DNA of 64,000 nucleotides from Candidatus Undinarchaeales archaeon. Its GTDB lineage: Archaea; SpSt-1190; JASMDC01. This document shows, piece after piece, positions 1 through 64,000 of the stretch. The notes beneath the pieces are model-generated. The model was not told the origin of the DNA. It did no database searches and worked only from the letters and a program-made list of their open reading frames with translations. The stretch lies in contig JASMDC010000005.1 in the NCBI GenBank assembly GCA_030753015.1, positions 62,001-126,000 on the forward strand. The letters run 5' to 3'. Position 1 is the stretch's first letter, and the number at the start of each line of letters is the position of its first letter. Made by a program: the position numbers and the translations under genes.

Positions 1-98
1 TATTTGGGACATTCCAACAGCCTGAGCCGTTCTAAAGGATGGTTTTTTATTTTGATTCCATTTCATCCGGAACACACATTTGAAGGTGGGATGCGGAT

Positions 99-950
99 AT
101 GGAGATGAACGAAGTCAGTGTTATCGGTGCAGGAACGATGGGCCACGGTATCGCCCAGGTCATCGCCCAAGCAGGTTACAACGTAGTTCTCATAGACACA
201 ACCGAGGACTTTGTTCAGGCAGGGATCGGTAGGATCACAAAGAACCTCAAGCGCAGGGTGGACAAGGGGAAGATGGCCCCCGAGAAGATGGACGAGGTCA
301 TGGGCAGGATCAAGGGTTCTGTTGATATCTCGGATGCCTCCGGCTCCCAGCTCGTTGTCGAGGCGGTCGTCGAGAACCCTGCGGTCAAGAAGGAGATTTT
401 TAGCAAGCTCAGCAACGTGACGAACAAGAACACGATCCTGGCGACGAACACCTCCTCCATCCCGATAACCGAGATCGCATCCTCGGCACTCCACCCGGAG
501 AGGGTGGTAGGGATGCACTTCTTCAACCCCGTTCCTGTCATGAAGCTCGTGGAGGTTGTGAGGGGGGAGGCAACTGAGGATTGGGTCGTCGATGAGGTCA
601 TCAAGGTAGTGGAGAATATGAACAAGGGGCCTGTTGAGGTGCTCGACTTCCCCGGATTCATCTCGAACCGGCTTCTCATGCCAATGATCAACGAGGCAGC
701 CTTCGCGCTCATGGAGGGTGCCGCCAAGAAGGAAGCGATCGACAGTGTGATGAAGCTCGGCATGAACCACCCGATGGGACCTCTTGAGCTCGCGGACCTG
801 ATCGGTCTTGATGTCTGCCTGTCCATCATGGAGGTGCTCCAAAATGGCTTCGGTGATCCGAAGTACAGGCCATGTCCCCTCCTGAGGAAGATGGTCGCGG
901 CCGGCTACCTCGGCAGGAAGACGAAGAGAGGGTTCTATGAGTATGAATAG
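99..950 (+). CDS. hbd: 3-hydroxyacyl-CoA (3-hydroxybutyryl-CoA) dehydrogenase
   Basis: Soluble NAD-dependent enzyme that oxidises L-3-hydroxyacyl-CoA to 3-ketoacyl-CoA in beta-oxidation (or the reverse in butyrate metabolism). The 283-residue length is that of the stand-alone Hbd/PaaH family. A Rossmann GAGTMG motif lies at residues 10-15, the ATNTSS segment near 115-120, and the family signature HFFNPVPVMKLVEVV starts at His140, the expected catalytic histidine. The C-terminal helical domain ends in GRKTKRGFYEYE, as is usual for the family. The ATG at 99 follows a good ribosome site (AAGGTGGGATG). An acyl-CoA dehydrogenase follows 32 bases downstream, so the pair is probably co-transcribed. 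Chain-length preference cannot be read from the sequence. Confidence 0.93.
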   Translation: MEMNEVSVIGAGTMGHGIAQVIAQAGYNVVLIDTTEDFVQAGIGRITKNLKRRVDKGKMAPEKMDEVMGRIKGSVDISDASGSQLVVEAVVENPAVKKEIFSKLSNVTNKNTILATNTSSIPITEIASSALHPERVVGMHFFNPVPVMKLVEVVRGEATEDWVVDEVIKVVENMNKGPVEVLDFPGFISNRLLMPMINEAAFALMEGAAKKEAIDSVMKLGMNHPMGPLELADLIGLDVCLSIMEVLQNGFGDPKYRPCPLLRKMVAAGYLGRKTKRGFYEYE

Positions 951-982
951 GTTAGTAGGCTGAATTACGAAAGGTGATGATT

Positions 983-2185
983 ATGAAGGATATCGAAAAG
1001 ACCCTGAGGGCGATGAATTTCTCGAAGGACGAGCTTGAGACATTCGAAATGGTCCTGGAGCTTGCCAAAGACTTTCATGATGAGATAGTGCCAAAGGCGG
1101 CCGGGTTCGAGGAAGAAGGGCTCAAGCTCGTCGATGGCAAGGTCATCATACCAAAGGGGATGGAGGAGATCTACAAGAAGATGGCCGAGTCAGGGATATT
1201 CGGTCTCTTCATAGATGAGAAGTACGGCGGGACCGGCCTGCCCTATCCCTTATACACCGCTGTCGTTGAGATCATCTCGAGAGCATGCCCTTGTATGGGT
1301 GTTGCCCTGGCCGTCCACGGCACCGCCATCGACTCCATCGTCGAGCTCGGCACCCAGACTGCAAAGGACCTGTACCTGCCCAAGATGGCGACCGGCGAAA
1401 TGGTGGGTGCGATAGCCTTCACCGAGGCCAATGCAGGATCGGATATCGGATCGATACGGATGAGCGCGGACCTCCAGGGCGACCACTATCTTCTGAACGG
1501 GTCCAAGCTGTTCATCACTAACGCCGGTATATCCGACGTATACACCATCCTTGCGGTGACGGACAAGGAGAAGGGCAAGAAAGGGCTCTCCGCCTTCGTG
1601 ATCGACATGGGGATCGAGGGCTTCAGTGTGTCGAGGCTGGAGCACAAGCTCGGTCTCACTGCTTCGCCCACCGGCGAGATCGTCCTCGAGAACTACAAGG
1701 TCCCGAAGGAGAACCTGCTCGGTGAGGAGGGCAGGGGCCTGAGCTACGTCCTGAGGGGTCTTTCCGGCGGCAGGATAGAGATCGCGGCACAGGCCGTCGG
1801 GATCGCCGAGGCAGCGCTTCGGGAATCAATCGCTTATACCAAGGAGCGCAAGCAGTTCGGGCAACCCATCTGCAAGTTCCAGGCCATCCAGTTCAAGCTC
1901 GCCGACATGGCGACGAGGATCTCCGCGGCTAGGAAGATGTACCTCCATGCAGCCTTCCTGAAGGACAGGAAGGAGGATTTCTTCACCGAGGCCTCAATGG
2001 CAAAGCTCTTCGCGTCGGAGATGTCGATCTGGGTAACGAATGAGGCAATCCAGATACACGGCGGCTACGGCTACACCAAGGAGTTCGGCGTGGAGAGGCA
2101 CTATAGGGACGCGAAGATCACAACGATATACGAGGGCACCTCGGAGATGCAGAGGATCATCATCTCGAGGGGCGTCCTGTCGTAG
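983..2185 (+). CDS. acyl-CoA dehydrogenase
   Basis: FAD enzyme that introduces the alpha,beta double bond in acyl-CoA and passes electrons to ETF. It shows the family signature AFTEANAGSDIGSIRMSA in the first third and the C-terminal AIQIHGGYGYTKEFGVERHYRDAK block. IYEGTSEMQ close to the C terminus carries the glutamate that acts as catalytic base in short and medium chain enzymes. An in-frame GTG lies at 974, but the AAGGTGAT ribosome site at 971-978 is placed for the ATG at 983, giving 400 residues. It sits behind hbd in the same direction. Substrate could be a short straight or branched acyl-CoA; isovaleryl-CoA is possible because a leucine-type operon lies in the window. Confidence 0.92.
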   Translation: MKDIEKTLRAMNFSKDELETFEMVLELAKDFHDEIVPKAAGFEEEGLKLVDGKVIIPKGMEEIYKKMAESGIFGLFIDEKYGGTGLPYPLYTAVVEIISRACPCMGVALAVHGTAIDSIVELGTQTAKDLYLPKMATGEMVGAIAFTEANAGSDIGSIRMSADLQGDHYLLNGSKLFITNAGISDVYTILAVTDKEKGKKGLSAFVIDMGIEGFSVSRLEHKLGLTASPTGEIVLENYKVPKENLLGEEGRGLSYVLRGLSGGRIEIAAQAVGIAEAALRESIAYTKERKQFGQPICKFQAIQFKLADMATRISAARKMYLHAAFLKDRKEDFFTEASMAKLFASEMSIWVTNEAIQIHGGYGYTKEFGVERHYRDAKITTIYEGTSEMQRIIISRGVLS

Positions 2186-2365
2186 CTATCTAGGAAGTGC
2201 TGCATCAAGGGGAGTGGTAGGTCTTCCCAAACGTGGAACGCACCGATACTCCTTGGAGCGTTAGAGTGCACCCCCCAAGGTCCATCTCGAGGCCATAGGA
2301 CGGGATACAGACAGGTGCTTGGGGAGCTCACTCGATGACGTATCGCGCCCCCGGTTAAGACGCCC

Positions 2366-3313
2366 CTACCGGTCCAGGATCGGAACGGCCGGAATGAGCG
2401 GCTTGTAGATGCCCGCATGCACGATGCTGTACTTGAGGAGGAAGATGCCAACGATCTCCAGCAGGCCCGCAAGCCCGATGACCGTGGGCGACACAGCAGC
2501 CTGCGTGGCATAGAGCCCGATAAGGAAGGGGAGGACCAAGCCCACGGTGATGGCGCCGCCGTCGAATATCTGGGAGAACCGGCCGGACGTGAGGAAGACC
2601 ACGGACTCCCTCGACGCGCTCCCGCGGCCATATTCCCTTCCGAGATAGAAACCAACGAGCACTATGACGCCAAGGATGATCCTTGTCTCGTAGTCGGCCA
2701 GGGGACCGACGTCTATGGCGGTCTCTCCCGTTGCCTGCACGAGTATCATGGTCAGAGCGATCCCGCCCTCGAAGGACAGGATCACGAACAGCGGTATCAG
2801 CAGCTTCGAGTTCCAGAACGAGATCGCCCGTAGCGTGGAGAAGAGGAAGCCCGGATACACCACCACCAGCAGTGCCGACAGGAATGCGAGCGGCGGCGCA
2901 TTGTCCCGGATCGCTGGCCCGAGATCGGGGATCGAACCACCGACGATGGGCAGGAGGGGCGCCACCGAGAGGAACCCGAAGATGATGAAGGCGTTGGCGA
3001 ACATGAAGCCCCGACTGATCCAGGACGACTGGGGCCTGAGCATCGCTCCAATGAACCGCTCCGCCCTCCCCAGGAAGAACAGGTGGGGGAGGCCGTAGCC
3101 GATGAGGAAGGTGAGGAACCCGAGCATCATTCCCCTGCCGAATCCCACGAGATGCGACACCATGAACAGCCCGGGGCCGATGAGCCCGAAGAACATCGCG
3201 ATGTCGAGGAGGAGGCCGCGCGGCCCCATGTCCCCCTTGGCGGACCACTCCTTCTGGAACGTGTAGCCATCCACCGTCGTCTCGAGGAGCTTATTCATCG
3301 GTATTTTCTTCAT
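2366..3313 (-). CDS. NrfD/PsrC-like membrane subunit of molybdopterin oxidoreductase
   Basis: Polytopic membrane protein of 315 residues with about eight hydrophobic segments, starting near residue 35 and ending near 305. It is the last gene of a three-gene set with an FeS subunit and a molybdopterin catalytic subunit, which is the arrangement of DMSO/polysulfide-type reductases. NrfD-family subunits bind quinone and carry electrons between the membrane pool and the FeS protein. The start overlaps the end of the FeS gene by 23 bases and is preceded by GGAGG; an internal ATG at 3298 is possible. Hydrophobicity and context support the call; no short catalytic motif exists in this family to check. 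Confidence 0.8.
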   Translation of the reverse strand: MKKIPMNKLLETTVDGYTFQKEWSAKGDMGPRGLLLDIAMFFGLIGPGLFMVSHLVGFGRGMMLGFLTFLIGYGLPHLFFLGRAERFIGAMLRPQSSWISRGFMFANAFIIFGFLSVAPLLPIVGGSIPDLGPAIRDNAPPLAFLSALLVVVYPGFLFSTLRAISFWNSKLLIPLFVILSFEGGIALTMILVQATGETAIDVGPLADYETRIILGVIVLVGFYLGREYGRGSASRESVVFLTSGRFSQIFDGGAITVGLVLPFLIGLYATQAAVSPTVIGLAGLLEIVGIFLLKYSIVHAGIYKPLIPAVPILDR

Positions 3314-3962
3314 CGTCTCCTTGCCTCCGGGGAAGGTAGTAGACCGAGGGGTCCGTTTCCATCTCGGGCAGCAGCTGGAAGCCGCCCCGCTCCTTGATCA
3401 GTTGCGATACCTTGCTGTCAGGATCGTCTAGATCACCGAACTCCATGGCGTTCGAGATGCACGCAAAGACGCAGAACGGCGTCGCGTCCAGATCGTCACC
3501 GGGTTTCAGGCCGTTGGCCAGGCCCTGATCGACCCTTTCCGCGCAGAAGTCGCACTTGTCGACGACGCCCACGTCGTGCTCGGGATATCTTCGCTGCTCC
3601 CACTTGGACGGTGAATCGAAGTAGGAGCGCTCGACCCCCCTGAACATCCTGGCGTTGTAGGGACATGCCATCATGCAGTACCTGCAGCCGATACAGTCGT
3701 CCTTGTTTATGACGACTATCCCGTCCTCGCGCTGCTCTGTGGCTCCTGAGGGGCAGACCTCGACGCACTGCGGATCCTTGCAGTTCATGCAGCGCTTCGG
3801 GATGTAGAGCCTCGTCACCTTCGGAAAGGTGCCGATCTCCTTCTCCACCACCGTGACCCTCTGGATCCTCGGGCCGAGGGCGTTCTCCACCTTGCAAGCA
3901 ACGGTGCAGGTCTGGCAGCCCGCACATTTCGTCAGGTCGATGACCATGCCCCAGCGGACCAC
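3291..3962 (-). CDS. 4Fe-4S electron-transfer subunit of molybdopterin oxidoreductase
   Basis: DmsB/PsrB/NrfC-like ferredoxin subunit of 223 residues that would wire the catalytic subunit to the membrane subunit. Four cysteine clusters are visible: CAGCQTCTVAC (Cys13 to Cys23), CMNCKDPQCVEVCP, CIGCRYCMMACP and a split CDFC...CVFAC pair, enough for four [4Fe-4S] clusters. The start is a GTG directly after the stop of the catalytic gene with an AGGTGG ribosome site six bases away; an ATG five codons in (3947) is the alternative. No signal peptide is seen, so the complex probably faces the cytoplasm. Confidence 0.92.
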   Translation of the reverse strand: MVRWGMVIDLTKCAGCQTCTVACKVENALGPRIQRVTVVEKEIGTFPKVTRLYIPKRCMNCKDPQCVEVCPSGATEQREDGIVVINKDDCIGCRYCMMACPYNARMFRGVERSYFDSPSKWEQRRYPEHDVGVVDKCDFCAERVDQGLANGLKPGDDLDATPFCVFACISNAMEFGDLDDPDSKVSQLIKERGGFQLLPEMETDPSVYYLPRRQGDDEENTDE

Positions 3963-3963
3963 T

Positions 3964-6681
3964 CTAGTCCACCTTCCTGTAGATCTTTACCTTTACGAGG
4001 TCCGCGGTGCTGCCACCTGCGTCCAGGAGCCCCAGGTCGGGCTTTGTAAGGACGTTGAGGTTGGGGATCCCGAGGTCCTTGGCGAACGGCGTGTTCCAGT
4101 TCCCGAACTGGCCGGTGAACACCACGGTGTCGGGTCTCACCCCTTGACGCGGGACCGCCCTGCCCACGCAGCTCCCGAACGGCGACTCGATGACGATCTT
4201 GTCGCCCTCGGCGATACCGCGTTCGGCTGCCATGGTGCTGTTGATGAGCGCGCCCTTGAATCCGGCAACGTGCTTGGCTGCCTCGGCCATAGCGGGTATG
4301 GCGGCGTTGCTCCCCCAGGCGTACTGCATGCTCCTGGTGTTGACTAGCCACAGGTTGAACTCCGCAGGATCCTTGCCGGCCTTGACGCAGGCCTCGTCCC
4401 ACGGCTTGGAGAAGTCCTCGCATTCCGGCAGGGCCTGGTACTCCTCCAGCTGCGGGTCCCACCAGTGGATGCCCTTGTCGTGCAGGCGCATTTCCAGCTC
4501 CTCGCCGATGATCCGGATCCTTTCCTGGAACGGGAACTCGTACCTCAGCCCCCATCGGACCATCACGGGATGCATGTAGTACCGGATCTGGGGATAGTCC
4601 ACCCCGTAGAAGCCGTGCTCCTTGAACCAATCGAGGCCGTGCTCGTCCTTCCCGTCGCTCAGGATCATGGTCGACGCCTTGCAGAGCCGGTCCCAGAGCT
4701 CCTCCTTCGTGTAGCTCTTCTTGGGATCGAGCTCGTAGTCGTATCCCGAACCCTTGAGCCTGAGGCCCAGGAGCATCCCCGCGTTGATTGCCTCGTTGTA
4801 GAGGTCGAGGATCCCGGTCCTCTCTGCGAGACCGGTGACGAGGTCCGTCATGTCGATGGAATTGACCACGGGCTCCACCGCCGGCTGTCTGAGCGCGAAT
4901 CCGTATGATTTCCAGAACGCCTCGGAGTGGATGGAGGGCCCGAACCGGAAGAGCTGGAGCCCCTCCAGGTCCGTGTGGTCCGGCAGGATTAGGTCCGCGA
5001 AGTGATTGGTCTCGTCCAGTGTGTAGCCGATCGAGACCATGAAGGGTAGCTCCGAAAGACGCTTGAGCACGAGATCGGTGTAGTACATGGATGCCCCCGG
5101 GTTGCCCCGGTAGACCATGAGGACCTCGGGCGGCTTGAACCTGGGCAGCTCCTTCTGGTCCGGGTCCATGGAGAACCAGGCCAGCGGGACGGGACCGAGG
5201 AAGGGCGACCATCCGGTGTTGGCAACGAGGGGGATGAGCTCCGTGTACATGGCCCGGCTCCGGGGTTCAGAGGGCCAGTTCTCCTTGTCGGTGGGATTGA
5301 ACGGGTAGGCCATGAACCCGTCCTTCCCCGGCCAGACGCTTGACCACCTGTCGTGGTGCGGTTTGTTCAACCTCTGGGACGCTCCGACGGTACCTCCTGG
5401 CACCTCGAGCGCGCCGAGGAGCGTGGCAAGAAGCGTCCTCGCCCAGCAGCACTGGTATCCTCCCGGGCCGTTGTTCACGGTCTTGCCCAGGGTGATCGCC
5501 ACCGGCCGGAACGGCAGCTGTTCGCCGGAGATCTCCACGGTCTCGCCCAGACAGGCGGCCTCGACAAGCTCGCGCGCGATCCTTCGTATGGTGTCCACTG
5601 GCAGGTCGCAGATCTCGGCGGCCCACTCGGGAGTGTAGGGCTTCATGTGATCGAGCACCAGCTGGAAGGCCGGTCGACACTCTGCGTCCTCGTATCTCTC
5701 GATCTTGTTGTCGGCCCCGATCTCGATCCCGGACGCCTTGTACGCTCCCTCGAGGGCGTAGCCCTTGATCGTGGGATCGTCGAAGGTCTTGGCGCTCTTG
5801 TCCACGGGATCCCACACCATGGGCTTCTCGCTCTTCTCGTCCCTGAGGTAGTAGCCTCCGGGCCCCACGAGGTACGGGCTGTTCGTCCTCTTCTCGATGA
5901 ACGGTACGTCACAGACCTCACGCCAGTCCATCTCCAGGAGGATCGCGTGGATCATTGCGTACATGAAGGGCGCGTCCGTCTTGGGGCGGATGGGGACCCA
6001 TTCGTCCGATGTCGTTGCGCTGATGGACAGGTGCGGTTCGACCTGGATCCTCTTGCAGCCCCGGTCCCGGGCCCAGGCATGGCGCATGACCCCGGCCACT
6101 CCGCCGCTGGCGTTGGTGTTGTGGCCGAAGGAGAGCACCAGTTTTGTCCTGGGAGTGTCGGATGCCGAGATGAATCCCCGGTGCCAAAGCTCACCGAACA
6201 GGTGCTCGGAGTGATAGCACTTGATCCCCTCGCCCGTTCCGATGGTGAAGTCGATGGCTCCCCACGCGGAGAAGAACGCCGGCATCGTCCCCGCATATGC
6301 CGTGGGCGCGGCGGCCTGGCCCATGATCACCGCAAACTTCGGCATACCGTCCTCGTCGGTGAGGCCATTCTCCCGTATCTTGTTCATCTTCCCCGCCAGC
6401 ATGTCCAGGGCCTCGTCCCAGGATATCTCCTTCCATCCCGGGTCCTCGTCCCTGCCCTTCTTCGGGTTAGTGCGCACCAACGGCGACTGGACACGTCCGG
6501 GGTGGTAGAGCTTCTGGACCAGACCGTAGGCTTTGACGCAGACCCTCCCCTCCGCGGGGCTGATGTCCTTGCAATCCAGGTTGGGCTCGATGCTCCTCAC
6601 TAGGCCGTCCTCGACCACCGCCTTGAACAGGTCGGGGCCGTTGTAGCATTGAAAACAATACGTCGGGAGCTTCTTCTTCAT
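3964..6681 (-). CDS. molybdopterin-dependent oxidoreductase, catalytic subunit (DMSO reductase superfamily)
   Basis: Large Mo/W-bisMGD enzyme of 905 residues. The N terminus has CFQC at residues 9-12 and Cys48 for the FS0 cluster, but the usual third cysteine (C-x3-C) is absent: Pro16 and Asp17 occupy that area and Cys37 is not at a standard spacing. A possible Mo ligand is Cys155 in GIKCYHSEH. The middle has the PGG-type cofactor-binding segments and the C terminus the molydopterin-dinucleotide domain (VNTRSMQYAWG...NSTMAAERGIAEGD). No twin-arginine signal is present, suggesting a cytoplasmic enzyme. The gene is followed by FeS and NrfD-like subunits. The substrate is unknown; thiosulfate/polysulfide-type, acetylene hydratase-like or transhydroxylase-like members share this general look. 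GGAGTGA precedes the ATG. Confidence 0.87.
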   Translation of the reverse strand: MKKKLPTYCFQCYNGPDLFKAVVEDGLVRSIEPNLDCKDISPAEGRVCVKAYGLVQKLYHPGRVQSPLVRTNPKKGRDEDPGWKEISWDEALDMLAGKMNKIRENGLTDEDGMPKFAVIMGQAAAPTAYAGTMPAFFSAWGAIDFTIGTGEGIKCYHSEHLFGELWHRGFISASDTPRTKLVLSFGHNTNASGGVAGVMRHAWARDRGCKRIQVEPHLSISATTSDEWVPIRPKTDAPFMYAMIHAILLEMDWREVCDVPFIEKRTNSPYLVGPGGYYLRDEKSEKPMVWDPVDKSAKTFDDPTIKGYALEGAYKASGIEIGADNKIERYEDAECRPAFQLVLDHMKPYTPEWAAEICDLPVDTIRRIARELVEAACLGETVEISGEQLPFRPVAITLGKTVNNGPGGYQCCWARTLLATLLGALEVPGGTVGASQRLNKPHHDRWSSVWPGKDGFMAYPFNPTDKENWPSEPRSRAMYTELIPLVANTGWSPFLGPVPLAWFSMDPDQKELPRFKPPEVLMVYRGNPGASMYYTDLVLKRLSELPFMVSIGYTLDETNHFADLILPDHTDLEGLQLFRFGPSIHSEAFWKSYGFALRQPAVEPVVNSIDMTDLVTGLAERTGILDLYNEAINAGMLLGLRLKGSGYDYELDPKKSYTKEELWDRLCKASTMILSDGKDEHGLDWFKEHGFYGVDYPQIRYYMHPVMVRWGLRYEFPFQERIRIIGEELEMRLHDKGIHWWDPQLEEYQALPECEDFSKPWDEACVKAGKDPAEFNLWLVNTRSMQYAWGSNAAIPAMAEAAKHVAGFKGALINSTMAAERGIAEGDKIVIESPFGSCVGRAVPRQGVRPDTVVFTGQFGNWNTPFAKDLGIPNLNVLTKPDLGLLDAGGSTADLVKVKIYRKVD

Positions 6682-6709
6682 CGTTGCGTCACTCCATTCC
6701 TATTCTCGA

Positions 6710-7666
6710 TCATAGCCCGTGAAAGGGGCGGGGATTTCGTGCGTACTCGAGGATGTCCGCCATGTAGCCCATGAGACCTACCCTCAGCATCGCCCGGAGC
6801 CATGTGTCCCTCAGGAAGGGCGGTATTTCCTCGGCGGGTTTGCCCGAGCCATCCAGTACCCGGTCTCTTAGCGTCTCCACCAGCTGGTGGAACTCCAGGC
6901 CTTGGCTGAACAGCTCCTTGATATCGTTCCGAGTGTTCTCCACGGTGGTGATGTTCTGCTGGATGAATTTCTGGGGATCCTGCGTGGAGGCCTTCCCGAA
7001 GTGTGGCGTCAGGACCGTCTTGATGTCCAACTCCGAAAGACGTTTGAGTTCTGCAAGAATGAGCTTCGTTTGATAGATTGGGGGGCTTCCTGCCGGTATG
7101 AGAACGTCGGCCAGCTCGGGGTAGTGGAGGCAGAAGGTATCTCCCGTTATCACGGCGCTGCTTTCCTTTTCGTAGAGAGATATGTGATCGGTGGAATGCC
7201 CCGGGCTGTAGAACACCGTCAGTTTCTCCTTGCCGAGGTCGACTATGTCACCGTCGGATACGGGAAGGATCCTCGACCGCTCCACCCCCTCCACCTCGCC
7301 GAACCGGCTGGAGATTTCCGGGCTGAACACCGACTTGCCTCCGCCGGCGATCTTGGCCGGATTGCGGAGGTAGTATGAGCCGCGACCGTGGACCACGACC
7401 CGGGATTCGGGCGCGAGCCGGGCTAGCTCCCCGATGGCCCCTGCGTGGTCGATGTGGGTGTGGGTGGCGATGATATAGTCCAGTTTCCGGACATCGAACT
7501 CCAGCTCTTCGAGCCTGGCGAGCACCGTGGGGAGGGACGAGGGGAAGCCCGGGTCTATCAGGGCGGACCTCTCGCTCCCCTGTATCAGATAGGAGGCGAT
7601 AAGCCTCGGATTGCCGAATGCCTCGGTGTCGATCTGGTGGATGCCGGGTGCGACTTCTTCTGTCAA
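6710..7666 (-). CDS. MBL-fold metallohydrolase
   Basis: Metallo-beta-lactamase fold hydrolase with the metal motif ATHTHIDHAG (HxHxDH) and a later SPGHSTDHISLY histidine, so two metal ions are likely bound. Glyoxalase II, lactonase and thioesterase-like enzymes share the fold and the substrate cannot be told. The longest frame starts at 7723, but a strong GAGGTGAT ribosome site at 7673-7680 lies six bases before a TTG at 7666, giving LTEEVAPGIHQID as the natural N terminus and 318 residues; a TATA-like box upstream agrees. It is the first gene before the molybdopterin oxidoreductase set on the same strand, 28 bases away, which suggests a shared operon and a possible role in that pathway. Confidence 0.82.
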   Translation of the reverse strand: MTEEVAPGIHQIDTEAFGNPRLIASYLIQGSERSALIDPGFPSSLPTVLARLEELEFDVRKLDYIIATHTHIDHAGAIGELARLAPESRVVVHGRGSYYLRNPAKIAGGGKSVFSPEISSRFGEVEGVERSRILPVSDGDIVDLGKEKLTVFYSPGHSTDHISLYEKESSAVITGDTFCLHYPELADVLIPAGSPPIYQTKLILAELKRLSELDIKTVLTPHFGKASTQDPQKFIQQNITTVENTRNDIKELFSQGLEFHQLVETLRDRVLDGSGKPAEEIPPFLRDTWLRAMLRVGLMGYMADILEYARNPRPFHGL

Positions 7667-7723
7667 GGTCCTATCACCTCTGGGACGTATTCGATCCGAG
7701 CCTTCGGGGCAAGAGTAGGCCAT

Positions 7724-7738
7724 GAATGTTATAAAATC
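7724..7738 (-). promoter_or_regulatory. TATA-like box for the MBL/molybdopterin operon
   Basis: The minus strand reads GATTTTATAACATTC here. A start site about 26 bases downstream would leave a leader of about 40 bases that contains the GAGGTGAT site used by the TTG start at 7666. This agrees with the shorter MBL protein. Confidence 0.45.
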
Positions 7739-7820
7739 AATGGATAACCGACTATTTACCCCTTGTCAATTACAATAGGGTCCATCCATAGTGCACTGCA
7801 CAGTAATTAAGTTATAATAG

Positions 7821-7833
7821 TTTGAAGTTCAAA
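7821..7833. promoter_or_regulatory. candidate operator palindrome TTTGAA-G-TTCAAA
   Basis: Perfect 6-1-6 inverted repeat beside the AT-rich GTTATAATAG run in the control region between the MBL operon and the pyrimidine operon. The size fits a dimeric helix-turn-helix regulator site. No regulator gene lies next to it, so the binding protein is unknown. Confidence 0.4.
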
Positions 7834-7957
7834 GCGTCAGCCGGGTTTTTATACAAGTCTGAAGACTAAACTGAACGACCACTGAACCGAAGGAAAAAGG
7901 CAAACATCTGGAACGGCTCAGGATTCTCTCAAGCCCGCAGGATCGCTCAATCCGTCA

Positions 7958-7969
7958 ACAATTTAACGA
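7958..7969 (+). promoter_or_regulatory. TATA-like box for the pyrimidine operon
   Basis: ACAATTTAACGA lies about 30 bases before the chosen ATG of preT at 7997, the distance expected for an archaeal TATA box with a very short leader. Confidence 0.4.
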
Positions 7970-7996
7970 TTTCATGTGGTTGAAGGTTTGATCACA

Positions 7997-9331
7997 ATGG
8001 TTTATTCCGATCATTTCAAAGGGATGGAAAAGGGATTCGACGTCCACCAGGCGGTGGCCGAGGCGAACAGGTGCCTTTTATGCCATGACCCTCCATGCTC
8101 ACGAGGATGTCCCGGAGGAACGGACCCAGGGACGTTCATACGAAAACTGAGGCTGCGCAACATCACCGGCGCGATCCGTACTATCAAGCAGAACAACATC
8201 CTCGGCGGCTCCTGCAGCGTCCTCTGCCCCACGGCACGGCTCTGTGAGGGGGAGTGCTGCGCAACGGATATCGACCGCCCCATCCAGATAGGTCGGATCC
8301 AGCGGTTCCTGGTCGAGCAGTCCTGGATCCAGGATGTCAAGTTCTTCGAGAAGGGCGAGGCCCGCGCAGGCAAGGTCGCTGTCGTCGGCTCCGGACCCGC
8401 GGGGCTGAGCTGTGCCGCAGAGGTCGCCAAGGGGGGATACCAAGTCACCGTGTTCGAATCACGTTCCGAGGTCGGAGGTGTCCTGAGATACGGCGTTCCA
8501 TCCCATAGATTGTCCACCACCATCCTCGAGAACGATCTCCGCTCACTCAGAGAACTGGGGGTGGAGTTCAGGTGCGATTCTCCCGTTCAGGGAGATGGGG
8601 CGGCAGAGGATCTGTTGAATCAGGGGTTCGATGCCGTCTTCCTTGCACCAGGCCTCTGGAAGCCTATTCGATTGAAAGAAGAGGACATCGAGGGGGTCTT
8701 CACGGCGACGGATTTCCTGTCATCCATGCGAGAGAAAAAGCTCGATGGACTAGCACCGTTCTTCTCGGGAAAGGATGTCGCCGTGATAGGCGGAGGATCC
8801 GTGGCGATCGACTGTGTCGAATCGGCACTAGAGCTCGGGGCACGGGACGTCTACCTGGTCTACAGGAGATCGTTCACCCAGATGCCGGCAGAAGAGGATG
8901 AGACGCTTTCGGCCCTGCGGGCCGGGATCCACTTCCTGCTCCTGAACCAGCCCGTCGATTACGTGACGGAGAACGACACCCTCAAGGGTATCAGGCTCGC
9001 AAGGACACAGCTCGGCGAGAAGGACGCTTCGGGCAGGAGGAGGCCGGTGGAAATCCCCGGCTCCGAATGGGTGCTCGCGATCGACGCCGTCATCGAGGCC
9101 ATCGGCTCACGGGCCGCGAACGATTCCCCCCAGTGGTATCCGTCCGTCAAGGTCAACAGCAAGAACCTCGTTGAGGTGGATAGGGAGACCGGTGCGACCT
9201 CCACTAAGGGGATCTTTGCCGGAGGCGATATCATCAACGGGCCCGCTCTCGTCATTGATGCCATCCGGGACGGGAAGGTTGCCGCGACGGCGATCAAAGG
9301 CTACCTGGAAACACTGGAGGTGTCAAAATGA
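7997..9331 (+). CDS. preT: dihydropyrimidine dehydrogenase, NAD(P)-binding FeS subunit PreT
   Basis: Partner of PreA in NAD(P)H-linked reduction of uracil and thymine to the dihydro forms (or the reverse). The N terminus has two FeS-binding stretches, CLLCHDPPCSRGCPGGTDP and CSVLCPTARLCEGEC, as in the N-terminal domain of eukaryotic DPYD and of GltD-like proteins. The FAD Rossmann motif VVGSGPAGLSCAAEV and a second NAD(P) motif VIGGGSVAIDC follow, and GIFAGGDIINGPALVIDAI closes the FAD domain. An in-frame GTG exists at 7976, but AAGGT at 7984-7988 suits the ATG at 7997 (444 residues). It overlaps preA by four bases (ATGA), a sign of translational coupling. Confidence 0.9.
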   Translation: MVYSDHFKGMEKGFDVHQAVAEANRCLLCHDPPCSRGCPGGTDPGTFIRKLRLRNITGAIRTIKQNNILGGSCSVLCPTARLCEGECCATDIDRPIQIGRIQRFLVEQSWIQDVKFFEKGEARAGKVAVVGSGPAGLSCAAEVAKGGYQVTVFESRSEVGGVLRYGVPSHRLSTTILENDLRSLRELGVEFRCDSPVQGDGAAEDLLNQGFDAVFLAPGLWKPIRLKEEDIEGVFTATDFLSSMREKKLDGLAPFFSGKDVAVIGGGSVAIDCVESALELGARDVYLVYRRSFTQMPAEEDETLSALRAGIHFLLLNQPVDYVTENDTLKGIRLARTQLGEKDASGRRRPVEIPGSEWVLAIDAVIEAIGSRAANDSPQWYPSVKVNSKNLVEVDRETGATSTKGIFAGGDIINGPALVIDAIRDGKVAATAIKGYLETLEVSK

Positions 9332-10581
9332 GCGATGGCGTGGACCTGTCCGTGGAGTTCTGCGGACTGAGATTCAAGAACCCTTTCATGCTGTCCTCGT
9401 CTCCGGTGGCGAACAGCGCCGAGATGGTGGGCCGCGCCTTCGATGCCGGATGGGGCGGGGTCGCCTACAAGAGCGTGGTCACCGACAACATCCCCATCAT
9501 CCACCCTTCCCCACGGATGAAGGAATACGACTACGGCGAAAAGAAGCTGGTCGGCCTCCAGAACGTCGAGCAGACCTCGGACAGGGGCCTCGAGGCGAAC
9601 ATGAAGGACATCAGGTATCTCAAGAAGCACTGGCCGGACCACATCATCCTGGTCAGCATCATGGGCTTCTCGAACCAGGAGTGGGCCGATCTAGCGATCG
9701 CCTGCACGGATGCAGGAGCCGATATGCTGGAGCTCAACTTCTCGTGCCCCCACATGACCGTCGAGGGCTCGGGGGCGAAGGTCGGTCAGGTCCAGGAGCT
9801 GGTCCAGAAGTTCACAGAGACCGTGAACGACGTCACCGAGATTCCCCTGGTCGCGAAGATGACGCCCAACATCACCGATATCAACATCCCTGCGCTCTAT
9901 GCCAAGAAAGGCGGTGCCGATGCGATCTCCGCGATCAACACGGTAATGGCGCTCCCAGGGGTCAACATCGACACGTGGGTTCCCGATCCGGACGTCTTCG
10001 GAAAGGGATCGTTGAGCGGCTATTCGGGCCCCGCCGTCAAGCCCATCGGTCTGAGGTTCATCGCCGAGATGGCCCTCAACAAGGACCTCGGTCTTCCCAT
10101 CTCGGGGATGGGAGGCATCGAGACGTGGATCGATGTTCTGGAATACCTGCTGGTCGGCGCGACCACGGTCCAGGTGACCACGGGGATCATCCACTATGGG
10201 TACAGGATCGTCGAGGACATGGAGGAGGGCCTCTCCGATTACATGGTCTCGAAGGACATCAGCAGGGTATCCGATCTTATTGGGAAGGCTCTTCCCAACC
10301 TCCACGAGACCGACAAGTTCGATCTGAGCAGACAGGGGATCGCCGAGTATGATCTTGAGAAGTGCATCGGCTGCGGGCAGTGCTACATCGTGTGTACCGA
10401 TGCCGGCGGGCAGGCCCTGGAGTGGGATGAGGTGAAGAGAAGGCCGAAGCCCATCGAGGACAAGTGCCTGAGCTGCATGGTATGCAAGTTCGTCTGCCCG
10501 GTCGATGGGCTCATCTCGTTCAAGGAGATGCCATCCTCGTGGAAGAGGCGGGAGACCGTTACACTGGGTGACGACATATAA
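9328..10581 (+). CDS. preA: dihydropyrimidine dehydrogenase, catalytic subunit PreA
   Basis: FMN TIM-barrel subunit that reduces the pyrimidine ring, 417 residues. MLELNFSCPHM contains the conserved catalytic cysteine region of the DPD family (Cys in N-x-SCPH). The barrel opens with LRFKNPFMLSSSPVANSAEM and a glycine-rich phosphate site (ISGMGGIETW) lies later. The C terminus carries two ferredoxin motifs, CIGCGQCYIVC and CLSCMVCKFVCP, that connect to PreT. It starts within the stop codon of preT with GGAGGTG upstream. It heads the chain of genes for the rest of the reductive pyrimidine route. Confidence 0.93.
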   Translation: MSDGVDLSVEFCGLRFKNPFMLSSSPVANSAEMVGRAFDAGWGGVAYKSVVTDNIPIIHPSPRMKEYDYGEKKLVGLQNVEQTSDRGLEANMKDIRYLKKHWPDHIILVSIMGFSNQEWADLAIACTDAGADMLELNFSCPHMTVEGSGAKVGQVQELVQKFTETVNDVTEIPLVAKMTPNITDINIPALYAKKGGADAISAINTVMALPGVNIDTWVPDPDVFGKGSLSGYSGPAVKPIGLRFIAEMALNKDLGLPISGMGGIETWIDVLEYLLVGATTVQVTTGIIHYGYRIVEDMEEGLSDYMVSKDISRVSDLIGKALPNLHETDKFDLSRQGIAEYDLEKCIGCGQCYIVCTDAGGQALEWDEVKRRPKPIEDKCLSCMVCKFVCPVDGLISFKEMPSSWKRRETVTLGDDI

Positions 10582-10734
10582 TTATCTAAACAATAAGGAT
10601 AATCCGTATATGCACCCCTGCCCATGCCAGCACGTGGCACGGTTTATTTTCCTCCAGGGCCGGTCAAACCGATACTTTTAAGAAGCTGTATAGATAGGCC
10701 TCGGAAATCAAAATAATGAACGGGGGTCTCGAAA

Positions 10735-11580
10735 ATGGGCAAGATCATAAAGGCTGCAGTGATTCAGGCAAGAGCTGAGAAGGACAAAGAATATATGGTC
10801 AATAAACATATTGACCTTATACGTAAAGCTGGAGAGCAAGGCGTGCAGGTCGTATGTTTGCAGGAGCTGTTCCACGGCCCATATTTTCCCGCAGAGCAGG
10901 ATCCCAAATGGTATGATTATGCCGAGACCATCCCGGGTCCAACGGTCGAGACGATGCAGAAGTTGGCAGCCGAATACAAGATGGTCATCATCGTGCCCAT
11001 CTATGAGAAGACGATCCAGGGAGTGTATTACAACTCGGCGGCCGTGATCGATGCCGACGGAAGCCTTCTTGGTACCTATCGGAAGAACCATATCCCACAG
11101 CTGCCGGGCTTCAATGAGAAGTACTACTTCAAACCGGGGAACCTCGGGTACAAGGTCTTCGACACGGCCTACTGCAAGATCGGCGTCTACATCTGCTACG
11201 ACAGGCATTTCCCGGAGGGTGCCCGGATCCTGGGATTGAATGGTGCAGAGATAGTCTTCAACCCATCGGCGACGATCGAGGGGATATCCAAGTACCTGTG
11301 GGAGCTGGAACAGCCCGCGCACGCCGTCGCCAACGGCTACTTCATAGGCGCGATAAACAGGGTCGGTATCGAAGAGCCCTGGAAGACGGGAAAATTCTAC
11401 GGATGCAGTTACTTCTGTGACCCAAGGGGACAGATCCTAAATAAAGGCTCCGAGGACGAGGACGACATCGTCATCGCGGACCTCGACCTGGGTCTGATAC
11501 TCGAGGTCAGGAACCTCTGGCAGTTCTTCCGGGACAGAAGGCCGGAGACCTACGGAGAGATGGTCGAGCTGCTCCCATAG
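10735..11580 (+). CDS. beta-ureidopropionase (N-carbamoyl amide hydrolase, nitrilase superfamily)
   Basis: Hydrolyses N-carbamoyl-beta-alanine and N-carbamoyl-beta-aminoisobutyrate to the free beta-amino acid, CO2 and ammonia. The nitrilase-superfamily Glu-Lys-Cys triad is visible: CLQELFHGPYF, YRKNHIPQLPGF and GVYICYDRHFPEGARI. The 281-residue length matches beta-ureidopropionase and N-carbamoylputrescine amidase; the position between preA and a dihydropyrimidinase argues for the former. The ATG is preceded by GGGGGT. A 153-base gap with a TTTTAAG run separates it from preA, so it may have its own promoter. Confidence 0.88.
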   Translation: MGKIIKAAVIQARAEKDKEYMVNKHIDLIRKAGEQGVQVVCLQELFHGPYFPAEQDPKWYDYAETIPGPTVETMQKLAAEYKMVIIVPIYEKTIQGVYYNSAAVIDADGSLLGTYRKNHIPQLPGFNEKYYFKPGNLGYKVFDTAYCKIGVYICYDRHFPEGARILGLNGAEIVFNPSATIEGISKYLWELEQPAHAVANGYFIGAINRVGIEEPWKTGKFYGCSYFCDPRGQILNKGSEDEDDIVIADLDLGLILEVRNLWQFFRDRRPETYGEMVELLP

Positions 11581-11599
11581 AGATAAGGAGGTTGATAAA

Positions 11600-12985
11600 A
11601 TGGATCTGATCATAAAGAATGGGACTATAGTCACCGAATCCGATACCTTCAAGGGGGACATCGGTATATCAGATGGCAAGATAACCGTGATTGCCGACAG
11701 TATCTCGGAGGATGCCGAACGGATCATCGATGCGTCCGGAAAGTACATCCTCCCCGGCGGGATCGATGTCCACACGCACATGGAGCTGCCGTTCTGCGGG
11801 ACCACTTCCGCGGATGATTTCTTCACGGGTTCGAAGGCCGCAGCCTTTGGAGGGGTCACGACGCTCATCGACTTCGCCATCCAGGGGAAGGGCACGACCC
11901 TCAAGGATACGATCGATGCGAGGAAGTCCCAGGCCGACCCGAAGGTGTGCATAGATTACTCACTGCATGCAGGGGTGACGGACTGGACCGAGAGGACGAA
12001 GAACGAGATCGCTGAGGTGATCAAATCCGGGATCCCCTCCTTCAAGTTCTTCATGATCTACAAGAACGAAGGCTGGATGGCTGACGACGGCACCCTCTTC
12101 GGTGCGTTGAAGGAGACGGCAAAGTACAACGGCATCGTGGGAGTGCATGCCGAGAACGCCTTCGTCATCGACCGGATAATCGAGGACTTCGTAAAGGAGG
12201 GCAAGACCGAGTGCAAGTACCATCCGTTGAGCAGGCCGAACTTCGTGGAGTCAGAGGCGATCTCGAGAGTGATCAACCTCGCTGAGGCAGCAAAAGGCAA
12301 CCTCTACATATTCCACATGTCCACGAAGGAGGGTCTCAGAGCGGTCAATATCGGCCGAAAGAGGGGGGTCCAAGTCTTTGCCGAGACCGGGCCACATTAC
12401 CTGCTCCTGAACGATGAGAAGTTCAGTAAGCCCGACGGCCATCTCTATGCCACCTGCCCACCCATCAGATCGAAGGAGGATTCCGAGGAGTTATGGAATG
12501 GCTTGACAAGGAACGAGATCCATACCCTCGCGACCGACCACTGTGCCTTCAACAGGGAACAGAAATCCATGTGGGAGGGCAATTTCACCAAGATCCCGTT
12601 CGGCATGCCCGGTATCGAGACGCTCGTCCCGATATCCTACTCGGAAGGGGTTGGGAAAGGGAGGCTCTCCCTGAGTCAGTTCGTCAATCTGATCAGCACG
12701 AGACCAGCCAAGATCTTCGGTCTCTTCCCGAGGAAGGGCGCCGTGAGGATCGGAAGTGATGCCGATCTCGTGATCTTCGATCCTGAGAAGGAGGTCACGG
12801 TCTCTGCCGAGTCGCATCACATGAACATCGACTACTCCCCGTTCGAGGGACTGAAGGTCAAGGGATGGCCCGAGATCACGATACTCAGGGGCCGGATCAT
12901 CTGCGAGAAGGGCGAGTTCAAGGGAGAACGCGGCTATGGGACGTTCATTCCCAGGAAGATCGATCCGCAGTTCCTCAAGGTCTGA
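11600..12985 (+). CDS. dihydropyrimidinase (hydantoinase)
   Basis: Zinc amidohydrolase that opens dihydrouracil and dihydrothymine to the N-carbamoyl beta-amino acids. The 461-residue protein has the metal site GIDVHTHMELPFCGTTSADDF, a carboxylated-lysine candidate in SFKFFMIYKNEG, later histidines in VGVHAENA and YIFHMSTKEG, and the aspartate in LATDHCAFN. A near perfect ribosome site, AAGGAGGTTGAT, lies five bases before the ATG. It is 19 bases behind the ureidopropionase gene, in reverse order of the pathway but clearly one transcription unit. Confidence 0.92.
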   Translation: MDLIIKNGTIVTESDTFKGDIGISDGKITVIADSISEDAERIIDASGKYILPGGIDVHTHMELPFCGTTSADDFFTGSKAAAFGGVTTLIDFAIQGKGTTLKDTIDARKSQADPKVCIDYSLHAGVTDWTERTKNEIAEVIKSGIPSFKFFMIYKNEGWMADDGTLFGALKETAKYNGIVGVHAENAFVIDRIIEDFVKEGKTECKYHPLSRPNFVESEAISRVINLAEAAKGNLYIFHMSTKEGLRAVNIGRKRGVQVFAETGPHYLLLNDEKFSKPDGHLYATCPPIRSKEDSEELWNGLTRNEIHTLATDHCAFNREQKSMWEGNFTKIPFGMPGIETLVPISYSEGVGKGRLSLSQFVNLISTRPAKIFGLFPRKGAVRIGSDADLVIFDPEKEVTVSAESHHMNIDYSPFEGLKVKGWPEITILRGRIICEKGEFKGERGYGTFIPRKIDPQFLKV

Positions 12986-13025
12986 CCCGCATCGTTGAAC
13001 AAGAATACGAGGATGTGATGATAAG

Positions 13026-14378
13026 ATGACAACCGCTGATGACAAGGATATTACGGTCGAGGACGTCCTGAATCCCGATTCGTTCGATGTGGACGAGGTC
13101 AAGGCACTGTGCGAGAAATACATCGCGCCCTGTGTCCACTATTACTATGAGAATCCCGTTCTCATCAGCAAGGGGAACGGGGCGACTCTCTATGATTCGG
13201 ATGGAAAGGAATACATCGACCTCTTTGCCGGTGTGTGCACCATATTATCGGGGCATTGCAATCCGAAGATCACGAACGCCCTGAAAAGGCAGCTGGATCT
13301 GCTGATGCACACAACGACCCTGTACCCCACGGTCCCAATGGTCGCCTACGCGAAGAAACTTGCATCGATCGCTCCCGGGCCATTGAACAAGTGCTTCTTT
13401 GTCAACAGCGGGTCCGAGGCGAACGAAGCGGCCCTCCACCTGATCAAGATGTACAAGGGCTCGCATTTCGTCATGTCGCTGAACGGCTCCTTCCATGGCA
13501 GGACCTTGATGGCCATGAGTCTGACGAACCAGGGTGCGTGGAGACAGAATCTCCCCTATGCAACGGGCGTGCTCGGTGCCCCGCACGCAAACTGTTATCG
13601 ATGCGCGTTCGGCCAGGAATACCCCGGCTGCGATTATGAATGCGCCAGATATGCCGAAAAGATCATCCGATGTCAGACACCCAACCAGATCGCGGGCATG
13701 ATCGTGGAACCGATACAGGGGAACGGGGGGGTCATAACACCACCTCCGGAATACTTCAAGATCCTGTACGAGATCACGAAGAAGTACGATGGTGTGTTCA
13801 TAAGCGACGAGGTCCAGACCGGGTTCGGAAGAACTGGGAAGACCTGGGGGATCGAACATTGGAACGTGACCCCAGATATCATCACCATGGCCAAGGGCAT
13901 GGCCTCGGGATTCCCCATCGGAGGTTTCATTGCTCGGGACGAGATAGCTGATATCCTCAATCCGAAGGACCTGTTCTCGACCTACGGCGGGAACCCGCTC
14001 GCAATGGTCGCAGGGCTTGCCAATATCGAGGTGTTCATGGAGGAGGACTTCCCTGCGAGGGCTGCAAGATTGGGCGCCGTGTACAAGAAAGGTCTGAACG
14101 AGCTGATGGAATCCCACAGCATCATCGGCGACGTACGGGGCAAGGGCCTCATGTTGGGCTTCGAGCTCGTCAAGAGCAAGGACGACAAGACGCCGCTGAC
14201 GGAAGAGACCCCCCGATTCATGGAGATCGCAAAGGACATGGGATTGTTCATCGGAGCCGGTGGTCTGGAGGGCAACGTGGTCAGGATCAAGCCGCCATTG
14301 GTCATGACACCAGAGCAGATAGACCGGTCACTGGAGATCCTGGATTCCGCCCTGAAGAAACTGGAATCGACTCTGTAG
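13026..14378 (+). CDS. class III aminotransferase, probable beta-alanine/beta-aminoisobutyrate transaminase
   Basis: PLP-dependent omega-aminotransferase, 450 residues, of the AGXT2/GabT fold. VFISDEVQTGFGRTGKTWG carries the cofactor-binding aspartate and MAKGMASGFPIGGF the Schiff-base lysine. A CYRCAFGQEYPGCDYEC insertion with four cysteines is shared with several related aminotransferases. Placed at the end of the pyrimidine genes, it most likely converts beta-alanine to malonate semialdehyde and beta-aminoisobutyrate to methylmalonate semialdehyde. A GGATGTGAT ribosome site precedes the ATG. 4-aminobutyrate transaminase is the main alternative. Confidence 0.86.
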   Translation: MTTADDKDITVEDVLNPDSFDVDEVKALCEKYIAPCVHYYYENPVLISKGNGATLYDSDGKEYIDLFAGVCTILSGHCNPKITNALKRQLDLLMHTTTLYPTVPMVAYAKKLASIAPGPLNKCFFVNSGSEANEAALHLIKMYKGSHFVMSLNGSFHGRTLMAMSLTNQGAWRQNLPYATGVLGAPHANCYRCAFGQEYPGCDYECARYAEKIIRCQTPNQIAGMIVEPIQGNGGVITPPPEYFKILYEITKKYDGVFISDEVQTGFGRTGKTWGIEHWNVTPDIITMAKGMASGFPIGGFIARDEIADILNPKDLFSTYGGNPLAMVAGLANIEVFMEEDFPARAARLGAVYKKGLNELMESHSIIGDVRGKGLMLGFELVKSKDDKTPLTEETPRFMEIAKDMGLFIGAGGLEGNVVRIKPPLVMTPEQIDRSLEILDSALKKLESTL

Positions 14379-14396
14379 CGGCGAGGTCATCCCCAT

Positions 14397-14417
14397 CCCC
14401 CCGGGTGGTCCGGGGGG
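14397..14417. terminator. GC hairpin after the pyrimidine operon
   Basis: CCCCCCGG at 14397-14404 pairs perfectly with CCGGGGGG at 14410-14417 around a GTGGT loop. It lies 19 bases after the aminotransferase stop in a convergent gap. There is no long T run after it, so a transcript-end or stability role is an inference. Confidence 0.45.
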
Positions 14418-14495
14418 AGGATCCTTTCCTGAGCGCAGTCAGTTTCTAGGAACACCGCTCCAGGATGTCCGCGAATCCTCGGATGATGGACACCC

Positions 14496-14514
14496 CCATC
14501 CCACGAGGGGATGG
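14496..14514. terminator. second hairpin in the convergent gap
   Basis: CCATCCC at 14496-14502 pairs with GGGATGG at 14508-14514 across ACGAG. It lies downstream of both convergent operons and may mark the 3' end of the minus-strand semialdehyde dehydrogenase transcript. No T run follows on either strand. Confidence 0.35.
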
Positions 14515-14565
14515 AGGCGAGCACGATCCTTGTGTGACGCGATCAGATCTCATACAGTCCTTCGG

Positions 14566-16017
14566 TTAGAACCAGCGCGAGATCAGGACCTTCTTGTGTG
14601 TAAAGAAGTTGATCGCATCCTTGCTCTGGCCGTGGATGTCACCGAAGAACGAATCCTTCATCCCGCAGAATGGGAAGCACGCGATCGGTGCCGCGACGCC
14701 TATGTTGACCCCGATGTTCCCGCACTCCACCTCATAGTGGAACCTGCGTGCAGTCTTCCCACTCTCGGTATAGAGGATGGCCGAATTGCCGTAACGGCTG
14801 GAATTGACCAACCCTATTGCCTGTTCAAGGTCCTTCGCTTTCCACAATGAGAGTACCGGCCCGAAGATCTCTTCCCTTCCAACGGTCATCTCCGGGGTAA
14901 CGTCTTCGAAGATACAAGGCCCGATGAAGTGTCCGTTCTCGCACCCTTCTACAGACACGTTCCGACCATCAAGGGTCAGTCTCGTGCCCTCTTCAACACC
15001 CTTTTCGATGAGGCCCAGGATGCGCTGCTTGGCCGCAGCTGTAACGACCGGACCCATGGAGACGTCTTCATCCAAACCGTTGCCGACCCGGATCTTTTTT
15101 GCCTCCTCCATGATCCTGTCACGGAGTGGTGCGTAGATGTCACCAACTCCAACGACATTACTGATCGCAAGGCAGCGCTGGCCTGTGTTGCCGTAGACCG
15201 ACTTGATTATGTTCGGGATCGCACTCTCGAGATCTGCGTCGGGCATGACGACCGCGAAGTTCTTTGCACCGGCCTGGCACTGGACACGCTTTCCATACTC
15301 CGCTGCGGTCTTGTAGATATGCCTGGCAACAGGTGTTGATGTGACAGAGGATATGCCAGCGATGTCGGGGTGTTTGATCATCGCGTCCGCAACATCCTTG
15401 TCGCCGTGCACGAGCGAGATGACACCCGGAGGGAACCCGGCCTTGTCCATCAATTGAAAGACGAGGTCCACGGACGTGGGGGTGATCTCAGATGGTTTGA
15501 TGATACAGGTGTTCCCGGTCGCGGTCGCATAGGGAATGAACCAGAACGAGATCATCGTGGGGAAATTGAATGCTGAGATGACACCAAAGACGCCAAGGGG
15601 TACCCGGGTGAATTGCTCATCGATGTTCTCATTGATATCCGTTAAGAACTCGCCCTGCATGAGCGTCGGCATGCCGGTGCCGACCTCGATGTTATCGATG
15701 GTCCTTCCCATTTCAAGGTACGCTTCTCTGTAGACCTTACCATGGTCTTTGGTAAGGCACCGGGCTAGTTCCTCGAGATGGTCGTCGACCAGGTCCTTCA
15801 GCTTGAAAAGAGGCTGGACCCTTTTCATGGCAGGTACCATTCTCCAGCTCTCGAAAGCCTTCTTCGCCGCCGCTACAGCCTCGTTAAGCTCCCCTTGTGT
15901 TGACATGGGGACCTCTGCTAGAGTCTCACCCGTTGCCGGGTTCTCAACCGGCAAGAAGTTCTCAGCCTTTGATTCGACCCATTTACCATTGATGTAGTTC
16001 TTAAGCCTCTCGACCAT
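14566..16017 (-). CDS. mmsA: methylmalonate-semialdehyde dehydrogenase (CoA-acylating)
   Basis: Aldehyde-dehydrogenase superfamily member of 483 residues. GNTGQRCLAISNVVGVG carries the catalytic cysteine and is typical of MmsA/IolA, as are LKNYINGKWVES at the N terminus and VAAPIACFPFCGMKDSFFGD near the C terminus. These enzymes convert methylmalonate semialdehyde to propionyl-CoA and malonate semialdehyde to acetyl-CoA with NAD and CoA. It is convergent with the pyrimidine operon and would take the product of the aminotransferase; valine degradation is the other known role. AAGGTGATGATGC lies directly before the ATG, and the next gene upstream is divergent. Confidence 0.92.
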   Translation of the reverse strand: MVERLKNYINGKWVESKAENFLPVENPATGETLAEVPMSTQGELNEAVAAAKKAFESWRMVPAMKRVQPLFKLKDLVDDHLEELARCLTKDHGKVYREAYLEMGRTIDNIEVGTGMPTLMQGEFLTDINENIDEQFTRVPLGVFGVISAFNFPTMISFWFIPYATATGNTCIIKPSEITPTSVDLVFQLMDKAGFPPGVISLVHGDKDVADAMIKHPDIAGISSVTSTPVARHIYKTAAEYGKRVQCQAGAKNFAVVMPDADLESAIPNIIKSVYGNTGQRCLAISNVVGVGDIYAPLRDRIMEEAKKIRVGNGLDEDVSMGPVVTAAAKQRILGLIEKGVEEGTRLTLDGRNVSVEGCENGHFIGPCIFEDVTPEMTVGREEIFGPVLSLWKAKDLEQAIGLVNSSRYGNSAILYTESGKTARRFHYEVECGNIGVNIGVAAPIACFPFCGMKDSFFGDIHGQSKDAINFFTHKKVLISRWF

Positions 16018-16253
16018 GCATCATCACCTTTATCTTAATATTATTGGATTAAAGTATATCAGGTCCTCATTTCCCCGTCGTCCTTTCCAGCGATCCGGTA
16101 CATCCCAAATAATATAAGGTTAGTGGACCCTGCCCCGATGGTCCGGGTATCGGGCGCCGTTGGCTTGGCCCTTGCTGCCCCCACGGATCTGTGAAATGGC
16201 CAAGAACTCCCTCTAGGAGCAGAGGATGCGGACGTCCGCCCCATCCACGAAAC

Positions 16254-16266
16254 TCAAATAAAATAG
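16254..16266 (+). promoter_or_regulatory. TATA-like box for the acyl-CoA synthetase
   Basis: TCAAATAAAATAG lies 44-56 bases before the ATG at 16310. A start about 26 bases downstream leaves a leader of about 22 bases carrying GGGGGATT as ribosome site. The other AT-rich runs of this divergent region (16029-16060, 16107-16120) may serve the minus-strand mmsA. Confidence 0.45.
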
Positions 16267-16309
16267 TACACACATAGCGGGCACTCTGCCCATAGGGGGG
16301 ATTCAATCC

Positions 16310-18250
16310 ATGGCAAGCGAGATCGTCTGGCGCCCAACGGGAGCGTACCTCAAGAAGAGCAACATCCGCCGTTTCATGGACAAGCATGACATCGATGATT
16401 ACGACGGACTGGTCCGAAGGAGCATCGAGGAACGGGACTGGTTCTGGAACGCCGTCGTCGAGGATGCAAACGTCGAGTGGTTCGAGCCCTACACCCGGGT
16501 CTACGACGACTCGCGGGGGATCGAGTGGGCTAGGTGGTTCGTGGACGGGAAGATCAACATCGTGCACAACGTCCTGGACCGGCACGCACTCTCAAGCCGG
16601 CGTGACAAGCTAGCCTTCATCTGGGCCAGCGAGACCGGCGAGGAGAGGATGGTGACGTACGGGGAGCTCTACGAGGACGTCAACAGGTTCGCCAATGGCC
16701 TGAGGTCCCTGGGTATCGGGCGGGGGGACCCGGTGTGCATGTACATGCCCATGGTGCCCGAGATAATCGTGGCCTTCCTGGCGATCCTCAAGATAGGTGC
16801 CATCGCCGTCCCCATCTTCTCGGCCTTCGGGCCGGAGGCGGTGAGGACGAGGCTCGAGGACGTGGACGCACGGATCGTTCTCACGGCCGATGGGTCCATC
16901 AGGCACGGTAGGACCATCGAGATCAAGGCTAAGGCCGACCAGTGCGTGGAGGGCGTGGGGACGGTCGAGAAAATCATCGTCCTCAAGCGGCTGGGCAACG
17001 ATATCCCGTGGAAAGAGGGACGTGATGTCTGGTGGGACGAGCTTGTTTCCGGCCAGCCGGAGGAGTGCCGGACCGAAGAGATGGACTCGGAAGACACTGC
17101 AATGCTGCTCTACAGCTCCGGGACCACCGGGAAGCCGAAGGGAACGGTCCACACCCACGGGGGCAGCAACGTCCAGGTGGCCAAAGAGGTCGGGTACTAC
17201 ATGGACGTGAAGGAAGGGGACGTCCTCTTCTGGGTCACGGACATCGGGTGGATGATGGGTCCCTGGCAGATCCTGGGTGCCCAGCACCATGGCGCCACCC
17301 ATTTCATCTATGAGGGAGGGATCAACCATCCTGCTCCCGACAAGCTGTGGGAGCTCGTGGAGAGGTACAGTATCACCGGTCTGGGGATCTCGCCCACGCT
17401 CGTTCGTGTCCTGATCAAGGAGGGGGACGAGTGGGTGGCTCGCCACGACCTGAGTAGCCTGAGGATGCTCGGGTCCACCGGGGAGCCGTGGGACGATTCC
17501 TCCTGGAACTGGCTGTTCGAAAAGGTGGGCAAGCGAAGGCTCCCAATCATCAACATCTCGGGCGGGACGGAACTGTTCGGCTGCCTCCTGAGCCCACTGC
17601 CAATCACCGACCTCAAGCCAAAGACGCTCCGTGGACCGGGCCTCGGCATGGACATCGATTGCCTGGACGAGAACGGCAAGTCGGTACGCGGGGGGATCGG
17701 TACCCTTGTGTGCAGGAACGTCGGCCCCTCGATGACCAGGGGGTTCTGGGGGGATCCCGAGCGGTACATAGAGACCTACTGGTCGCACTTCCCCGGGATG
17801 TGGTATCATGCCGACCTGGCCCATGTGGACGCGGACGGGTTCTGGTTCCTTCTCGGGAGGGCCGATGACCTCATGAAGATATCGGGCATGCGCGTGGGTC
17901 CCGCGGATATCGAGACCGCGCTCATAGATCACGGGACCGTCAGCGAGGCGGCGGCCTTCGGGGTACCCGACGAGACGACAGGGGAGGCGATCGTCTGCTT
18001 CGCCGTGCTCAAACCGGGGAACGAGCCCAGCGACGACCTGCGCAAGGACCTGCGGGAGCATGTGGGGGACATCCTCGGCAAGCCCTTCAGACCGAGAAGC
18101 ATCCTCTTTGTGGAGGCCCTCCCGAAGACGAGGTCGGGGAAGATCGTCCGACGTACCATCAAGAACATCTACATCGGAAGCGGTCCCGTCGGCGACGTAT
18201 CGACGCTCGAGAACCCGGAGGCACTGGACGGGATACGAAGGGCCGTTTAA
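16310..18250 (+). CDS. acetyl/propionyl-CoA synthetase-like AMP-forming ligase
   Basis: ANL-superfamily acyl-CoA synthetase of 646 residues, the length of acetyl-CoA synthetases. The nucleotide loop LLYSSGTTGKPKGTVHTHGG is at about residue 267, the hinge region HADLAHVDADGFWFLLGRAD near 505, and the C-terminal LPKTRSGKIVRRTIK contains the conserved catalytic lysine that is acetylated in Acs enzymes. WVTDIGWMMGPW is typical of the Acs branch. It would activate acetate or propionate to the CoA ester, which fits a block that makes these acids or esters. It stands alone between mmsA and the carboxylase operon. Confidence 0.87.
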   Translation: MASEIVWRPTGAYLKKSNIRRFMDKHDIDDYDGLVRRSIEERDWFWNAVVEDANVEWFEPYTRVYDDSRGIEWARWFVDGKINIVHNVLDRHALSSRRDKLAFIWASETGEERMVTYGELYEDVNRFANGLRSLGIGRGDPVCMYMPMVPEIIVAFLAILKIGAIAVPIFSAFGPEAVRTRLEDVDARIVLTADGSIRHGRTIEIKAKADQCVEGVGTVEKIIVLKRLGNDIPWKEGRDVWWDELVSGQPEECRTEEMDSEDTAMLLYSSGTTGKPKGTVHTHGGSNVQVAKEVGYYMDVKEGDVLFWVTDIGWMMGPWQILGAQHHGATHFIYEGGINHPAPDKLWELVERYSITGLGISPTLVRVLIKEGDEWVARHDLSSLRMLGSTGEPWDDSSWNWLFEKVGKRRLPIINISGGTELFGCLLSPLPITDLKPKTLRGPGLGMDIDCLDENGKSVRGGIGTLVCRNVGPSMTRGFWGDPERYIETYWSHFPGMWYHADLAHVDADGFWFLLGRADDLMKISGMRVGPADIETALIDHGTVSEAAAFGVPDETTGEAIVCFAVLKPGNEPSDDLRKDLREHVGDILGKPFRPRSILFVEALPKTRSGKIVRRTIKNIYIGSGPVGDVSTLENPEALDGIRRAV

Positions 18251-18266
18251 CGGCTCGAGGTGGGCA

Positions 18267-18785
18267 CTACTTACTGTCCGATCCTTCCTTGGACTCGATG
18301 TCGAAAAGAAGGTCCCCCACATTGACTAGGTCCCCCTCCTTGAAGTGGACCTTCTTCACCGTCCCATGAAAGGGCGCGGTCACCTTGCACTCCATCTTCA
18401 TGGCCTCGAGGATGAGCAGGTCCTGGTGTGGCTGTACACCGTCCCCCTCTCCCACGAGGACCTTCACGACCCGGCCAGGCATCTGTGCTGTGAGGTCGCC
18501 CTTTGAAGATGGGGATTGATCGATGACATGCGAGCTCTTCTCGACCCTCGTGAGCGTGAAGACCTCTCCATCGAAGGAGACGAACCGCTTGTCACCCGCA
18601 CTGGCAACGATGCACTTGTAGGACCTGGCACCATCATGGATCCGGAAGGCTCCCCCGCCAAGATCCTCGATCCTGACCTCGTGGGGTTCCCCGTCAATGG
18701 ATACCGTGAACGAGTCGTCTCCCTTCTCAACGCTAGCAACGAAGATCTTGGACCCGTACTCATAACCAACGTCTGTATAGCGCAT
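18267..18785 (-). CDS. biotin carboxyl carrier protein of acyl-CoA carboxylase
   Basis: Carries the biotin that moves CO2 from the biotin carboxylase to the carboxyltransferase. The C-terminal 75 residues form a biotinyl domain with LEAMKMECKV, whose first lysine is the biotin site, after a PGRVVKVLVGEGDGV strand. The first 90 residues are a separate domain seen in split carriers. A longer frame starts at 18803, but GGAGGAT at 18795-18801 fits the ATG at 18785, two bases after the stop of the biotin carboxylase gene (172 residues). It is the last gene of the leucine-type operon; in many mitochondrial and bacterial MCCs this domain is fused to the carboxylase. Confidence 0.93.
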   Translation of the reverse strand: MRYTDVGYEYGSKIFVASVEKGDDSFTVSIDGEPHEVRIEDLGGGAFRIHDGARSYKCIVASAGDKRFVSFDGEVFTLTRVEKSSHVIDQSPSSKGDLTAQMPGRVVKVLVGEGDGVQPHQDLLILEAMKMECKVTAPFHGTVKKVHFKEGDLVNVGDLLFDIESKEGSDSK

Positions 18786-18787
18786 TG

Positions 18788-20284
18788 CTAGCTTATCCTC
18801 CATTTATCGCGGCCCTTCCACGGTGAGTAGGGATCTGCCTCGAGGAACGTTCCCTCCATCGGGACTGATCGTGCCCCCTCCAGCATATCGAATATCGATG
18901 CCGCGATGATCGCCTCCTTGGGAGGCGCCTCTCGTCCCTTCGGCCAGTCGCTGAAGTATTTTTGGATGAAGTTCGTGTCGGTCTGGCCCCGCCTGAAGGC
19001 GGCGTGGTGCGAGATCTCTTTCAGGAATGGTATGTTCGTGGTCACGCCAAGGGCCGAGTAGTTGGAGAGGGCCCACAGCATCTTGTCGATGGCCTCGTCC
19101 CGGTTCTCTGCATGGACGATGAGCTTTGCGAGCATGGGATCGTAGTGGTGGGTGATCTCGGTCCCCTTCTCGATCCCCATCTCATGTCTGATGTTACCCC
19201 CCAGGGGGATCGACAATTGGTGCAGCGTTCCCGTCGATGGCAGGAAGGACTTCTCCGGATCCTCTGCATAGATCCTGCACTCGATCGCATGCCCCCTGCT
19301 CCTAACCTCTGATTGCTGTATCGTTAGGCGCTCATCGGCAGCGATCTTGATCTGCCACTTGACGATATCGATTCCCGCTGTGGCCTCGGTGATCGCGTGC
19401 TCCACCTGAAGGCGAGTGTTCATCTCGAGGAAGTAGTAGTCCTTGCCGGACAGCATGAACTCCACGGTCCCTGCATTGGTGTATCCCACGGTCTCTGCAA
19501 CCTTGACGGCCGCCTCACCCATCCTCTCCCTCAGGTCCGAGGTAAGGGCCATGCTCGGAGTCTCCTCGATGATCTTCTGATGCCTTCGCTGGATCGAGCA
19601 TTCCCGTTCCAACAGGTGAACGGTGTGCCCGAAGTTGTCAGCCAGGATCTGGAACTCGATGTGACGTGGATCGATGATGAATTTCTCCAGCAGGAGCTTT
19701 CCGTCACCGAAGGCAGATATTGCCTCCCGGGCAGCGCTCTCTGCGGTGGAGATGAACTCCTTTCTCTCATGCACTATTCTGATGCCCTTGCCACCCCCGC
19801 CTGCGGCAGCCTTGATCATGACGGGGAAACCGATGACATCGGCCTCTTCGAGAAGTCTTTCATTGTCCTGTTCATCGCCGTGGTAGCCGGGTATCGTCGG
19901 GATCCCTGCCTTCTCCATGATCTGCTTCGAGCGGATCTTGCATCCCATGTCTCGTATGACGTCGGATCGGGGCCCGATGAACGAAAGCCCTGCGTCCTCG
20001 CATCGTTGTGCGAACTCCGGATTCTCGGACAGGAATCCATAGCCGGGGTGGATCGCTTCGGCCCCGCTCTTCTTAGCGACGTCGAGGAGCTTGTCGATGT
20101 TCATGTAGCTCTCCAGCGGTGAGGACTCGCCGAGGTGATGCGACTCGTCCGCCAGCTTCATGTGGACAGATCTCTCGTCGGCATCGGAGTAGATGGCGAT
20201 GGTATGTATCCCCATCTCCTGGCAGGCCTTTATCACCCTCGAGGCTATCGCCCCCCTGTTCGCGATGAGAATCCGCTTGAACAT
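18788..20284 (-). CDS. biotin carboxylase subunit of acyl-CoA carboxylase
   Basis: ATP-grasp enzyme that carboxylates biotin. The N terminus FKRILIANRGAIASRVIKACQEMG, the glycine-rich ATP loop AAGGGGKGIRIV and the catalytic stretch MNTRLQVEHAITE are all present, and the protein ends at 498 residues without a biotinyl domain. The ATG at 20284 gives the usual family N terminus and is nine bases after GGGGGTGA; another ATG at 20293 overlaps the stop of the hydratase gene as ATGA and is possible. Gene order suggests the methylcrotonyl-CoA carboxylase alpha role, though such subunits are often shared with propionyl-CoA carboxylase. Confidence 0.94.
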   Translation of the reverse strand: MFKRILIANRGAIASRVIKACQEMGIHTIAIYSDADERSVHMKLADESHHLGESSPLESYMNIDKLLDVAKKSGAEAIHPGYGFLSENPEFAQRCEDAGLSFIGPRSDVIRDMGCKIRSKQIMEKAGIPTIPGYHGDEQDNERLLEEADVIGFPVMIKAAAGGGGKGIRIVHERKEFISTAESAAREAISAFGDGKLLLEKFIIDPRHIEFQILADNFGHTVHLLERECSIQRRHQKIIEETPSMALTSDLRERMGEAAVKVAETVGYTNAGTVEFMLSGKDYYFLEMNTRLQVEHAITEATAGIDIVKWQIKIAADERLTIQQSEVRSRGHAIECRIYAEDPEKSFLPSTGTLHQLSIPLGGNIRHEMGIEKGTEITHHYDPMLAKLIVHAENRDEAIDKMLWALSNYSALGVTTNIPFLKEISHHAAFRRGQTDTNFIQKYFSDWPKGREAPPKEAIIAASIFDMLEGARSVPMEGTFLEADPYSPWKGRDKWRIS

Positions 20285-20289
20285 GTTCC

Positions 20290-21093
20290 TCATTCACCCC
20301 CGGTTTTCCAGGAGGGTTTTCTCTTCTCAAGGAACGCTTGAACACCCTCGATGCCCTCGGGCGAGGCGCGGAGTCGGGCGATCGTCTCAGCATTGATCTT
20401 TTGGAGTTCAATCTCATCATGGAGATGGAACGATCTGACTAGCTCCTTGCACTCGCTAACGGCCCTCGGGCCACTTGATTTGATCCGCTTGATATTCTTG
20501 GCCACCAGGTCGTCCAGCTCTTCGTGTTTCGCTATCCCATCCACGAGGCCAAGCTCCACTGCCTTCCCCGGTCCGAAGCGTTCGCCCGTTATGAACAAGG
20601 ACCTGGCCTTCGATGGACCTATCTTTCTGATGATGTACGGGGAGATGACCGCTGGTACGAGCCCCAGCTTCACCTCCGAGAACGCGAACACCGCCTTCTC
20701 ACTCGCGATCGCGATATCGGATGCGCCGACAAGCCCGACGCCGCCTCCGATGGCAGCTCCGTTGATCCTCGTTATCACCGGCTTGCTGCATCTGTCGATG
20801 GTTTCGAGCATCCTGGATAGTGTGAACGCGTCACGCAGGTTCTCCTCGTCCGAGTATTCCGCCATCCTCCTCATCCAGTTCAGGTCGGCTCCGGCACAGA
20901 ACGATTTGCCCCTGCCGGTGAGCACGATAACGCGGATCTTTGGGTCAGCGTCCAAGGCCTCGAAGCACTTTGTCAGCTCCAGGACAAGCTGATCGTTGAA
21001 GGCGTTGTGGACCTCCGGCCTATCGAGGGTGACGGTGGCGACACCATCATCGGACTCGACACCTATCGACTCAAGATCAAACATCTCAACCAT
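20290..21093 (-). CDS. liuC: enoyl-CoA hydratase family, probable methylglutaconyl-CoA hydratase
   Basis: Crotonase-fold protein of 267 residues. SFCAGADLNWMRRMAEYS is the form of the oxyanion motif seen in AUH/LiuC methylglutaconyl-CoA hydratases, and NGAAIGGGVGLVGASDIAIAS provides the second oxyanion strand. The next acidic position lies in FAFSEVKLGLVPAVISPYI. It sits between the carboxyltransferase and biotin carboxylase genes, the position liuC holds in leucine operons. AGGTGGGAT lies four bases before the ATG. The expected next enzyme, HMG-CoA lyase, is not in this window. Confidence 0.85.
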   Translation of the reverse strand: MVEMFDLESIGVESDDGVATVTLDRPEVHNAFNDQLVLELTKCFEALDADPKIRVIVLTGRGKSFCAGADLNWMRRMAEYSDEENLRDAFTLSRMLETIDRCSKPVITRINGAAIGGGVGLVGASDIAIASEKAVFAFSEVKLGLVPAVISPYIIRKIGPSKARSLFITGERFGPGKAVELGLVDGIAKHEELDDLVAKNIKRIKSSGPRAVSECKELVRSFHLHDEIELQKINAETIARLRASPEGIEGVQAFLEKRKPSWKTGGE

Positions 21094-21104
21094 CGGAATC
21101 CCAC

Positions 21105-22712
21105 CTACATGCGGAATACGCCGTACTTCGACTCGGGGATCTCGGAGTTCAGCGCGGCGGAGATCGCGAGGCCCAGGACCATCCTTGTGTCCTTGGGATC
21201 GATAATCCCGTCATCCCAAAGCCGCGCGGTCGAATAGTATGCGCTTCCCTCCCGATCGTACTTCTCAAGGATGGGTCTTACTATCTCATCCTTTTCTTTC
21301 TCAGAGAGGGTCTTGCCCTTCCTCTTCATCTGGTCCATCTTTACCGTGAGTAGGACATTGGCGGCCTGTTCACCACCCATGACCGAGATCCTGGCGTTAG
21401 GCCACATCCAGAGCTGCCGAGGTTCGTAAGCCCTCCCGCACATTGCATAGTTGCCTGCACCGAAGGATCCTCCAATGACCACGGTGAACTTCGGGACCTG
21501 GGCATTGGCCACGGCCATGACCATCTTTGCGCCGTCCTTTGCTATTCCCTGACTTTCGTAGTCCTTCCCCACCATGAACCCGGTGATGTTTTGGAAGAAG
21601 ATGATCGGGAGCTTCCTCTGCGCGCAAAGCTGGATGAAGTGCGTACCCTTGACCGCGCTCTCGCAGAACAGGACACCGTTGTTGGCCAGCACCCCCACAG
21701 GGTAACCCATTATCCTAGCGAAACCGCACACCAGGGTCGGTCCGTACAGTTTCTTGAACTCGTGGAACCTGCTGCCGTCCAGTATCCGTGCAAGCACCTC
21801 CCTGACGTCAAAGGGCTTCTTGGGATTCTTCGATAATATCCCGTAGATCTCCTCCGACTCGTACTTGGGCTCCTCGGGAGGTGAAACGTCAAGATGGATC
21901 TTTTCCGGCCTGTTCAGGCTCTCCACTATGTTTCTGGTAAGGTCAAGAGCATGCGCGTCATCGAGCGCGTAATGGTCGCTCACCCCGGATTCCCTGCAGT
22001 GGACGTCCGCGCCACCCAGCTCCTCCGCGTCCACCTCCTCGCCCGTTGCCGCCTTTACGAGTGGTGGGCCTCCCAGGAAGATCGTTCCCGTTCCTTTGAC
22101 TATCACGGTCTCGTCGGACATCGCAGGGACATAAGCACCTCCGGCCGTGCACGATCCCAGGACGACCGAGATCTGTGGTATCCCCATAGCCGACATCCTG
22201 GCCTGGTTGAAGAATATCTTACCGAAATGATCCTTGTCCGGGAACACCTCGTCCTGCATGGGCAGGAACGCGCCCCCGGAGTCCACAAGATAGATGCAGG
22301 GCAAGTTGTTCTCCATGGCCATCGTCTGGGCCCTGATGTGCTTCTTCACGGTCATGGGGAAGTAGGTCCCGCCCTTCACGGTGGGATCGTTCGCTATGAT
22401 CATCACCTCCTTCCCGTGGACGACGCCGATGCCCGTGATTATCCCTGCACAGGGCGCACCATCATCGTACATGCCGGAAGCGGCGAGCGTGCTGAACTCG
22501 AGGAAAGGGGTATTGGGGTCCAGGAGCTGTTCGAGCCTTTCGCGGGGCAGCATCTTTCCGAGCGATCTCTGCCTCTCGATATATCGTTGCCCACCACCTG
22601 ATTTGGCCTTCTTCAGCCGTTCCTTCAGCTCAGATACAAGGCCTGATTGGTACGCCTTGTTCTCCGAGTATTCTTCCAAGCTCGTATCGACCCTGCTCTC
22701 CAATACGTCCAT
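21105..22712 (-). CDS. liuB: methylcrotonyl-CoA carboxylase beta (carboxyltransferase) subunit
   Basis: Carboxyltransferase of 535 residues, the length of MCC beta. Blocks that distinguish this branch from propionyl-CoA carboxylase are present: [56 protein letters not shown] and [20 protein letters not shown]. It transfers CO2 from biotin to 3-methylcrotonyl-CoA; geranyl-CoA carboxylase is a close relative and cannot be fully excluded. A clear TATA box 26-37 bases upstream suggests its own, nearly leaderless promoter. liuC, the biotin carboxylase and the carrier follow with gaps of 11 bases or less. Confidence 0.94.
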
Positions 22713-22737
22713 TCGGGGTACCCGAGAACTGAAACCC

Positions 22738-22749
22738 TAATATATCTTT
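22738..22749 (-). promoter_or_regulatory. TATA box of the leucine-type carboxylase operon
   Basis: Minus strand AAAGATATATTA lies 26-37 bases before the ATG of the carboxyltransferase, giving a leader of only a few bases. The same AAGATATATTA core precedes the GATase gene at 41335. Confidence 0.6.
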
Positions 22750-22767
22750 TCCTGACGGCGATGATGC

Positions 22768-23514
22768 TCAGACGAGGTCGACATCGCCCTCGAGCACGCA
22801 CCTATTCCTCCCGTCATCCAGCTCCACCACGAGAGCTCCCCGCCGGTCCATACCGACCGCGATGCCCTCGAACGCCTCTTCCGGTGGCACGGGTCTCACA
22901 CGGACCCTCGAGCCGATGCTCTCCACAAGGGACCTGTGTTCGGACAGGACTGCCGGGAACCCGCCCGAGAACATGTCCGAGCAGAGCGTCCCGAACTGCG
23001 TGAGGATGGAATTGAGCAGGGTATCCAGGTCGACCTCTACACCCCGTTCGTTCTTGATGGATGTGGTCCGCACCCGTATATCCTTTGAGAAACAGGACAC
23101 ATCGATATTGGCGTTCAGGCCTATCCCGATGACGAGGAACATGTCGCCCGATCGCCCCCGGAACATCTCTGATAGGATCCCGCATATTTTCCTACCTTCG
23201 ACCCTCACGTCATTGGGCCATTTGACGCGGGCGTCCATGTCGTAATCGTTCCTCAGCACCCTGGCGACCGAGAGAGCACCGATGATGTTCAGGCTCGGGA
23301 CCATGTCCGGCTCGATGTCCGGTCGGAGGATTATCGAGAACCACAGGCCGCCCTCGGGTGATTCCCACGAACGGTCCAACCGGCCCCTCCCCTTGCTCTG
23401 GGTCCGGGCAACGACAACCAAATCCTCCCCTGCGCCATCAAGGACCAGCTCTCTTGCGACCCTGTTCGTTGACTCCACGTCCTCAAGGTGATGGATCCGG
23501 AACTCTATCGCCAT
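22768..23514 (-). CDS. birA: biotin--protein ligase (no DNA-binding domain)
   Basis: Attaches biotin to the carrier protein encoded four genes downstream. The 248-residue protein has the ligase motifs ESTNRVARELV, TQSKGRGRLDRSWESPEGGL (biotinyl-AMP loop), VKWPNDVRVEGRKICGILSE and IGIGLNANID. It lacks the N-terminal winged helix of regulatory BirA proteins, so it should act only as an enzyme. It lies 55 bases upstream of the carboxyltransferase in the same direction. Upstream it is divergent from an MBL gene, with one TATA-like run between them. Confidence 0.92.
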   Translation of the reverse strand: MAIEFRIHHLEDVESTNRVARELVLDGAGEDLVVVARTQSKGRGRLDRSWESPEGGLWFSIILRPDIEPDMVPSLNIIGALSVARVLRNDYDMDARVKWPNDVRVEGRKICGILSEMFRGRSGDMFLVIGIGLNANIDVSCFSKDIRVRTTSIKNERGVEVDLDTLLNSILTQFGTLCSDMFSGGFPAVLSEHRSLVESIGSRVRVRPVPPEEAFEGIAVGMDRRGALVVELDDGRNRCVLEGDVDLV

Positions 23515-23537
23515 GTCCGAGCGCTTCCCGGAGTGGC

Positions 23538-23549
23538 AAGTATAAGAAT
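23538..23549. promoter_or_regulatory. TATA-like run between birA and the MBL gene
   Basis: AAGTATAAGAAT lies about 30 bases from the birA ATG (minus strand) and 77 or more from the MBL start (plus strand). It may serve both directions. Confidence 0.35.
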
Positions 23550-23625
23550 CTGTATGGTGGGTTGGGGAAATGGCTGGTCCATGATGGCGGATTCAGATGC
23601 GGGAGAAGGTCGGGAAAGGTCTGTC

Positions 23626-24495
23626 GTGGGGCCCCTTCGGCTAGGGGGTTCCGAGATCTTCCAGGTCAGCGACGGTGCATGCTGGCTGGACGGCGGCGCG
23701 ATGTTCGGAGTTGTGGCAAAGACTCAGTGGAGCAAGTACACATACTCTGACGAGAGGAACCGAATAGAGCTCGGTCTGCATCCCCTCCTTATCAAGGCAA
23801 AGGGCAAGAACATCCTGGTGGACACTGGGATCGGAGGGTGGTCCGGCTCGAAGTACACGAAGAAGTTCGTTGACATTTTCGGGATAAAGCATCCCCCCAC
23901 CCTCATCCAGTCCCTTAGAGAGATCGGCCTCGGACCGGAAGACATCGACATAGTCATCAACACCCACCTGCACTTCGATCATGCGGGGGGCAACGCCTGC
24001 CGGTCCGACGGTGAGCTCGCCCCCACGTTCAAGAACGCAAGGTACTTTGTGCAGAAGAGCGAGCTGGAGGACGCGAAGAGCCCGAGCGAGAGGTCAAGGG
24101 CGTCCTACATCCGGGAGGATTTCGAGGTGCCCGAGAACGCGGGCCAGCTCGAGACGGTGGAGGGGAACGTTGAGATCGTCCCCGGCGTCTCCACCATCCT
24201 GACCCCCGGTCACACCAGGTCCCACCAATCTGTGAAGCTGGAGACCTCCGAAGGTGTCCTCGTATACCTCGGGGACCTGATACCGACAACCGCCCATCTC
24301 AGGGGTTTGGCCTGGATCATGGGCTACGACCTCTTCCCCCTCACAACGCTTGAGACGAAGAGGGACCTCTTAAGGGAGGCACTCGATGGAGACTGGACGC
24401 TTGCGTTCGAGCACGATACCAGCGTTGGTATGGGAAGGGTAAAGATGGATGATAGAGGCAGGTACTCCCTCGATCAGGTCTTCAGCTTTCGATGA
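23626..24495 (+). CDS. MBL-fold hydrolase, lactonase/quinol-hydrolase-like
   Basis: Metallo-beta-lactamase fold protein. The N-terminal FQVSDGACWLDGGAMFGVV is typical of the AHL-lactonase-like branch, and NTHLHFDHAGGN is the HxHxDH metal motif, followed by TPGHTRSHQS and an AFEHD histidine near the end. The longest frame opens at 23488 inside the birA gene, which is unlikely. A GTG at 23626 with AAAGGT upstream starts right at the conserved region (289 residues); ATGs at 23581 or 23584 are alternatives. Substrate unknown. It could remove a lactone or thioester linked to the surrounding acyl-CoA genes. Confidence 0.78.
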   Translation: MGPLRLGGSEIFQVSDGACWLDGGAMFGVVAKTQWSKYTYSDERNRIELGLHPLLIKAKGKNILVDTGIGGWSGSKYTKKFVDIFGIKHPPTLIQSLREIGLGPEDIDIVINTHLHFDHAGGNACRSDGELAPTFKNARYFVQKSELEDAKSPSERSRASYIREDFEVPENAGQLETVEGNVEIVPGVSTILTPGHTRSHQSVKLETSEGVLVYLGDLIPTTAHLRGLAWIMGYDLFPLTTLETKRDLLREALDGDWTLAFEHDTSVGMGRVKMDDRGRYSLDQVFSFR

Positions 24496-24517
24496 TCATA
24501 TCGGAGGCTTGGCGCGG

Positions 24518-25708
24518 CTACTCCCTTACTACGGACATAGCGACCGCGTTGCCCCCTCCCAGGCAAAGGGTAGCGAGGCCCAAATCCTTCTCCCTCTGCT
24601 TCATCGCGTAGAGTAAGGTGACCAGGACCCTCGCACCCGAGGCGCCTAACGGGTGGCCGAGGGACACTGCGCCTCCGTTTACATTGACCCTCGACGGATC
24701 GATCCCCATCTCCTCGATCAATCTGATGGACTGGACCGCGAACGCCTCGTTCAGTTCCACAAGATCGTAGTTATCGATCTTCCTACCAGTCTTGGCCATC
24801 AGCTTCTTCACCGCGACCGTGGGAGCCAGCAACACCCACTTCGGGGGCAGCCCTCCGGTCGCATAGCCCTCGACCTTGGCCATCGGTGCGATACCCAGGT
24901 CATTGGCCGTGTCCTTCTCCATTACCAGAACGGCCGCTGCCCCGTCGTTCAGCGTGGATGCATTGCCCGCGGTCACTGTCCCGTCATTCTTGAACACCGG
25001 CTTGAGCCGGGCAAGCCTTTCCAGTGATGAGTCTTCCCTCGGGCCCTCATCCGTGTCGATTATGACCGTTCCTTTCCTTCCCTCGACCTCTACGGGCACG
25101 ATCTCATCCTTGAACCTGCCCTCCTTGATCGCGGCAGCCGCCTTGTGCTGGCTCTCCAGCGCGTACCTGTCCTGCTCCTCACGAGAGATCTTGTATTCCT
25201 CTGCGACTGACTCGCCCGTCATGCCCATGTGCACGTCATTGAACGGGCACCAAAGGCCGTCCTTTATCATGGCGTCCTTGAGCTTGGTGTCACCAAACTT
25301 CTTGCCGGTCCTCAGACCATTTAATAGGTGAGGGGCAAGCGACATGTTCTCCATCCCGCCAGCGATCACGACCTTCGCGTCACCGGCCTTGATCGACTGG
25401 GCCGCGAGCATGACCGCCTTGAGGCCCGATCCGCACACCTTGTTCACCGTGAATGCTCCGACCTCATTGGGGATCCCGCCGTGTATCGCTGCCTGCCTTG
25501 CTGGGTTCTGACCCAGTCCGGCAGTGATGACATTGCCGAATATGACCTCATCGACCAGCCCCGGTTCGATATCCGAGCGGTTCACAAGCTCCTTTATTGT
25601 CAGAGCTCCCAGCTTGGTGGCCGGTACCGTCGACAGGCCGCCCATGAACCTCCCGATAGGTGTTCTGACGGCACTGACTATCACTGCTTCTCCTGATCCC
25701 ATCTTCAT
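24518..25708 (-). CDS. acetyl-CoA acetyltransferase (thiolase)
   Basis: Biosynthetic or degradative thiolase of 396 residues. [19 protein letters not shown] holds the nucleophile cysteine, [19 protein letters not shown] the active-site histidine and [14 protein letters not shown] the second cysteine region. It cleaves 3-ketoacyl-CoA or condenses two acetyl-CoA. The ATG at 25708 overlaps the stop of the crotonase gene as TGATG, so the two are translationally coupled. Together with the crotonase, and with hbd at the other end of the block, it completes a beta-oxidation spiral. Confidence 0.94.
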
Positions 25709-26496
25709 CACTTGAAGTCCGGTTTCTTCTTCTCGAGGAACGCGCCCATCCCCTCGGCCGGCTCCCCGCTGGAGAAGCAGATACCGAAGGACTGGGTCTC
25801 AAGGATCATGGCCGAATCAAGGTCCATATTAAGGCCCCGGTTCATAAGGAGCTTTGCGGTCGTGACGGCGAATCTACCGGCGTTCGCGATCTCCTTGGCA
25901 ACATCCCGTGCCTCCTTCATGAGGACGTCCGGGCCCACGACCTTGTTGACAAGACCGATCCTCTCCGCCTCGTCCGCCGTGATGGTCCTTCCCGTGAGAA
26001 TGAGCTCCTTTGCCTTGGCAGGTCCGATCAGCCGGGGGAGGCGCTGGGTCCCGCCGAATCCCGGTATCACACCGAGCTTCACCTCTGGCTGCCCGAGTAT
26101 CGCGTTCTTGGAGGCGAGCCGGATGTCCATACTCATGGCGAGCTCACATCCACCCCCCAGAGCGAAACCGTTTATGGCCGCGATCGTTGGCTTGGACAAG
26201 TTCTCTATCTTGGAGAGGACCGCATGGCCCAGCTTGGAGTAGCTGATGGCGGCCAGTGGGTCCATGTCCCGCATCTCGGAGATATCCGCACCAGCGACGA
26301 ATGATTTGTCGCCCTTACCAGTCAGTATGCACACTCGGACCCCGTCATCCCTCTCCAGTCGGTCAAAGACATCTTCCAGCTCCTTGAGCACTTCCGTGTT
26401 CAGGGCGTTCAAGGCCTTGGGCCTGTTGATGAGAATGGTCGCGATCCGTTCCTCTACATCCACCAAGATGTTCTTATACTCGTAATCTCCCAGCAT
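25708..26496 (-). CDS. enoyl-CoA hydratase (crotonase)
   Basis: Hydrates enoyl-CoA to 3-hydroxyacyl-CoA. [12 protein letters not shown] and [20 protein letters not shown] form the oxyanion hole. The two acidic residues of true crotonases are present: Glu in GGGCELA and Glu in [19 protein letters not shown]. The longest frame begins with a GTG at 26511 that contains the GGAGG ribosome site itself, so the ATG at 26496 eight bases later is the start (262 residues). It is the first gene of a two-gene unit with the thiolase. Confidence 0.92.
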
Positions 26497-26538
26497 ACCG
26501 ATTGCCTCCACGACGACTATCCCGCACCCCTAAGACTA

Positions 26539-26550
26539 TACATTTAAATT
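26539..26550 (-). promoter_or_regulatory. TATA-like box for crotonase/thiolase
   Basis: Minus strand AATTTAAATGTA lies about 45 bases before the crotonase ATG. A start 26 bases downstream leaves a leader of roughly 20 bases that contains the GGAGG site. The divergent thiolase-like gene at 26682 lies further away and shows small hairpins (26602-26612, 26622-26646) in its leader instead. Confidence 0.45.
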
Positions 26551-26681
26551 CATCTATGCCCTTTTGGCCACTTCCTGCTCGAACACATGACAGAGGACTT
26601 CCCGGAACGGGAGACCTCAAGATCGGGATTGCTGAATCCTCCCGATTGCAAGCAGGAACAGGGAACCGGGGGTAGTACCAA

Positions 26682-27959
26682 ATGAAGAAAGGGAAGAGAA
26701 CCGCACCCAGGGATGTCTACATGGTATCCGGGGGGGTCACGAAGTTCGCGAAGGCCCACCCAGAGATGAACTTCCAGTTGATGGTGAAGCGAGCCTTCGA
26801 CTATGCGATGAAGGATGTCCCCGACCTCACTATGGACATGATCGACGGCTCGGTCGCCTCGTACTTCTCGGACCACTTCACAAGGCAGCTGATGGCCGGG
26901 AGCATGGTGAACGACTTCCTCGGACTCTGCCCGAAGCCCAGCAAGAGGACCGAGGGAGGTGGTGCGACCGGCGGTCTTTGTCTGCAATCAGGCTATGAGG
27001 CAGTTGCATCGGGCAGGATGGACGTGTGCGTTTCCTTCGGTTTCGAGACCATGTCCCGGGTCAACACGTGGAAGGGCAACGAGTTCATCGCCCTGGCGTC
27101 CGACACGAACTTCGACTATCCTGTCGGAGGCTTCTACACAGGCTACTACGCCATGATGGTGGTCCGGCACATGCACGAGTTCGGGACCACCCCGGAGCAG
27201 ATGGCCCTGGTATCGGTGAAGAACCACGGTAATGCGCTCTACAATCCCTATGCTCAAAGCCCCATGAAGCTCACGGTCGAGGATGTGCGTTCCAGCCCGA
27301 TGGTCGCTTATCCGCTGACCAGGCTGGACTGCTGCGCCATGTCGGATGGTGCCGCGGCCTGCATCCTCGCGTCGGAGGACGTCGCCTTCGAGCTGACCGA
27401 CAACCCCGTGAAGATAAGCGGCGTCGGGACGGGTACCGACGCCATGAGGATGGCAGACCGTCCCCACAAGGACGTCATTCTGCTGCCGTGGGAGAACAAG
27501 TTGGACTATAAGGGCCTGAAGTATCCGGGCGTGCACTCGTTCAGGGCGGGCAGGGCCGCTGCTAAGATGGCCTACGAGCATGCGGGCATCACGGACCCCA
27601 TCAAGGAGATCGATCTCATCGAGCTCCACGACGCTTACACATCATCGGAGATCCAGACCTACGAGGACCTTGGCCTGTGCAAGTACGGGGAGGGTGGACA
27701 GTTCATAGAGGAGGGCCAACCCGAGCTGAACGGTAAGATCCCTGTCAATCCCTCCGGCGGTCTCTTGGCATGCGGTCACCCTGTTGGGGCCACGGGCCTG
27801 ATGCAGGCGGCGTTCGCGTTCTGGCAGGTCCAGGGGACGATCAAGAAACACATGGGAAGCGACAGGCTTCAGATCCCCAATGCCAAGAGGGCCCTGATAC
27901 ACTCCCATGCGGGGACAGGCACATACGTTGCCGTGAGCATAATGGAGAGGGGGCGTTAG
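26682..27959 (+). CDS. thiolase-like protein lacking the nucleophile cysteine (SCP2/Ltp2-type)
   Basis: Thiolase-fold protein of 425 residues followed directly by a DUF35 protein. Ungapped alignment by eye of GGGATGGLCLQSGYEAVASG with the thiolase pattern CASGGAALxxAYxAVASG puts glycine where the acyl-accepting cysteine should be. The C-terminal LLACGHPVGATGLMQ motif, with its histidine, is kept, and HDAYTSSEIQTYEDLG matches the SCP2-type segment. Thiolase/DUF35 partners include archaeal acetoacetyl-CoA thiolases and Ltp2-type retro-aldolases of steroid side-chain breakdown, which also lack this cysteine. It starts an operon with DUF35, acyl-CoA dehydrogenase and both ETF subunits. GGGGGTA precedes the ATG. 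Confidence 0.83.
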   Translation: MKKGKRTAPRDVYMVSGGVTKFAKAHPEMNFQLMVKRAFDYAMKDVPDLTMDMIDGSVASYFSDHFTRQLMAGSMVNDFLGLCPKPSKRTEGGGATGGLCLQSGYEAVASGRMDVCVSFGFETMSRVNTWKGNEFIALASDTNFDYPVGGFYTGYYAMMVVRHMHEFGTTPEQMALVSVKNHGNALYNPYAQSPMKLTVEDVRSSPMVAYPLTRLDCCAMSDGAAACILASEDVAFELTDNPVKISGVGTGTDAMRMADRPHKDVILLPWENKLDYKGLKYPGVHSFRAGRAAAKMAYEHAGITDPIKEIDLIELHDAYTSSEIQTYEDLGLCKYGEGGQFIEEGQPELNGKIPVNPSGGLLACGHPVGATGLMQAAFAFWQVQGTIKKHMGSDRLQIPNAKRALIHSHAGTGTYVAVSIMERGR

Positions 27960-27960
27960 G

Positions 27961-28461
27961 ATGGCGAAGAGAAAGGAAAGGATCAAACTCCCCGAGACAG
28001 AGGAGGGCACCGTGCTCTTCAACGTGGACCCGATCATAATCAAGCACCATTATGAGGTCGACTACATACACTCCTATGCCCAGGACTCTCCATTCTTTTC
28101 GGGCCTCGCGAAGAAGAAGCTCATGGGGACCAGGTGCACGAAGTGCGGCTACACCTATGCGACCCCCAAGGTCAGCTGCATGATGTGCGGCGCCGAGGCA
28201 GAGTGGATCGAGCTTCCGCTCGTGGGCAGGGTACATACCTGGACGACATGCTACTTCGGGGGCCAGGAGTTCCTGAAGGAGACGCCGTTCAACCTTGCGC
28301 TTATCGAGTTCGATGGGGCCGACACCCTGTTCATGAGCAGAGTGATCGGTGTCAAGGAGGAGGACATGAGGGTCGGGATGAAGGTGAAAGCCCAGTTCCT
28401 GCGGAACCTGAAGTTCAAGCCCACGGACGTGTATTTCGTACCGTTCAAGGGAGATGAATAG
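27961..28461 (+). CDS. DUF35 OB-fold zinc-ribbon acyl-CoA-associated protein
   Basis: Small partner of thiolase-like enzymes, 166 residues. A rubredoxin-like zinc ribbon, CTKCGYTYATPKVSCMMCG, is followed by an OB fold starting at GRVHTWTTCYFGG. DUF35 proteins bind acyl-CoA and bridge thiolase-like partners in archaea and in actinobacterial steroid degradation. One base separates it from the thiolase-like stop codon. The first 50 residues form an extension with helix character. Confidence 0.9.
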   Translation: MAKRKERIKLPETEEGTVLFNVDPIIIKHHYEVDYIHSYAQDSPFFSGLAKKKLMGTRCTKCGYTYATPKVSCMMCGAEAEWIELPLVGRVHTWTTCYFGGQEFLKETPFNLALIEFDGADTLFMSRVIGVKEEDMRVGMKVKAQFLRNLKFKPTDVYFVPFKGDE

Positions 28462-28478
28462 AGAGGACAGGTGATCGA

Positions 28479-29654
28479 ATGGCGTTGTACACAGAAGACC
28501 AGAAGAGGATACTCAAGACATTATATCCTAATGATTTCGAGGACTATGACATCATCCTGCGGACCCTGGACAAGGTAATCGAAAAGGAGGTGCTCCCACG
28601 GGCCGAGGAGGTCGACGGCGAGAAGATATTCCCGAAGGAGGGCATGGATACGCTCTTCGAAGAGGGGCTCGTGTCCATGTCCTTCCCTCCTGAGTATGGA
28701 GGCCTCGGTCTCCCTTACCCGGTGTATATCGCCTGCATGGAACTGGTCTCAAAAGCATGCGCGTCCACGTCGATATCCTTGGCCATACACAGCACCGTCT
28801 GCGAGGGGCTGCGTCTCTTCGCAAGCGAAGAACTGAAGAAGACGTGGTTGCTGGAAAAGGGTCTCCTCGAGGGAAGGTCCCTTGCTGCCTTCGCCCTGAC
28901 CGAACCCGGGTGCGGGTCGGACGCCGGGGCCATCCGTACCAAGGCAAGGCTCGAAGGCGATGAATACGTGATCGATGGTACGAAGACCTTCATTACCAAC
29001 GCCGGAGTGGCTGACGTCTATTTCGTGTTCGCACTGACGGACAACGGCCCGACCGCCTTCCTGGTCGAGGCGGACCGACCCGGGCTCTCCATCGGCAAGG
29101 ATATCCCTAAGGTGGGCGTCAAGGGTACGAAGACCGGTGAGGTGATATTCGAGGACTGCAGGATACCTAGCTCCAACCTCGTCGGTACCGAGGGGAAAGG
29201 ATTCAAACATGCAAAGGAAATGCTCAACAGGGGCCGGCTCACGATCGGTGTCCTCTCGGTCGGTATCGCCCAAGCAGCCCTGGAGAAGGCGCTTCGGTAC
29301 AGCAAGGAAAGGAAGGCGTTCGGTACACCGATCTCCTCCTTCCAGCTCACGCAGGAGAAGTTCGCCAACATGGTCACCGAGATAAACGCGGCACGGCTCC
29401 TGACCTACTATGCGGCCAGCCTCAAGGAACAGGGCGTGCCCTTTGCCTCCGAGGCCGCGCAGGCCAAGCTCTTCGCATCGGAAGCGTCAGTGAGGGCGTG
29501 CGATAACACCATACAGGTACTTGGCGGGTACGGATACGCCGATGAATACGATGTCCACAGACATTGGCGGGATGCCAAGCTCATGACCATCGGCGAGGGT
29601 TCCTCGGAGATATTGCGTCTATTGATCGCCCACATGGCGTTAAAGGCAGTGTGA
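28479..29654 (+). CDS. acyl-CoA dehydrogenase
   Basis: Second FAD acyl-CoA dehydrogenase of the window, 391 residues. AFALTEPGCGSDAGAIRTKA is the family signature, GTKTFITNAG the substrate segment, and IGEGSSEILRLLIA near the C terminus carries the catalytic glutamate. An AGGTGATCG ribosome site lies just before the ATG. It lies between DUF35 and the ETF genes, so it likely reduces the ETF encoded next to it. Substrate not evident. Confidence 0.93.
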   Translation: MALYTEDQKRILKTLYPNDFEDYDIILRTLDKVIEKEVLPRAEEVDGEKIFPKEGMDTLFEEGLVSMSFPPEYGGLGLPYPVYIACMELVSKACASTSISLAIHSTVCEGLRLFASEELKKTWLLEKGLLEGRSLAAFALTEPGCGSDAGAIRTKARLEGDEYVIDGTKTFITNAGVADVYFVFALTDNGPTAFLVEADRPGLSIGKDIPKVGVKGTKTGEVIFEDCRIPSSNLVGTEGKGFKHAKEMLNRGRLTIGVLSVGIAQAALEKALRYSKERKAFGTPISSFQLTQEKFANMVTEINAARLLTYYAASLKEQGVPFASEAAQAKLFASEASVRACDNTIQVLGGYGYADEYDVHRHWRDAKLMTIGEGSSEILRLLIAHMALKAV

Positions 29655-29679
29655 TCGCTGAAAGAGGAGGTATGTTACG

Positions 29680-30426
29680 ATGAAGATCATTGTATGCGTA
29701 AAGATGGTTCCCGACACCACAACTAAGATAGTGGTGGCCGGAAACGGCAAGGACATAGACCGGTCGGGTGTTGAGTACGTCCTCAACCCCTATGACGAGT
29801 ACGCCGTCGAGGAGGCGTTGAGCATCAAGGAGAGGTTCTCGGGGAGCGAGGTCGTAATACTGTCACTGGGTCCGAGCGAAAGCACTAAGACCATCCGGAC
29901 CGCCCTTGCCATGGGCGCTGACAGGGGTGTGCTGCTGAAGGCAGAGAGCACGGACCCGTTCGTTGTCGCAAAGGCCCTGGCCGACGAGATATCATCCATG
30001 GACCCCGGCCTCGTCCTCCTGGGCAAGCAGGCCGTGGACGACGACGCCAACCAGGTGGGAGGGCTCGTAGCTGAGTTCCTCGGGCTCCCCTTCGTGTCGT
30101 CCATCATCAAGCTCGAGATCAGCGAGGACCGTGCCGTCGCCCAGAGGGAGAGGGAGGGCGGCTATGACGTAGTGGAGGTCCCGCTACCCTGCGTTCTATC
30201 GGCCCAGAGGGGGCTGAACGAGCCCCGATACACGACAATGAAGGGGATCATGATGTCAAAGCGAAAGCCCATCGAGGAGAAGGAACCGATCCTCTCCGAA
30301 TCCCTGCTCGAGGTGACCTCCCTCCACCTGCCGCCGCCCCGATCCGGGGGCAAGATCGTGGGCGAGGGAAAGGAGGCCGTCCCCGAGCTCGTGAGGCTCT
30401 TGAAGGAGGAGGCAAAGATACTCTGA
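29680..30426 (+). CDS. etfB: electron transfer flavoprotein beta subunit
   Basis: Small ETF subunit of 248 residues that receives electrons from acyl-CoA dehydrogenases. The N terminus MKIIVCVKMVPDTTTKI, the NPYDEYAVEEAL motif, the nucleotide-binding GKQAVDDDANQVGG and the recognition loop near LPCVLSAQRGLNEPRYTTMKGIM (shown here only by position, about residues 167-190) are all family hallmarks. AGGAGGT lies before the ATG. The alpha subunit follows ten bases later. Confidence 0.95.
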   Translation: MKIIVCVKMVPDTTTKIVVAGNGKDIDRSGVEYVLNPYDEYAVEEALSIKERFSGSEVVILSLGPSESTKTIRTALAMGADRGVLLKAESTDPFVVAKALADEISSMDPGLVLLGKQAVDDDANQVGGLVAEFLGLPFVSSIIKLEISEDRAVAQREREGGYDVVEVPLPCVLSAQRGLNEPRYTTMKGIMMSKRKPIEEKEPILSESLLEVTSLHLPPPRSGGKIVGEGKEAVPELVRLLKEEAKIL

Positions 30427-30436
30427 GGTGATAGAT

Positions 30437-31417
30437 ATGGCGTTCGATATCATCGTTTATGCAGAAAATAAGAAAGATGGCTTCAAGAGGTCCGTGCTGG
30501 AGGCCGTCAGTGAGGGCAGGAGGCTGGCCGACACGTTGGGCTCCGAGCTCTGCGCAGTTGTCATAGGATCCGATGTCGGGGCCCTGGCCCCGGCCCTGGG
30601 TGAGTTCGGGGCGGACCTGGTGCTCGTCGCGGAGGACGAGGGACTGGGAACCTTCTCCCCTGACGGATACTGCGACATACTGGAGCGGGCCATCACTCAA
30701 AAATCATCCTCCATCGTTCTCCTCGATGCCTCGATCCGTGGCAAGGAGCTCGCCGCCAAGCTCTCCGCGCGTCTGAGCGCGGGACTAGCCACGGAGTGCG
30801 TGAATATCGAGATCAAGGATGGGACGCAGGTCGTGGCCACACGACCCCTGTACGCCGGCAAGGCCCTTGTGGATGTGGCCTTCAACTCTCCGATCCGGAT
30901 CATGACCCTGAGGCCGAAGGCGTTTGTGGCCTCCGAGGCCCCCCGGGAGGCTGCCATCGAGAGGATGGAACACGCTCCCGATGAGGGCAGGACAGGGCCT
31001 GTGATCAAAGAGACCATCGATGTCGGTGGGGGTAAGATCGACCTACGTGAGGCGGACATCATCGTCTCGGGCGGGAGAGGTATGAAGAACGGCGAGAACT
31101 TCGCCATCCTCGAGGAGTTCGCTGACCTGCTCGGGGGGGTCGTGGGAGCATCAAGGTCCGCCGTCGATGCGGGATGGAGACCGCACTCCGACCAGGTCGG
31201 GCAAACGGGCAAGGTCGTCTCGCCCAGCCTCTATGTCGCCTGCGGCATATCCGGCCAGATCCAGCACCTTGTGGGGATGAACACGTCCAAGAACATCGTT
31301 GCTATCAACAAGGACCCCGATGCCCCTATATTCGCCGTTGCCGATTACGGGATCGTCGGTGACCTCTTCGATGTCGTTCCCGCCCTTACGGAGGAAGCAC
31401 GAAGGCTCAGGTCGTAG
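30437..31417 (+). CDS. etfA: electron transfer flavoprotein alpha subunit
   Basis: Large ETF subunit of 326 residues. The C-terminal FAD domain is clear: SRSAVDAGWRPHSDQVGQTG, LYVACGISGQIQHLVGM and AINKDPDAPIFAVADYGIVG. An in-frame GTG at 30428 is part of the GGTGAT ribosome site that serves the ATG at 30437. It ends the operon; the convergent ETF:quinone oxidoreductase lies 54 bases downstream. Confidence 0.95.
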   Translation: MAFDIIVYAENKKDGFKRSVLEAVSEGRRLADTLGSELCAVVIGSDVGALAPALGEFGADLVLVAEDEGLGTFSPDGYCDILERAITQKSSSIVLLDASIRGKELAAKLSARLSAGLATECVNIEIKDGTQVVATRPLYAGKALVDVAFNSPIRIMTLRPKAFVASEAPREAAIERMEHAPDEGRTGPVIKETIDVGGGKIDLREADIIVSGGRGMKNGENFAILEEFADLLGGVVGASRSAVDAGWRPHSDQVGQTGKVVSPSLYVACGISGQIQHLVGMNTSKNIVAINKDPDAPIFAVADYGIVGDLFDVVPALTEEARRLRS

Positions 31418-31471
31418 CGGGCACGGAAGCTTTAGGGGCTCGATCCCCGGACCACATGGTCCCTGTAAGGA

Positions 31472-33175
31472 TCACATCATCGTGTATTTCGGCCCGCCCC
31501 CGCCCTCCGGCGGTACCCACGTGATGATCTCGTAGGGATCCTTCACGTCACAGGTCTTGCAGTGGACACAGTTGGAGAAATTGATCTTGAGCGTGGGCTT
31601 GCCCGTCTCCTCGTCGACCTCCATCTCGTAGACATTGGCCGGGCAGAACCTCGTGCACGGATTCTGGTATTCCTTGGTGCACTTAGTGTAGCAGATGCTT
31701 GTGTCCGCCACTCTGAGGTGGGGCGGTTGCTTCTCCTCGTGGATGGTCCCGGAATGGTACACGTCCGTCTCCTTGTTGAAGGTCCGCTTCCCATCGAACG
31801 CGATGATGCCCTTCTCCTCGTCCGTGGGCGAGTCCGTCCCATAGTGATCGGCCACCGTTCTCAGGGATGTGTAATCGGGTTGCGCTCCGAGGCGGGCCTT
31901 GAGGAACCGCCCCCCAAAAAGGAACTGGAACCCTCCCCTGACCAGCCCGGCCCACAATCCCTGGTGGAAGGCTTGGTGGAAGTTGCGCGATCTGTAGAGT
32001 TCTTGGCCGACATCGCTTCCGAGGAGTGAGTCAGCGTAGCCTTTGAGCACGGCCTCCGAGAACTCGTTCTTCTTGATGGCCTCGAAGATGGAGTCTGCGG
32101 CCAGCATCCCGGACCTCATGGCCACATGGATCCCCTTGAGCTTCTGGCTGATGAAGAGGCTTGCTGAGTCCCCGACGATGAGCCCGCCCTCAAAGGTGAG
32201 CTTCGGGATGGAGAAGTACCCGCCCACGGGGGCGGTCTTTGCCCCGTACTGGAGGGGCTTCCCTCCCTCGAGCAGGCCGCCGATGAAGGGATGGAGCTTG
32301 TACTTCTGGAACTCGGAATGGGGGTCCAGGAATGAATCCTTGTAGTCCAGGCCGGTCATGAGCCCCAGGGCGACCCGGTCGTTCTTCATGCCATAGATGA
32401 ACCCTCCCCCGTAGGTACTGCTCTTGTGGGGATAGCCCATGGTGTGGATGACCTCTCCCGGCTCGATCCTTCCCTTCGGGACCTCCCACACCTCCTTCAC
32501 TCCGAGCACGTAGCTCTGGGGGTTCTTCCCCTTGTCCAGATCGAATCGGTCGATGACAGCCTTGGTGAGGCCCCCCCGGGACCCCTCTCCGAACACGGTG
32601 ACCTTGGCGTGGAGGTCGATCCCCGACTCGAAATTGGCCTTCTTGTTGCCGTCCGCATCGATCCCGTTATCCCCCGTCCTGACACCGATCACCCGGTCCC
32701 CGTCGTACAGTACTTCCGTGGCCGCAAAGCCGGGGAAGACGTCGACGCCGTTCTCCTCGACCAGCCGACCCATCCATTCGGTCAATCTGGAGAGTGAGAC
32801 CACATAGTGGCCGCGGTTGTCCATGGGAGGGGGTGTGAACGGGAGCCCTATCTTCCAGCCCTTCGTCAGGAAACAGACCGCCTCCTTCCGGACCTCACCC
32901 TCCAGAGGCGCATCCTTCTCCAGGAAGTCCGGGACGAGCTCCTTGAGGGCACTCGGATCAAGGACCGCCCCGGAGATGCTGTGGGTGCCCACGGAAGAGG
33001 CCTTTTCCAGCAGGGCGATCATGGGCTCGTCGATCCTCTCTCCCTCACCCTCCTGCTCGACCTTCTCGTTGTGTTTTCTAATGAGGTTCGTAAGATGGAG
33101 CGCCCCGCTCAGGCAAGCGATGCCGCCGCCCACGAAGAGCACGTCCACCTCCATGATCTCCCGCTCTTCTTCCAT
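31472..33175 (-). CDS. electron transfer flavoprotein:quinone oxidoreductase
   Basis: Membrane-associated FAD/4Fe-4S enzyme that moves electrons from ETF to quinone, 567 residues, the length of the one-chain ETF-QO form. VDVLFVGGGIACLSGALHL is the FAD motif, GLIVGDSASLFISQKLKGIH the second FAD contact, and the C terminus has the ferredoxin-like cluster site CPANVYEM...CVHCKTCDVKDP. GGAGGGCTGATC lies before the ATG at 33175. Together with the ETF genes it shows that acyl-CoA oxidation feeds a respiratory quinone pool. Confidence 0.93.
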   Translation of the reverse strand: MEEEREIMEVDVLFVGGGIACLSGALHLTNLIRKHNEKVEQEGEGERIDEPMIALLEKASSVGTHSISGAVLDPSALKELVPDFLEKDAPLEGEVRKEAVCFLTKGWKIGLPFTPPPMDNRGHYVVSLSRLTEWMGRLVEENGVDVFPGFAATEVLYDGDRVIGVRTGDNGIDADGNKKANFESGIDLHAKVTVFGEGSRGGLTKAVIDRFDLDKGKNPQSYVLGVKEVWEVPKGRIEPGEVIHTMGYPHKSSTYGGGFIYGMKNDRVALGLMTGLDYKDSFLDPHSEFQKYKLHPFIGGLLEGGKPLQYGAKTAPVGGYFSIPKLTFEGGLIVGDSASLFISQKLKGIHVAMRSGMLAADSIFEAIKKNEFSEAVLKGYADSLLGSDVGQELYRSRNFHQAFHQGLWAGLVRGGFQFLFGGRFLKARLGAQPDYTSLRTVADHYGTDSPTDEEKGIIAFDGKRTFNKETDVYHSGTIHEEKQPPHLRVADTSICYTKCTKEYQNPCTRFCPANVYEMEVDEETGKPTLKINFSNCVHCKTCDVKDPYEIITWVPPEGGGGPKYTMM

Positions 33176-33485
33176 GATCAGCCCTCCATGACATCCGGCA
33201 AGGCACCTAGTTCCAAGGATTAGACTTTAAATCTCACGTTTTTTCGGCCCCTCTCCTCGCAGGATCTCACAAGGTCCCGCGATCATCACGCGGCTTCGGG
33301 CGGGGATGACAAACGGGTGAGGGGAGATACCCTGTCACGATCGGTCCGACAGGGGCACGGTCCGGGAAAACTCATCCCTCGGGCTGATAGAGTTTTAATA
33401 TTTCGAGGCGTTATGCCTTGATTTGCACATCGTAAATGAAAAATCTTAAAAGCGTTTTAATTTTCATCAGGCACCGGTCATAACA
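33176..33485. other. divergent intergenic region, ETF-QO and acyl-CoA synthetase
   Basis: 310 bases without a gene. TTTAAAGTC (minus strand, about 33221-33229) is a TATA candidate for ETF-QO. On the plus strand AATCTTAAAAGCGTTTTAAT (33441-33460) lies 26-45 bases before the synthetase ATG and TTTTAATATTTC is at 33393-33404. An inverted repeat CCCTGTC/GACAGGG sits in the middle (33330-33354) and may be an operator. Confidence 0.5.
33330..33354. promoter_or_regulatory. inverted repeat CCCTGTC-N11-GACAGGG
   Basis: Perfect 7-bp arms at 33330-33336 and 33348-33354. Its place in the shared control region of two fatty-acid genes suggests a binding site for a regulator of acyl-CoA metabolism; no regulator gene is next to it. 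Confidence 0.35.
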
Positions 33486-35132
33486 ATGGGAGAAACGAGC
33501 GGATTCGATTATGATGATAAGGTCTCGGACTGGAACTGGGATGTCCCAAAGAAATACAACATGGGCTACGATTGTTGTGATCGGGTGGCAGATGATCCCG
33601 CGACCAGCAATAAGGTCGCCCTGTACTGGGAGAACGAGAAGGGGGAAGAGAGAAGATTCACGTTCCTTGAAATGAAGAACCTTAGCAACAGGTTCGGGAA
33701 TGCCCTCAGGAAGCTGGGCTTCTCGAAGGGCGACCGCTTTCTCATGCGTCTTCCGAACGTCCCGGAGTTCCAGATGGTATTCCTCGGGGGTGTGAAGATA
33801 GGTGCCGTGCCGATCCCGTCCAGCACGATGTTCAAGGCCAAGGAGATCGAGTACCGGATCCTGGACTCGGATGCGATCGCGGTCATAACGACCCCCGAAG
33901 GGATGGAGGATGTCGACAAGATCAAGGGCAACTGCCCGACACTGAAACACATTATCATTGTTGGAGATGAGCTGAAGGAGGGGGAGCTCTCCTTCTATGA
34001 CCTGATAGAGAACGAGTCTACCGAGCTGGAGATCGAGGATACGGATGCCGAGGACATGGCTTTCTTCTGCTACACCTCAGGGACCACAGGGATGCCCAAG
34101 GGCGCAGTGCATGCGCACCGGTGGGTCATCGGGAACGATCCCGCTTCACAATACTGGCAGACCTATCGGCCGGACGATATCATGGCACACACGGGGGCGC
34201 TGAACTGGATCTTCCCACTGGGTAACGCGTTCCTGTACGCATGGAGGCACAAAACTACCGTCTTTCTGTACGATGGGAGGTTCGAACCCGAGATCTGGTT
34301 CTCGCTGCTGGAGAAGTACAAGGTCACGAACCTTGCTTCGGTCCCGACCTGCTACCGGATGTTCTTAACGATAGAGGACGCGGAGAAGAGATACGATCTG
34401 GGCGCCCTCAGGCACTGCATAAGCGCGGGCGAGCCTCTGAACCCCGAGGTGGTCAAGGAATGGAGGGAGAGGTTCAACTGCGAGATCCTCGACGGTATCG
34501 GGATGACCGAGGTCATGGTGTACCTCTCCAACATCACGGACATGCCGATCAAGCCGGGCTCCTGCGGCAGGCCCCAGCCGGGCCATGTATGCGAGATCGT
34601 GGACGACGACGCGAACCCCGTTCCGCCGAATGTCCCCGGCACCCTCGCAGTAAGCCAGGACGATCCCGGTCTGTTCAAGGAGTACTGGAACAAGCCCGAG
34701 AAGACGAGCAAGAGCTTCAAGAACGGATGGTTCCTGAGCGGCGACACCCTGTATAAGGACAAGGAGGGCTACTTCTGGTTCTCTGGCAGGGGTGACGACC
34801 TCATCATGACCGCGGGATACAGGGTCTCGCCCTTCGAGGTGGAGAGCGTGGTGAACCACCACCCCGCCGTCCTCGAGTCCGCGGCGGTCGCATCGCCTGA
34901 CGAGGTCAGGGGGGTCATCGTCAAGTCGTTCATCATACTGAACGAGGGTTACGAACCTTCGGACGAGCTCGCCAAGAACATCCAGCGGTTCGTGAGGAAG
35001 AACACGGCTCCATACAAGTACCCGAGGGAGATCGATTTCGTCGAATCCCTCCCAAAGACCCAGAGCGGAAAGACGAAGAGGAAGCTGCTTCGCGAAAAGG
35101 AGATCGAACAGAAGATGGCCCCGGGGCCATAG
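33486..35132 (+). CDS. AMP-forming acyl-CoA synthetase (medium-chain/benzoate type)
   Basis: ANL ligase of 548 residues that activates a carboxylic acid to its CoA ester. FCYTSGTTGMPKGAVHAHRW is the ATP loop, GDTLYKDKEGYFWFSGRGDD the hinge and SLPKTQSGKTKRKLL the catalytic lysine segment. The length and the SAGEPLNPEVVKEW motif are those of medium-chain/benzoate-CoA ligases. No ribosome site is seen; AT-rich boxes 26-45 bases before the ATG suggest a very short leader. Arginine codons are mostly AGG/AGA as in the genes to its left. A paralogous ligase follows. Confidence 0.9.
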   Translation: MGETSGFDYDDKVSDWNWDVPKKYNMGYDCCDRVADDPATSNKVALYWENEKGEERRFTFLEMKNLSNRFGNALRKLGFSKGDRFLMRLPNVPEFQMVFLGGVKIGAVPIPSSTMFKAKEIEYRILDSDAIAVITTPEGMEDVDKIKGNCPTLKHIIIVGDELKEGELSFYDLIENESTELEIEDTDAEDMAFFCYTSGTTGMPKGAVHAHRWVIGNDPASQYWQTYRPDDIMAHTGALNWIFPLGNAFLYAWRHKTTVFLYDGRFEPEIWFSLLEKYKVTNLASVPTCYRMFLTIEDAEKRYDLGALRHCISAGEPLNPEVVKEWRERFNCEILDGIGMTEVMVYLSNITDMPIKPGSCGRPQPGHVCEIVDDDANPVPPNVPGTLAVSQDDPGLFKEYWNKPEKTSKSFKNGWFLSGDTLYKDKEGYFWFSGRGDDLIMTAGYRVSPFEVESVVNHHPAVLESAAVASPDEVRGVIVKSFIILNEGYEPSDELAKNIQRFVRKNTAPYKYPREIDFVESLPKTQSGKTKRKLLREKEIEQKMAPGP

Positions 35133-35161
35133 GCTCTATGTGCGAGATCGAGGGGAACGCT

Positions 35162-36805
35162 ATGAAAGACTTACGTCCGAACATGGAGGATTACGAGAAG
35201 ACCCGCAACGAGTTCAAGCTCGAAGTGCCCGAGTACTTCAACTTCGGATTCGACGTTGTCGATCAGTGGGCCGAGGACCGCACGAAGCTCGCTCTGGTGT
35301 CGGTCAATCCGGACGACACCGTGCAGAAGCACACCTTCTGGGACATCAAGACCGGTTCGAACCGCGTCGCGAACGTGCTCAAGAAGCTCGGGCTCAAGAA
35401 GGGCGACCGCGTGTTCATCATGCTACCCCAGTGCGCTGAGTGGTACATGTGCATGATCGGCATGTTCAAGCTCGGTATCGTGCCCATGCCGGCGACCGCC
35501 ATGTGCACCGCCAAGGACGTCGAGTACCGCATCAAGACCGCAGGTGCCGTCATGGCCATCAGCGATGGAGTGGGCGCCGTCAAGGTCGATGATGTGTTCG
35601 ACGATCTGGACTGCCTTACCAAGCGCATGGTCCTGGGTGACAAGCGTGAAGGCTGGCTCTCCTACGATGACGAGGTCGCCGGTGCATCCTTGCAGCTCGA
35701 GGGCGTCGAGAAGACGAGGTCCGACGATACCCTTCTCCTCTACTTCACCTCCGGGACCACATCCTACCCCAAGATGGTGCTTCATACACAGGCGTCGTAT
35801 GGCATCGCTCACCGCATCACGGCCACGTTCTGGCAGGACCTCAAGCCCACCGATCTTCATTGGACCATGTCCGATACCGGGTGGGCCAAGGCTGCCTGGG
35901 GCAAGCTCTTCGGGCAGTGGACCGTCGGTGCCGCCGTGTTCCAGCTCGAGGGTAAGTTCGACGCTAAGCGGACGCTCGGAGCGATGCAGAACTATGGCAT
36001 CACGACCTTCTGTGCGCCGCCCACGGTGTACCGTGTGATGGTGAACGCTGACCTAAAGGCCTTCGACCTTTCCGACCTGCGCCACTGCATGGCTGCCGGA
36101 GAGCCGCTGAACCCAGAGGTCATGCGCATCTGGAAGGAGGGCACCGGTACGCACATCTACGACGGGTACGGCCAGACCGAGACCGTGAACCTCGTGGCCA
36201 ACTACCGGTGCCTGCCGATCAAGCCCGGGTCCATGGGCAAGCCCACGCCCGGGTTCTACGTTTCCGTCATCGACGACGAAGGTAATGAGGTCCCCCCGGA
36301 CACGGAGGGCCATATCGCCGTTCGCGTGAAGCCCGAGCGCCCCGTGGGGCTGTTCAAGGAGTATTGGATGGAGCCTGACAAGACCGCTAGCGCCTATATG
36401 GGCGACTGGTACCTCACTGGCGACAAGGCCTACAAGGACACTGACGGTTACCTATTCTTCGTCGGACGAGTGGACGACGTCATCATCACGTCGGGCTACC
36501 GCATCGGTCCCTTCGAGGTCGAGAGCGCGCTGCTCGAGCATCCTGCCGTGCAGGAGTCGGCCGTGGTCGCTGCACCTGACAAGACCCGCGGTGAGGTCGT
36601 GAAGGCCTTTGTCATCCTTGCCCCAGGTTTCGATGGGAACGACGATCTGGTCAAGGAACTGCAGACCCACGTGAAGACGGTCACAGCACCCTACAAGTAC
36701 CCTCGCCGTATCGAGTTCGTCACCGAGCTCCCCAAGACCATCAGCGGCAAGATCCGCCGCGGTGAGCTCAAGGAGCGCGAGTGGAAGGACTGGAAGATCA
36801 AGTGA
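35162..36805 (+). CDS. AMP-forming acyl-CoA synthetase, tandem paralogue
   Basis: Second ANL ligase, 547 residues, same family as the preceding gene (YFTSGTTSYPKMVLHTQASY, GDKAYKDTDGYLFFVGRVDD, ELPKTISGKIRRGELK). The loop SGTTSYPK replaces the usual SGTTGxPK. An ATG at 35138 is in frame, but GAGGGG at 35150-35155 fits the ATG at 35162. Its codon use differs strikingly from the upstream paralogue: arginine is almost always CGC/CGT with a single AGG, like the genes to its right. So it is either a later arrival or the first gene of a different genomic background. Substrate unknown. Confidence 0.9.
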   Translation: MKDLRPNMEDYEKTRNEFKLEVPEYFNFGFDVVDQWAEDRTKLALVSVNPDDTVQKHTFWDIKTGSNRVANVLKKLGLKKGDRVFIMLPQCAEWYMCMIGMFKLGIVPMPATAMCTAKDVEYRIKTAGAVMAISDGVGAVKVDDVFDDLDCLTKRMVLGDKREGWLSYDDEVAGASLQLEGVEKTRSDDTLLLYFTSGTTSYPKMVLHTQASYGIAHRITATFWQDLKPTDLHWTMSDTGWAKAAWGKLFGQWTVGAAVFQLEGKFDAKRTLGAMQNYGITTFCAPPTVYRVMVNADLKAFDLSDLRHCMAAGEPLNPEVMRIWKEGTGTHIYDGYGQTETVNLVANYRCLPIKPGSMGKPTPGFYVSVIDDEGNEVPPDTEGHIAVRVKPERPVGLFKEYWMEPDKTASAYMGDWYLTGDKAYKDTDGYLFFVGRVDDVIITSGYRIGPFEVESALLEHPAVQESAVVAAPDKTRGEVVKAFVILAPGFDGNDDLVKELQTHVKTVTAPYKYPRRIEFVTELPKTISGKIRRGELKEREWKDWKIK

Positions 36806-36871
36806 CATCGTCCTGAGGCAAAAGCCCCGAGCTTCCAGCGTCTAGTTCCTGGTTCGACGACCCCACTTGCG

Positions 36872-36891
36872 CCCGCCTTCGTAGCGGCGGG
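36872..36891. terminator. GC hairpin after the second acyl-CoA synthetase
   Basis: CCCGCC at 36872-36877 pairs with GGCGGG at 36886-36891 across an eight-base loop, 66 bases after the stop. No T run follows. Confidence 0.35.
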
Positions 36892-36951
36892 ATTGGTGTT
36901 GGCGCGGAGGTGGGGGGGGAATGAACTCACGGCTTATGCGCATTCATTTCA

Positions 36952-37001
36952 TAATGATATAGTAAGCAGTTAGGGTATGTAAACTGATTACTCTATCATT
37001 A
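36952..37001. repeat. inverted repeat with 20-bp arms
   Basis: Arms at 36952-36971 and 36982-37001 match at 18 of 20 positions (left arm begins TAATGATATAG, right arm ends CTATCATTA) around a ten-base spacer AGGGTATGTA. It is AT-rich in a GC-rich genome and lies at the edge between the metabolic genes and the MNT/HEPN pair. It may be a recombination or mobile-element end, a strong operator, or a structured RNA. Confidence 0.6.
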
Positions 37002-37033
37002 AGGATCATTCAACAACCTGGACGCCAGAAATG

Positions 37034-37062
37034 ACGCCGCATAAACAGTATTATTGCGGCGT
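37034..37062. terminator. hairpin downstream of the MNT gene
   Basis: ACGCCGCA at 37034-37041 pairs perfectly with TGCGGCGT at 37055-37062 around a 13-base loop. It lies about 150 bases after the minus-strand MNT stop and could end that transcript. Confidence 0.35.
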
Positions 37063-37208
37063 TGGGCGATCGGGATAATTCGGACTTACAAATGGATGTA
37101 ATCTTAAGCGAGAGGGGCGAAAACTTATGTGTGCCTCTTACAGTCATTTGGAAGGAAAAGGGAGGTCGGATAACCCACTGTTGTACGACGTTGGAAATCG
37201 TTAATGAT

Positions 37209-37808
37209 TTACTCCGAGAGCCATCCTTCAAAGAGCCTGTATTCTACGTTTTCCTTTCCAAGTATGCGAGCGATGCGTTCCGATGCTTCGGGCGGCACCA
37301 TGAATGCTCTGCTGGAAAGCACAGTGCCATGCAATTCCTTTACAAGTCCTTTGGATATGAAGTTTTTCTCTCTCCTTCCAATGAACTTCCGAACCACACG
37401 ATTTCTCTTGGTAACATCGGAGATCGACTCAAGCATAAAAAGCACGTAACGAGGTCGTTCGTCAGTTGAGAGGTCTTTGAAGGCACCATAGAGAACAACA
37501 CCGTCTGATGCAACGCTCGTCCGCAAGTCCCATTCCTGAAGCATTCCAACGGAACAGGATATCTGATTCTCAATACCTTTCAGTTTCCATGTCTTATTCA
37601 GCTTGGACTGTTCGAAGTGTTTCAATCGTTCGTTCACGATATCCTTGACCTTTTCTTCCAGATCACTCGAATAGACATCGATGAAGATATCAACATCGCT
37701 ATCCTTGTTGAAATCATCCCTCGCTATACTTCCGAAGAGGATGGCTCGCCGGATGAGGAGTTGTTTGGATAGCTGTCGGCAAGAGATAAGAGCGGAGATG
37801 AAGCTCAT
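37209..37808 (-). CDS. MNT-type nucleotidyltransferase with C-terminal extension
   Basis: Minimal nucleotidyltransferase domain: AILFGSIARDDFNKDSDVDI contains the GSxxR and SDxD metal-binding motif. In MNT/HEPN modules this protein modifies and blocks the HEPN partner. The protein is longer than a minimal MNT (~100 residues); the second half (about 90-199) is unassigned. The longest frame begins with a TTG at 37841 inside the HEPN gene; the first ATG is 37808, though no clear ribosome site supports either. It overlaps or abuts the HEPN gene, and both are clearly AT-richer than their neighbours, which suggests transfer. Confidence 0.77.
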   Translation of the reverse strand: MSFISALISCRQLSKQLLIRRAILFGSIARDDFNKDSDVDIFIDVYSSDLEEKVKDIVNERLKHFEQSKLNKTWKLKGIENQISCSVGMLQEWDLRTSVASDGVVLYGAFKDLSTDERPRYVLFMLESISDVTKRNRVVRKFIGRREKNFISKGLVKELHGTVLSSRAFMVPPEASERIARILGKENVEYRLFEGWLSE

Positions 37809-37824
37809 TGCATAGCCAATAATC

Positions 37825-38265
37825 TCATTCCTCGATGTCAAGACTTACACCCTCCTCTTGAAGCTCTTCCTCGATAATATGCCGGAGTCGTTGAAATGCC
37901 AGTATAACGCGATCGACCAGCTCCTTGGTGCATCGTCCATAAATGATAGTATCTCGCACGTCCTCGATATCGTACATGAGATCGTAGACCTCTTCCTGGC
38001 GAGGGAAAACAATCGGCATCTTCCGTTCGATAATGGCATTCAGTTTTTGGCCGGGTTGAGGGCGCTTGAACCAATTGTGCTGTACCTGCTTGCCTGCAGT
38101 AATTCGGTTAGTAACATGAAGATAGAGCTCAAGTAAATTGACCGAGCCTAACGAGGTATGGAATCCTATTGTCTGGATTCTCCGTTCCCATCCGATATCG
38201 AGAGCGTTCTGAATTTCATCGATGCTCTCGGCGATTTTCCTTATATGTTCGGTTGGAGCGGTCAT
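37825..38265 (-). CDS. HEPN-like protein partner of MNT
   Basis: All-helical protein of 146 residues encoded directly upstream of the MNT gene, the usual HEPN-MNT order. HEPN toxins have an R-x4-6-H RNase motif near their last third. Here the matching segment reads DVRDTIIYGRCTKELVD, so the histidine position is tyrosine and the ribonuclease site looks lost or altered. The assignment rests on gene order, size and this segment. The promoter overlaps a repeated ATACCA-N5-TGGTAT operator, so the pair is probably self-regulated. Confidence 0.65.
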   Translation of the reverse strand: MTAPTEHIRKIAESIDEIQNALDIGWERRIQTIGFHTSLGSVNLLELYLHVTNRITAGKQVQHNWFKRPQPGQKLNAIIERKMPIVFPRQEEVYDLMYDIEDVRDTIIYGRCTKELVDRVILAFQRLRHIIEEELQEEGVSLDIEE

Positions 38266-38275
38266 TTTGATCAGA

Positions 38276-38303
38276 GGTATAGTCTATACCAGTAATTGGT
38301 ATA
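38276..38303. promoter_or_regulatory. operator 1 and TATA region of HEPN/MNT
   Basis: TATACCA-GTAAT-TGGTATA at 38285-38303 is a perfect inverted repeat, with a further GGTAT half-site at 38276-38280. On the minus strand the TATA-like ATTAAAATATA (about 38302-38312) lies beside it, so a bound protein would sit between TATA box and transcript start of the HEPN gene (ATG at 38265). Confidence 0.62.
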
Positions 38304-38342
38304 TTTTAATCCATAAAAAGGTTTCGTTTTGTGGTAAGTTTC

Positions 38343-38370
38343 ATACCAAGATTTGGTATTAAACATACCA
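38343..38370. promoter_or_regulatory. operator 2 of HEPN/MNT
   Basis: ATACCA-AGATT-TGGTAT at 38343-38359 repeats the operator 1 arms with the same five-base spacer, 57 bases centre to centre, and an extra ATACCA half-site follows at 38365-38370. The conserved arms with different spacers show selection on the arms. Confidence 0.6.
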
Positions 38371-38867
38371 TCAAGGCCCGTGACAAAATCGTGTCGACGA
38401 TGTCGTACAACTGCCTATACCTGCAATTTTCTTTCAGATGAAGTGACCTCCGCCCTTATTCGGGTATCGCCCCTAATGCGCTCTAGTATACGAAAGAACC
38501 GTCACAAACCCACAATCAGAGAATCCCTACAATACGTCTATATCGCGAGAACGATCTCCGATATGAACCACACGGGCGCCATTATACGAGAGCCAGTATG
38601 AATCCGGCCAGCCCACGTCTTGTATCCGAGATGCGCTTCGGATATCACAGATCCCTGATTACAGATGCTCACGGCCTCCCGGTCGAGACCATCGCCTCGG
38701 CCCTGAACTGGTCCAGCGGGCTCTGGACACCGGCAATGTCACACCGGGTGATGTGTGTGTAGACCGCGGTCGCCACCTGGAGCATATGGTATTCATCCTA
38801 CCCCTGAAAGGAGGCGGAGTTTCTACTTTACATCCGTTCTATGAACCCGTCACACGGGCCCGTTCGC
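38371..38867. other. gap between HEPN operators and the Cys-rich gene
   Basis: About 500 bases without an intact gene. Nothing is recognised in 38371-38597. A transposase-like fragment lies at 38598-38762, and a different frame continues protein-like after it to about 38850, as a frameshifted relic would. Confidence 0.45.
38598..38762 (+). pseudogene. possible IS4/IS5-type transposase fragment
   Basis: A 54-codon frame contains RFGYHRSLITDAHGLPVET, which resembles the FGYKxHxxTDxxGLPV strand of DDE transposases, and then ends at a stop. Another frame continues with protein-like sequence, suggesting a frameshift. There are no inverted ends or second copy in the window. Weak evidence, offered as a relic only. 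Confidence 0.3.
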
Positions 38868-39026
38868 TCACTCGATGGGCACCTGCACGCCCTCGAAGGA
38901 CCGTGAGGCGTACATGCGCCGGTAGGCGAGGAAGGCAGCGACGCTGAGCACGGCGGCCACAGCGAGGAAGCACATCCCACTGCAACAGTTCTCTTCATCA
39001 TCACAGCAGGGGCAACACGCGCACAT
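38868..39026 (-). CDS. small Cys-rich single-pass membrane protein
   Basis: Predicted 52-residue protein starting MCACCPCCDDEENCCSGMC, with eight cysteines in the first 19 residues, followed by one hydrophobic helix (FLAVAAVLSVAAFLAY) and a basic then mixed tail. The cysteine cluster could bind zinc or an FeS cluster at the membrane face. The longer frame to 39083 is unlikely because a clear TATA box (GGTATATAAG, 39048-39057 region) lies 26-30 bases before the ATG at 39026, which fits a leaderless transcript. No family recognised. Confidence 0.62.
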   Translation of the reverse strand: MCACCPCCDDEENCCSGMCFLAVAAVLSVAAFLAYRRMYASRSFEGVQVPIE

Positions 39027-39048
39027 GGCTCCACATCGTCGCCTCGGG

Positions 39049-39058
39049 CTTATATACC
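39049..39058 (-). promoter_or_regulatory. TATA box of the small Cys-rich gene
   Basis: Minus strand GGTATATAAG is the most canonical TATA element in the window and fixes a start of transcription at or next to the ATG at 39026. Confidence 0.6.
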
Positions 39059-39079
39059 TTTTGCGAGCCGCTAGGGCCT

Positions 39080-39817
39080 TCACCCATTGAAGAGCACGGG
39101 CGCAAGGCCCTTCACGGGCACGGGGACCAGGTAGTAGTCCTCGCCGAGCAGCACGTCCCCGGAAACTGAGAAGGGCTCGAGCCGGGGAAATGCGGTCTTC
39201 CTGAAACCGAGTAGGGCCACGGCGTTCCCGTCGTCATGGTCAGCGAGTATGCACCGGTCGCCCGGCGGCGGGTACGTACGGCACGCATCGGGCCTGTCAT
39301 CATATCCCTTGCAGGACAGGTCCAGGATTAGGCGTTCCCCGTGCACCTTCGCATCGACATTCAGGTCACTGCAGGCCTGGCGCACGACCACTGAGCGAGG
39401 AACGTGGCGGGCCAGAAGGCGTGCGGATTCATCATCATCTCTATACCGTACAACGACCAGGATCACATCGTCCCGCGCTGTACGAGGCACCATGTTGCCC
39501 ACACCCACGAAGCAGCACAGCCCGTCACTGCACGTGCGTTTTTCACAGCGCACGCTCCGGGCCACCTTCCTGAACCGGGAGGCGTCCACCTGTTCGTCGA
39601 GATATCGATGGTCTCGCCACCGCGAGAGGCCGAGCGCACGGGCAGCGAATATCGCGGGAAGGGGCCAGAATATGTTGAGGGCCACTGCAGCAAGCACGAT
39701 ACCACGGGCCGAGAAACCTTCCGACCATACTACAGCAAGTGCCGTTAGTGTCCCGATCGCAAGGGTGACTACATAGAATCGTTCCTCGCGGTCCTCCAGG
39801 TCAGTGACCGTGGCCAT
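39080..39817 (-). CDS. membrane protein with cysteine-rich soluble domain, unknown function
   Basis: 245-residue protein not assigned to a family. The first 75 residues hold two hydrophobic segments (FYVVTLAIGTLTALAVVW and GIVLAAVALNIFWPLPAIFA). The rest is soluble, with CEKRTCSDGLCCFVGVGN and CKGYDDRPDACRTYPPPGDRC, which recall short metal-binding clusters. The open frame runs to 40186, but that part only shadows the opposite DUF116 gene; the ATG at 39817 is placed about 31 bases from a TATA-like CATTAATACC shared with that gene. The small Cys-rich gene follows on the same strand. Confidence 0.72.
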   Translation of the reverse strand: MATVTDLEDREERFYVVTLAIGTLTALAVVWSEGFSARGIVLAAVALNIFWPLPAIFAARALGLSRWRDHRYLDEQVDASRFRKVARSVRCEKRTCSDGLCCFVGVGNMVPRTARDDVILVVVRYRDDDESARLLARHVPRSVVVRQACSDLNVDAKVHGERLILDLSCKGYDDRPDACRTYPPPGDRCILADHDDGNAVALLGFRKTAFPRLEPFSVSGDVLLGEDYYLVPVPVKGLAPVLFNG

Positions 39818-39843
39818 GGGCGCCTGAGGGGGCGAGGAAAAGA

Positions 39844-39853
39844 CATTAATACC
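39844..39853. promoter_or_regulatory. shared TATA element of divergent genes
   Basis: CATTAATACC reads as a TATA box in both directions. It is about 27 bases from the plus-strand ATG (39875) and about 31 from the minus-strand ATG (39817), leaving both genes with almost no leader. Confidence 0.5.
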
Positions 39854-39874
39854 TGTCACACCTTCGCGTGCACC

Positions 39875-40567
39875 ATGTTCGGGATCCCGGAATCGCTGGT
39901 TCTCCTCATGGGCCAGGTATTCGTTGGGCTCATCGGTCTCTCGTTCATCCTCACCCTCCTCGGTGTGGGCCTCATCCTCATCAACGCCTACCGCGATCGC
40001 TTCTTCCTCCCACGTGCCACACTGGTGCTCTTCACATCGTTCCGCTATCCCATCAAGGCGATCCTCCGGATGGTGGGGATGCCCGGCACCACCATCGACC
40101 GTCTGAGCCTGGACATCCGTAACACCATACAGCGTCCATTCTTCTCTACTGTGCCTCCAGAAAAGCGAATGGCATTCTTCCCCCAATGCCTCCGTGATCT
40201 GAAGTGCCCCGCGCGCACATCGCCCGAGTACGGCATCATGTGCTCCAAGTGCGGTAAGTGCGTCATCGGCAGCTTCAAGAAGAAAGGGGAGGACCTGGGC
40301 TACATGGGGGTCTACATCGTCCCCGGCTCCAGCTTCATCAAGCGCATCGTCAAGCGTGATGGCCCGAGCGCAGTTCTGGGAATCGCCTGCACCGCCGACG
40401 CCACCGCGGGCATGGAGATGCTTGAGGCTTACGGACTACCTGCCCACTCGGTCTACCTGCTCAAGGAGGGTTGTGTGAACACCGTCGTCGATGCCGATCG
40501 GGTGCTCGAGATCATGGAACTGGGATGCGAGACGGAAGATGTGCCCCCTTCCGGCGTAGCGGCATAG
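39875..40567 (+). CDS. DUF116 family membrane-anchored protein
   Basis: 230 residues with an N-terminal hydrophobic helix (VFVGLIGLSFILTLLGVGLILI) and a DUF116 domain. FFPQCLRDLKCPA, EYGIMCSKCGKC, AVLGIACTADATAG and LKEGCVNTVVDADRV are its conserved cysteine-bearing blocks. The family is widespread in archaea and anaerobes and its biochemical role is not settled; metal or FeS binding by the cysteines is likely. Leaderless ATG behind the shared TATA element at 39844. Confidence 0.85.
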   Translation: MFGIPESLVLLMGQVFVGLIGLSFILTLLGVGLILINAYRDRFFLPRATLVLFTSFRYPIKAILRMVGMPGTTIDRLSLDIRNTIQRPFFSTVPPEKRMAFFPQCLRDLKCPARTSPEYGIMCSKCGKCVIGSFKKKGEDLGYMGVYIVPGSSFIKRIVKRDGPSAVLGIACTADATAGMEMLEAYGLPAHSVYLLKEGCVNTVVDADRVLEIMELGCETEDVPPSGVAA

Positions 40568-40597
40568 AAGTACTTTACGCAGACCCGGTACATCTTC

Positions 40598-41335
40598 TCA
40601 ATCTTCGCCGAAAAGGTGCTCGAAACCGTCCCCGATGGCGAGTCCCACCTTCTTGTACCATGGCGCTTCTCGCCGCACCTTTGCTTTTTGGGTGATGTCG
40701 AGGAAGTTATCCAGTAACTGGTAGCCCGCATCGTTGTCAATGCCTTCATCCTCGAGCTGTGAGCCCCATTCCGGGTGGAACTGCACTGCATAGACCGGCT
40801 TTCGTTTATGCTGCATCCCCTGCACTTCGCAAAGGTCCGAGTAGGCAGTGACCTTGAATCCACGGGGGACCTCGGTCACCTCATCACCATGGTATTCCGC
40901 CATGATGACCTCATCATCGAGCCCTTTGAACAGTGGGCTTTTTTCTGTGAAGTGGACCTTCGTAGGACCTCGCTCCAGTTCATAGCCTTCCGCCTTGTCG
41001 GTCCTCCCGTCATAGGATTCTGCCAGGAGCTGATGAGCGAAGCAGATGCCGAGCACTGGCCGTTTCGATGAACGGTAGAGCTCCTGTTCAGCCTGAAGCC
41101 ACTCATCATCGCGATGCTCACGAACGTTGTAAGGTGATCCCGAGCCGATTATGCCATCGAACTCATCGGGGTCCGGTAGCTCACCCTTGTACGCCTTGAA
41201 ATCGGTCACGTCAGCTCCCGTTTCCTTGAGGTATGACGTGATCATCTTCCCTGTATAGTTACCAGGGTGGTTCCTGAGCACGGCTATGCGCACCGGCTCG
41301 CGGTCACACTCGGAAGGTTCTTCCAGGACGTACAC
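40598..41335 (-). CDS. class I glutamine amidotransferase (GMP-synthase-type) domain protein
   Basis: 245-residue protein with the GATase triad: GICFAHQLLAES carries the cysteine nucleophile and VQFHPEWGS the histidine and glutamate. It releases ammonia from glutamine for a partner, or acts as a gamma-glutamyl hydrolase. The sequence is longer than the archaeal GMP synthase subunit A (about 190 residues), and a C-terminal tail (KVRREAPWYKKVGLAIGDGF) is extra. The start is a GTG 25 bases after a TATA box centre, so leaderless. The acceptor enzyme is not evident; no synthetase gene is adjacent. Confidence 0.83.
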   Translation of the reverse strand: MYVLEEPSECDREPVRIAVLRNHPGNYTGKMITSYLKETGADVTDFKAYKGELPDPDEFDGIIGSGSPYNVREHRDDEWLQAEQELYRSSKRPVLGICFAHQLLAESYDGRTDKAEGYELERGPTKVHFTEKSPLFKGLDDEVIMAEYHGDEVTEVPRGFKVTAYSDLCEVQGMQHKRKPVYAVQFHPEWGSQLEDEGIDNDAGYQLLDNFLDITQKAKVRREAPWYKKVGLAIGDGFEHLFGED

Positions 41336-41355
41336 TGATTACCACTCTTCAGTAG

Positions 41356-41364
41356 TAATATATC
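41356..41364 (-). promoter_or_regulatory. TATA box of the GATase gene
   Basis: Minus strand GATATATTA, identical in core to the box before the leucine-type operon. Its centre is 25 bases from the GTG at 41335, supporting a leaderless transcript. Confidence 0.5.
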
Positions 41365-41413
41365 TTTCTGGGTATTTAAATGTTTCGGTCGCAGTGGGCC
41401 GCCCTACCTTACG

Positions 41414-41423
41414 TTTTTATTAC
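41414..41423 (+). promoter_or_regulatory. TATA box of the regulator pair
   Basis: TTTTTATTAC is about 28 bases before the ATG at 41447 and argues for this start over the upstream in-frame GTG at 41426, which would lie almost on the box. Confidence 0.5.
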
Positions 41424-41446
41424 TGGTGGTCGTATCACTCGACCGC

Positions 41447-42193
41447 ATGTCTGTCGCTAGTGCCCTTGCCCATGAGGCCCGGATCGAGATGCTCCGTACC
41501 CTCATCGATAAAGGGGACGCTACAATGGAGGAGCTCTGTTCGCGGACGGGTCTTGCTTCTCGGGTAGTGGAGCAACATACCAAGGTGCTCCTTGAGCTCG
41601 GGATGGTGACGCATCTGGCCGAGGACAAGCTGAGCGTGCTCGCGGACACCCAGACCCTACTTGAGCCTCTCCTCCTGCCGAAACGGCAGGGAAGTGCCGC
41701 AAGGTGCTGTAGTGTGATGGAGGACCAGACCCAGGTTCTCAAGACCATGGAACGGGTCAACGTCCGCCTCGGACGCCAGGACGTCAACTACTACGTCTAC
41801 AACGGTGACGAGCTCGCGAACCTCTTTGATTGGCTGAAGCGGGATGCTGAGCTGATGCCAAAGGAGCTGTGCCAGCGCGGTGTGGACATGCGGTTGCTGA
41901 CGACCATCACCGAGGAGAACCTTCCCGACGTACGGCGGATCGCTCAATGGTTCGATATCCGACACCTGCCCAAGAAGGTGCTCGACTTCCGGTTCATCAT
42001 CAAGGGCGGCAACGACGTGTTCTTCTGGTTCACACGACGACGTTCGAAGAACGACAACAATAGACTATGCGCTCACTTCCATGGTAAGGACTTCCAGAAC
42101 GCCTTCTACTCGGTCTTCAACACCCTTTGGGTGCTCTCCACTCATCTGCCCGACCGGGTGGCAGAGATACGGGAGGTGCACGAGGATGACTGA
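41447..42193 (+). CDS. HTH transcription regulator with C-terminal sensor domain (first of a pair)
   Basis: 248 residues. The first 75 form an ArsR-like winged helix (ALAHEARIEMLRTLIDKGDA, then MEELCSRTGLASRVVEQHTK as recognition helix). The C-terminal 130 residues (GVDMRLLTTITEENLPDVRR, FDIRHLP, FIIKGGNDVFFWFT) form a domain shared with the next gene and resembling the effector domain of methanogen FilR1-type regulators. Leaderless start behind TTTTTATTAC. The ligand and targets are unknown; the overlapping paralogue suggests a heteromer. Confidence 0.8.
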   Translation: MSVASALAHEARIEMLRTLIDKGDATMEELCSRTGLASRVVEQHTKVLLELGMVTHLAEDKLSVLADTQTLLEPLLLPKRQGSAARCCSVMEDQTQVLKTMERVNVRLGRQDVNYYVYNGDELANLFDWLKRDAELMPKELCQRGVDMRLLTTITEENLPDVRRIAQWFDIRHLPKKVLDFRFIIKGGNDVFFWFTRRRSKNDNNRLCAHFHGKDFQNAFYSVFNTLWVLSTHLPDRVAEIREVHEDD

Positions 42194-43004
42194 GGCGGTC
42201 ATGGAAACCAAGGAGCTCGCCAAGCTGGCGCGAGCGCTGGCAAACCCCCTCCGTGAAGAGGCGGTGCGGCGTGCGCTCACCTTCGAGTTCGTCACCCAGG
42301 CCAACATCCGTGCCGACTTCCGTCTCTCGGAGCGCACGGTGCACGACCACTTCAAGACGCTCATCGAGGCAGGAGTGCTCTACGAGCGCAAGTCCACGGA
42401 GGGCAAGACCTACCACGTCAGGGACGAGATCCGCGATTCAGTGGAGCGGCTCGTGACAGGACGGTCAGGACCACGCCCCCCTGCAGTGTGGCGAGTGTAC
42501 GACGATGACGACAAGACCTACCCCTTCGCCGACTGGATCAACAACGCTCTTCGTAAGGATGACACGGCATATTACCTCTACGGGGAAGAAGAGGTACGCT
42601 ACCTTCACGGTTGGGTGCTCGGCAAGCCCTCTTTCGGTGCTGGACCTTCCCCCAAGGAGCTCAAGAAACGGGGTATCGATCTGCGGATCCTGACATCGGT
42701 CACCCACGAGAACCTGCGGGAGATATCCTCCCTCAAACAGTACTTCACCATCCGTCACTGCGAGGAGAACATCTTCAACTTACGCCTCATCCTGAAGGGG
42801 CGCCGGCACGTGTTCCTCTGGTTCACGAAGATGGCTCCCGAGGGCACCCATGGGAGGAGCATCTGCACATGGTTCTCTGGCGAGGACGCCTTCAGTGCAT
42901 TCCACTCGGTGTTCGAGAAGCTGTGGGAGCGGTCGGTACCGCTCATGGACCGCGTGAAGGTACTGCTCGACGAGCAGGACCGGATGGAAGGTAGGAAGAA
43001 GTAG
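42186..43004 (+). CDS. HTH transcription regulator with C-terminal sensor domain (second of a pair)
   Basis: 272-residue paralogue of the preceding regulator. LARALANPLREEAVRRALTF and IRADFRLSERTVHDHFKTLI form the winged helix, and GIDLRILTSVTHENLREISS plus LILKGRRHVFLWFT match the sensor domain of the first protein. The start ATG at 42186 overlaps the end of the first gene by eight bases, with GAGGTG upstream. The longer frame from 42081 is a shadow. Tight overlap suggests equal production and joint action. Confidence 0.8.
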   Translation: MTEAVMETKELAKLARALANPLREEAVRRALTFEFVTQANIRADFRLSERTVHDHFKTLIEAGVLYERKSTEGKTYHVRDEIRDSVERLVTGRSGPRPPAVWRVYDDDDKTYPFADWINNALRKDDTAYYLYGEEEVRYLHGWVLGKPSFGAGPSPKELKKRGIDLRILTSVTHENLREISSLKQYFTIRHCEENIFNLRLILKGRRHVFLWFTKMAPEGTHGRSICTWFSGEDAFSAFHSVFEKLWERSVPLMDRVKVLLDEQDRMEGRKK

Positions 43005-43038
43005 GTACCCGTCTTCCTGAAAGTGATATGTGATCTTC

Positions 43039-43266
43039 ATGGATAGCGAGATTACGGGTAAGCTCATCTCCATGCTGCTCGTAGGCCTCGTCATCGGCGT
43101 GGCCATAGGACAGCAGTCTAACAGCACGGAGCTCGAGCGATGTCGGGCAGTACAGATAGAACCAACCACCACGACTTTGGGGGATGAGGTGGTAATACGT
43201 CCCGTGGGCACGAGCGATAACTTCACGGTAGAGAGCTCCGAGACCGTGGCCGTGCCTACTCCCTGA
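43039..43266 (+). CDS. small membrane-anchored or secreted protein, unknown
   Basis: 75 residues: a short polar start, one hydrophobic segment (LISMLLVGLVIGVAIG) and a Thr/Val-rich outer part. The ATG at 43039 follows a weak GTGATATGTGATC. It overlaps the convergent NAD synthetase gene by 11 bases. No family recognised. It could be a chance frame, but the clean signal-like N terminus and position after the regulators give moderate support. Confidence 0.45.
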   Translation: MDSEITGKLISMLLVGLVIGVAIGQQSNSTELERCRAVQIEPTTTTLGDEVVIRPVGTSDNFTVESSETVAVPTP

Positions 43267-44860
43267 ACCGGTTCGTGATAGGCATCCGCCGCCCCGAGCC
43301 GAAAGCACGTGTAGTGACCTTAATACCTAGAGGTGCCTGGTACCGTTTGTACTCGTTGGCATCCACACGGCGGACGACATCACACACCACGGCTTCCGGG
43401 AATCCCTTTGCGACGATGGCATCCATGGGGAGGTGGTCCTCGACGTATGCGGCAAGGATCGGGTCGAGCACGTCGTATGGGGGCAGGTCGTCGTCGTCCC
43501 GCTGGTCCGGCCGCAGTTCCGCAGAAGGGGGCTTGTCGATGATAGCCTGCGGGATGAGCTCGCGTCCTGCCTCCTCGTTGATGAACCGAGCGAGCGCGTA
43601 CACCTGGATTTTAGGCACGTCCGAGATGAGCGCTAGGCCACCGGCCATGTCACCGTAGAGTGTGGCGTAGCCTACCGCCATCTCCGACTTGTTCCCCGTG
43701 GCCAGTACAAGATGGCCGAACTTGTTGGACAGCGCCATGAGGATGTTCCCGCGGACGCGCGCCTGGACGTTCTCCTCAGCGACACCGGACCCTGTTCCCT
43801 CGAAGAAGGATTCAAGCGCATCCATATAGTTATCGACCATCGAGGCAATGGGTACCTTTTGGAACTCGATGCCGAGGTTCGCGGCCAGATGTCGCGAATG
43901 GTCCACGCTCCCTTTCGACGAGACCGCGCTGGGCATGGTGACGCCCAAGACCGCGTCCGGTCCGAGGGCACGGGCCGCGAGGGCGGCCACGACCGCCGAA
44001 TCGATCCCGCCCGACAGCCCCACGACGCACCGCTCGAAGCGGTTCTTGCGTGCATAGTCGCGGAGACCGAGACAGAGGGCCTCGGTCACTTCCTCATCAC
44101 GGCCGACCGGGGCTGCGACAGCGCCTCGACCACTCTCGACCACGAGTAGCTCATCGGTGAAGCGAGGAGCTTGGGCCATGATCCGACCATCGCGGTCCAT
44201 GACAAGGCTCCCACCATCGAACACTAGGTCGTCCTGGCCGCCCACGAGGTTGACGTACACCACCGGACAACTGATCTTCTCCACAAATCGCCGGACAACG
44301 CCCTCCCTTTCGGCACCCTTTCCCGCATAGAAGGGAGACGCGGAGATGTTCACGACCAGTTCAGCGTTGCGGGCGACCTCATCCCGAGCTGCGTCGTCCA
44401 CCCAGATGTCCTCGCACACGGTCACGAGCATGGTCTGTCCCGAGATATCTACCAGCCCCCATCGTGATGTCGGTGTGAAGTAGCGCTTTTCGTCGAACAC
44501 GTCGTAGTTGGGGAGATGGGTCTTATCGCAGTAAGCGACGACCTTCCCGTCGGTACACACGGCAGCGGTGTTGAAGAGCGCGTTCCCTTCCTGTCGCACT
44601 GTGCCCACGATCGCCGTGATGCCCTTGGTGGTTTTGGCGATATTCTCCAGCGACCGGCCGCACCTCTCGATGAACGCCGGTTTGAGCAAGAGGTCACGGG
44701 GAGGATAGCCGGGGATGACGAGCTCGGGGAACACCACGAGGTCTACCTGGGATGCTTGAGCAACGGTAACAGTTCCTGCTACGAGGGAAGCGTTCCCATC
44801 AACGTCGCCGACAGTCGGGTCCACCTGTGCCAGTGCGACGGTGATGTCGGCCAACGCCAT
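43256..44860 (-). CDS. nadE: glutamine-dependent NAD+ synthetase
   Basis: Converts nicotinate adenine dinucleotide to NAD+ with ATP and glutamine. The N-terminal nitrilase-type glutaminase domain (about residues 1-260) has Glu in VVFPELVIPGYPP, Lys in YCDKTHLPNYDVF and Cys in LVTVCEDIWVDD. The synthetase domain has the PPi loop VVGLSGGIDSAVVAAL and ATGNKSEMAVGYATLYGDM. The frame is open to 45019 but the ATG at 44860 matches a TATA box 28 bases upstream and the family N terminus (534 residues). Many archaea use an ammonia-dependent form without the first domain. Confidence 0.93.
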   Translation of the reverse strand: MALADITVALAQVDPTVGDVDGNASLVAGTVTVAQASQVDLVVFPELVIPGYPPRDLLLKPAFIERCGRSLENIAKTTKGITAIVGTVRQEGNALFNTAAVCTDGKVVAYCDKTHLPNYDVFDEKRYFTPTSRWGLVDISGQTMLVTVCEDIWVDDAARDEVARNAELVVNISASPFYAGKGAEREGVVRRFVEKISCPVVYVNLVGGQDDLVFDGGSLVMDRDGRIMAQAPRFTDELLVVESGRGAVAAPVGRDEEVTEALCLGLRDYARKNRFERCVVGLSGGIDSAVVAALAARALGPDAVLGVTMPSAVSSKGSVDHSRHLAANLGIEFQKVPIASMVDNYMDALESFFEGTGSGVAEENVQARVRGNILMALSNKFGHLVLATGNKSEMAVGYATLYGDMAGGLALISDVPKIQVYALARFINEEAGRELIPQAIIDKPPSAELRPDQRDDDDLPPYDVLDPILAAYVEDHLPMDAIVAKGFPEAVVCDVVRRVDANEYKRYQAPLGIKVTTRAFGSGRRMPITNRFRE

Positions 44861-44883
44861 CGGCCGAGGGTTGCACTGGTAGG

Positions 44884-44891
44884 TATTTAAT
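44884..44891. promoter_or_regulatory. shared TATA element of nadE and the asparagine-synthetase-like gene
   Basis: TATTTAAT on plus, ATTAAATA on minus. Its centre is 28 bases from the nadE ATG (44860) and 26 bases from the GTG at 44914, so one element appears to fix two leaderless starts. Confidence 0.6.
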
Positions 44892-44913
44892 CGTTGTCCC
44901 CTGCAGACCGCTC

Positions 44914-46305
44914 GTGACAGGTATCGCAGGATCCTTCGGCCCCACGGGCTCGGGGGAGGTGGTGACGGCCATGTTGCGGGGCCTGACCCACAGGGGGCCG
45001 GACGGCGCGTCCCTCTCATGCGGTTTGCTCACCCCGGAGGGCTCAGCAGCAATAGGTCATGCACGGTTCGACGCCGTGGACCGCGGGTCCCAACCAGTCC
45101 AAGGCGCAGGGATACTGGTCATTGACGGTGAACTCAGTGGGCCGGAGGGCCCGATGGACGCGACCGCTCTTCTCAAGGCCCTCGACCTCGCCTGGCCCGA
45201 GCCGGAGACGGTGCTGGACGCTCTCGATGGACCGTATGCCATGGCCTATTGGCGGGGCCAGGACGTCATTCTTGCGCGGGACCCGTTGGGGGTGAGACCG
45301 CTTTGGTACTCTTTGTGCACAGGTCTCGCTTTCGCCTCCGAGCGGCAGGCGCTGGAAGCGGTCGAACTGACACATCCGCTCCCGCTCGAACCCCGGTCAT
45401 TGCTCAGATACCACGTCCCCTCCGACCGTCCGGACCTGGTTACGCGTGATGTGCCGTGGCTCGCTCCCGATAACGATCCCTTGGCGAAAGGGCACCCTCC
45501 CGCTGAACGGCTCATCTCCCTCCTCACAGATTCCGTGGCCAAGCGCCTGGCTCATCGCCCGCCGGGTCCGGTCGGTGTGCTCCTCTCGGGCGGTGTCGAC
45601 TCCACCGTTGTGGCGCGGCTCCTGATGGACGCAGGTGCGGATGTCCGCGGGTACGTGGCCGTGCTCGACGAACCGGGCCTGAAGGAGGCGGCCGACCTTG
45701 AGGGCGCACAACGGGCGGCGGACCACCTGGGCATCCCCCTCCATGTGGAGCGCGCGACCGTGGGCGGTGTCGAGGCGCTCCTACCACGACTCGTTCCACG
45801 AGTGGGCCATGACGCCTTGGTAGGTGTGGCTCTGGCGCTCCACCTCGGTTTTACAGCGGCCCACAGGGACGGTGTCCGAGTCGTTTTCGCGGGCCAGGGG
45901 GCTGACGAGCTGTTCGGGGGCTATGCCCGCTACCGTACGGTCCAGGACCTCGCAGGCGCCTGTCGACGGGACGTGCTGGACCTCTGGCGTCGTGACACCC
46001 TTCGTGACGACCTCGTCGCTGCTGGTTGCAGCATAGCATTGCGTACACCCTTTCTGGACACGGAGGTCGTCCGGTTCGCGCTCTCCCTCCCCGACCCCCT
46101 GCTCAGGGACGGCGACGTCAACAAGCTCGTGCTCCGGCAGGCCGCCTCCATTCTCGGCCTCCCCAAGGAACTGGCTCTGCGGCCTAAGCGTGCAGCCCAG
46201 TACGGGAGCAGGTTGGACCACGCGATCGCCCGCTTGGCGAAGCTCGCCGGTGTTCCCCGGGACGAGTACCTTGCACAGTTCGTCGAGGGCGGGCAAGTCC
46301 ATTGA
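44914..46305 (+). CDS. asparagine-synthetase-like protein with altered glutaminase site
   Basis: 463 residues with a class II GATase-like domain (1-170) and an asparagine synthetase domain (190-460). The synthetase ATP loop VGVLLSGGVDSTVVARLL and FAGQGADELFGGYARY are intact. The protein starts MTGIAGSFG, so the essential Cys2 of class II amidotransferases is Thr, and the usual NGEIYN glutamine site reads IDGELSGPEG. It probably uses free ammonia or another amine, or acts on a substrate other than aspartate. The GTG start is fixed by the TATA element 26 bases upstream; starting later would remove the domain N terminus. Confidence 0.83.
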   Translation: MTGIAGSFGPTGSGEVVTAMLRGLTHRGPDGASLSCGLLTPEGSAAIGHARFDAVDRGSQPVQGAGILVIDGELSGPEGPMDATALLKALDLAWPEPETVLDALDGPYAMAYWRGQDVILARDPLGVRPLWYSLCTGLAFASERQALEAVELTHPLPLEPRSLLRYHVPSDRPDLVTRDVPWLAPDNDPLAKGHPPAERLISLLTDSVAKRLAHRPPGPVGVLLSGGVDSTVVARLLMDAGADVRGYVAVLDEPGLKEAADLEGAQRAADHLGIPLHVERATVGGVEALLPRLVPRVGHDALVGVALALHLGFTAAHRDGVRVVFAGQGADELFGGYARYRTVQDLAGACRRDVLDLWRRDTLRDDLVAAGCSIALRTPFLDTEVVRFALSLPDPLLRDGDVNKLVLRQAASILGLPKELALRPKRAAQYGSRLDHAIARLAKLAGVPRDEYLAQFVEGGQVH

Positions 46306-46316
46306 GGGCTCGAGGA

Positions 46317-49271
46317 TCACTGTCGTTGCTGTGGTTGGGTTTGTTGCTGTTGTCGCTGATAATAGTCGTAGCGATAATAAGGCCGATTGTATTGATAGGA
46401 GCCATAGGCGCTCTGCTGTGCCTGGTAACCGGCCCCTCTTGCTTGGGCCGGACCTGCCGACGTGGCAGCCTGTACTGCTGCTGAGGCCGCCTTCGTCTTG
46501 GCCGCCGCCTGCCGCGAGATGACGAACAGTCCAGCACCACTGGCAAGTACCGCAAGGATGCCTACGAACATGATGAAACGTCCCCACCCGCCCTCTTCCT
46601 TAGGCACGGACGTGGCGAGCGTGCGGAAGGTCTCCATCTCGGTGCGGGCCTGGACGAGGTGGGCCTGTGCCCCCATCATGTCCCCTGCATCGGCCAGTCG
46701 ACGGGCCTCTTCGAGCTCGTCCTGAGCGGTCTTGAGATGGTTCTGGAGACGCTCCTCGAGCAAGGCGAACTGTGTCGAGCTCACCTCCTTCTTCATGGTA
46801 GCGAAGCGCTCCAGCTCGACCTCGATGTTCCCCTCCGCCTCATTGAGCTCCTCGCCGAGACCCTTTGCGATCGCTTTCTCATCACCTATTGAGACCGTCA
46901 CGGTCCCGCTCCCCTTCGGTCCCTCCTTGGAGACGACCTCCACCTTGGCGGTGAAGCTCCCCTGCTCCTCTATGGCGAAGGATACGGTGAATGTCGCATG
47001 GGCGCCCGTAGGGATGGCCGCCACCCGGTTCTTGTCGGGCTTGCCCGGGATACCGGTGAGGTTCAGGAGAACGTCGTGGAGCTCCACGCTCCCCGTGTTC
47101 CGCACCCTGATAGTGAACGAGCCCTCCTCACCTATCGTGACGAACACCGTTCCCGTTGGGAGGTCGACCGACATGGACGGTACGCACTCGCAATCGCCGG
47201 AACAGCTCTTGCAGTCCTCGCCTGGCTGGCAGGTGCCATCACCACAGTAACCGCTCTCGGACATCACCTCGACCTCGTAGAGCGCGTACTGCGACTCGAG
47301 CCCCGTCCGCTGGATCTCGATACGTGCCTTGTAGGTCCCGGTCTCTGTGTATTTGGGCACGGTCACCGTGGCGTAGAGCTCGGTTGTAGCTCCCTTGAAG
47401 AGAACAGGATGGGCGTCCTCCAGGGTGGTCCAGTCCGCCGCGGCACCCCAGGCGATCAGCTTCACCGGGACATCAGCACTCCCCTCGTTCTTCACGGAAA
47501 TCGTGACGGTGACGGTACCTCCGGGCGATGTGCGTACGACCTCCGGCTCCTTGGGCACGAGCAGTCGCTGCTCCTCCTCGGCGCCGCAATCGACAGGGCA
47601 CGTGTCGCCGTTCTCCTCCCCCTCGCACCGCTCGTCACCGCACACGACAGCAGCGCAGCCGGCCGCGTCGGCCTGATCGCGTCCGATGTCGCACACATTG
47701 TCACTTGTGCATGCACAGTCCACTGAGATGGCGCACGTCTCGTTGTGGTAGGCAGAGCATTCACCGTCACCCAGACAGTCGTCTGTTCCGCAGTCGATGC
47801 AATGGCTGGCGCACTCGCCCCGATCGCGTTCGCATACGCCGTTCCCGCATCGCTCGTTGTAGCAGCCTTTCTCGGTGGCGTTGACGTGGTCGGGCACGCA
47901 CTGCCAGTCCGTAGGGCACGTGCACTGGTCCGGCGCGCTAGCGCAATCCTCACCTATGGCGGGGTTGCACATGGAATCGGCCTTGCAGATGGTCAAGTTA
48001 CAGTCAGCGCATCCTGCCCCGCACTCGCCCAGGTCCACATCGCACACATTATCACCGCACTCCCTGAAGAAGCAGCCGGTGACGTTCGCCCGTGGCTCGG
48101 CCGGGTCGCACAGCGCGCCTTGGAGGCAGGGACAGTCGATGGATGAATTACAGTTCTCCCCGGCCTTGAGGTTGCATTCAGGATCTCGGGCGCACACAGT
48201 GACGTTGCATCCTATGCACCCCTGAGCACATTCGCCGAAGCTGGTGGTGTTCCCGCTCACCAGGTCCTTCACCTCGAAGTCGCATATATCGTCCGTGCAC
48301 GTGACAAGGAAGCAGCCCTGGCTGTTCGACCTTGGATCAGCGGGATCACAGAGACCATCGGCCGCGCAGGCGCAGTCCGGCGAGGTGTCGCACCGCTCTC
48401 CCAAGGCAAGAGTGCATGCGCCGTCTCCAGCGCACTGGGTGATATTGCAGTCGACACACCCGGCAAGGCACTCACCCGCATCACACACGCCATTACCACA
48501 GTCGGGACTGTAGCATCCGCGAGGTGTGCTGGCCTGTGCCCCCGGTTCGCAGCTCCAACCACCCGGGCATGGGCAGAGGTCAGGATCGTTCTCGCAGGTG
48601 AGCCCAGCATCGATATCGCACGAGAGCTTCTGCGAGATCCTGAGCTCGATGTCGAGGAGACCTATTGGCGCTTTCTCGACAGCGAATGTCACTGCAAGGG
48701 ATCCGTCGCCGAGGAAGGTGACATTGGGTGGTGTCCGCGAGCTGTGGATAAGAGTGATGTTGCCGTCCCTTGAAGGAGCGAACACTTCCCCATCGGTGGT
48801 GCGGTAGCCCAATGGCTCCATGTCTATCACCGCCAGCCTCACGGTCCCCCCGCCCTCGAGAGGGAGGATGCCGAACAAGGTCCAGACCACGTCCCCGCGC
48901 GACATTGGAACGGCGGCATCGTACTCCACGGCCACCACCTGCGAACGTCCACGAAGGAGCGGTTCGTTCAGTGCCACGACCAGCCCGGTACCAACGCCCG
49001 TGGGCGCGACTCGCACGTTCAGAGGTTGCTCCCGATCGAACGCGACGAGACTTGGTTCATCCACTGGGAAGGGTGACTCAATCCACCACTCCTCCAACTG
49101 CTCACCCTCGGCGCAGCATGTAAGGTTCGCCGCTACGAGCACATGGACATATTCACGTCCGTGGACATCTACCTCCCATGCCACCTCCGCCAGAGCCGGG
49201 ACGGTGAGCAGGCTCACGATGACGAGCATCTGTGCGGCCGCCAGGCCCGGACGTTGTGGTATCGGGTTCAT
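46317..49271 (-). CDS. very large surface protein: Cys-rich repeats, CARDB/NEW3-like domains, C-terminal anchor
   Basis: 984 residues. A signal peptide covers 1-28 (MLVIVSLLTVPALA). Residues 30-210 are a beta-rich domain. About 215-575 hold tandem cysteine-rich units of the type CGNGVCDAGECLAGCVDCN, repeated about five times. Two Ig-like CARDB/NEW3-type domains follow (about 595-700 and 725-800, with a further CGDGTCQPGEDCKSC unit between), then a coiled coil (about 815-890), a single membrane helix (FIMFVGILAVLASGAGLFVI) and a Gln/Tyr/Arg-rich cytoplasmic tail. This is the plan of an archaeal surface receptor or adhesin. It lies nine bases after the other Cys-rich gene in the same operon. 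Confidence 0.85.
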   Translation of the reverse strand: MNPIPQRPGLAAAQMLVIVSLLTVPALAEVAWEVDVHGREYVHVLVAANLTCCAEGEQLEEWWIESPFPVDEPSLVAFDREQPLNVRVAPTGVGTGLVVALNEPLLRGRSQVVAVEYDAAVPMSRGDVVWTLFGILPLEGGGTVRLAVIDMEPLGYRTTDGEVFAPSRDGNITLIHSSRTPPNVTFLGDGSLAVTFAVEKAPIGLLDIELRISQKLSCDIDAGLTCENDPDLCPCPGGWSCEPGAQASTPRGCYSPDCGNGVCDAGECLAGCVDCNITQCAGDGACTLALGERCDTSPDCACAADGLCDPADPRSNSQGCFLVTCTDDICDFEVKDLVSGNTTSFGECAQGCIGCNVTVCARDPECNLKAGENCNSSIDCPCLQGALCDPAEPRANVTGCFFRECGDNVCDVDLGECGAGCADCNLTICKADSMCNPAIGEDCASAPDQCTCPTDWQCVPDHVNATEKGCYNERCGNGVCERDRGECASHCIDCGTDDCLGDGECSAYHNETCAISVDCACTSDNVCDIGRDQADAAGCAAVVCGDERCEGEENGDTCPVDCGAEEEQRLLVPKEPEVVRTSPGGTVTVTISVKNEGSADVPVKLIAWGAAADWTTLEDAHPVLFKGATTELYATVTVPKYTETGTYKARIEIQRTGLESQYALYEVEVMSESGYCGDGTCQPGEDCKSCSGDCECVPSMSVDLPTGTVFVTIGEEGSFTIRVRNTGSVELHDVLLNLTGIPGKPDKNRVAAIPTGAHATFTVSFAIEEQGSFTAKVEVVSKEGPKGSGTVTVSIGDEKAIAKGLGEELNEAEGNIEVELERFATMKKEVSSTQFALLEERLQNHLKTAQDELEEARRLADAGDMMGAQAHLVQARTEMETFRTLATSVPKEEGGWGRFIMFVGILAVLASGAGLFVISRQAAAKTKAASAAVQAATSAGPAQARGAGYQAQQSAYGSYQYNRPYYRYDYYQRQQQQTQPQQRQ
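47547..48629 (-). repeat. tandem Cys-rich protein repeats
   Basis: Roughly five coding repeats of about 65 codons. Each unit contains CGxxxCDxxxGEC, then CxxCNxTxC, GExCxxSxDCxC and a GC pair (for example GECGAGCADCNLTICKAD and GECASHCIDCGTDDCLGD). Unit lengths and spacers vary, so they are old duplications rather than recent copies. Confidence 0.65.
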
Positions 49272-49280
49272 GGTCCTCTC

Positions 49281-52200
49281 CTACTCGATGGCACAGTCCT
49301 CCGGGCAGGCAAGAACGTCCTCGCCAAGGACACAGGCGCCATCACCGCACACGGCGTCCGCCGAGGCAGCTGAACCGTACAGGCTGTAAGGCTCGGCCGG
49401 AGCGGAGGGTGCAGCACTGACTGCCTGGGAGATGCACCGGTTGGCAACGCACAGGCATGACGTGGGGGCCGCATCGGGCTTCATACAAACGATCCCGGTG
49501 CAGTCCTCGACCTCATCGTACCGGCGGTTGAGACAGGTGGCCGCCTCGACGTCGCAACAGGCGTCAGCATGGACGCAGTCTGTGTCGGTCTCGCAGTACT
49601 CCGCAGGCGATACGGCCTCGGCCACACACTGTCCTTCGACGCATGCTGGCGCCCAGCGCTGAGCGGCCACGTCGGACGGCGTGGTGCAGGCACAGCTCGC
49701 CTCGCATACGACGGGCAACCGGGAGAACCGGTTGACGAACCTGGGCGGCCCGCACTCGCAGCATCCCGGTTGCTGGACGCAGTCCGCAGTACGGCGGCAG
49801 AACTCGGGATCAAGATAGGCATCGTCCAGATAAGTACGCTCACAGTCCATGCCCACATGTATGATAGTTAATGCCTTCGAAAGGCCGCATCGGGCGTCGT
49901 CAGGCGGGCATTCCTCAAAGCCCGCGCCTTTGAACCGCACGAGCGACTTGCATGCATGGAGCACTGCGATATTGTCCACACAGGCCCCCTCCTCAGGGAG
50001 CACGTCCTCGTCCCCCTGCTGCCGGGCGACGGCGCATGCACCTTCTGGGCCATTACACCCGGCGAGGCAGCGGGTCTTCCCAGCATCCTCGGCCGTACTG
50101 CACGCGGCCTTGCACGCCGTCACACCATCAGGATCGGTCGAGCCGCATTCCGAAAGACATGTGCCGACGGTCCCTACCGAGGTTGACATGCACGAATCCA
50201 CACAGGTCCGGATACTCTGGAGGTAGGCCGTAGCCGCACAGCGCTCAGTGCAGGCGGACCCCCACACGGCTTTGCGGGCAGTGCAAGCCGCGGTGCAGGC
50301 AGTGAAAGCTCCCTGCTCCTTGATCCGACAGTTCTCGTCGTTCTGTTCGTAGTCGTCCAGAGCGCGCCATGCCTCGGAAGAGGTGCATGAACGCTGGCAC
50401 TTGTCCGCAAGCGTCGAGTGGCCCGAGCACCGTCCCGTACAGATGCCGACCATGCATGCGCTGTAATCCTCGTCGGTATCAGCACACGCCCTCCTGCCCT
50501 CCTGGATGCCACCATAGGCATCCCAGCCCTGGATTGTCCCACATGCGTCCCTGCAGCGCTCCCCGACATCCAGGGAGGAGCTGCATGCCGATAGGCACTT
50601 ATCCCGGAGGCATCCCTCGTGGTCGCCGCCGGATCCGCTGCACGCGGTCCGCGCCGCTGTATAGTCCCCGTAGGCGGTGAGCCCCTCGAAGGGTGTCTTG
50701 CAGTCCTTCGCGCATATCGCGCTCTTGTCCAGCTCTCCCTGGCAGGTTTCCATACAGCGTTGCCCCATGCACGTCGCGAAGGTTGCATGGTTCGCGCACG
50801 CATCGTCCCGCAGGCCGTGGTCGGTCCAGCCATCCGGGCCAGCGCAGGCCACGCCGCACAAGGTCTGGAGGTTCGAACTGGCCTCGCAGTCTGTCCGGCA
50901 AAGAGAGGTCATACACTCGCTGTAGCTCGGAGGCGGGGACGAGCGACAGTGCTCGATGCACACGTCGTCCACGGCAGGCGCGAGCACCACGTCAGCGACG
51001 GTCTCCCCCAGCCTCGTGACCCCTGCGGCCACTAAGATCGAGAATGGGCCATAATCCCGTATATCGGCGTCATCGTAATCTGGTTTAAAGGTGAGGATGC
51101 GGGCTTCGGGATCCTTTACCTGGAGGGAGGCGGTCCGAGTATCGGCGTCGATGGACTCGAGCGTGATCTCGTATCCTTTGTACGTAATGGGCACGCCGCG
51201 CGAGAGGGTACGCTGCTCGGCCACTCCTAAACGTGGGCGGAGAGTCGCATTGCAGAGGATGTCGCACTTGCCCTGCTGTGCTTGAAGGCACGGCAAGACG
51301 CATGGAATGACCTCGGCGCTCTCCGCGTTCCGGCATGTCTGCTCGCACTCACTGGCCGCGAACGCGCAATCGTTCTCGCACAGGCTCCGCGACAGGGTGG
51401 CTGTCTCACGGCATTCTCTCTCACAATTACTGGTCAGCCATGGCTGAGGTAGCTCAAGGAAATTGAGTTGGAACTCCGCCCAGTCACGGCCCATGCCCAC
51501 GGGGATCGCGTGCGAGCTGGAGAGTGGACCCGCCACGCCCTGGCATCTTATGGCCGCCCCCACCAGCTCGTTCCCAAGATCGACGAGGGAATCCATAGGA
51601 AGGAAGGTGCCTGTGCACCCGGCACCCGGACATACGCCCTGATGGGCAACACCGACGCCAACACAGGCCGCGTCACAGGCTGTAGGATACGTTTCCCCGT
51701 CCGAACCGCACACCGGTTCATACAGATCGGGACACACACACTGTGGTTCGTCGTTGACGCACACGCCGTCCATGCACGCGCAGGTGTGGACTGTCGGGCA
51801 GGACCTCAGGCACTCAAGGCCGTCAGCATTTGCGGGAGAGCACGAGCAGGAGCATGACGAGAACGAGCAGTCCTGATCGGTAGTGCACTCGTCGGCCACA
51901 CCGAAGGTCCCCGTCAGCTCGCGTGCCTGGGTACGCACCCGGTCGGCGATATCGTGCGCCTTGTACTGGACTAGCTCCAGGGCGATATCGTCGAGAGCGC
52001 GGACCACGGCCTCCATGGTCCGGGAGTTCTCTAGCGAGAGAGCGCTGTCGGGCTCACAGGCGATTACTGGGCCGAACGTCTCCGCTCGGGCCTCGCGGAA
52101 ATACACGTCCTTGACCGACCAGTCTAACACGTCCACAAGGACGAGAATAGTGCCGTAAACGGGGCACTGGGTAAGGCAGGGACCGGCCGAGCGGACGCTC

Positions 52201-52982
52201 GTACCAGCGCACCTGGCCAGACAGGGATTGGCATAGGTGATCCAGTCCTCCCCGCACACGGGTGCCGTCACGACCGGGCACTGGCACAGAGCACAGAGCT
52301 GGTCCCGGCCTGTCTCGGCAGCGGCAGCGTCCTTATCGCTGAGAGGTACGGTGCAGCTCGTCTCCAAGGGAACGAAGCTCAGGGCGATTATGTTGTCCCG
52401 GGCATAGGGAGGGATATGGATGGTATACTTTTGCTTGTTCAGAAGGTCCGCCGATAGGGGCTTGATAAGCTCGTGGGCGAGGGCCACGCTCTTGAGCCGG
52501 TCCTTCTCTCCAGCAGAGAGGCTCGCAAGCGTCGCCGGGCCGGGCCTGCCCTGCCCTGATGCGGGCATCTTGCGGTATGTGAGCTCGAGGATGTTCACCT
52601 CGCCCTTCACGTCCGCGGTGACCCGCAGCATCAGGACGAGCCCACTATCGAGCGTCGTTCGGTAATAGACGTTGACGGTCTTGACACCCGTCCCCCCCAC
52701 ATCCCTGACGAACGCACGTGAGATGCTCGGTTCGATGCTGGATAGGTCGGCTCCAGCTTCCTCGAGAGATGAGAAGAACGCCTTCATGATACCGTTATTG
52801 GCAAGGCTTTCCACCAGGGCCGTGCGTTGGCTCGCTGGCAACACCTGTGCCTCAGGTCGCTGGGCGAGCACCTTGGCCCGGTTCTCCTTGACTAGGTCGA
52901 GGAGGTTCCCGGCAACGGTGCAGGAAACAACCAGCATGATCGTCAACAGGATTTCGAATGTCCTACCCATGTCTAATCCCAT
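49281..52982 (-). CDS. giant secreted Cys-rich protein with Kazal-like domains
   Basis: 1233 residues with a signal peptide (ILLTIMLVVSCTVAG) and no later membrane helix. Residues 30-210 form a domain without cysteines. Two Kazal-type inhibitor-like domains follow: about 230-269 (CPVVTAPVCGEDWITYANPC) and 414-451 (CPDLYEPVCGSDGETYPTAC). The region of about 500-1000 has many CxxxC pairs (CMGQRCMETC, CLRDKCLSAC, CMVGICTGRC) that look like a helical disulfide array. The C terminus ends CGDGACVLGEDVLACPEDC, a unit shared with the downstream surface protein. A TATA box 25 bases before the ATG at 52982 supports a leaderless start. A protease-inhibiting or surface-lattice role is a guess. Confidence 0.82.
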   Translation of the reverse strand: MGLDMGRTFEILLTIMLVVSCTVAGNLLDLVKENRAKVLAQRPEAQVLPASQRTALVESLANNGIMKAFFSSLEEAGADLSSIEPSISRAFVRDVGGTGVKTVNVYYRTTLDSGLVLMLRVTADVKGEVNILELTYRKMPASGQGRPGPATLASLSAGEKDRLKSVALAHELIKPLSADLLNKQKYTIHIPPYARDNIIALSFVPLETSCTVPLSDKDAAAAETGRDQLCALCQCPVVTAPVCGEDWITYANPCLARCAGTSVRSAGPCLTQCPVYGTILVLVDVLDWSVKDVYFREARAETFGPVIACEPDSALSLENSRTMEAVVRALDDIALELVQYKAHDIADRVRTQARELTGTFGVADECTTDQDCSFSSCSCSCSPANADGLECLRSCPTVHTCACMDGVCVNDEPQCVCPDLYEPVCGSDGETYPTACDAACVGVGVAHQGVCPGAGCTGTFLPMDSLVDLGNELVGAAIRCQGVAGPLSSSHAIPVGMGRDWAEFQLNFLELPQPWLTSNCERECRETATLSRSLCENDCAFAASECEQTCRNAESAEVIPCVLPCLQAQQGKCDILCNATLRPRLGVAEQRTLSRGVPITYKGYEITLESIDADTRTASLQVKDPEARILTFKPDYDDADIRDYGPFSILVAAGVTRLGETVADVVLAPAVDDVCIEHCRSSPPPSYSECMTSLCRTDCEASSNLQTLCGVACAGPDGWTDHGLRDDACANHATFATCMGQRCMETCQGELDKSAICAKDCKTPFEGLTAYGDYTAARTACSGSGGDHEGCLRDKCLSACSSSLDVGERCRDACGTIQGWDAYGGIQEGRRACADTDEDYSACMVGICTGRCSGHSTLADKCQRSCTSSEAWRALDDYEQNDENCRIKEQGAFTACTAACTARKAVWGSACTERCAATAYLQSIRTCVDSCMSTSVGTVGTCLSECGSTDPDGVTACKAACSTAEDAGKTRCLAGCNGPEGACAVARQQGDEDVLPEEGACVDNIAVLHACKSLVRFKGAGFEECPPDDARCGLSKALTIIHVGMDCERTYLDDAYLDPEFCRRTADCVQQPGCCECGPPRFVNRFSRLPVVCEASCACTTPSDVAAQRWAPACVEGQCVAEAVSPAEYCETDTDCVHADACCDVEAATCLNRRYDEVEDCTGIVCMKPDAAPTSCLCVANRCISQAVSAAPSAPAEPYSLYGSAASADAVCGDGACVLGEDVLACPEDCAIE

Positions 52983-53001
52983 GGTCCATATCGGGCACCA
53001 G

Positions 53002-53011
53002 GGATAAAAAC
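53002..53011 (-). promoter_or_regulatory. TATA box of the Cys-rich surface operon
   Basis: Minus strand GTTTTTATCC is centred 25 bases before the ATG at 52982, pointing to a leaderless start there rather than at the in-frame ATG at 52970. Confidence 0.5.
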
Positions 53012-53096
53012 ATTTGGGCGGCAGCGCCTAAGAGCCTCAATCCATCGTTGGACCGGACAGGGAAGAGAAAAAGGGGAGGCCCTGATATGACAGGGC

Positions 53097-53297
53097 CTAC
53101 TTCTCGATCTTGAAGGCGACCTTCACGGTCACTTCGTACTGGACTATCTTGCTCTCCTTCACGCGAACGCGAGCATTGCCAACATCCATGTACTCGATGC
53201 CATGGAGGCTCTTCTCGGCCTCAGAGAGTGCGTTCCGAACGGCCTCCGAGAAACCCTCTTCTGAGGTGCCAATCAATTCAATTACTTTGTATACCAT
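53097..53297 (-). CDS. dodecin
   Basis: Small flavin-binding storage protein that forms dodecamers, 66 residues. YKVIELIGTSEEGFSEAVRN is the typical N-terminal strand and helix, and GNARVRVKESKIVQYEVTVK the closing strands. The frame is open to a TTG at 53318, but the ATG at 53297 begins the family sequence. It lies alone before the Lrp gene; both run on the minus strand with about 90 bases between. Confidence 0.92.
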   Translation of the reverse strand: MVYKVIELIGTSEEGFSEAVRNALSEAEKSLHGIEYMDVGNARVRVKESKIVQYEVTVKVAFKIEK

Positions 53298-53386
53298 GGT
53301 CCCTTCCGGTGAGGGCAAGCGGGTGCATACTTAAGAAGTGTCATGCATGAGCCTGCCACAAGGGAACAAGGTGCATGGCATCCCCT

Positions 53387-53818
53387 TTACCTACCCTTCT
53401 TGAGGTCGATGGTACCGATCATGGTCACTGTCTTGGCCACGGCATCAGAATAGGTGTCCCGGAAGTCGATGACGAACTCGTTGAACTCCTGGATCCCGGG
53501 GAAGCGCAACTTCAACATCACGTCGTACTCTCCTGTGACGCCGAACACCTCATGTACATAGTGATTACCGAGCAGTCGCCGGTCCAGATACTTGGAAGAG
53601 GTACCGGACACGAGCATGAATACAACAAGCTCCTCCCCGAGCTGGGCATGGTCCACAGCGATGGTGTACTTGCGGATGACGCCATTCTCCTTGAGACGTT
53701 TCATGCGCTGATGCACCGTGGAAGGTCGCATCCCCAGACGTTTGGCGAGGGTCCGCACCGAAGCGCGGCCGTCATGCTTCAGCTCATCGAGGATCGCTCG
53801 ATCCCTTTCGTCGACCAT
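53387..53818 (-). CDS. Lrp/AsnC family transcription regulator
   Basis: 143 residues. ERDRAILDELKHDGRASVRT and LAKRLGMRPSTVHQRMKRLKE form the N-terminal HTH, and GTSSKYLDRRLLGNHYVHEV with VFGVTGEYDVMLKLRF the RAM ligand domain. The frame is open to an ATG at 53866, but a TTATAAAA box at 53842-53849 is 27 bases before the ATG at 53818, which fits a leaderless start. Two palindromes lie between it and the divergent ahcY, so it probably controls itself and the methyl cycle gene. Confidence 0.9.
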   Translation of the reverse strand: MVDERDRAILDELKHDGRASVRTLAKRLGMRPSTVHQRMKRLKENGVIRKYTIAVDHAQLGEELVVFMLVSGTSSKYLDRRLLGNHYVHEVFGVTGEYDVMLKLRFPGIQEFNEFVIDFRDTYSDAVAKTVTMIGTIDLKKGR

Positions 53819-53841
53819 GGATATATTTTGTCCGTTAATTG

Positions 53842-53849
53842 TTTTATAA
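53842..53849 (-). promoter_or_regulatory. TATA box of the Lrp gene
   Basis: Minus strand TTATAAAA, 27 bases from the start codon. The palindrome at 53854 abuts it on the upstream side, where the BRE would be. Confidence 0.5.
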
Positions 53850-53853
53850 TTTT

Positions 53854-53864
53854 GGACAATGTCC
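53854..53864. promoter_or_regulatory. operator GGACA-A-TGTCC
   Basis: Perfect 5-1-5 palindrome directly upstream of the Lrp TATA box. The same palindrome, reversed, lies at 53895, 41 bases away (about four helical turns). A TGTCC half-site is at 53829-53833. Confidence 0.6.
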
Positions 53865-53894
53865 ACAAATATACCTTATTTTCAACACATTATT

Positions 53895-53905
53895 GGACAT
53901 TGTCC
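53895..53905. promoter_or_regulatory. operator GGACA-T-TGTCC
   Basis: Second perfect palindrome, upstream of the ahcY TATA-like ACTATATGA (53922-53930). The pair is placed symmetrically between the divergent lrp and ahcY promoters, as expected for an Lrp octamer or paired dimers. Confidence 0.6.
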
Positions 53906-53954
53906 TAATAATTCGGTACAAACTATATGAACGTCGCGGAACAGGAAGAGTATC

Positions 53955-55208
53955 ATGGGATCGAACGTTAAGGACATGTCCCTGGCCCCCCAGGGAGCGC
54001 TCAACATCGAATGGGCAGAGATGCAGATGGGAGGACTCCTCCGTCTCAAGGCTTCCTTGGAGAAGAGCAAGCCCTTCAAGGGCGTTCGGGTCGGCATGTG
54101 CCTACACATCACCAAAGAGACCGCAGTGCTCGTCAACACCCTGCGTGCCGCTGGTGCCGAGGTGTCCATCACGGGATGCAACCCTCTCTCCACCCAGGAC
54201 GACGTGGCCGCGGCCCTTGCCAAGGACGGCGTCGACGTGTACGGCTGGCGGGCCGAGACCAACGACGAGTACTACGAGTGCCTCAACAAGGTGCTGGACA
54301 CCAAACCCCAGTACACCGTGGACGACGGGTGCGACCTGGTAACCATCGTGCACACCGAGCGGCAGGACCTTCTGGACGGCATCTTCGCCGGGGCCGAGGA
54401 GACCACGACCGGCGTCATCCGCCTCCGTGCCATGGAGAAGGAAGGCGTTCTCAAGTACCCTATGGTGGCCGTCAACGACTCGGATACCAAGCACCTCATG
54501 GACAACTTCATCGGTACAGGTCAGAGCACCATTGACGGCATCCTCCGCGCATCCAACGTACTGGTGGCGTCCAAGAACGTGGTGATCGCTGGCTACGGTT
54601 CCTGCGGCAAGGGCGTTTCCAAGCGCGCCGCCGGGCTCGGTGCCAACGTCACCGTCACCGAGGTCAACCCCTTCCGTGCGTTACAGGCATCAATGGACGG
54701 CTGGCGCGTTATGCCCATGACACTGGCTGCACCCACGGCCGACATAATCATAACCGTCACTGGATGCAAGGACGTTGTGACCGAACGCCACTTCCCCCTG
54801 CTCAAGGACGGTGCCATCCTGGCCAACTCCGGTCACTTCGACTCCGAGGTCAACGTCAAGGCCCTGGGCAGTGCTGCCAAGAGCATGCGGCGGATCCGGC
54901 CGGACTTCGACGAGTACACCCTGCCCGACGGCCGGCGCGTGTTCGTGTGCGGCGAAGGGCGCCTCGTGAACCTGGCCGCAGCAGAGGGGCACCCCTCCAC
55001 CATCATGGCCATGTCCTTCATGGACCAGACCTTCGCCCTGAAGTGGGTCCTGGAGAACCGCGAATCGCTGGAGAACAAGGTGTATGTCCTACCAGAAGAG
55101 CTGGACATGAAGGTTGCCCGGCTCCAGCTGGAGAGCATGAAGATCGACATTGACGTGCTCACGCCCGAGCAGGATGCCTACCTCAACTCCTGGCAAGAGG
55201 GGACGTGA
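53955..55208 (+). CDS. ahcY: adenosylhomocysteinase (or S-inosylhomocysteine hydrolase)
   Basis: Splits S-adenosylhomocysteine to adenosine and homocysteine, keeping the methyl cycle running; 417 residues, the archaeal length. HITKETAVLVNTLRAAGAEV is the substrate segment, AGYGSCGKGVSKRAAGLGA the NAD site, and the C terminus lacks the extra residues of bacterial forms (ending in a YLNSW stretch). A short-leader ATG follows ACTATATGA by about 29 bases. An SAH/MTA deaminase-like gene at 62664 raises the possibility that S-inosylhomocysteine is the real substrate, as shown in Methanocaldococcus. Confidence 0.93.
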   Translation: MGSNVKDMSLAPQGALNIEWAEMQMGGLLRLKASLEKSKPFKGVRVGMCLHITKETAVLVNTLRAAGAEVSITGCNPLSTQDDVAAALAKDGVDVYGWRAETNDEYYECLNKVLDTKPQYTVDDGCDLVTIVHTERQDLLDGIFAGAEETTTGVIRLRAMEKEGVLKYPMVAVNDSDTKHLMDNFIGTGQSTIDGILRASNVLVASKNVVIAGYGSCGKGVSKRAAGLGANVTVTEVNPFRALQASMDGWRVMPMTLAAPTADIIITVTGCKDVVTERHFPLLKDGAILANSGHFDSEVNVKALGSAAKSMRRIRPDFDEYTLPDGRRVFVCGEGRLVNLAAAEGHPSTIMAMSFMDQTFALKWVLENRESLENKVYVLPEELDMKVARLQLESMKIDIDVLTPEQDAYLNSWQEGT

Positions 55209-55223
55209 AGTTATTGGAAAAAG

Positions 55224-55245
55224 GTACGTCCGAGATCGGGCGTAC
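55224..55245. terminator. hairpin 1 after ahcY
   Basis: GTACGTCCG pairs with CGGGCGTAC (one GU pair) around AGAT, 15 bases after the ahcY stop. No long T run follows. Confidence 0.4.
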
Positions 55246-55257
55246 GGTTGTCGCAGC

Positions 55258-55283
55258 GGGCGTCTGGAACGGAACGGACGCCC
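55258..55283. terminator. hairpin 2 after ahcY
   Basis: GGGCGTC pairs with GACGCCC across a 12-base loop, 12 bases after hairpin 1. The tandem arrangement suggests 3' end processing or termination. Confidence 0.35.
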
Positions 55284-55358
55284 CTGCGCCCCCCCTGCCA
55301 GCAGTGGAATGAAAAGAAGCACCAAATATCTCTTCCACTGAAAAGGTATCCGGCAAGC

Positions 55359-55368
55359 GTTTTATTCC
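55359..55368 (+). promoter_or_regulatory. TATA box of the membrane metallopeptidase
   Basis: GTTTTATTCC is centred 25 bases before the GTG at 55388. Confidence 0.5.
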
Positions 55369-55387
55369 GGTCCGATAAATAAATCAT

Positions 55388-56899
55388 GTGGAAAGGCACA
55401 TCGCTGCCACGGGATCCGTCCTTGCAGTTGCTCTGCTCGCCCATCGGATGACGGCGTCAGCGGCCTACCTCCTTCTTGGAAGCAGGTTCGTTGTGGCTCT
55501 GGGACTGGCGGCCCTCCCTACGCTCATTGCGATACCCGCCCTCGCTTGTCACGTAAAGCCAACATCATCCCGTCGTCTTCCCCTTGTTCTCTTCTTGGCC
55601 ATTCTGGCTCTCCTCCTACCCTTCCCCGTGTCCCTGACCGGGCCTCTCGTGCTTCTACTGGACGTAATGCTGCTCATCTGCCTGTTCGTACGCTTACGCC
55701 CCCATGGCCTGTCCGGTGCCGTTCCCGTGCTCCTCGCCTGTGCTCTGATCTCGTCACTGGTGCACTACACCGACGGCATCCCCCCGACCATGGTGGTTGA
55801 CGCACGTCTCCTCCCTCCAGATGTACGGGCTGATGCCACAGCACTCTCTCGCCCTGTGACTCCTGATGAGCTCGATGAAGTAGCTGAGTTGTTCGCTCAC
55901 CTTACAGGTGAACGTGTAGAGCGAACACGGGACGGATTCCATCTCCACGATTTCTCCTTTCATGTACTCCCCGCTGAGGACTACACTGCGGTCCTGGCCG
56001 CCGTGTTCGGGAGCCCGCCGGAGGAGATGGTGGTCCATACATTGGAGCAGCCAGCAGTCTTCTTCGGTATGGACGCCTATCTCGGTGGATCCAAGGAGCA
56101 GGTGCTTAGAAGGGCCATGCACGAGTACGGCCATATCGTGGACACGCGCGCTTTCGGGAGGACATCCCACGCAGCCATCGTGGAGGGTTTTGCCCGTTCG
56201 TTAGAAGAGGTCGCCATGCATGCGTTGTATGAGCGAGAGAAGGCAAAGGCGCCTCCGGCAAAGAGGCAGACGGATGATGTTCGAGAGGTCGCTTTCGAGC
56301 GGGTGAAGAAGGCAATGATGGCTACTCCGGCACAAGAGGTCGTGTTGAACTCACGTCCCACTCTTCGTGCAACACGTCACCGCATCCAGGTCATCGAGTA
56401 CTATATCACGCCCAAGAACCACTTCAGCCGCGCGCTCTTCTGGGACGACGTTCCCGAAGGGAGCCCTGAACGTGTGCGAGCACTGACAGAGGTGTTCCTA
56501 GCGGTGTTCCCCTTCTCTCCCCGCTCGGCCGAGCTACCCTCCAGCTTTCGACAAGAAATGATGCTTCTGAAGCAAGCGGCCGAATCACTTCGCGACCGGC
56601 CCATGTGGATGTCACGCAGGGCATTCCTTGAGGAGTGGATCGGTGGTCATCGTACACGGATAGCGCGCCCCTTATCAGCCGCCATAATCCCATTGTTCCG
56701 AATCCCCCGATCTAGTTATCGGGCTGGAGTAGTGCTCTGGTGTACACTGATATCCGTAATCGTGCTCGTCAGCATCGTCGCGCTGGACAGGATGGCAGCA
56801 AAGATTGAGGTGATGTTGATGCTCTGGACAGATACCTCCTCAACGGTTCCCGATATCGTCGGGGATATCGGCTCGACCGCGTTCCACCGCTCCACATAA
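55388..56899 (+). CDS. membrane protein with HExxH metallopeptidase motif
   Basis: 503 residues. About four hydrophobic helices occupy the first 135 residues, followed by a soluble domain with AMHEYGHIVDTRAF (HEYGH at residues 245-249), a zinc-metallopeptidase motif; EGFARSLEEVAMHAL downstream offers a glutamate third ligand. One more membrane helix (VLWCTLISVIVLVSIVAL) lies near residue 460. The active site would sit on one face of the membrane. No known peptidase family was recognised. The GTG start is fixed by a TATA box 25 bases away. The stop codon lies inside the promoter block of the next gene. Confidence 0.68.
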   Translation: MERHIAATGSVLAVALLAHRMTASAAYLLLGSRFVVALGLAALPTLIAIPALACHVKPTSSRRLPLVLFLAILALLLPFPVSLTGPLVLLLDVMLLICLFVRLRPHGLSGAVPVLLACALISSLVHYTDGIPPTMVVDARLLPPDVRADATALSRPVTPDELDEVAELFAHLTGERVERTRDGFHLHDFSFHVLPAEDYTAVLAAVFGSPPEEMVVHTLEQPAVFFGMDAYLGGSKEQVLRRAMHEYGHIVDTRAFGRTSHAAIVEGFARSLEEVAMHALYEREKAKAPPAKRQTDDVREVAFERVKKAMMATPAQEVVLNSRPTLRATRHRIQVIEYYITPKNHFSRALFWDDVPEGSPERVRALTEVFLAVFPFSPRSAELPSSFRQEMMLLKQAAESLRDRPMWMSRRAFLEEWIGGHRTRIARPLSAAIIPLFRIPRSSYRAGVVLWCTLISVIVLVSIVALDRMAAKIEVMLMLWTDTSSTVPDIVGDIGSTAFHRST

Positions 56900-56920
56900 A
56901 AAGCATTACTGCGTCCACGG
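56884..56920 (+). repeat. duplicated promoter block, copy 1
   Basis: A 37-base block beginning CCACCGCTCCACATAAAAAG, 34 of 37 identical to 59054-59090. The CACATAAAAAG part is the TATA box about 27 bases before the ATG at 56927. The block overlaps the last codons of the peptidase gene. Confidence 0.7.
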
Positions 56921-56926
56921 CCAACG

Positions 56927-59044
56927 ATGACCATCCTCGCCCTCGGTCGTATCGCTGGACTGGCGTTCACGCTCGCTGCTCCCGGGATCGCGGCCGCCGG
57001 CCTCCTCGGGAAGCGAGGGATGACCCGACGAGATGCGCTCATGCTTGCCCTTCCTCTGAGCCTCGCCACGATGCCGCCCCTGGCACTGGCCATGGCCATC
57101 CTCCTCGGTACGGTGGTCACACCCACTCTGCTGGTAACGACGGCCGCCATGATAACCGGATTGTTGTGGAGCGTGGGAAGCAGGCCGCCCCTTCCCAAGG
57201 TGGCCCGTCCCGGTCGGTGGTCACTCCTCGCGCTCCTTGCTATCTGCGCCCTTCTTGCACTTGACCTCAGGCCCCCCCTGGGCCAGTCCGCGTTCGATGC
57301 TACCGCATGGGGGAGCTGCACGGACATGGCCGTGTACGATACCATCGGGGCCGGGGGGCTCAATTGGTTGTGGCGTAGCCGCCTCGAGGACGCTCATCCC
57401 TACGGGCTCCGCTACCCGACAGCAGCGGAGCCAGGTGACCCCCTCCCCTGGACGGGTGACGCTCCCGAGGAGGTATACATCGCCCCCGCTGCTCTATCGC
57501 TTCCCGCCGACTACGTCACCAACGGCTTCGTGAACATCGAGGACCAGCGCCTCGGTAACGCTGCCCTCTATGCGACCTTCGTGGCCTTCCTCGGTAGGCC
57601 CGGCATCCATCTCGCGTTCACCATCGCCCTGATAGCTACCGTCCTAGCCACCTCGGCGGCCGCACGCAAGCTCTCCGGTCCCGGATGGCCAGGAGCGCTG
57701 GCAGGCGCCCTTGCGCTCCTAGCAGGGCTCGCAGGTCACTTCGGCCCCGGTTTCGTCCAGGTCGTGCCCGACACGCTCTTCGCCGCCCTTCTCTCGGCCA
57801 CCCTCCTCACGTTCGCTCTCGGCCGTCCGACACTGAGGGGATGGTTCCTTGCGGGGATGGTCGCCGGCACCCTTCTGGCGACGAGGGACGTAGCGGTGTT
57901 CTGCCTGGTAGGGATGGCCGTCCCCATCCTCCGGTCCCCCCGACGTAAGTGGGTGAGCATGCTGTTCATCGCAGGAATGCTCATCACGCTCTTCCCCACA
58001 ATGTACGTCCATCGCTTCGCCCTGGGCAGCGTCTGGGCCAATCCCACCATGGCGAAGTTCCCAGGGGAAGGCCTCACCTACACCTTCCTCGGGACACAGT
58101 TCACCGTACCCCTCTTCCTCAACTGGCCGTTCTACCACACGATGGTCCGAACGCCCACGACGCCCTTCCCCACGGCCCTGTTCCTACCACTAGTGATCAC
58201 TTTCGTCCTCGGTACCGGCGCACTCGCCCTTGCGCTGGTGGGCATCGCACGGTCGGAAGAGCGGCGCTGGGTGCTCGCGCTGTGGATTCTCCCGCTCCTC
58301 CTATTCCTCGCGTTGCAGGAGGATTGGGACGTGGCCAGGACATCTCTCATCCATCTCCTGCTCCCGGCCCTATGGGTGGCCGTCCCCGTGGGGATCCGGA
58401 CGGCGAGCGACCGGAAGGGAGCGGTCGTCGTTCTGGGCATAGTCCTCATTCTCTCAGCGGCCGTCAGGCTCGCGGCTCATGTTGACGCACCACCCGATAG
58501 TCGATGGTCAGAGGTCTACGGCGACCGTCATGTCGACGAAGGAGGTGTCGCGGACGTTCGGGAGCGCCTTCTCACAACGGGACCGTTCCCGCTCTTCCCC
58601 GAAGGACTGCCTCTGAATCCCGGGCGTCTCGCCGGGGAGCTTGCCCGAGCGGACGATCCCCGGCCCCTGCCAGAGCGTCCCTGGCACCTGCCTCGGTTCG
58701 ACCTAGAACGAACCTCTGTGCACGTGGACCTCCGTTCTGGCCCGGCCGATTTGCGGCTCGCCCTCCTGGCCAGTACAGACCTCGGTCTCCCCCGGGCCAA
58801 ACGGAAGGGTGACGCCTACGAGCTTACCATCCCCCGCAAGGAAGGGGGGGGCCCGTGCGCCCTGTACGAGATGACGCTCTCGGACGATGGGAACGTGCTC
58901 TCGGTGGGCCTACGGCCCTTCATGTCCGCGGAGCTCGGCGCACGCTGCCCTCCACGCTCCCGGAGCGAACAGCTCGGGAAAGTCACGCTCTGGACGTCTG
59001 GACGACGTGACGTCGCAGCCCATCGCTACCCCTTCCCGTCGTGA
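56927..59044 (+). CDS. polytopic membrane protein, GT-C glycosyltransferase-like (copy 1)
   Basis: 705 residues with about 10-12 hydrophobic segments in the first 530 residues and a soluble C-terminal domain. A charged motif between helices (MAVYDTIGAGGLNW) and FVQVVPDTLFAALLSATLL followed by ATRDVAVFC are conserved in the next gene. The layout resembles GT-C enzymes that use lipid-linked sugars, but no defining motif is certain. Leaderless ATG behind a TATA box in the duplicated block. It and the next gene are tandem paralogues, about 40 percent alike by eye. Confidence 0.65.
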   Translation: MTILALGRIAGLAFTLAAPGIAAAGLLGKRGMTRRDALMLALPLSLATMPPLALAMAILLGTVVTPTLLVTTAAMITGLLWSVGSRPPLPKVARPGRWSLLALLAICALLALDLRPPLGQSAFDATAWGSCTDMAVYDTIGAGGLNWLWRSRLEDAHPYGLRYPTAAEPGDPLPWTGDAPEEVYIAPAALSLPADYVTNGFVNIEDQRLGNAALYATFVAFLGRPGIHLAFTIALIATVLATSAAARKLSGPGWPGALAGALALLAGLAGHFGPGFVQVVPDTLFAALLSATLLTFALGRPTLRGWFLAGMVAGTLLATRDVAVFCLVGMAVPILRSPRRKWVSMLFIAGMLITLFPTMYVHRFALGSVWANPTMAKFPGEGLTYTFLGTQFTVPLFLNWPFYHTMVRTPTTPFPTALFLPLVITFVLGTGALALALVGIARSEERRWVLALWILPLLLFLALQEDWDVARTSLIHLLLPALWVAVPVGIRTASDRKGAVVVLGIVLILSAAVRLAAHVDAPPDSRWSEVYGDRHVDEGGVADVRERLLTTGPFPLFPEGLPLNPGRLAGELARADDPRPLPERPWHLPRFDLERTSVHVDLRSGPADLRLALLASTDLGLPRAKRKGDAYELTIPRKEGGGPCALYEMTLSDDGNVLSVGLRPFMSAELGARCPPRSRSEQLGKVTLWTSGRRDVAAHRYPFPS

Positions 59045-59053
59045 GGTGCGGGG

Positions 59054-59090
59054 CCACCGCTCCACATAAAAAGAATTACTGCGAACACGG
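59054..59090 (+). repeat. duplicated promoter block, copy 2
   Basis: Second copy of the 37-base block, with three differences from 56884-56920, giving the TATA box for the ATG at 59097 at the same spacing. Confidence 0.7.
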
Positions 59091-59096
59091 CTCTCG

Positions 59097-61235
59097 ATGC
59101 TCCTCACCGCGCTCTGGCGACTGTGCGGTCTTGCGGTCGTTTTCGTGCTCCCTGCCATCGCCGCCGCTCGTCTCCTGCACGATCGTCGTTCATCAGAGGG
59201 CCATCCGGCGTTCCTGGCCATCCCCCTCGCCCTCGCTATTGTGCCCCCGGCTGCTCTGGGACTGGCCTTCCTCCTTGACACCCTCGTCACCCCCGCGCTC
59301 CTCGTCGCCACATCCCTATTCCTTTCCGCTCTGCTCTGGGCCGCACGGACGCGTCATCCCTCGGTCGAGCCTCCACCCCTTGGCCTAGTTCTCCCCGCAG
59401 CGGCAGTGCTCGTCCTCGTCCTTGGTCTTCTCGTGGACATCCACCCGCCCCTCGGAGAGCTCCCCTTCGAGCAGAATCCGTGGAGACGGTGCACGCACGT
59501 GGCCGTGTACGACACGGTCGGTGTCGGGAGTGTCACCTGGCTCTACCGTATCCGGATGGAGATCTATTCACCCTTCTTCCCGCATTACACGCGGAGCGTC
59601 CACAGGGGGCTCCCGTTACCTGGCCCTGGACGTGAGAGTGAGCGAGATGTCTCTGAAACGGATGACGAAGTATACGTGTTCCCGGCCACGGCTGCGCTTC
59701 CTGCAGACTACATCACTAACGGATACGTGAACATCGGCGATCAGCGGCTGGGTAACACGGCCATCTTCAGCGCCCTCTTCCCCTTCCTGGGGAGCTACAC
59801 GTTCCATGTCGCTTTCGCCCTAGCCCTATTGGGGACCGTGCTCGCCACGGCGGCCGCGTCCTGGCGGTTGTCGGGAGCGGGCTGGCCCGTCGCGTTCAGC
59901 GCGGCCCTGGCATTGCTCATGCCCCTGGCAACTCACTTCAGCCATGACTTCCTCTTCCTGGTCCCCGACACCCTTTTCGCCGCTTGCCTCGCTGCCGCCC
60001 TCATCGCCCTAGCTCTCGAACGTCCCTCATACCGGGGATGGCTCCTGGCCGGGATGCTCGCCGGCATGCTGCTAAGCGTCAGGGACGTGGCATTGCTCTG
60101 CCTCCCTGCGTTCGCGGTCCCGCTCTCCCGGGCATCACGACCACGGTCCGCGGTCGCGCTGTTCGCGATAGGTGCGCTCGTTACCCTCTTCCCAACGATG
60201 TACGTCCAGCAGTATGCCTACGGCAGCGCGTGGACGAGCCCGGGGGTGGCCAAGTTCCCGGGCAACGGTATCGAGTACTCCTTCCTGGGAGCACGCACGA
60301 CGTTACCGCTCTTCCTCAACTGGCCTTTCCATGAGACCATCGTACGCACGCCCACGAGCCCGGTCCCGACGTTCCTCTACCTGCCCTTGGTCATGGCGCT
60401 CCTCTTCGGTACCACAGGGAGCGCGCTCGTCCTGGCAGGGCTCTGGTACTCCGGTGAACGGCGCATGCTCCTGCTCTGGACGGTCCCGCTGGTCCTATTC
60501 CTCGCCGTGCAGGAGGACTGGGACGTGGTTAAGACGAGTCTCGCCTACCTCTGGCTCCCGGCGCTCTGGATCGCTGCCCCCGAGGGTTTGCGCGCGTTCT
60601 CCGGACGCCGCGGAATCGCAGCCATTTTGCTACTCACACTCGTCCTCTCGCTCACGGTGCGCTTTGCAGCGAATGTTGAGTTCGATACGGATCCGCGGTG
60701 GACCGATGCCTATGGGCTCGACCTCGATCCTTCGTACCTCGGGCCACAGACGGATACCCTCGCGACGGGACACCCCCTCCCGCTGCTCCCCACAAGGCTC
60801 CCATTCTCGCCCTCCAGGCTGCTTGACGAGCTCGGTCATGTCGGGGACGACCGCCCCATCCAGGACCGCACCGTCCTCCTGCCGCGGTTCAACCTAGAGA
60901 CCGGGCCTGTTAATCTGGACCTGCGGACCGTTCCGGCTCAGCAGCTCAGGTTCGCCCTCGGTGCCATGTCCGGCCTCGGCGCCCCACGCTCCGTACGGGT
61001 GCCTGGAGGCCACATCATCACCTTCCCGCGAGAAGGGGGAGGCGCATGTATGTACGTGGAGGTCGCGGTTACTGCCGAAGGGGATGGCCTCGTAATCGAC
61101 CTCGTGCCCCTCGGTCCCGGCGACCTGGGCATCACCTGCCCAGAAGACCTGCAACGCAATCCCCTCGGTGAGTTCTTCGTCTGGACCGACCGTCCCATCG
61201 AGCTCCGGACGGACAGCGCCTGGGACCGTACATGA
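59097..61235 (+). CDS. polytopic membrane protein, GT-C glycosyltransferase-like (copy 2)
   Basis: 712-residue paralogue of the preceding gene with the same plan: CTHVAVYDTVGVGSVTW, DYITNGYVNIGDQRLGNTAI, FLVPDTLFAACLAAAL, SVRDVALLCL and NWPFHETIVRTPTSPVPT. Divergence is spread over the whole protein, so the duplication is not recent, yet the 37-base promoter block is nearly unchanged. It is probably involved in cell-surface glycan or lipid work. Leaderless ATG. Confidence 0.65.
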   Translation: MLLTALWRLCGLAVVFVLPAIAAARLLHDRRSSEGHPAFLAIPLALAIVPPAALGLAFLLDTLVTPALLVATSLFLSALLWAARTRHPSVEPPPLGLVLPAAAVLVLVLGLLVDIHPPLGELPFEQNPWRRCTHVAVYDTVGVGSVTWLYRIRMEIYSPFFPHYTRSVHRGLPLPGPGRESERDVSETDDEVYVFPATAALPADYITNGYVNIGDQRLGNTAIFSALFPFLGSYTFHVAFALALLGTVLATAAASWRLSGAGWPVAFSAALALLMPLATHFSHDFLFLVPDTLFAACLAAALIALALERPSYRGWLLAGMLAGMLLSVRDVALLCLPAFAVPLSRASRPRSAVALFAIGALVTLFPTMYVQQYAYGSAWTSPGVAKFPGNGIEYSFLGARTTLPLFLNWPFHETIVRTPTSPVPTFLYLPLVMALLFGTTGSALVLAGLWYSGERRMLLLWTVPLVLFLAVQEDWDVVKTSLAYLWLPALWIAAPEGLRAFSGRRGIAAILLLTLVLSLTVRFAANVEFDTDPRWTDAYGLDLDPSYLGPQTDTLATGHPLPLLPTRLPFSPSRLLDELGHVGDDRPIQDRTVLLPRFNLETGPVNLDLRTVPAQQLRFALGAMSGLGAPRSVRVPGGHIITFPREGGGACMYVEVAVTAEGDGLVIDLVPLGPGDLGITCPEDLQRNPLGEFFVWTDRPIELRTDSAWDRT

Positions 61236-61258
61236 GGGCTGCGGACCGTACAGGTCAG

Positions 61259-61268
61259 GTTTAAGAGG
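61259..61268 (+). promoter_or_regulatory. TATA-like box of purA
   Basis: GTTTAAGAGG, about 50 bases before the chosen purA start. A transcript beginning near 61288 would open with the hairpin at 61292. Confidence 0.4.
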
Positions 61269-61291
61269 CTTTGGGTGGTATCGCCAAACGA

Positions 61292-61306
61292 CCGCTCCCA
61301 GAGCGG
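61292..61306 (+). other. short hairpin in the purA leader
   Basis: CCGCTC-CCA-GAGCGG, a six-pair stem with a three-base loop next to the start codon at 61314 and overlapping the GGAAAG ribosome site. It could modulate translation; chance is possible at this size. Confidence 0.35.
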
Positions 61307-61313
61307 AAAGGTT

Positions 61314-62651
61314 GTGATTCCAATACCAGTTCTGAGCATTGTCGGATCGCAGTGGGGCGACGAGGGAAAGGGCAAGATCGTGGACGCCGTGTCCGAGAAC
61401 GCTGACATGATCGTGCGCTATCAGGGCGGCGACAACGCCGGCCACACGGTGATGGTCGAGGACCGGACCTACAAATTCCATGTCCTCCCAGCGGGTGTGC
61501 TCCGGGGGATCCGGAGCCTCGTTGCTAGCGAGGTCGTCGTGAACCCGGCCCAGGTGAAGCGCGAGCTCGACGCCCTCGAGCGCGAGGCCAACCTAGGGAT
61601 CGATCCCCGATGTCACGTCATCATCCCCTACCACGTTGCCATGGACCTGGCCAAGGAGGCACACCGGGCAAAGACCACGGGCGCTGCCATCGGCACCACC
61701 GCTCGGGGCATCGGGCCCTGTTACTCTGATGCTGCGGACCGCACGGGCATCACCTTCTTCGAGTTCGTGGGGGACCCGAAGGTCCTGGAAAAGCGCATCC
61801 GCGATAACTTCATCCTCAAAGAGAAGTACCTCCGGGCCGTGTACGACGAGGGTATGACCGTGATCCGTGAAGGAAAGCGTGTGGAGACCACCGCGGACGA
61901 GATCGTGGCAGAGTACATCGAGCTCGGCAAGCTCCTACGCCCCTACCTCACCGATGTTTCCATAGAGGTCAACGATGCCATCGCGGCAGGTAAGAACGTG
62001 GTGTTCGAGGGGGCACAGGGGACGCTCCTTGACCTTTACTTCGGTAACTACCCCAAGGTCACCAGCTCTCACCCCATGACCGGTGCTGCATTCACCAGCG
62101 TGGGCATGCCACCGATGGCCATCCAGAGCATCGGTATCATGAAGGCCTACGTCACCAAGGTCGGCTCGGGTCCCGTGGTCACGTGCCTTGACGGCGGACG
62201 ATGGCCTGTGGACGAGTCGGCATCGGAGCCGGATGCCATCGAGATCCGGAAGCAGGGCAAGGAGTATGGTGCCACCACCGGCCGCGCCCGGCGCGTGGGA
62301 TGGCTCGACCTGGTCGTCCAGCGATACTCCAACCGTATCAACGGCTTTACCGACATGGCCCTCACCAAGCTGGACGTCCTGGCGGGCATGGACACGATCA
62401 AGATCTGCGTCGCCTACGAGTGCGACGGTGAGACGATCACCGACTACCCCTCCTGGGATCTGGAAAAGCTGGCACGATGCGAACCTGTGTACAAGGATTT
62501 CCCTGGCTTCCAGAAGGTAGAAGACGAGAACGCTCAGCAGATCATCGCTTTCATCGAGAGCGAGATGGGCGTGCCCATCACCATCCTATCCACTGGCCCC
62601 GGCCGCACCGAGACGGTGTACCGCGGATTCGAGGGTCTGTCAGGGCAGTAG
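61314..62651 (+). CDS. purA: adenylosuccinate synthetase
   Basis: First step from IMP to AMP, with GTP and aspartate. VGSQWGDEGKGKIVDAVSE is the GTP loop with the catalytic aspartate, GGDNAGHTV the IMP-site histidine stretch, GTTARGIGPCYSDAADRTGI the flexible loop, and EGAQGTLLDLYFG and TGRARRVGWLDLV later blocks. The frame is open to a GTG at 61275, but the conserved sequence begins just after the GTG at 61314, which has GGAAAG upstream (445 residues). Start choice is uncertain by a few codons. Confidence 0.93.
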   Translation: MIPIPVLSIVGSQWGDEGKGKIVDAVSENADMIVRYQGGDNAGHTVMVEDRTYKFHVLPAGVLRGIRSLVASEVVVNPAQVKRELDALEREANLGIDPRCHVIIPYHVAMDLAKEAHRAKTTGAAIGTTARGIGPCYSDAADRTGITFFEFVGDPKVLEKRIRDNFILKEKYLRAVYDEGMTVIREGKRVETTADEIVAEYIELGKLLRPYLTDVSIEVNDAIAAGKNVVFEGAQGTLLDLYFGNYPKVTSSHPMTGAAFTSVGMPPMAIQSIGIMKAYVTKVGSGPVVTCLDGGRWPVDESASEPDAIEIRKQGKEYGATTGRARRVGWLDLVVQRYSNRINGFTDMALTKLDVLAGMDTIKICVAYECDGETITDYPSWDLEKLARCEPVYKDFPGFQKVEDENAQQIIAFIESEMGVPITILSTGPGRTETVYRGFEGLSGQ

Positions 62652-62663
62652 GTCCCCATCCGT

Positions 62664-63950
62664 TCAGTCCGCAGTCAGTTCCTTAGCGATGCCACGTACA
62701 CGCTTTAGTATGTCGTCCACCGGGAACGTGAACGCTCTATCCCGATAGAGGAACCTGCCCCCGACGAGCGTATCAGTGACATCCCCTCCCTGTGCAGCAT
62801 AGACCAGATTCGAGACCGGATCGTGGCACGGGATGAGCCGCGGCGAGTCGAGGTCCAGGAGCACCATGTCCGCCAGTTTTCCCTCCTCGATGGAGCCGAG
62901 GTCTGCCTCGACGTGCATCACCCGGGCCGCGTCGATGGTCGCCATATCCATCACGCGGCGGGCAGGCATGACGGTCGCATCCATGTTCGCCGCCTTGTGT
63001 ACGAGAGCGCACACCTTCATCTCCTCAAGCATGTCGAGGTTGTTGTTCGAGACGTTCGAGTCGGTGCCCAGGCCCACGGGCACTCCGACCTTGTCCAAGA
63101 GGGCCATGGGGGGCACTCCGCCCACAGCGAGCTTCATGTTGGACGTGGGATTATGGGAAACGGTCACGCCCTTGTCGGCCATGAGCCGGACGTCATCCTT
63201 ATCCAGATGGACGCAGTGGAACGCGATGGTGGGCAGGTCGAACACCCCGAGGTCCGCCAGATACCGGGGGGGGCGCTTGCCCTTGTCCTTCACCATGTTC
63301 TCGACCTCGCCCGCGGTCTCGGAAAGGTGTATCTGGATGGGGACCTCATGCTTCCTGGCCACATCCATGGCCATGTGCAGAGTCTCTTCCGAGCACGTGT
63401 AGGGGGCATGGGGGGATATGTCCGGGTAGATGAGCGGGTGTTTCTTGGAGGCCCGGCACAGAGCATCGGCCGAGCGCTTGTACTCCTCGGGCCCCGAGGC
63501 CATGTTCGTGGGGAAGTCCAGGAATATACCACCGGGAGCAAATCGCATGCCTACCGTCTCTGTAGCCCGGCACCCCTGCTCGGGCCAAAAGTACATGTCA
63601 TGGCAGAAGGTGGTCCCGGAGGACACCATCTCCAGCTGGGCGAGCACGGTGGAATAGTACACGGCCTCCTCTGTGAGCTTTGCTTCGGTCGGCCAGATGC
63701 GCTCCTCGAGCCAGGGCATGAGGGCCATGTCGTCAGCAAAACCCCGCATGAACGACATGCCCGTATGACTGTGGGTATTGATAAGACCAGGGATGACGAT
63801 CCGCCGAGACGCGTCGACCACCTCGTCGACCTTATCGGGCAGGTCCTTACCGACCTTGGCGATGCGGTCGCCGTCGATGAGCACATCACCGCGGAACACG
63901 CGGCGCTTGTGATCCTGGGTCACCAGCAGTCCGTTCTTGATGAGCAGCAT
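62664..63950 (-). CDS. amidohydrolase, SAH/5-methylthioadenosine deaminase-like
   Basis: 428-residue amidohydrolase of the MtaD/DadD family. INTHSHTGMSFMRGFADDM is the HxH metal site with the family loop, IQIHLSETAGEVENM and FHCVHLDKDDVRLM give further metal and base residues, and GLGTDSNVSNNNLDML the aspartate. Members deaminate SAH, MTA, 5'-deoxyadenosine or adenosine to inosine forms. It would supply AhcY with S-inosylhomocysteine or feed IMP salvage near purA. An AGGTGA ribosome site and CATAAAGATA (63981-63990) precede the ATG. Confidence 0.9.
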   Translation of the reverse strand: MLLIKNGLLVTQDHKRRVFRGDVLIDGDRIAKVGKDLPDKVDEVVDASRRIVIPGLINTHSHTGMSFMRGFADDMALMPWLEERIWPTEAKLTEEAVYYSTVLAQLEMVSSGTTFCHDMYFWPEQGCRATETVGMRFAPGGIFLDFPTNMASGPEEYKRSADALCRASKKHPLIYPDISPHAPYTCSEETLHMAMDVARKHEVPIQIHLSETAGEVENMVKDKGKRPPRYLADLGVFDLPTIAFHCVHLDKDDVRLMADKGVTVSHNPTSNMKLAVGGVPPMALLDKVGVPVGLGTDSNVSNNNLDMLEEMKVCALVHKAANMDATVMPARRVMDMATIDAARVMHVEADLGSIEEGKLADMVLLDLDSPRLIPCHDPVSNLVYAAQGGDVTDTLVGGRFLYRDRAFTFPVDDILKRVRGIAKELTAD

Positions 63951-63979
63951 GGTCGTTCACCTAGATCACGGGGGTGTGA

Positions 63980-63992
63980 GTATCTTTATGTA
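63980..63992 (-). promoter_or_regulatory. TATA-like box of the deaminase gene
   Basis: Minus strand ATACATAAAGATA, about 36 bases before the ATG, leaving a leader of about ten bases with AGGTGA. Confidence 0.45.
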
Positions 63993-64000
63993 TCTACGGG

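Follow-up and report, generated by a model that had tools for sequence, protein, structure and literature searches.

A four-gene operon of a Candidatus Undinarchaeales archaeon, read here as MBL-padB-padC-padD, probably encodes a PadBCD-type arylacetyl-CoA:acceptor oxidoreductase equipped with its own thioesterase. The operon lies on the minus strand of the window, by which we mean the whole 64,000-nucleotide stretch of contig JASMDC010000005.1 that was analysed. Its catalytic subunit carries, at the place of the third cysteine of the N-terminal cluster motif, an aspartate that is fixed throughout the clade to which the protein belongs.

Operon layout

The gene order is MBL, molybdenum (Mo) subunit, iron-sulfur subunit, NrfD. 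As the first-pass annotation had stated, an MBL-fold hydrolase gene leads the operon: it runs from 7723 to 6710 (6710..7723, minus strand), its product scores 101.3 bits against PF00753, and we propose that it is an arylglyoxylyl-CoA thioesterase. The PadB-type molybdopterin catalytic subunit (3964..6681, minus strand) is a real open reading frame that starts with an ATG at 6681, ends at 3964 and encodes 905 residues. It belongs to the DMSO reductase superfamily, with PF00384 (67.9 versus 24 bits) and PF01568 (41.8 versus 26.8 bits) both above cut-off. The genes for its two partners follow directly downstream. The first, a PadC-type iron-sulfur subunit of 223 residues with a GTG start (3291..3962, minus strand), matches Fer4 families, contains four cluster motifs as counted by eye and is 50% identical to Aromatoleum PadC. 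The second, a PadD-type NrfD membrane anchor of 315 residues (2366..3313, minus strand), is strongly hydrophobic, with 10 overlapping candidate segments, and is assigned by family alone (PF03916, 61.9 bits versus a cut-off of 25.8), Aromatoleum PadD as a tblastn query giving no match here at 1e-12.

The operon is adjoined by genes for an acyl-CoA dehydrogenase, a 3-hydroxybutyryl-CoA dehydrogenase and thiolases, and by the pyrimidine genes PreT/PreA together with dihydropyrimidinase and amidase genes; the pyrimidine genes are divergently transcribed. Over its first 20 kb, the window gave no match to PadE, PadG, PadH, PadI or PadJ, and in that span the locus does not hold a complete Pad pathway (PadJ, PadBCD and PadEFGHI).

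The catalytic subunit falls within the PadB clade

Relatives were gathered by a profile scan of the contig collection, using an alignment of the window protein with that of genome G334, and the best 79 loci of 291 relatives were kept. The tree comprises 78 rows, namely the window, 72 of the 79 loci and five other rows; seven loci (L085, L099, L100, L102, L092, L096 and L108) were dropped as fragments, because of a frameshift or for want of an ORF. It is a quick LG+G4 tree with SH-aLRT support and without bootstrap, and its long-branch warnings include L103 with the clade and L039 with L075. Among these rows, drawn from the best 79 of 291, the window protein sits inside a clade of 63 with an SH-aLRT of 100, where it groups with the protein of a Kiritimatiellia MAG (L038; 66% identity, support 100). 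Other deep branches of the clade are formed by Hadesarchaea, Bathyarchaeota and Nitrososphaerales proteins, 58 proteobacterial rows sit above these deep branches, and the sister row is a Dehalococcoidia protein (L103). Such proteins are rare in our sample: matches above 1000 bits occur in 2 of 394 sampled genomes, the host included, and 1 of the 28 genomes of the G334 phylum matches at 1e-80.

The clade contains PadB of the Aromatoleum/Azoarcus pad clusters, to which the window protein is ~51% identical over its full length; the Thauera PadB sequence was absent from the comparison set. In Aromatoleum toluclasticum (L055), the PadB homologue is followed by PadC, PadD, PadE (338.8 versus 300 bits) and PadG (791.4 versus 700), and the downstream genes also include PadH (742.1 versus 475), PadI (873.9 versus 700) and a phenylacetate-CoA ligase (704.1 versus 646.3), where PadE, G, H, I and the ligase were judged by NCBIfam equivalog cut-offs; no model named PadB appeared in the NCBIfam scans. 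Across the 62 clade loci, several of them short, PadG, PadH and PadI occur together in 12 and PadC in 56, and 16 have a ligase of the PadJ type. As described in the available text of PMC5109826, PadJ, PadBCD and PadEFGHI make up the route from phenylacetate to benzoyl-CoA, in which PadBCD carries out the α-oxidation of phenylacetyl-CoA. Since pad clusters, whose substrate is assigned in the literature, contain homologues at this level of identity, the window enzyme is not an orphan. The initial reading had left its substrate unassigned, which no longer holds, and had named a close characterised homologue of known substrate as grounds for revision; the pad-cluster homologues go part of the way towards that. 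In one of the two proteobacterial groups of the clade, made up of 20 rows, matches to PadE-J are absent, so that the clade is not proven to be PadB throughout, and the window branches below both proteobacterial groups.

The closest known system is thus PadBCD, a bacterial molybdenum enzyme that oxidises phenylacetyl-CoA anaerobically, the phenylacetyl-CoA:acceptor oxidoreductase of Thauera aromatica, Azoarcus evansii and Aromatoleum aromaticum. The window set shares with the Aromatoleum enzyme the C-x2-C-x4-D...C and Mo-Cys pattern, the order PadB-PadC-PadD and the lack of a Tat signal, in addition to the identities given above. It differs from these systems in that padEFGHI and padJ are missing beside it, in being led by an MBL gene, in a strongly diverged PadD, in its archaeal host and in its deep branch. 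The Kiritimatiellia operon has the same four genes, MBL-PadB-PadC-PadD, and its MBL protein is 50% identical to that of the window, but it comes from a bacterial MAG and is known from genes alone.

Fold, cell side and other molybdenum enzymes

A structure model of the window PadB, computed from 44 sequences (mean pLDDT 89.9, pTM 0.92), resembles ArrA and PsrA (Z 31.0 each; for ArrA over 706 residues at an rmsd of 3.2), acetylene hydratase (29.7) and formate dehydrogenases. In phmmer searches, solved acetylene hydratase reached 52.1 bits and the thiosulfate/polysulfide reductase 2vpw 69 bits, and their folds are alike; the predicted fold that the window protein shares with ArrA, PsrA and acetylene hydratase says nothing about function. 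A reductase or hydroxyl-transfer enzyme of the acetylene hydratase, transhydroxylase, PsrA/PhsA or ArrA type, acting on an organic or sulfur substrate, would account for ArrA and PsrA, followed by formate dehydrogenases and acetylene hydratase, being the nearest solved sequences and folds, and for PhsA giving the best NCBIfam score. However, that score and the one for ArrA lie far under their cut-offs (149.9 versus 694 and 123.6 versus 1600 bits, respectively), identity to the ArrA, PsrA and acetylene hydratase structures is 18-22%, and the pad-cluster homologues are far closer. We therefore consider such an enzyme very improbable.

The cell side also argues against it. ArrA, PsrA and PhsA are Tat-exported enzymes. 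The open frame of the window PadB extends to 911 residues, just 6 more than the ORF, and thus leaves no upstream room for a Tat signal, and a twin-arginine-like motif within the first 60 residues was found in none of the 63 clade rows (starts chosen by script). Apart from the window protein, the search of the host with the Mo subunit gave a single match (L002/L036). Its N-terminus is of the RR type, so that the same genome holds a relative that probably does carry a Tat signal; NrfD-like and FeS-like ORFs were seen by eye, and its best score is that for TtrA, under the cut-off at 587.8 versus 1750 bits. The first-pass annotation had proposed an intracellular reductase or oxidase without a Tat signal, linked to quinone and acting on an organic or sulfur substrate. 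The missing Tat signal is borne out, and together with the NrfD anchor and the PadB clade it supports an enzyme that acts on the cytoplasmic side, probably linked to quinone, on an organic substrate; a sulfur substrate finds no support.

An aspartate at the third ligand place

The N-terminus of the Mo subunit, MKKKLPTYCFQCYNGPDLFK..., contains C9, C12, D17 and C48, and the cysteine of a C-x3-C motif is absent, as had been recognised at the outset. The motif C9-x2-C12-x4-D17 (CFQCYNGPD) is encoded at 6631..6657 and the Cys48 codon, the fourth cluster ligand position, at 6538..6540, both on the minus strand. The codon of Cys155, the proposed Mo ligand, lies at 6217..6219 (minus strand), within GIKCYH. 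In the 78-row alignment, Cys48 and Cys155 are aligned with cysteine in 78 of 78 rows, in keeping with the place given to Cys155 in the earlier reading, and the columns of C9, C12, D17, C48 and C155 are invariant in all 63 rows with the GPD motif. Because these rows were first selected by that motif, the count for the aspartate is circular on its own; D17 is nonetheless clade-wide, since the tree unites precisely these 63 rows in a single clade, with none of the 15 outside rows falling within it. GPD is likewise present in L092, L096 and L102, whose N-termini were read outside the alignment. What had been taken for an oddity of one protein is thus a fixed feature of a clade.

The 15 outside rows have a cysteine at the third place, in column 16 in 13 of them and in column 17 in two (L103 and Sporomusa L012). 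The sister row L103 reads CWFCVMGPC, that is, C-x2-C-x4-C at the same columns, with GPC versus GPD. A cysteine at the aspartate column in the sister, combined with an aspartate throughout the clade, indicates that Asp replaces the third Cys. Could the third cysteine have moved elsewhere, as the initial reading had allowed? The alignment speaks against it: at column 37, a cysteine is present in no more than 2 of the 63 rows of the clade. Aspartates also occupy other ligand places among the relatives, the first in two f4 archaea (L015 and L019) and likewise in L016, and the second in two Archaeoglobi (L114 and L115). Most likely, to judge from these patterns, D17 ligates the cluster and provides a Cys3Asp site with C9, C12 and C48.

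There is precedent for such a site in the same superfamily. In the solved structure of nitrite oxidoreductase, the FS0 cluster is held by three Cys and Asp71, according to the available text of PMC8387239. That enzyme (NxrA, PDB 7b04) has its aspartate at another ligand place (C67, D71, C75, C115), is 17% identical to the window protein and catalyses another reaction. In ethylbenzene dehydrogenase and nitrate reductase, a His ligand is found instead (PMC8840923, available text). A literature search that covered few subscription papers found no published statement of an Asp ligand in PadB.

Alternatively, the aspartate might not ligate, leaving a [3Fe-4S] cluster on three Cys or no cluster at all. 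The transhydroxylase large subunit is an example of an enzyme without this cluster, cubanes with an Asp ligand can lose one iron, and the ligation predicted for D17 rests on sequence. We regard a non-ligating aspartate as unlikely, given the invariance of all four positions in the clade, the cysteine at the aspartate column in the sister row, the aspartates at the first or second ligand place in other relatives and the real Asp ligand of nitrite oxidoreductase (PMC8387239, available text).

A probable thioesterase partner

A model of the MBL protein, built from 4 sequences (mean pLDDT 80.1), has PqsE (2q0j_A) as its best Foldseek match (E 8.4e-16, TM 0.68/0.74, rmsd 5.8, 20% identity); archaeal ST1585 ranks third with a near-equal E-value, and B3 beta-lactamases come next. 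Residues H88, H90, H93, H176, D195 and H241, the presumed metal ligands, are identical in 4 of 4 aligned proteins and D92 in 3 of 4. Both a PqsE-like fold and the presumed metal-binding residues are thus present in the MBL protein. PqsE is a 2-aminobenzoylacetyl-CoA thioesterase in the available text of PMC6204780, but its context is Pseudomonas quorum sensing, and the function of the window protein is a prediction. In the Pad pathway, phenylglyoxylyl-CoA is an intermediate that is then hydrolysed (PMC9765128), and a thioesterase is listed for this hydrolysis (PMC13416013), as far as the available text of both sources goes.

Among the 62 clade loci, an MBL gene was found in three, L038, L039 and L050; in L038 and L039, as in the window, it is the immediate neighbour of PadB, and in L050 it lies ~7 kb away. 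A FlK-type thioesterase gene, recognised by similarity to the L041 protein and confirmed by Pfam in two cases (PF22636, 107.4 and 108.6 bits), occurs in 20 of 62. Its distance from PadB was measured in 11 cases, in which it precedes PadB by 17-206 bases on the same strand; elsewhere it is farther away or on the opposite strand. A thioesterase gene of either kind is thus present in 23 of 62 loci and neither in 39, a frequency taken without a background rate and with some loci short; neither kind was found in most Aromatoleum loci or in Bathyarchaeota L075. On the basis of model and gene position, the MBL protein is a probable acyl-CoA thioesterase partner of PadBCD.

Substrate range and host genome

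Archaeal relatives of the window enzyme also show what surrounds PadB. In the deep-branching archaeal L050, it is accompanied by an NrfD-type ORF, the MBL gene and PorA/PorB-type subunits, and by benzoyl-CoA reductase B-, C- and A-like and 4-hydroxybenzoyl-CoA reductase-like subunits, which stay under equivalog cut-offs, while an activase domain model passed. PadB of Hadesarchaea (L039/L029) and of Bathyarchaeota (L075) has the genes for both subunits of an acyl-CoA synthetase, alpha and beta, as neighbours, the alpha subunit reaching 347.3 bits versus 567.15 for the acetate-CoA ligase model.

The host genome (G000) measures 3.85 Mb in 117 contigs, with a completeness of 98.92 and a contamination of 5.01, and the nine others of the ten genomes searched in its phylum measure 0.6-1.1 Mb; this size mismatch and the contamination leave room for a mixed bin, which the assembly may be. 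The window contig itself carries an archaeal-type phosphorylase (TIGR02645, 503.9 versus 434.6 bits). A source of arylacetyl-CoA is at hand in IorA, above cut-off at 725.9 versus 650.9 bits. PaaK stays below cut-off (28.3 versus 646.3 bits), and of the marks of an anaerobic benzoyl-CoA pathway, class I reductase and ring-cleavage hydrolase, neither was found in the host: PF06050 (HGD-D, class I benzoyl-CoA reductase) has 0 matches and TIGR03200, the ring hydrolase, scores 72.3 versus 464.45 bits. On these class I reductase and ring-hydrolase results, benzoyl-CoA reduction in the host was rejected. With PaaK, class I reductase and ring hydrolase all lacking above cut-off, an aromatic acid may be the end product of the route. 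Four host matches resemble 4-hydroxybenzoyl-CoA reductase, none above cut-off; one of them was scanned, and its top model is XdhA. For two proteins of the PorA type, the top model is pyruvate synthase (552.2 and 497.2 versus 550), with lower scores for PadG (342.6 and 331.3 versus 700); that such a protein decarboxylates arylglyoxylate to aroyl-CoA is possible but unsupported.

Does the enzyme act on an aryl substrate at all? The same quinone-linked acyl-CoA α-oxidation could be carried out on another CoA thioester, one that carries no aryl group or differs in some other way, and this would fit the β-oxidation and pyrimidine genes that adjoin the operon, the host's lack of a class I benzoyl-CoA reductase or ring hydrolase above cut-off and the 20-row proteobacterial group devoid of PadE-J matches. 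The pyrimidine genes are divergent from the operon, however, and Kiritimatiellia L038 shares the four-gene operon, with no pyrimidine genes recognised by eye in that locus; these two observations also led us to drop an N-heterocycle as the main reading of the substrate. In addition, the structure that the MBL model resembles most is that of an aryl-acyl-CoA thioesterase, and the PadB of archaeal L050 lies in an aromatic cluster. We thus hold a non-aryl thioester to be rather unlikely, and retain an arylacetyl-CoA as the probable substrate.

Proposed route and implications

In the route that we infer, the host indolepyruvate:ferredoxin oxidoreductase would make an arylacetyl-CoA, which may be phenylacetyl-CoA or one of its hydroxylated or indole counterparts, and this would bind at the Cys155-ligated Mo-bis-pterin. 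The α-CH2 would be oxidised in two 2-electron steps, with oxygen from water, to an arylglyoxylyl-CoA, and the electrons would reach quinone, the presumed acceptor, by way of the putative Cys3Asp cluster (C9, C12, D17, C48), the clusters of PadC and finally the NrfD anchor. The MBL protein would then hydrolyse the arylglyoxylyl-CoA thioester to arylglyoxylate and thereby pull the reaction forward.

Archaeal phenylacetyl-CoA:acceptor oxidoreductase candidates have been reported from genomes (PMC3654217, PMC10581246), and genome-based claims outside proteobacteria cover archaeal or Dehalococcoidia candidates (PMC3654217, PMC10581246, PMC4959651). These share the claimed activity and are compared here by description only; the available passages of the three sources mention neither an Asp motif nor an MBL partner. 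Aromatic amino acid degradation is on record for Ferroglobus (work cited in the available text of PMC6737245), and no PadB passage was found in the available text of PMC10100899, PMC7331816 or PMC6650914. The reported archaeal candidates and Ferroglobus narrow the novelty of our finding.

A broader picture can be drawn tentatively. Aromatic amino acids may be fermented to arylacetyl-CoA, which is then α-oxidised by a quinone-linked PadBCD and MBL thioesterase and ends as arylglyoxylate or an aromatic acid without ring reduction, so that peptide fermentation would gain a respiratory extension; the Cys3Asp cluster may belong to a natural series that tunes the cluster next to molybdenum, in which this part of the superfamily has exchanged Cys for Asp three times, each time at another ligand place. 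In the literature search, which covered few subscription papers, no published description of such a respiratory extension via PadBCD and a thioesterase was found.

The apparent cluster defect of the window protein is thus a family trait, and an aspartate is probably among the ligands of the proximal cluster in PadB-type enzymes. The window set looks like a variant form of PadBCD, newly added from an archaeon, that probably works with a thioesterase, which gives the MBL gene of the operon a concrete proposed role. If this is right, it would suggest, in an archaeon in which ring-reduction genes above cut-off were not found, a quinone-linked module for aromatic α-oxidation that brings its own thioesterase.

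Other gene clusters of the window and its host genome

The genome from which the window derives measures 3.85 Mb, whereas the nine other searched genomes of the same phylum span 0.6-1.1 Mb, and its contamination value is 5.01; the lineage may be a highly divergent one, or else the bin is mixed. Within the window, a PreT-like gene and PreA, a carbon-nitrogen hydrolase, a dihydropyrimidinase, an aminotransferase and a CoA-acylating semialdehyde dehydrogenase are encoded at 7976-16017. PreA (513.5 bits, cut-off 335), the dihydropyrimidinase (529.3 bits, cut-off 393.25) and the dehydrogenase (521.9 bits, cut-off 448.5) score above their model cut-offs, and the set is a probable cluster for reductive pyrimidine degradation. 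Two very large cysteine-rich proteins of 984 and 1233 residues, encoded at 46317-52982, contain short, repeated cysteine modules and are probably secreted.

Gene neighbourhoods of PadB relatives

Aspartate was also observed at the first or second cluster ligand place, not the third, in the related loci L015, L016 and L019 and in the Archaeoglobi loci L114 and L115, the two patterns being D-x2-C-x3-C and C-x2-D-x3-C, respectively. Close to the Hadesarchaea PadB operon lies a gene for AllG, an oxamate carbamoyltransferase subunit (L029, 100-1341; PF06545, 317.5 bits).

On a Nitrososphaerales MAG contig (L050, 23-15758), genes for NrfD, MBL, 2-oxoacid oxidoreductase, benzoyl-CoA reductase-like, PadB and 4-hydroxybenzoyl-CoA reductase-like proteins are consecutive; they are candidates for a pathway by which archaea would process hydroxyphenylacetate.

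An FdhD-type gene, as at 8081-8950 of the Aromatoleum toluclasticum locus (L055), falls within the fetched stretch in 23 of the 62 PadB clade loci (one checked by Pfam), hinting that PadB may require cofactor sulfuration, as formate dehydrogenases do; the host of the window carries one FdhD, located elsewhere in the genome.

Follow-up and report, generated by a model that had tools for sequence, protein, structure and literature searches.

LDTI-type Kazal domains in a giant cysteine-rich, predicted secreted protein of an Undinarchaeales archaeon

The 64,000-nucleotide stretch of DNA analysed here (the window) encodes a giant cysteine-rich protein containing two genuine Kazal folds. The corresponding open reading frame (49281-52982, minus strand, as are all modules of the protein given below) is intronless, specifies 1233 amino acids including 107 Cys (8.7%) and shows a codon-position base composition similar to that of the neighbouring genes. 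Regarding location, disulfide state and inhibition, we infer, at slightly less than even confidence, a secreted, disulfide-stapled and S-layer-associated envelope protein, in which the first domain (Kazal-1) is perhaps active and the second (Kazal-2) probably serves as scaffold. Kazal proteins are already known from archaea, and what is notable here is architecture and context. New are the linked paralogous pair, the selection acting on the Kazal-1 core, the S-layer-related domain, the 6-Cys repeats and the DsbA-type genes.

Both Kazal segments proposed in the first-pass annotation were confirmed, at 52170-52289 (Kazal-1, aa 232-271) and 51630-51743 (Kazal-2, aa 414-451). Within the 1233-aa protein, the Pfam profiles PF07648 (3.8e-8) and PF00050 (1.1e-5) scored above their curated cut-offs in two stretches each, and both domains also matched the Pfam Kazal profiles individually. 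Among sequences of solved structures searched with phmmer, Kazal-1 (aa 232-271) matched the inhibitor LDTI (1an1, 1.4e-9), and aa 415-451 of Kazal-2 matched a silk protease inhibitor (2m5x/4hgu, 5.2e-5). Furthermore, the strict six-Cys Kazal pattern occurs twice in the protein and in 0 of 20,000 shuffles of the same protein. The six Cys are spaced as in LDTI (C-x-C-x7-C-x10-C-x3-C-x10-C), with seven residues separating Cys II and III in Kazal-1 and Kazal-2.

The structure prediction is in line with these results. An AlphaFold model of aa 1-509, built from two sequences, has low overall confidence (pLDDT 42) and is poor beyond the Kazal segments; despite this, the predicted Kazal segments superpose on LDTI (1an1_I; 51% identity, TM 0.87 by target, rmsd 1.3) as well as on the silk inhibitor (4hgu; 45% identity, TM 0.80), showing the beta-beta-alpha-beta Kazal fold. 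In alignment with LDTI, the sequences of the two domains contain the C-x3-C helix as CLARC and CDAAC. Two disulfides bridging such a C-x3-C helix are the hallmark of non-classical group II Kazal domains (PMC3082530). Judged by sequence, Kazal-1 and Kazal-2 are LDTI-type, non-classical group II domains, with the bridges themselves predicted. Kazal-1 shares with LDTI (PDB 1an1/2kmo) 51% identity over 39 residues, and the likeness extends to the identical six-Cys spacing, the C-x3-C helix and the same predicted fold. In contrast, LDTI is a stand-alone inhibitor of 46 residues whose P1 is Lys, whereas the archaeal domains are embedded in a 1233-aa protein and possess P1 Val (Kazal-1) and P1 Asp (Kazal-2).

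Kazal-1 features the reactive loop C235-P-V237(P1)-V-T-A and, at P15', the loop-holding Asn252. Val at P1 is beta-branched and is no general-purpose P1 residue. Based on P1 Val and canonical loop geometry, Kazal-1 would probably be able to fill the active site of a serine protease of the elastase or subtilisin type, and it may be a working inhibitor. In Kazal-2, the loop reads C417-P-D419(P1)-L-Y-E and P15' is occupied by Thr434 in place of Asn, which is present in 39 of 39 Kazal domains of other archaea and in 11 of 13 of the source genome. Because of its P1 Asp and the missing P15' Asn, Kazal-2 is more likely to represent a structural module or scaffold than an inhibitor.

A paralogue of the protein, comprising 1455 residues and three Kazal domains, was observed on a second contig (C36), where it is linked to a 646-residue paralogue of the neighbouring partner protein described below. 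The two Kazal proteins share 33% identity over the first 509 residues, distributed unevenly: the N-terminal domain (aa 26-228, 52299-52907), which matches no known family, shows 27% identity, and the Cys cluster between the two Kazal domains (aa 366-410, 51753-51887) shows 53%, while the Kazal-1 core reaches 81% as compared to 27% in flanking domains. This core holds 20 consecutive residues identical in both paralogues (PVCGEDWITYANPCLARCAG, aa 241-260, 52203-52262), of which only 7/20 codons agree, as do 1/10 four-fold third bases, synonymous sites being saturated. Since the residues are identical while synonymous sites differ, the Kazal-1 core is under protein-level selection, that is, kept by purifying selection and not by recent copying; gene conversion as source of the 20-residue identity was rejected on the basis of the codon differences.

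The positions P1-P3' differ completely between the paralogues (VVTA vs TDEK, all four positions). Kazal inhibitors are known for hypervariability at 10 of their 12 contact residues, with P3 Cys and P15' Asn remaining conserved (PMC1236909). The difference matches this pattern, albeit with a sample of two and considering that exposed residues also vary without function. That the conserved stretch leaves out P1-P3' would also suit a coat or matrix without inhibition, in which the two Kazal domains serve only as structural disulfide modules, comparable to follistatin-type matrix proteins; this explanation is regarded as a substantial possibility, though not the expected one. It is consistent with the position of the Kazal domains among many unrelated disulfide modules, with the unusual Trp-Ile (DWITY) of the Kazal-1 stretch as a possible packing surface, and with the loss of P15' Asn in Kazal-2. 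Moreover, follistatin was the top Foldseek match of the two-Kazal region (E 8.8e-3, poor superposition), and it likewise represents Kazal modules within large disulfide-rich extracellular proteins. However, no FOLN/EGF module was found beside the archaeal Kazal domains by Pfam, and the sequence relation to such matrix proteins is confined to Kazal. Furthermore, Kazal-1 and most other Kazal domains of the genome retain the exact length of the loop as well as P4' Pro and P15' Asn, which argues against a purely structural role.

Outside the Kazal domains, the protein is composed of further, mostly Cys-rich modules. The N-terminal signal peptide (approximately aa 1-25, 52908-52982; second Met at aa 5 as alternative start) is the only hydrophobic segment, and no membrane anchor was detected, which agrees with the secretion proposed in the first-pass annotation. 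The remaining chain contains 106 Cys, an even number, and about 53 disulfide bonds are predicted to hold the protein together. Downstream of Kazal-2 follow CX3C pairs (aa 520-577, 51252-51425), a Cys-free domain (aa 580-675, 50958-51245), four tandem 6-Cys repeats (aa 671-873, 50364-50972), further CX3C pairs (aa 896-976, 50055-50297) and C-terminal Cys clusters (aa 1040-1217, 49332-49865), which have a counterpart in the C36 paralogue at 33% identity. The protein ends with the motif CGDGACVLGEDVLACPEDC (aa 1212-1230, 49293-49349), and similar motifs were observed in protein P0002 and other Cys-rich proteins of the genome. The unit of the tandem repeats, ending in C-x4-C-x3-C-x9-C-x3-C, is predicted to form a helical hairpin (pLDDT 78). 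The model of this unit had no match among solved structures, and a genome search with its profile gave no further hits that rose above noise; the repeats were therefore not assigned to a named family, e.g., alpha-hairpinin or CHCH. An NCBIfam search with the 1233-aa protein returned nothing. Relatives of the whole protein were found neither in the genome contig collection (queried with the protein or the alignment of both paralogues) nor in the viral contig collection (queried with the two-paralogue alignment).

The Cys-free domain provides a connection to the cell envelope. Its residues 587-639 are homologous to a domain located internally in the S-layer protein encoded on contig C25 (PF05124, 1.6e-18), and an iterative search places domains from four more large surface proteins of the genome in the same group. 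The relation is limited to one domain at about 32% identity: in contrast to the archaeal S-layer family PF05124, whose member in this genome shares the internal domain, the Kazal protein is Cys-rich and does not match the PF05124 profile. Based on this common domain, the disulfide-linked coat suggested in the first-pass annotation gains support.

The partner gene (46317-49271, minus strand) starts 9 bases downstream of the Kazal gene and is probably co-transcribed with it. Its product, 984 aa in length and rich in Cys (66 residues), combines NEW3 and CARDB domains with a transmembrane anchor at the C-terminus. On C36, a membrane protein with sensor-like organization (L022:4238-5308) is encoded between the two paralogues; it contains a DUF7343 winged helix inside, and its outside domain is homologous to the N-terminus of the partner. 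C36 also harbours two adjacent giant open reading frames (24000-35267; L060), one of at least 1651 aa with 8.4% Cys and the other of about 2100 aa with 9.8% Cys. Both are full of CX3C-type pairs and are mutually related as judged by eye; the one that was scanned had no Pfam match. Directly upstream of the Kazal gene in the window, a small open reading frame (53097-53297, minus strand), whose product we take by eye to resemble dodecin, is followed by a terminator-like hairpin.

Oxidative folding of the protein is probable considering its Cys content, the even number of mature Cys and the presence of several DsbA-like proteins. The DsbA-like profile PF13462 matched on six contigs, four of the matches being clear, and at least four proteins of the genome possess DsbA-type domains. 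Among these, a 771-residue protein (L056:4370-6682) carries a hydrophobic segment at its N-terminus along with two DsbA domains in tandem, each containing a CPFC motif. Other DsbA-type multi-domain reading frames were noticed on contigs C59 and C92. No match to VKOR or DsbB for reoxidation of DsbA was obtained in the genome, and none of ten scanned neighbours of the Kazal gene was a disulfide gene.

In the mechanism proposed here, the signal peptide would export the 1233-aa protein, and membrane-anchored DsbA-type proteins would oxidise the exported chain to a series of small disulfide-stapled modules, namely two Kazal domains, Cys clusters and CX3C helical hairpins. These modules would surround the domain in common with the cell's S-layer protein. 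The Kazal protein would probably reside in or under the S-layer alongside its membrane-anchored partner, and both would probably contribute to a protease-resistant coat.

Thirteen Kazal matches were detected on five contigs of the source genome, representing 13 distinct core sequences (reactive loop to helix) with 9 distinct P1 residues. Such diversity of loops, together with the missing membrane anchor of the Kazal protein itself, could point to many targets and to a released anti-protease, either offensive or defensive against neighbouring cells or regulating the cell's own exoproteases. This is considered improbable, as Kazal domains account for only about 80 of 1233 residues, the S-layer-related domain and the anchored partner suggest attachment, and no protease occurs among the Pfam-identified neighbours of the Kazal gene. 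A nearby membrane protein without Pfam match (55388-56899, plus strand) contains an H-E-Y-G-H motif and is a possible metalloprotease, which would be no Kazal target. A broader proposition, rated as rather unlikely, is an archaeal anti-protease coat made of giant surface proteins with about 100-200 Cys, which would be oxidised by tandem DsbA proteins and bear at least 13 Kazal domains with loops selected against many foreign proteases.

Regarding distribution, the nine other genomes of the phylum yielded no Kazal domains. The claim that they are unusual in archaea was not upheld as stated: 34 of 394 sampled archaeal genomes, the source genome included, contain a Kazal match, and arCOG10350 is an already published Kazal annotation of a sponge thaumarchaeon (PMC6697440). 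Kazal domains are scattered across archaea, uncommon but not exceptional. The known archaeal examples (arCOG10350 of sponge Thaumarchaeota, PMC6697440; a Kazal-cupredoxin protein of genome G054) likewise represent Kazal domains in predicted archaeal proteins; in contrast to the domains described here, the C-x-C start is missing from most of them and the loops of many are ovomucoid-like, e.g., TMEY, and the few proteins that were inspected showed no comparable Cys array. Another archaeal genome of 1.1 Mb (G026, contig C21) contains an open frame of 7533 codons with seven Kazal domains. Within the source genome, contig C39 encodes two tandem paralogous giant proteins of about 2100 aa with one Kazal domain each, adjoining genes that by eye are paralogous to neighbours of the C36 Kazal gene, and a further divergent Kazal domain in a frame of 2653 codons (C39:29841).

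The source genome (3.85 Mb, 117 contigs) far exceeds the nine other genomes of its phylum (0.6-1.1 Mb); either it belongs to a large, free-living representative of an otherwise reduced group, or the bin is composite. It is regarded as archaeal because it contains the RNA polymerase domain PF04567, which among the controls matched only the four archaeal ones; an SSU rRNA gene was not found in it. Genome size, a contamination estimate of 5% and the varying GC content of sampled stretches (53-64%) would be compatible with eukaryotic or bacterial DNA assembled or binned into an archaeal genome. Such an artefact is nevertheless very improbable and was already disfavoured, given that the reading frame is intronless and is surrounded on its contig by housekeeping genes of prokaryotic type, that paralogues exist on a second contig, that 33 other archaeal genomes contain Kazal domains, and that the protein shares a homologous block with the PF05124 S-layer protein, relatives of which are present in each of the phylum's nine other genomes.

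Kazal inhibitors have so far been studied mainly in animals and oomycetes. Kazal-1, located inside an apparent envelope protein, is a small archaeal domain suited to expression, and it is 51% identical to an inhibitor of solved structure. With this domain, the use of canonical serine-protease inhibitors by archaea becomes directly testable. Moreover, the findings suggest a disulfide-rich coat for this archaeal lineage, whose genome is unusually large within its phylum.
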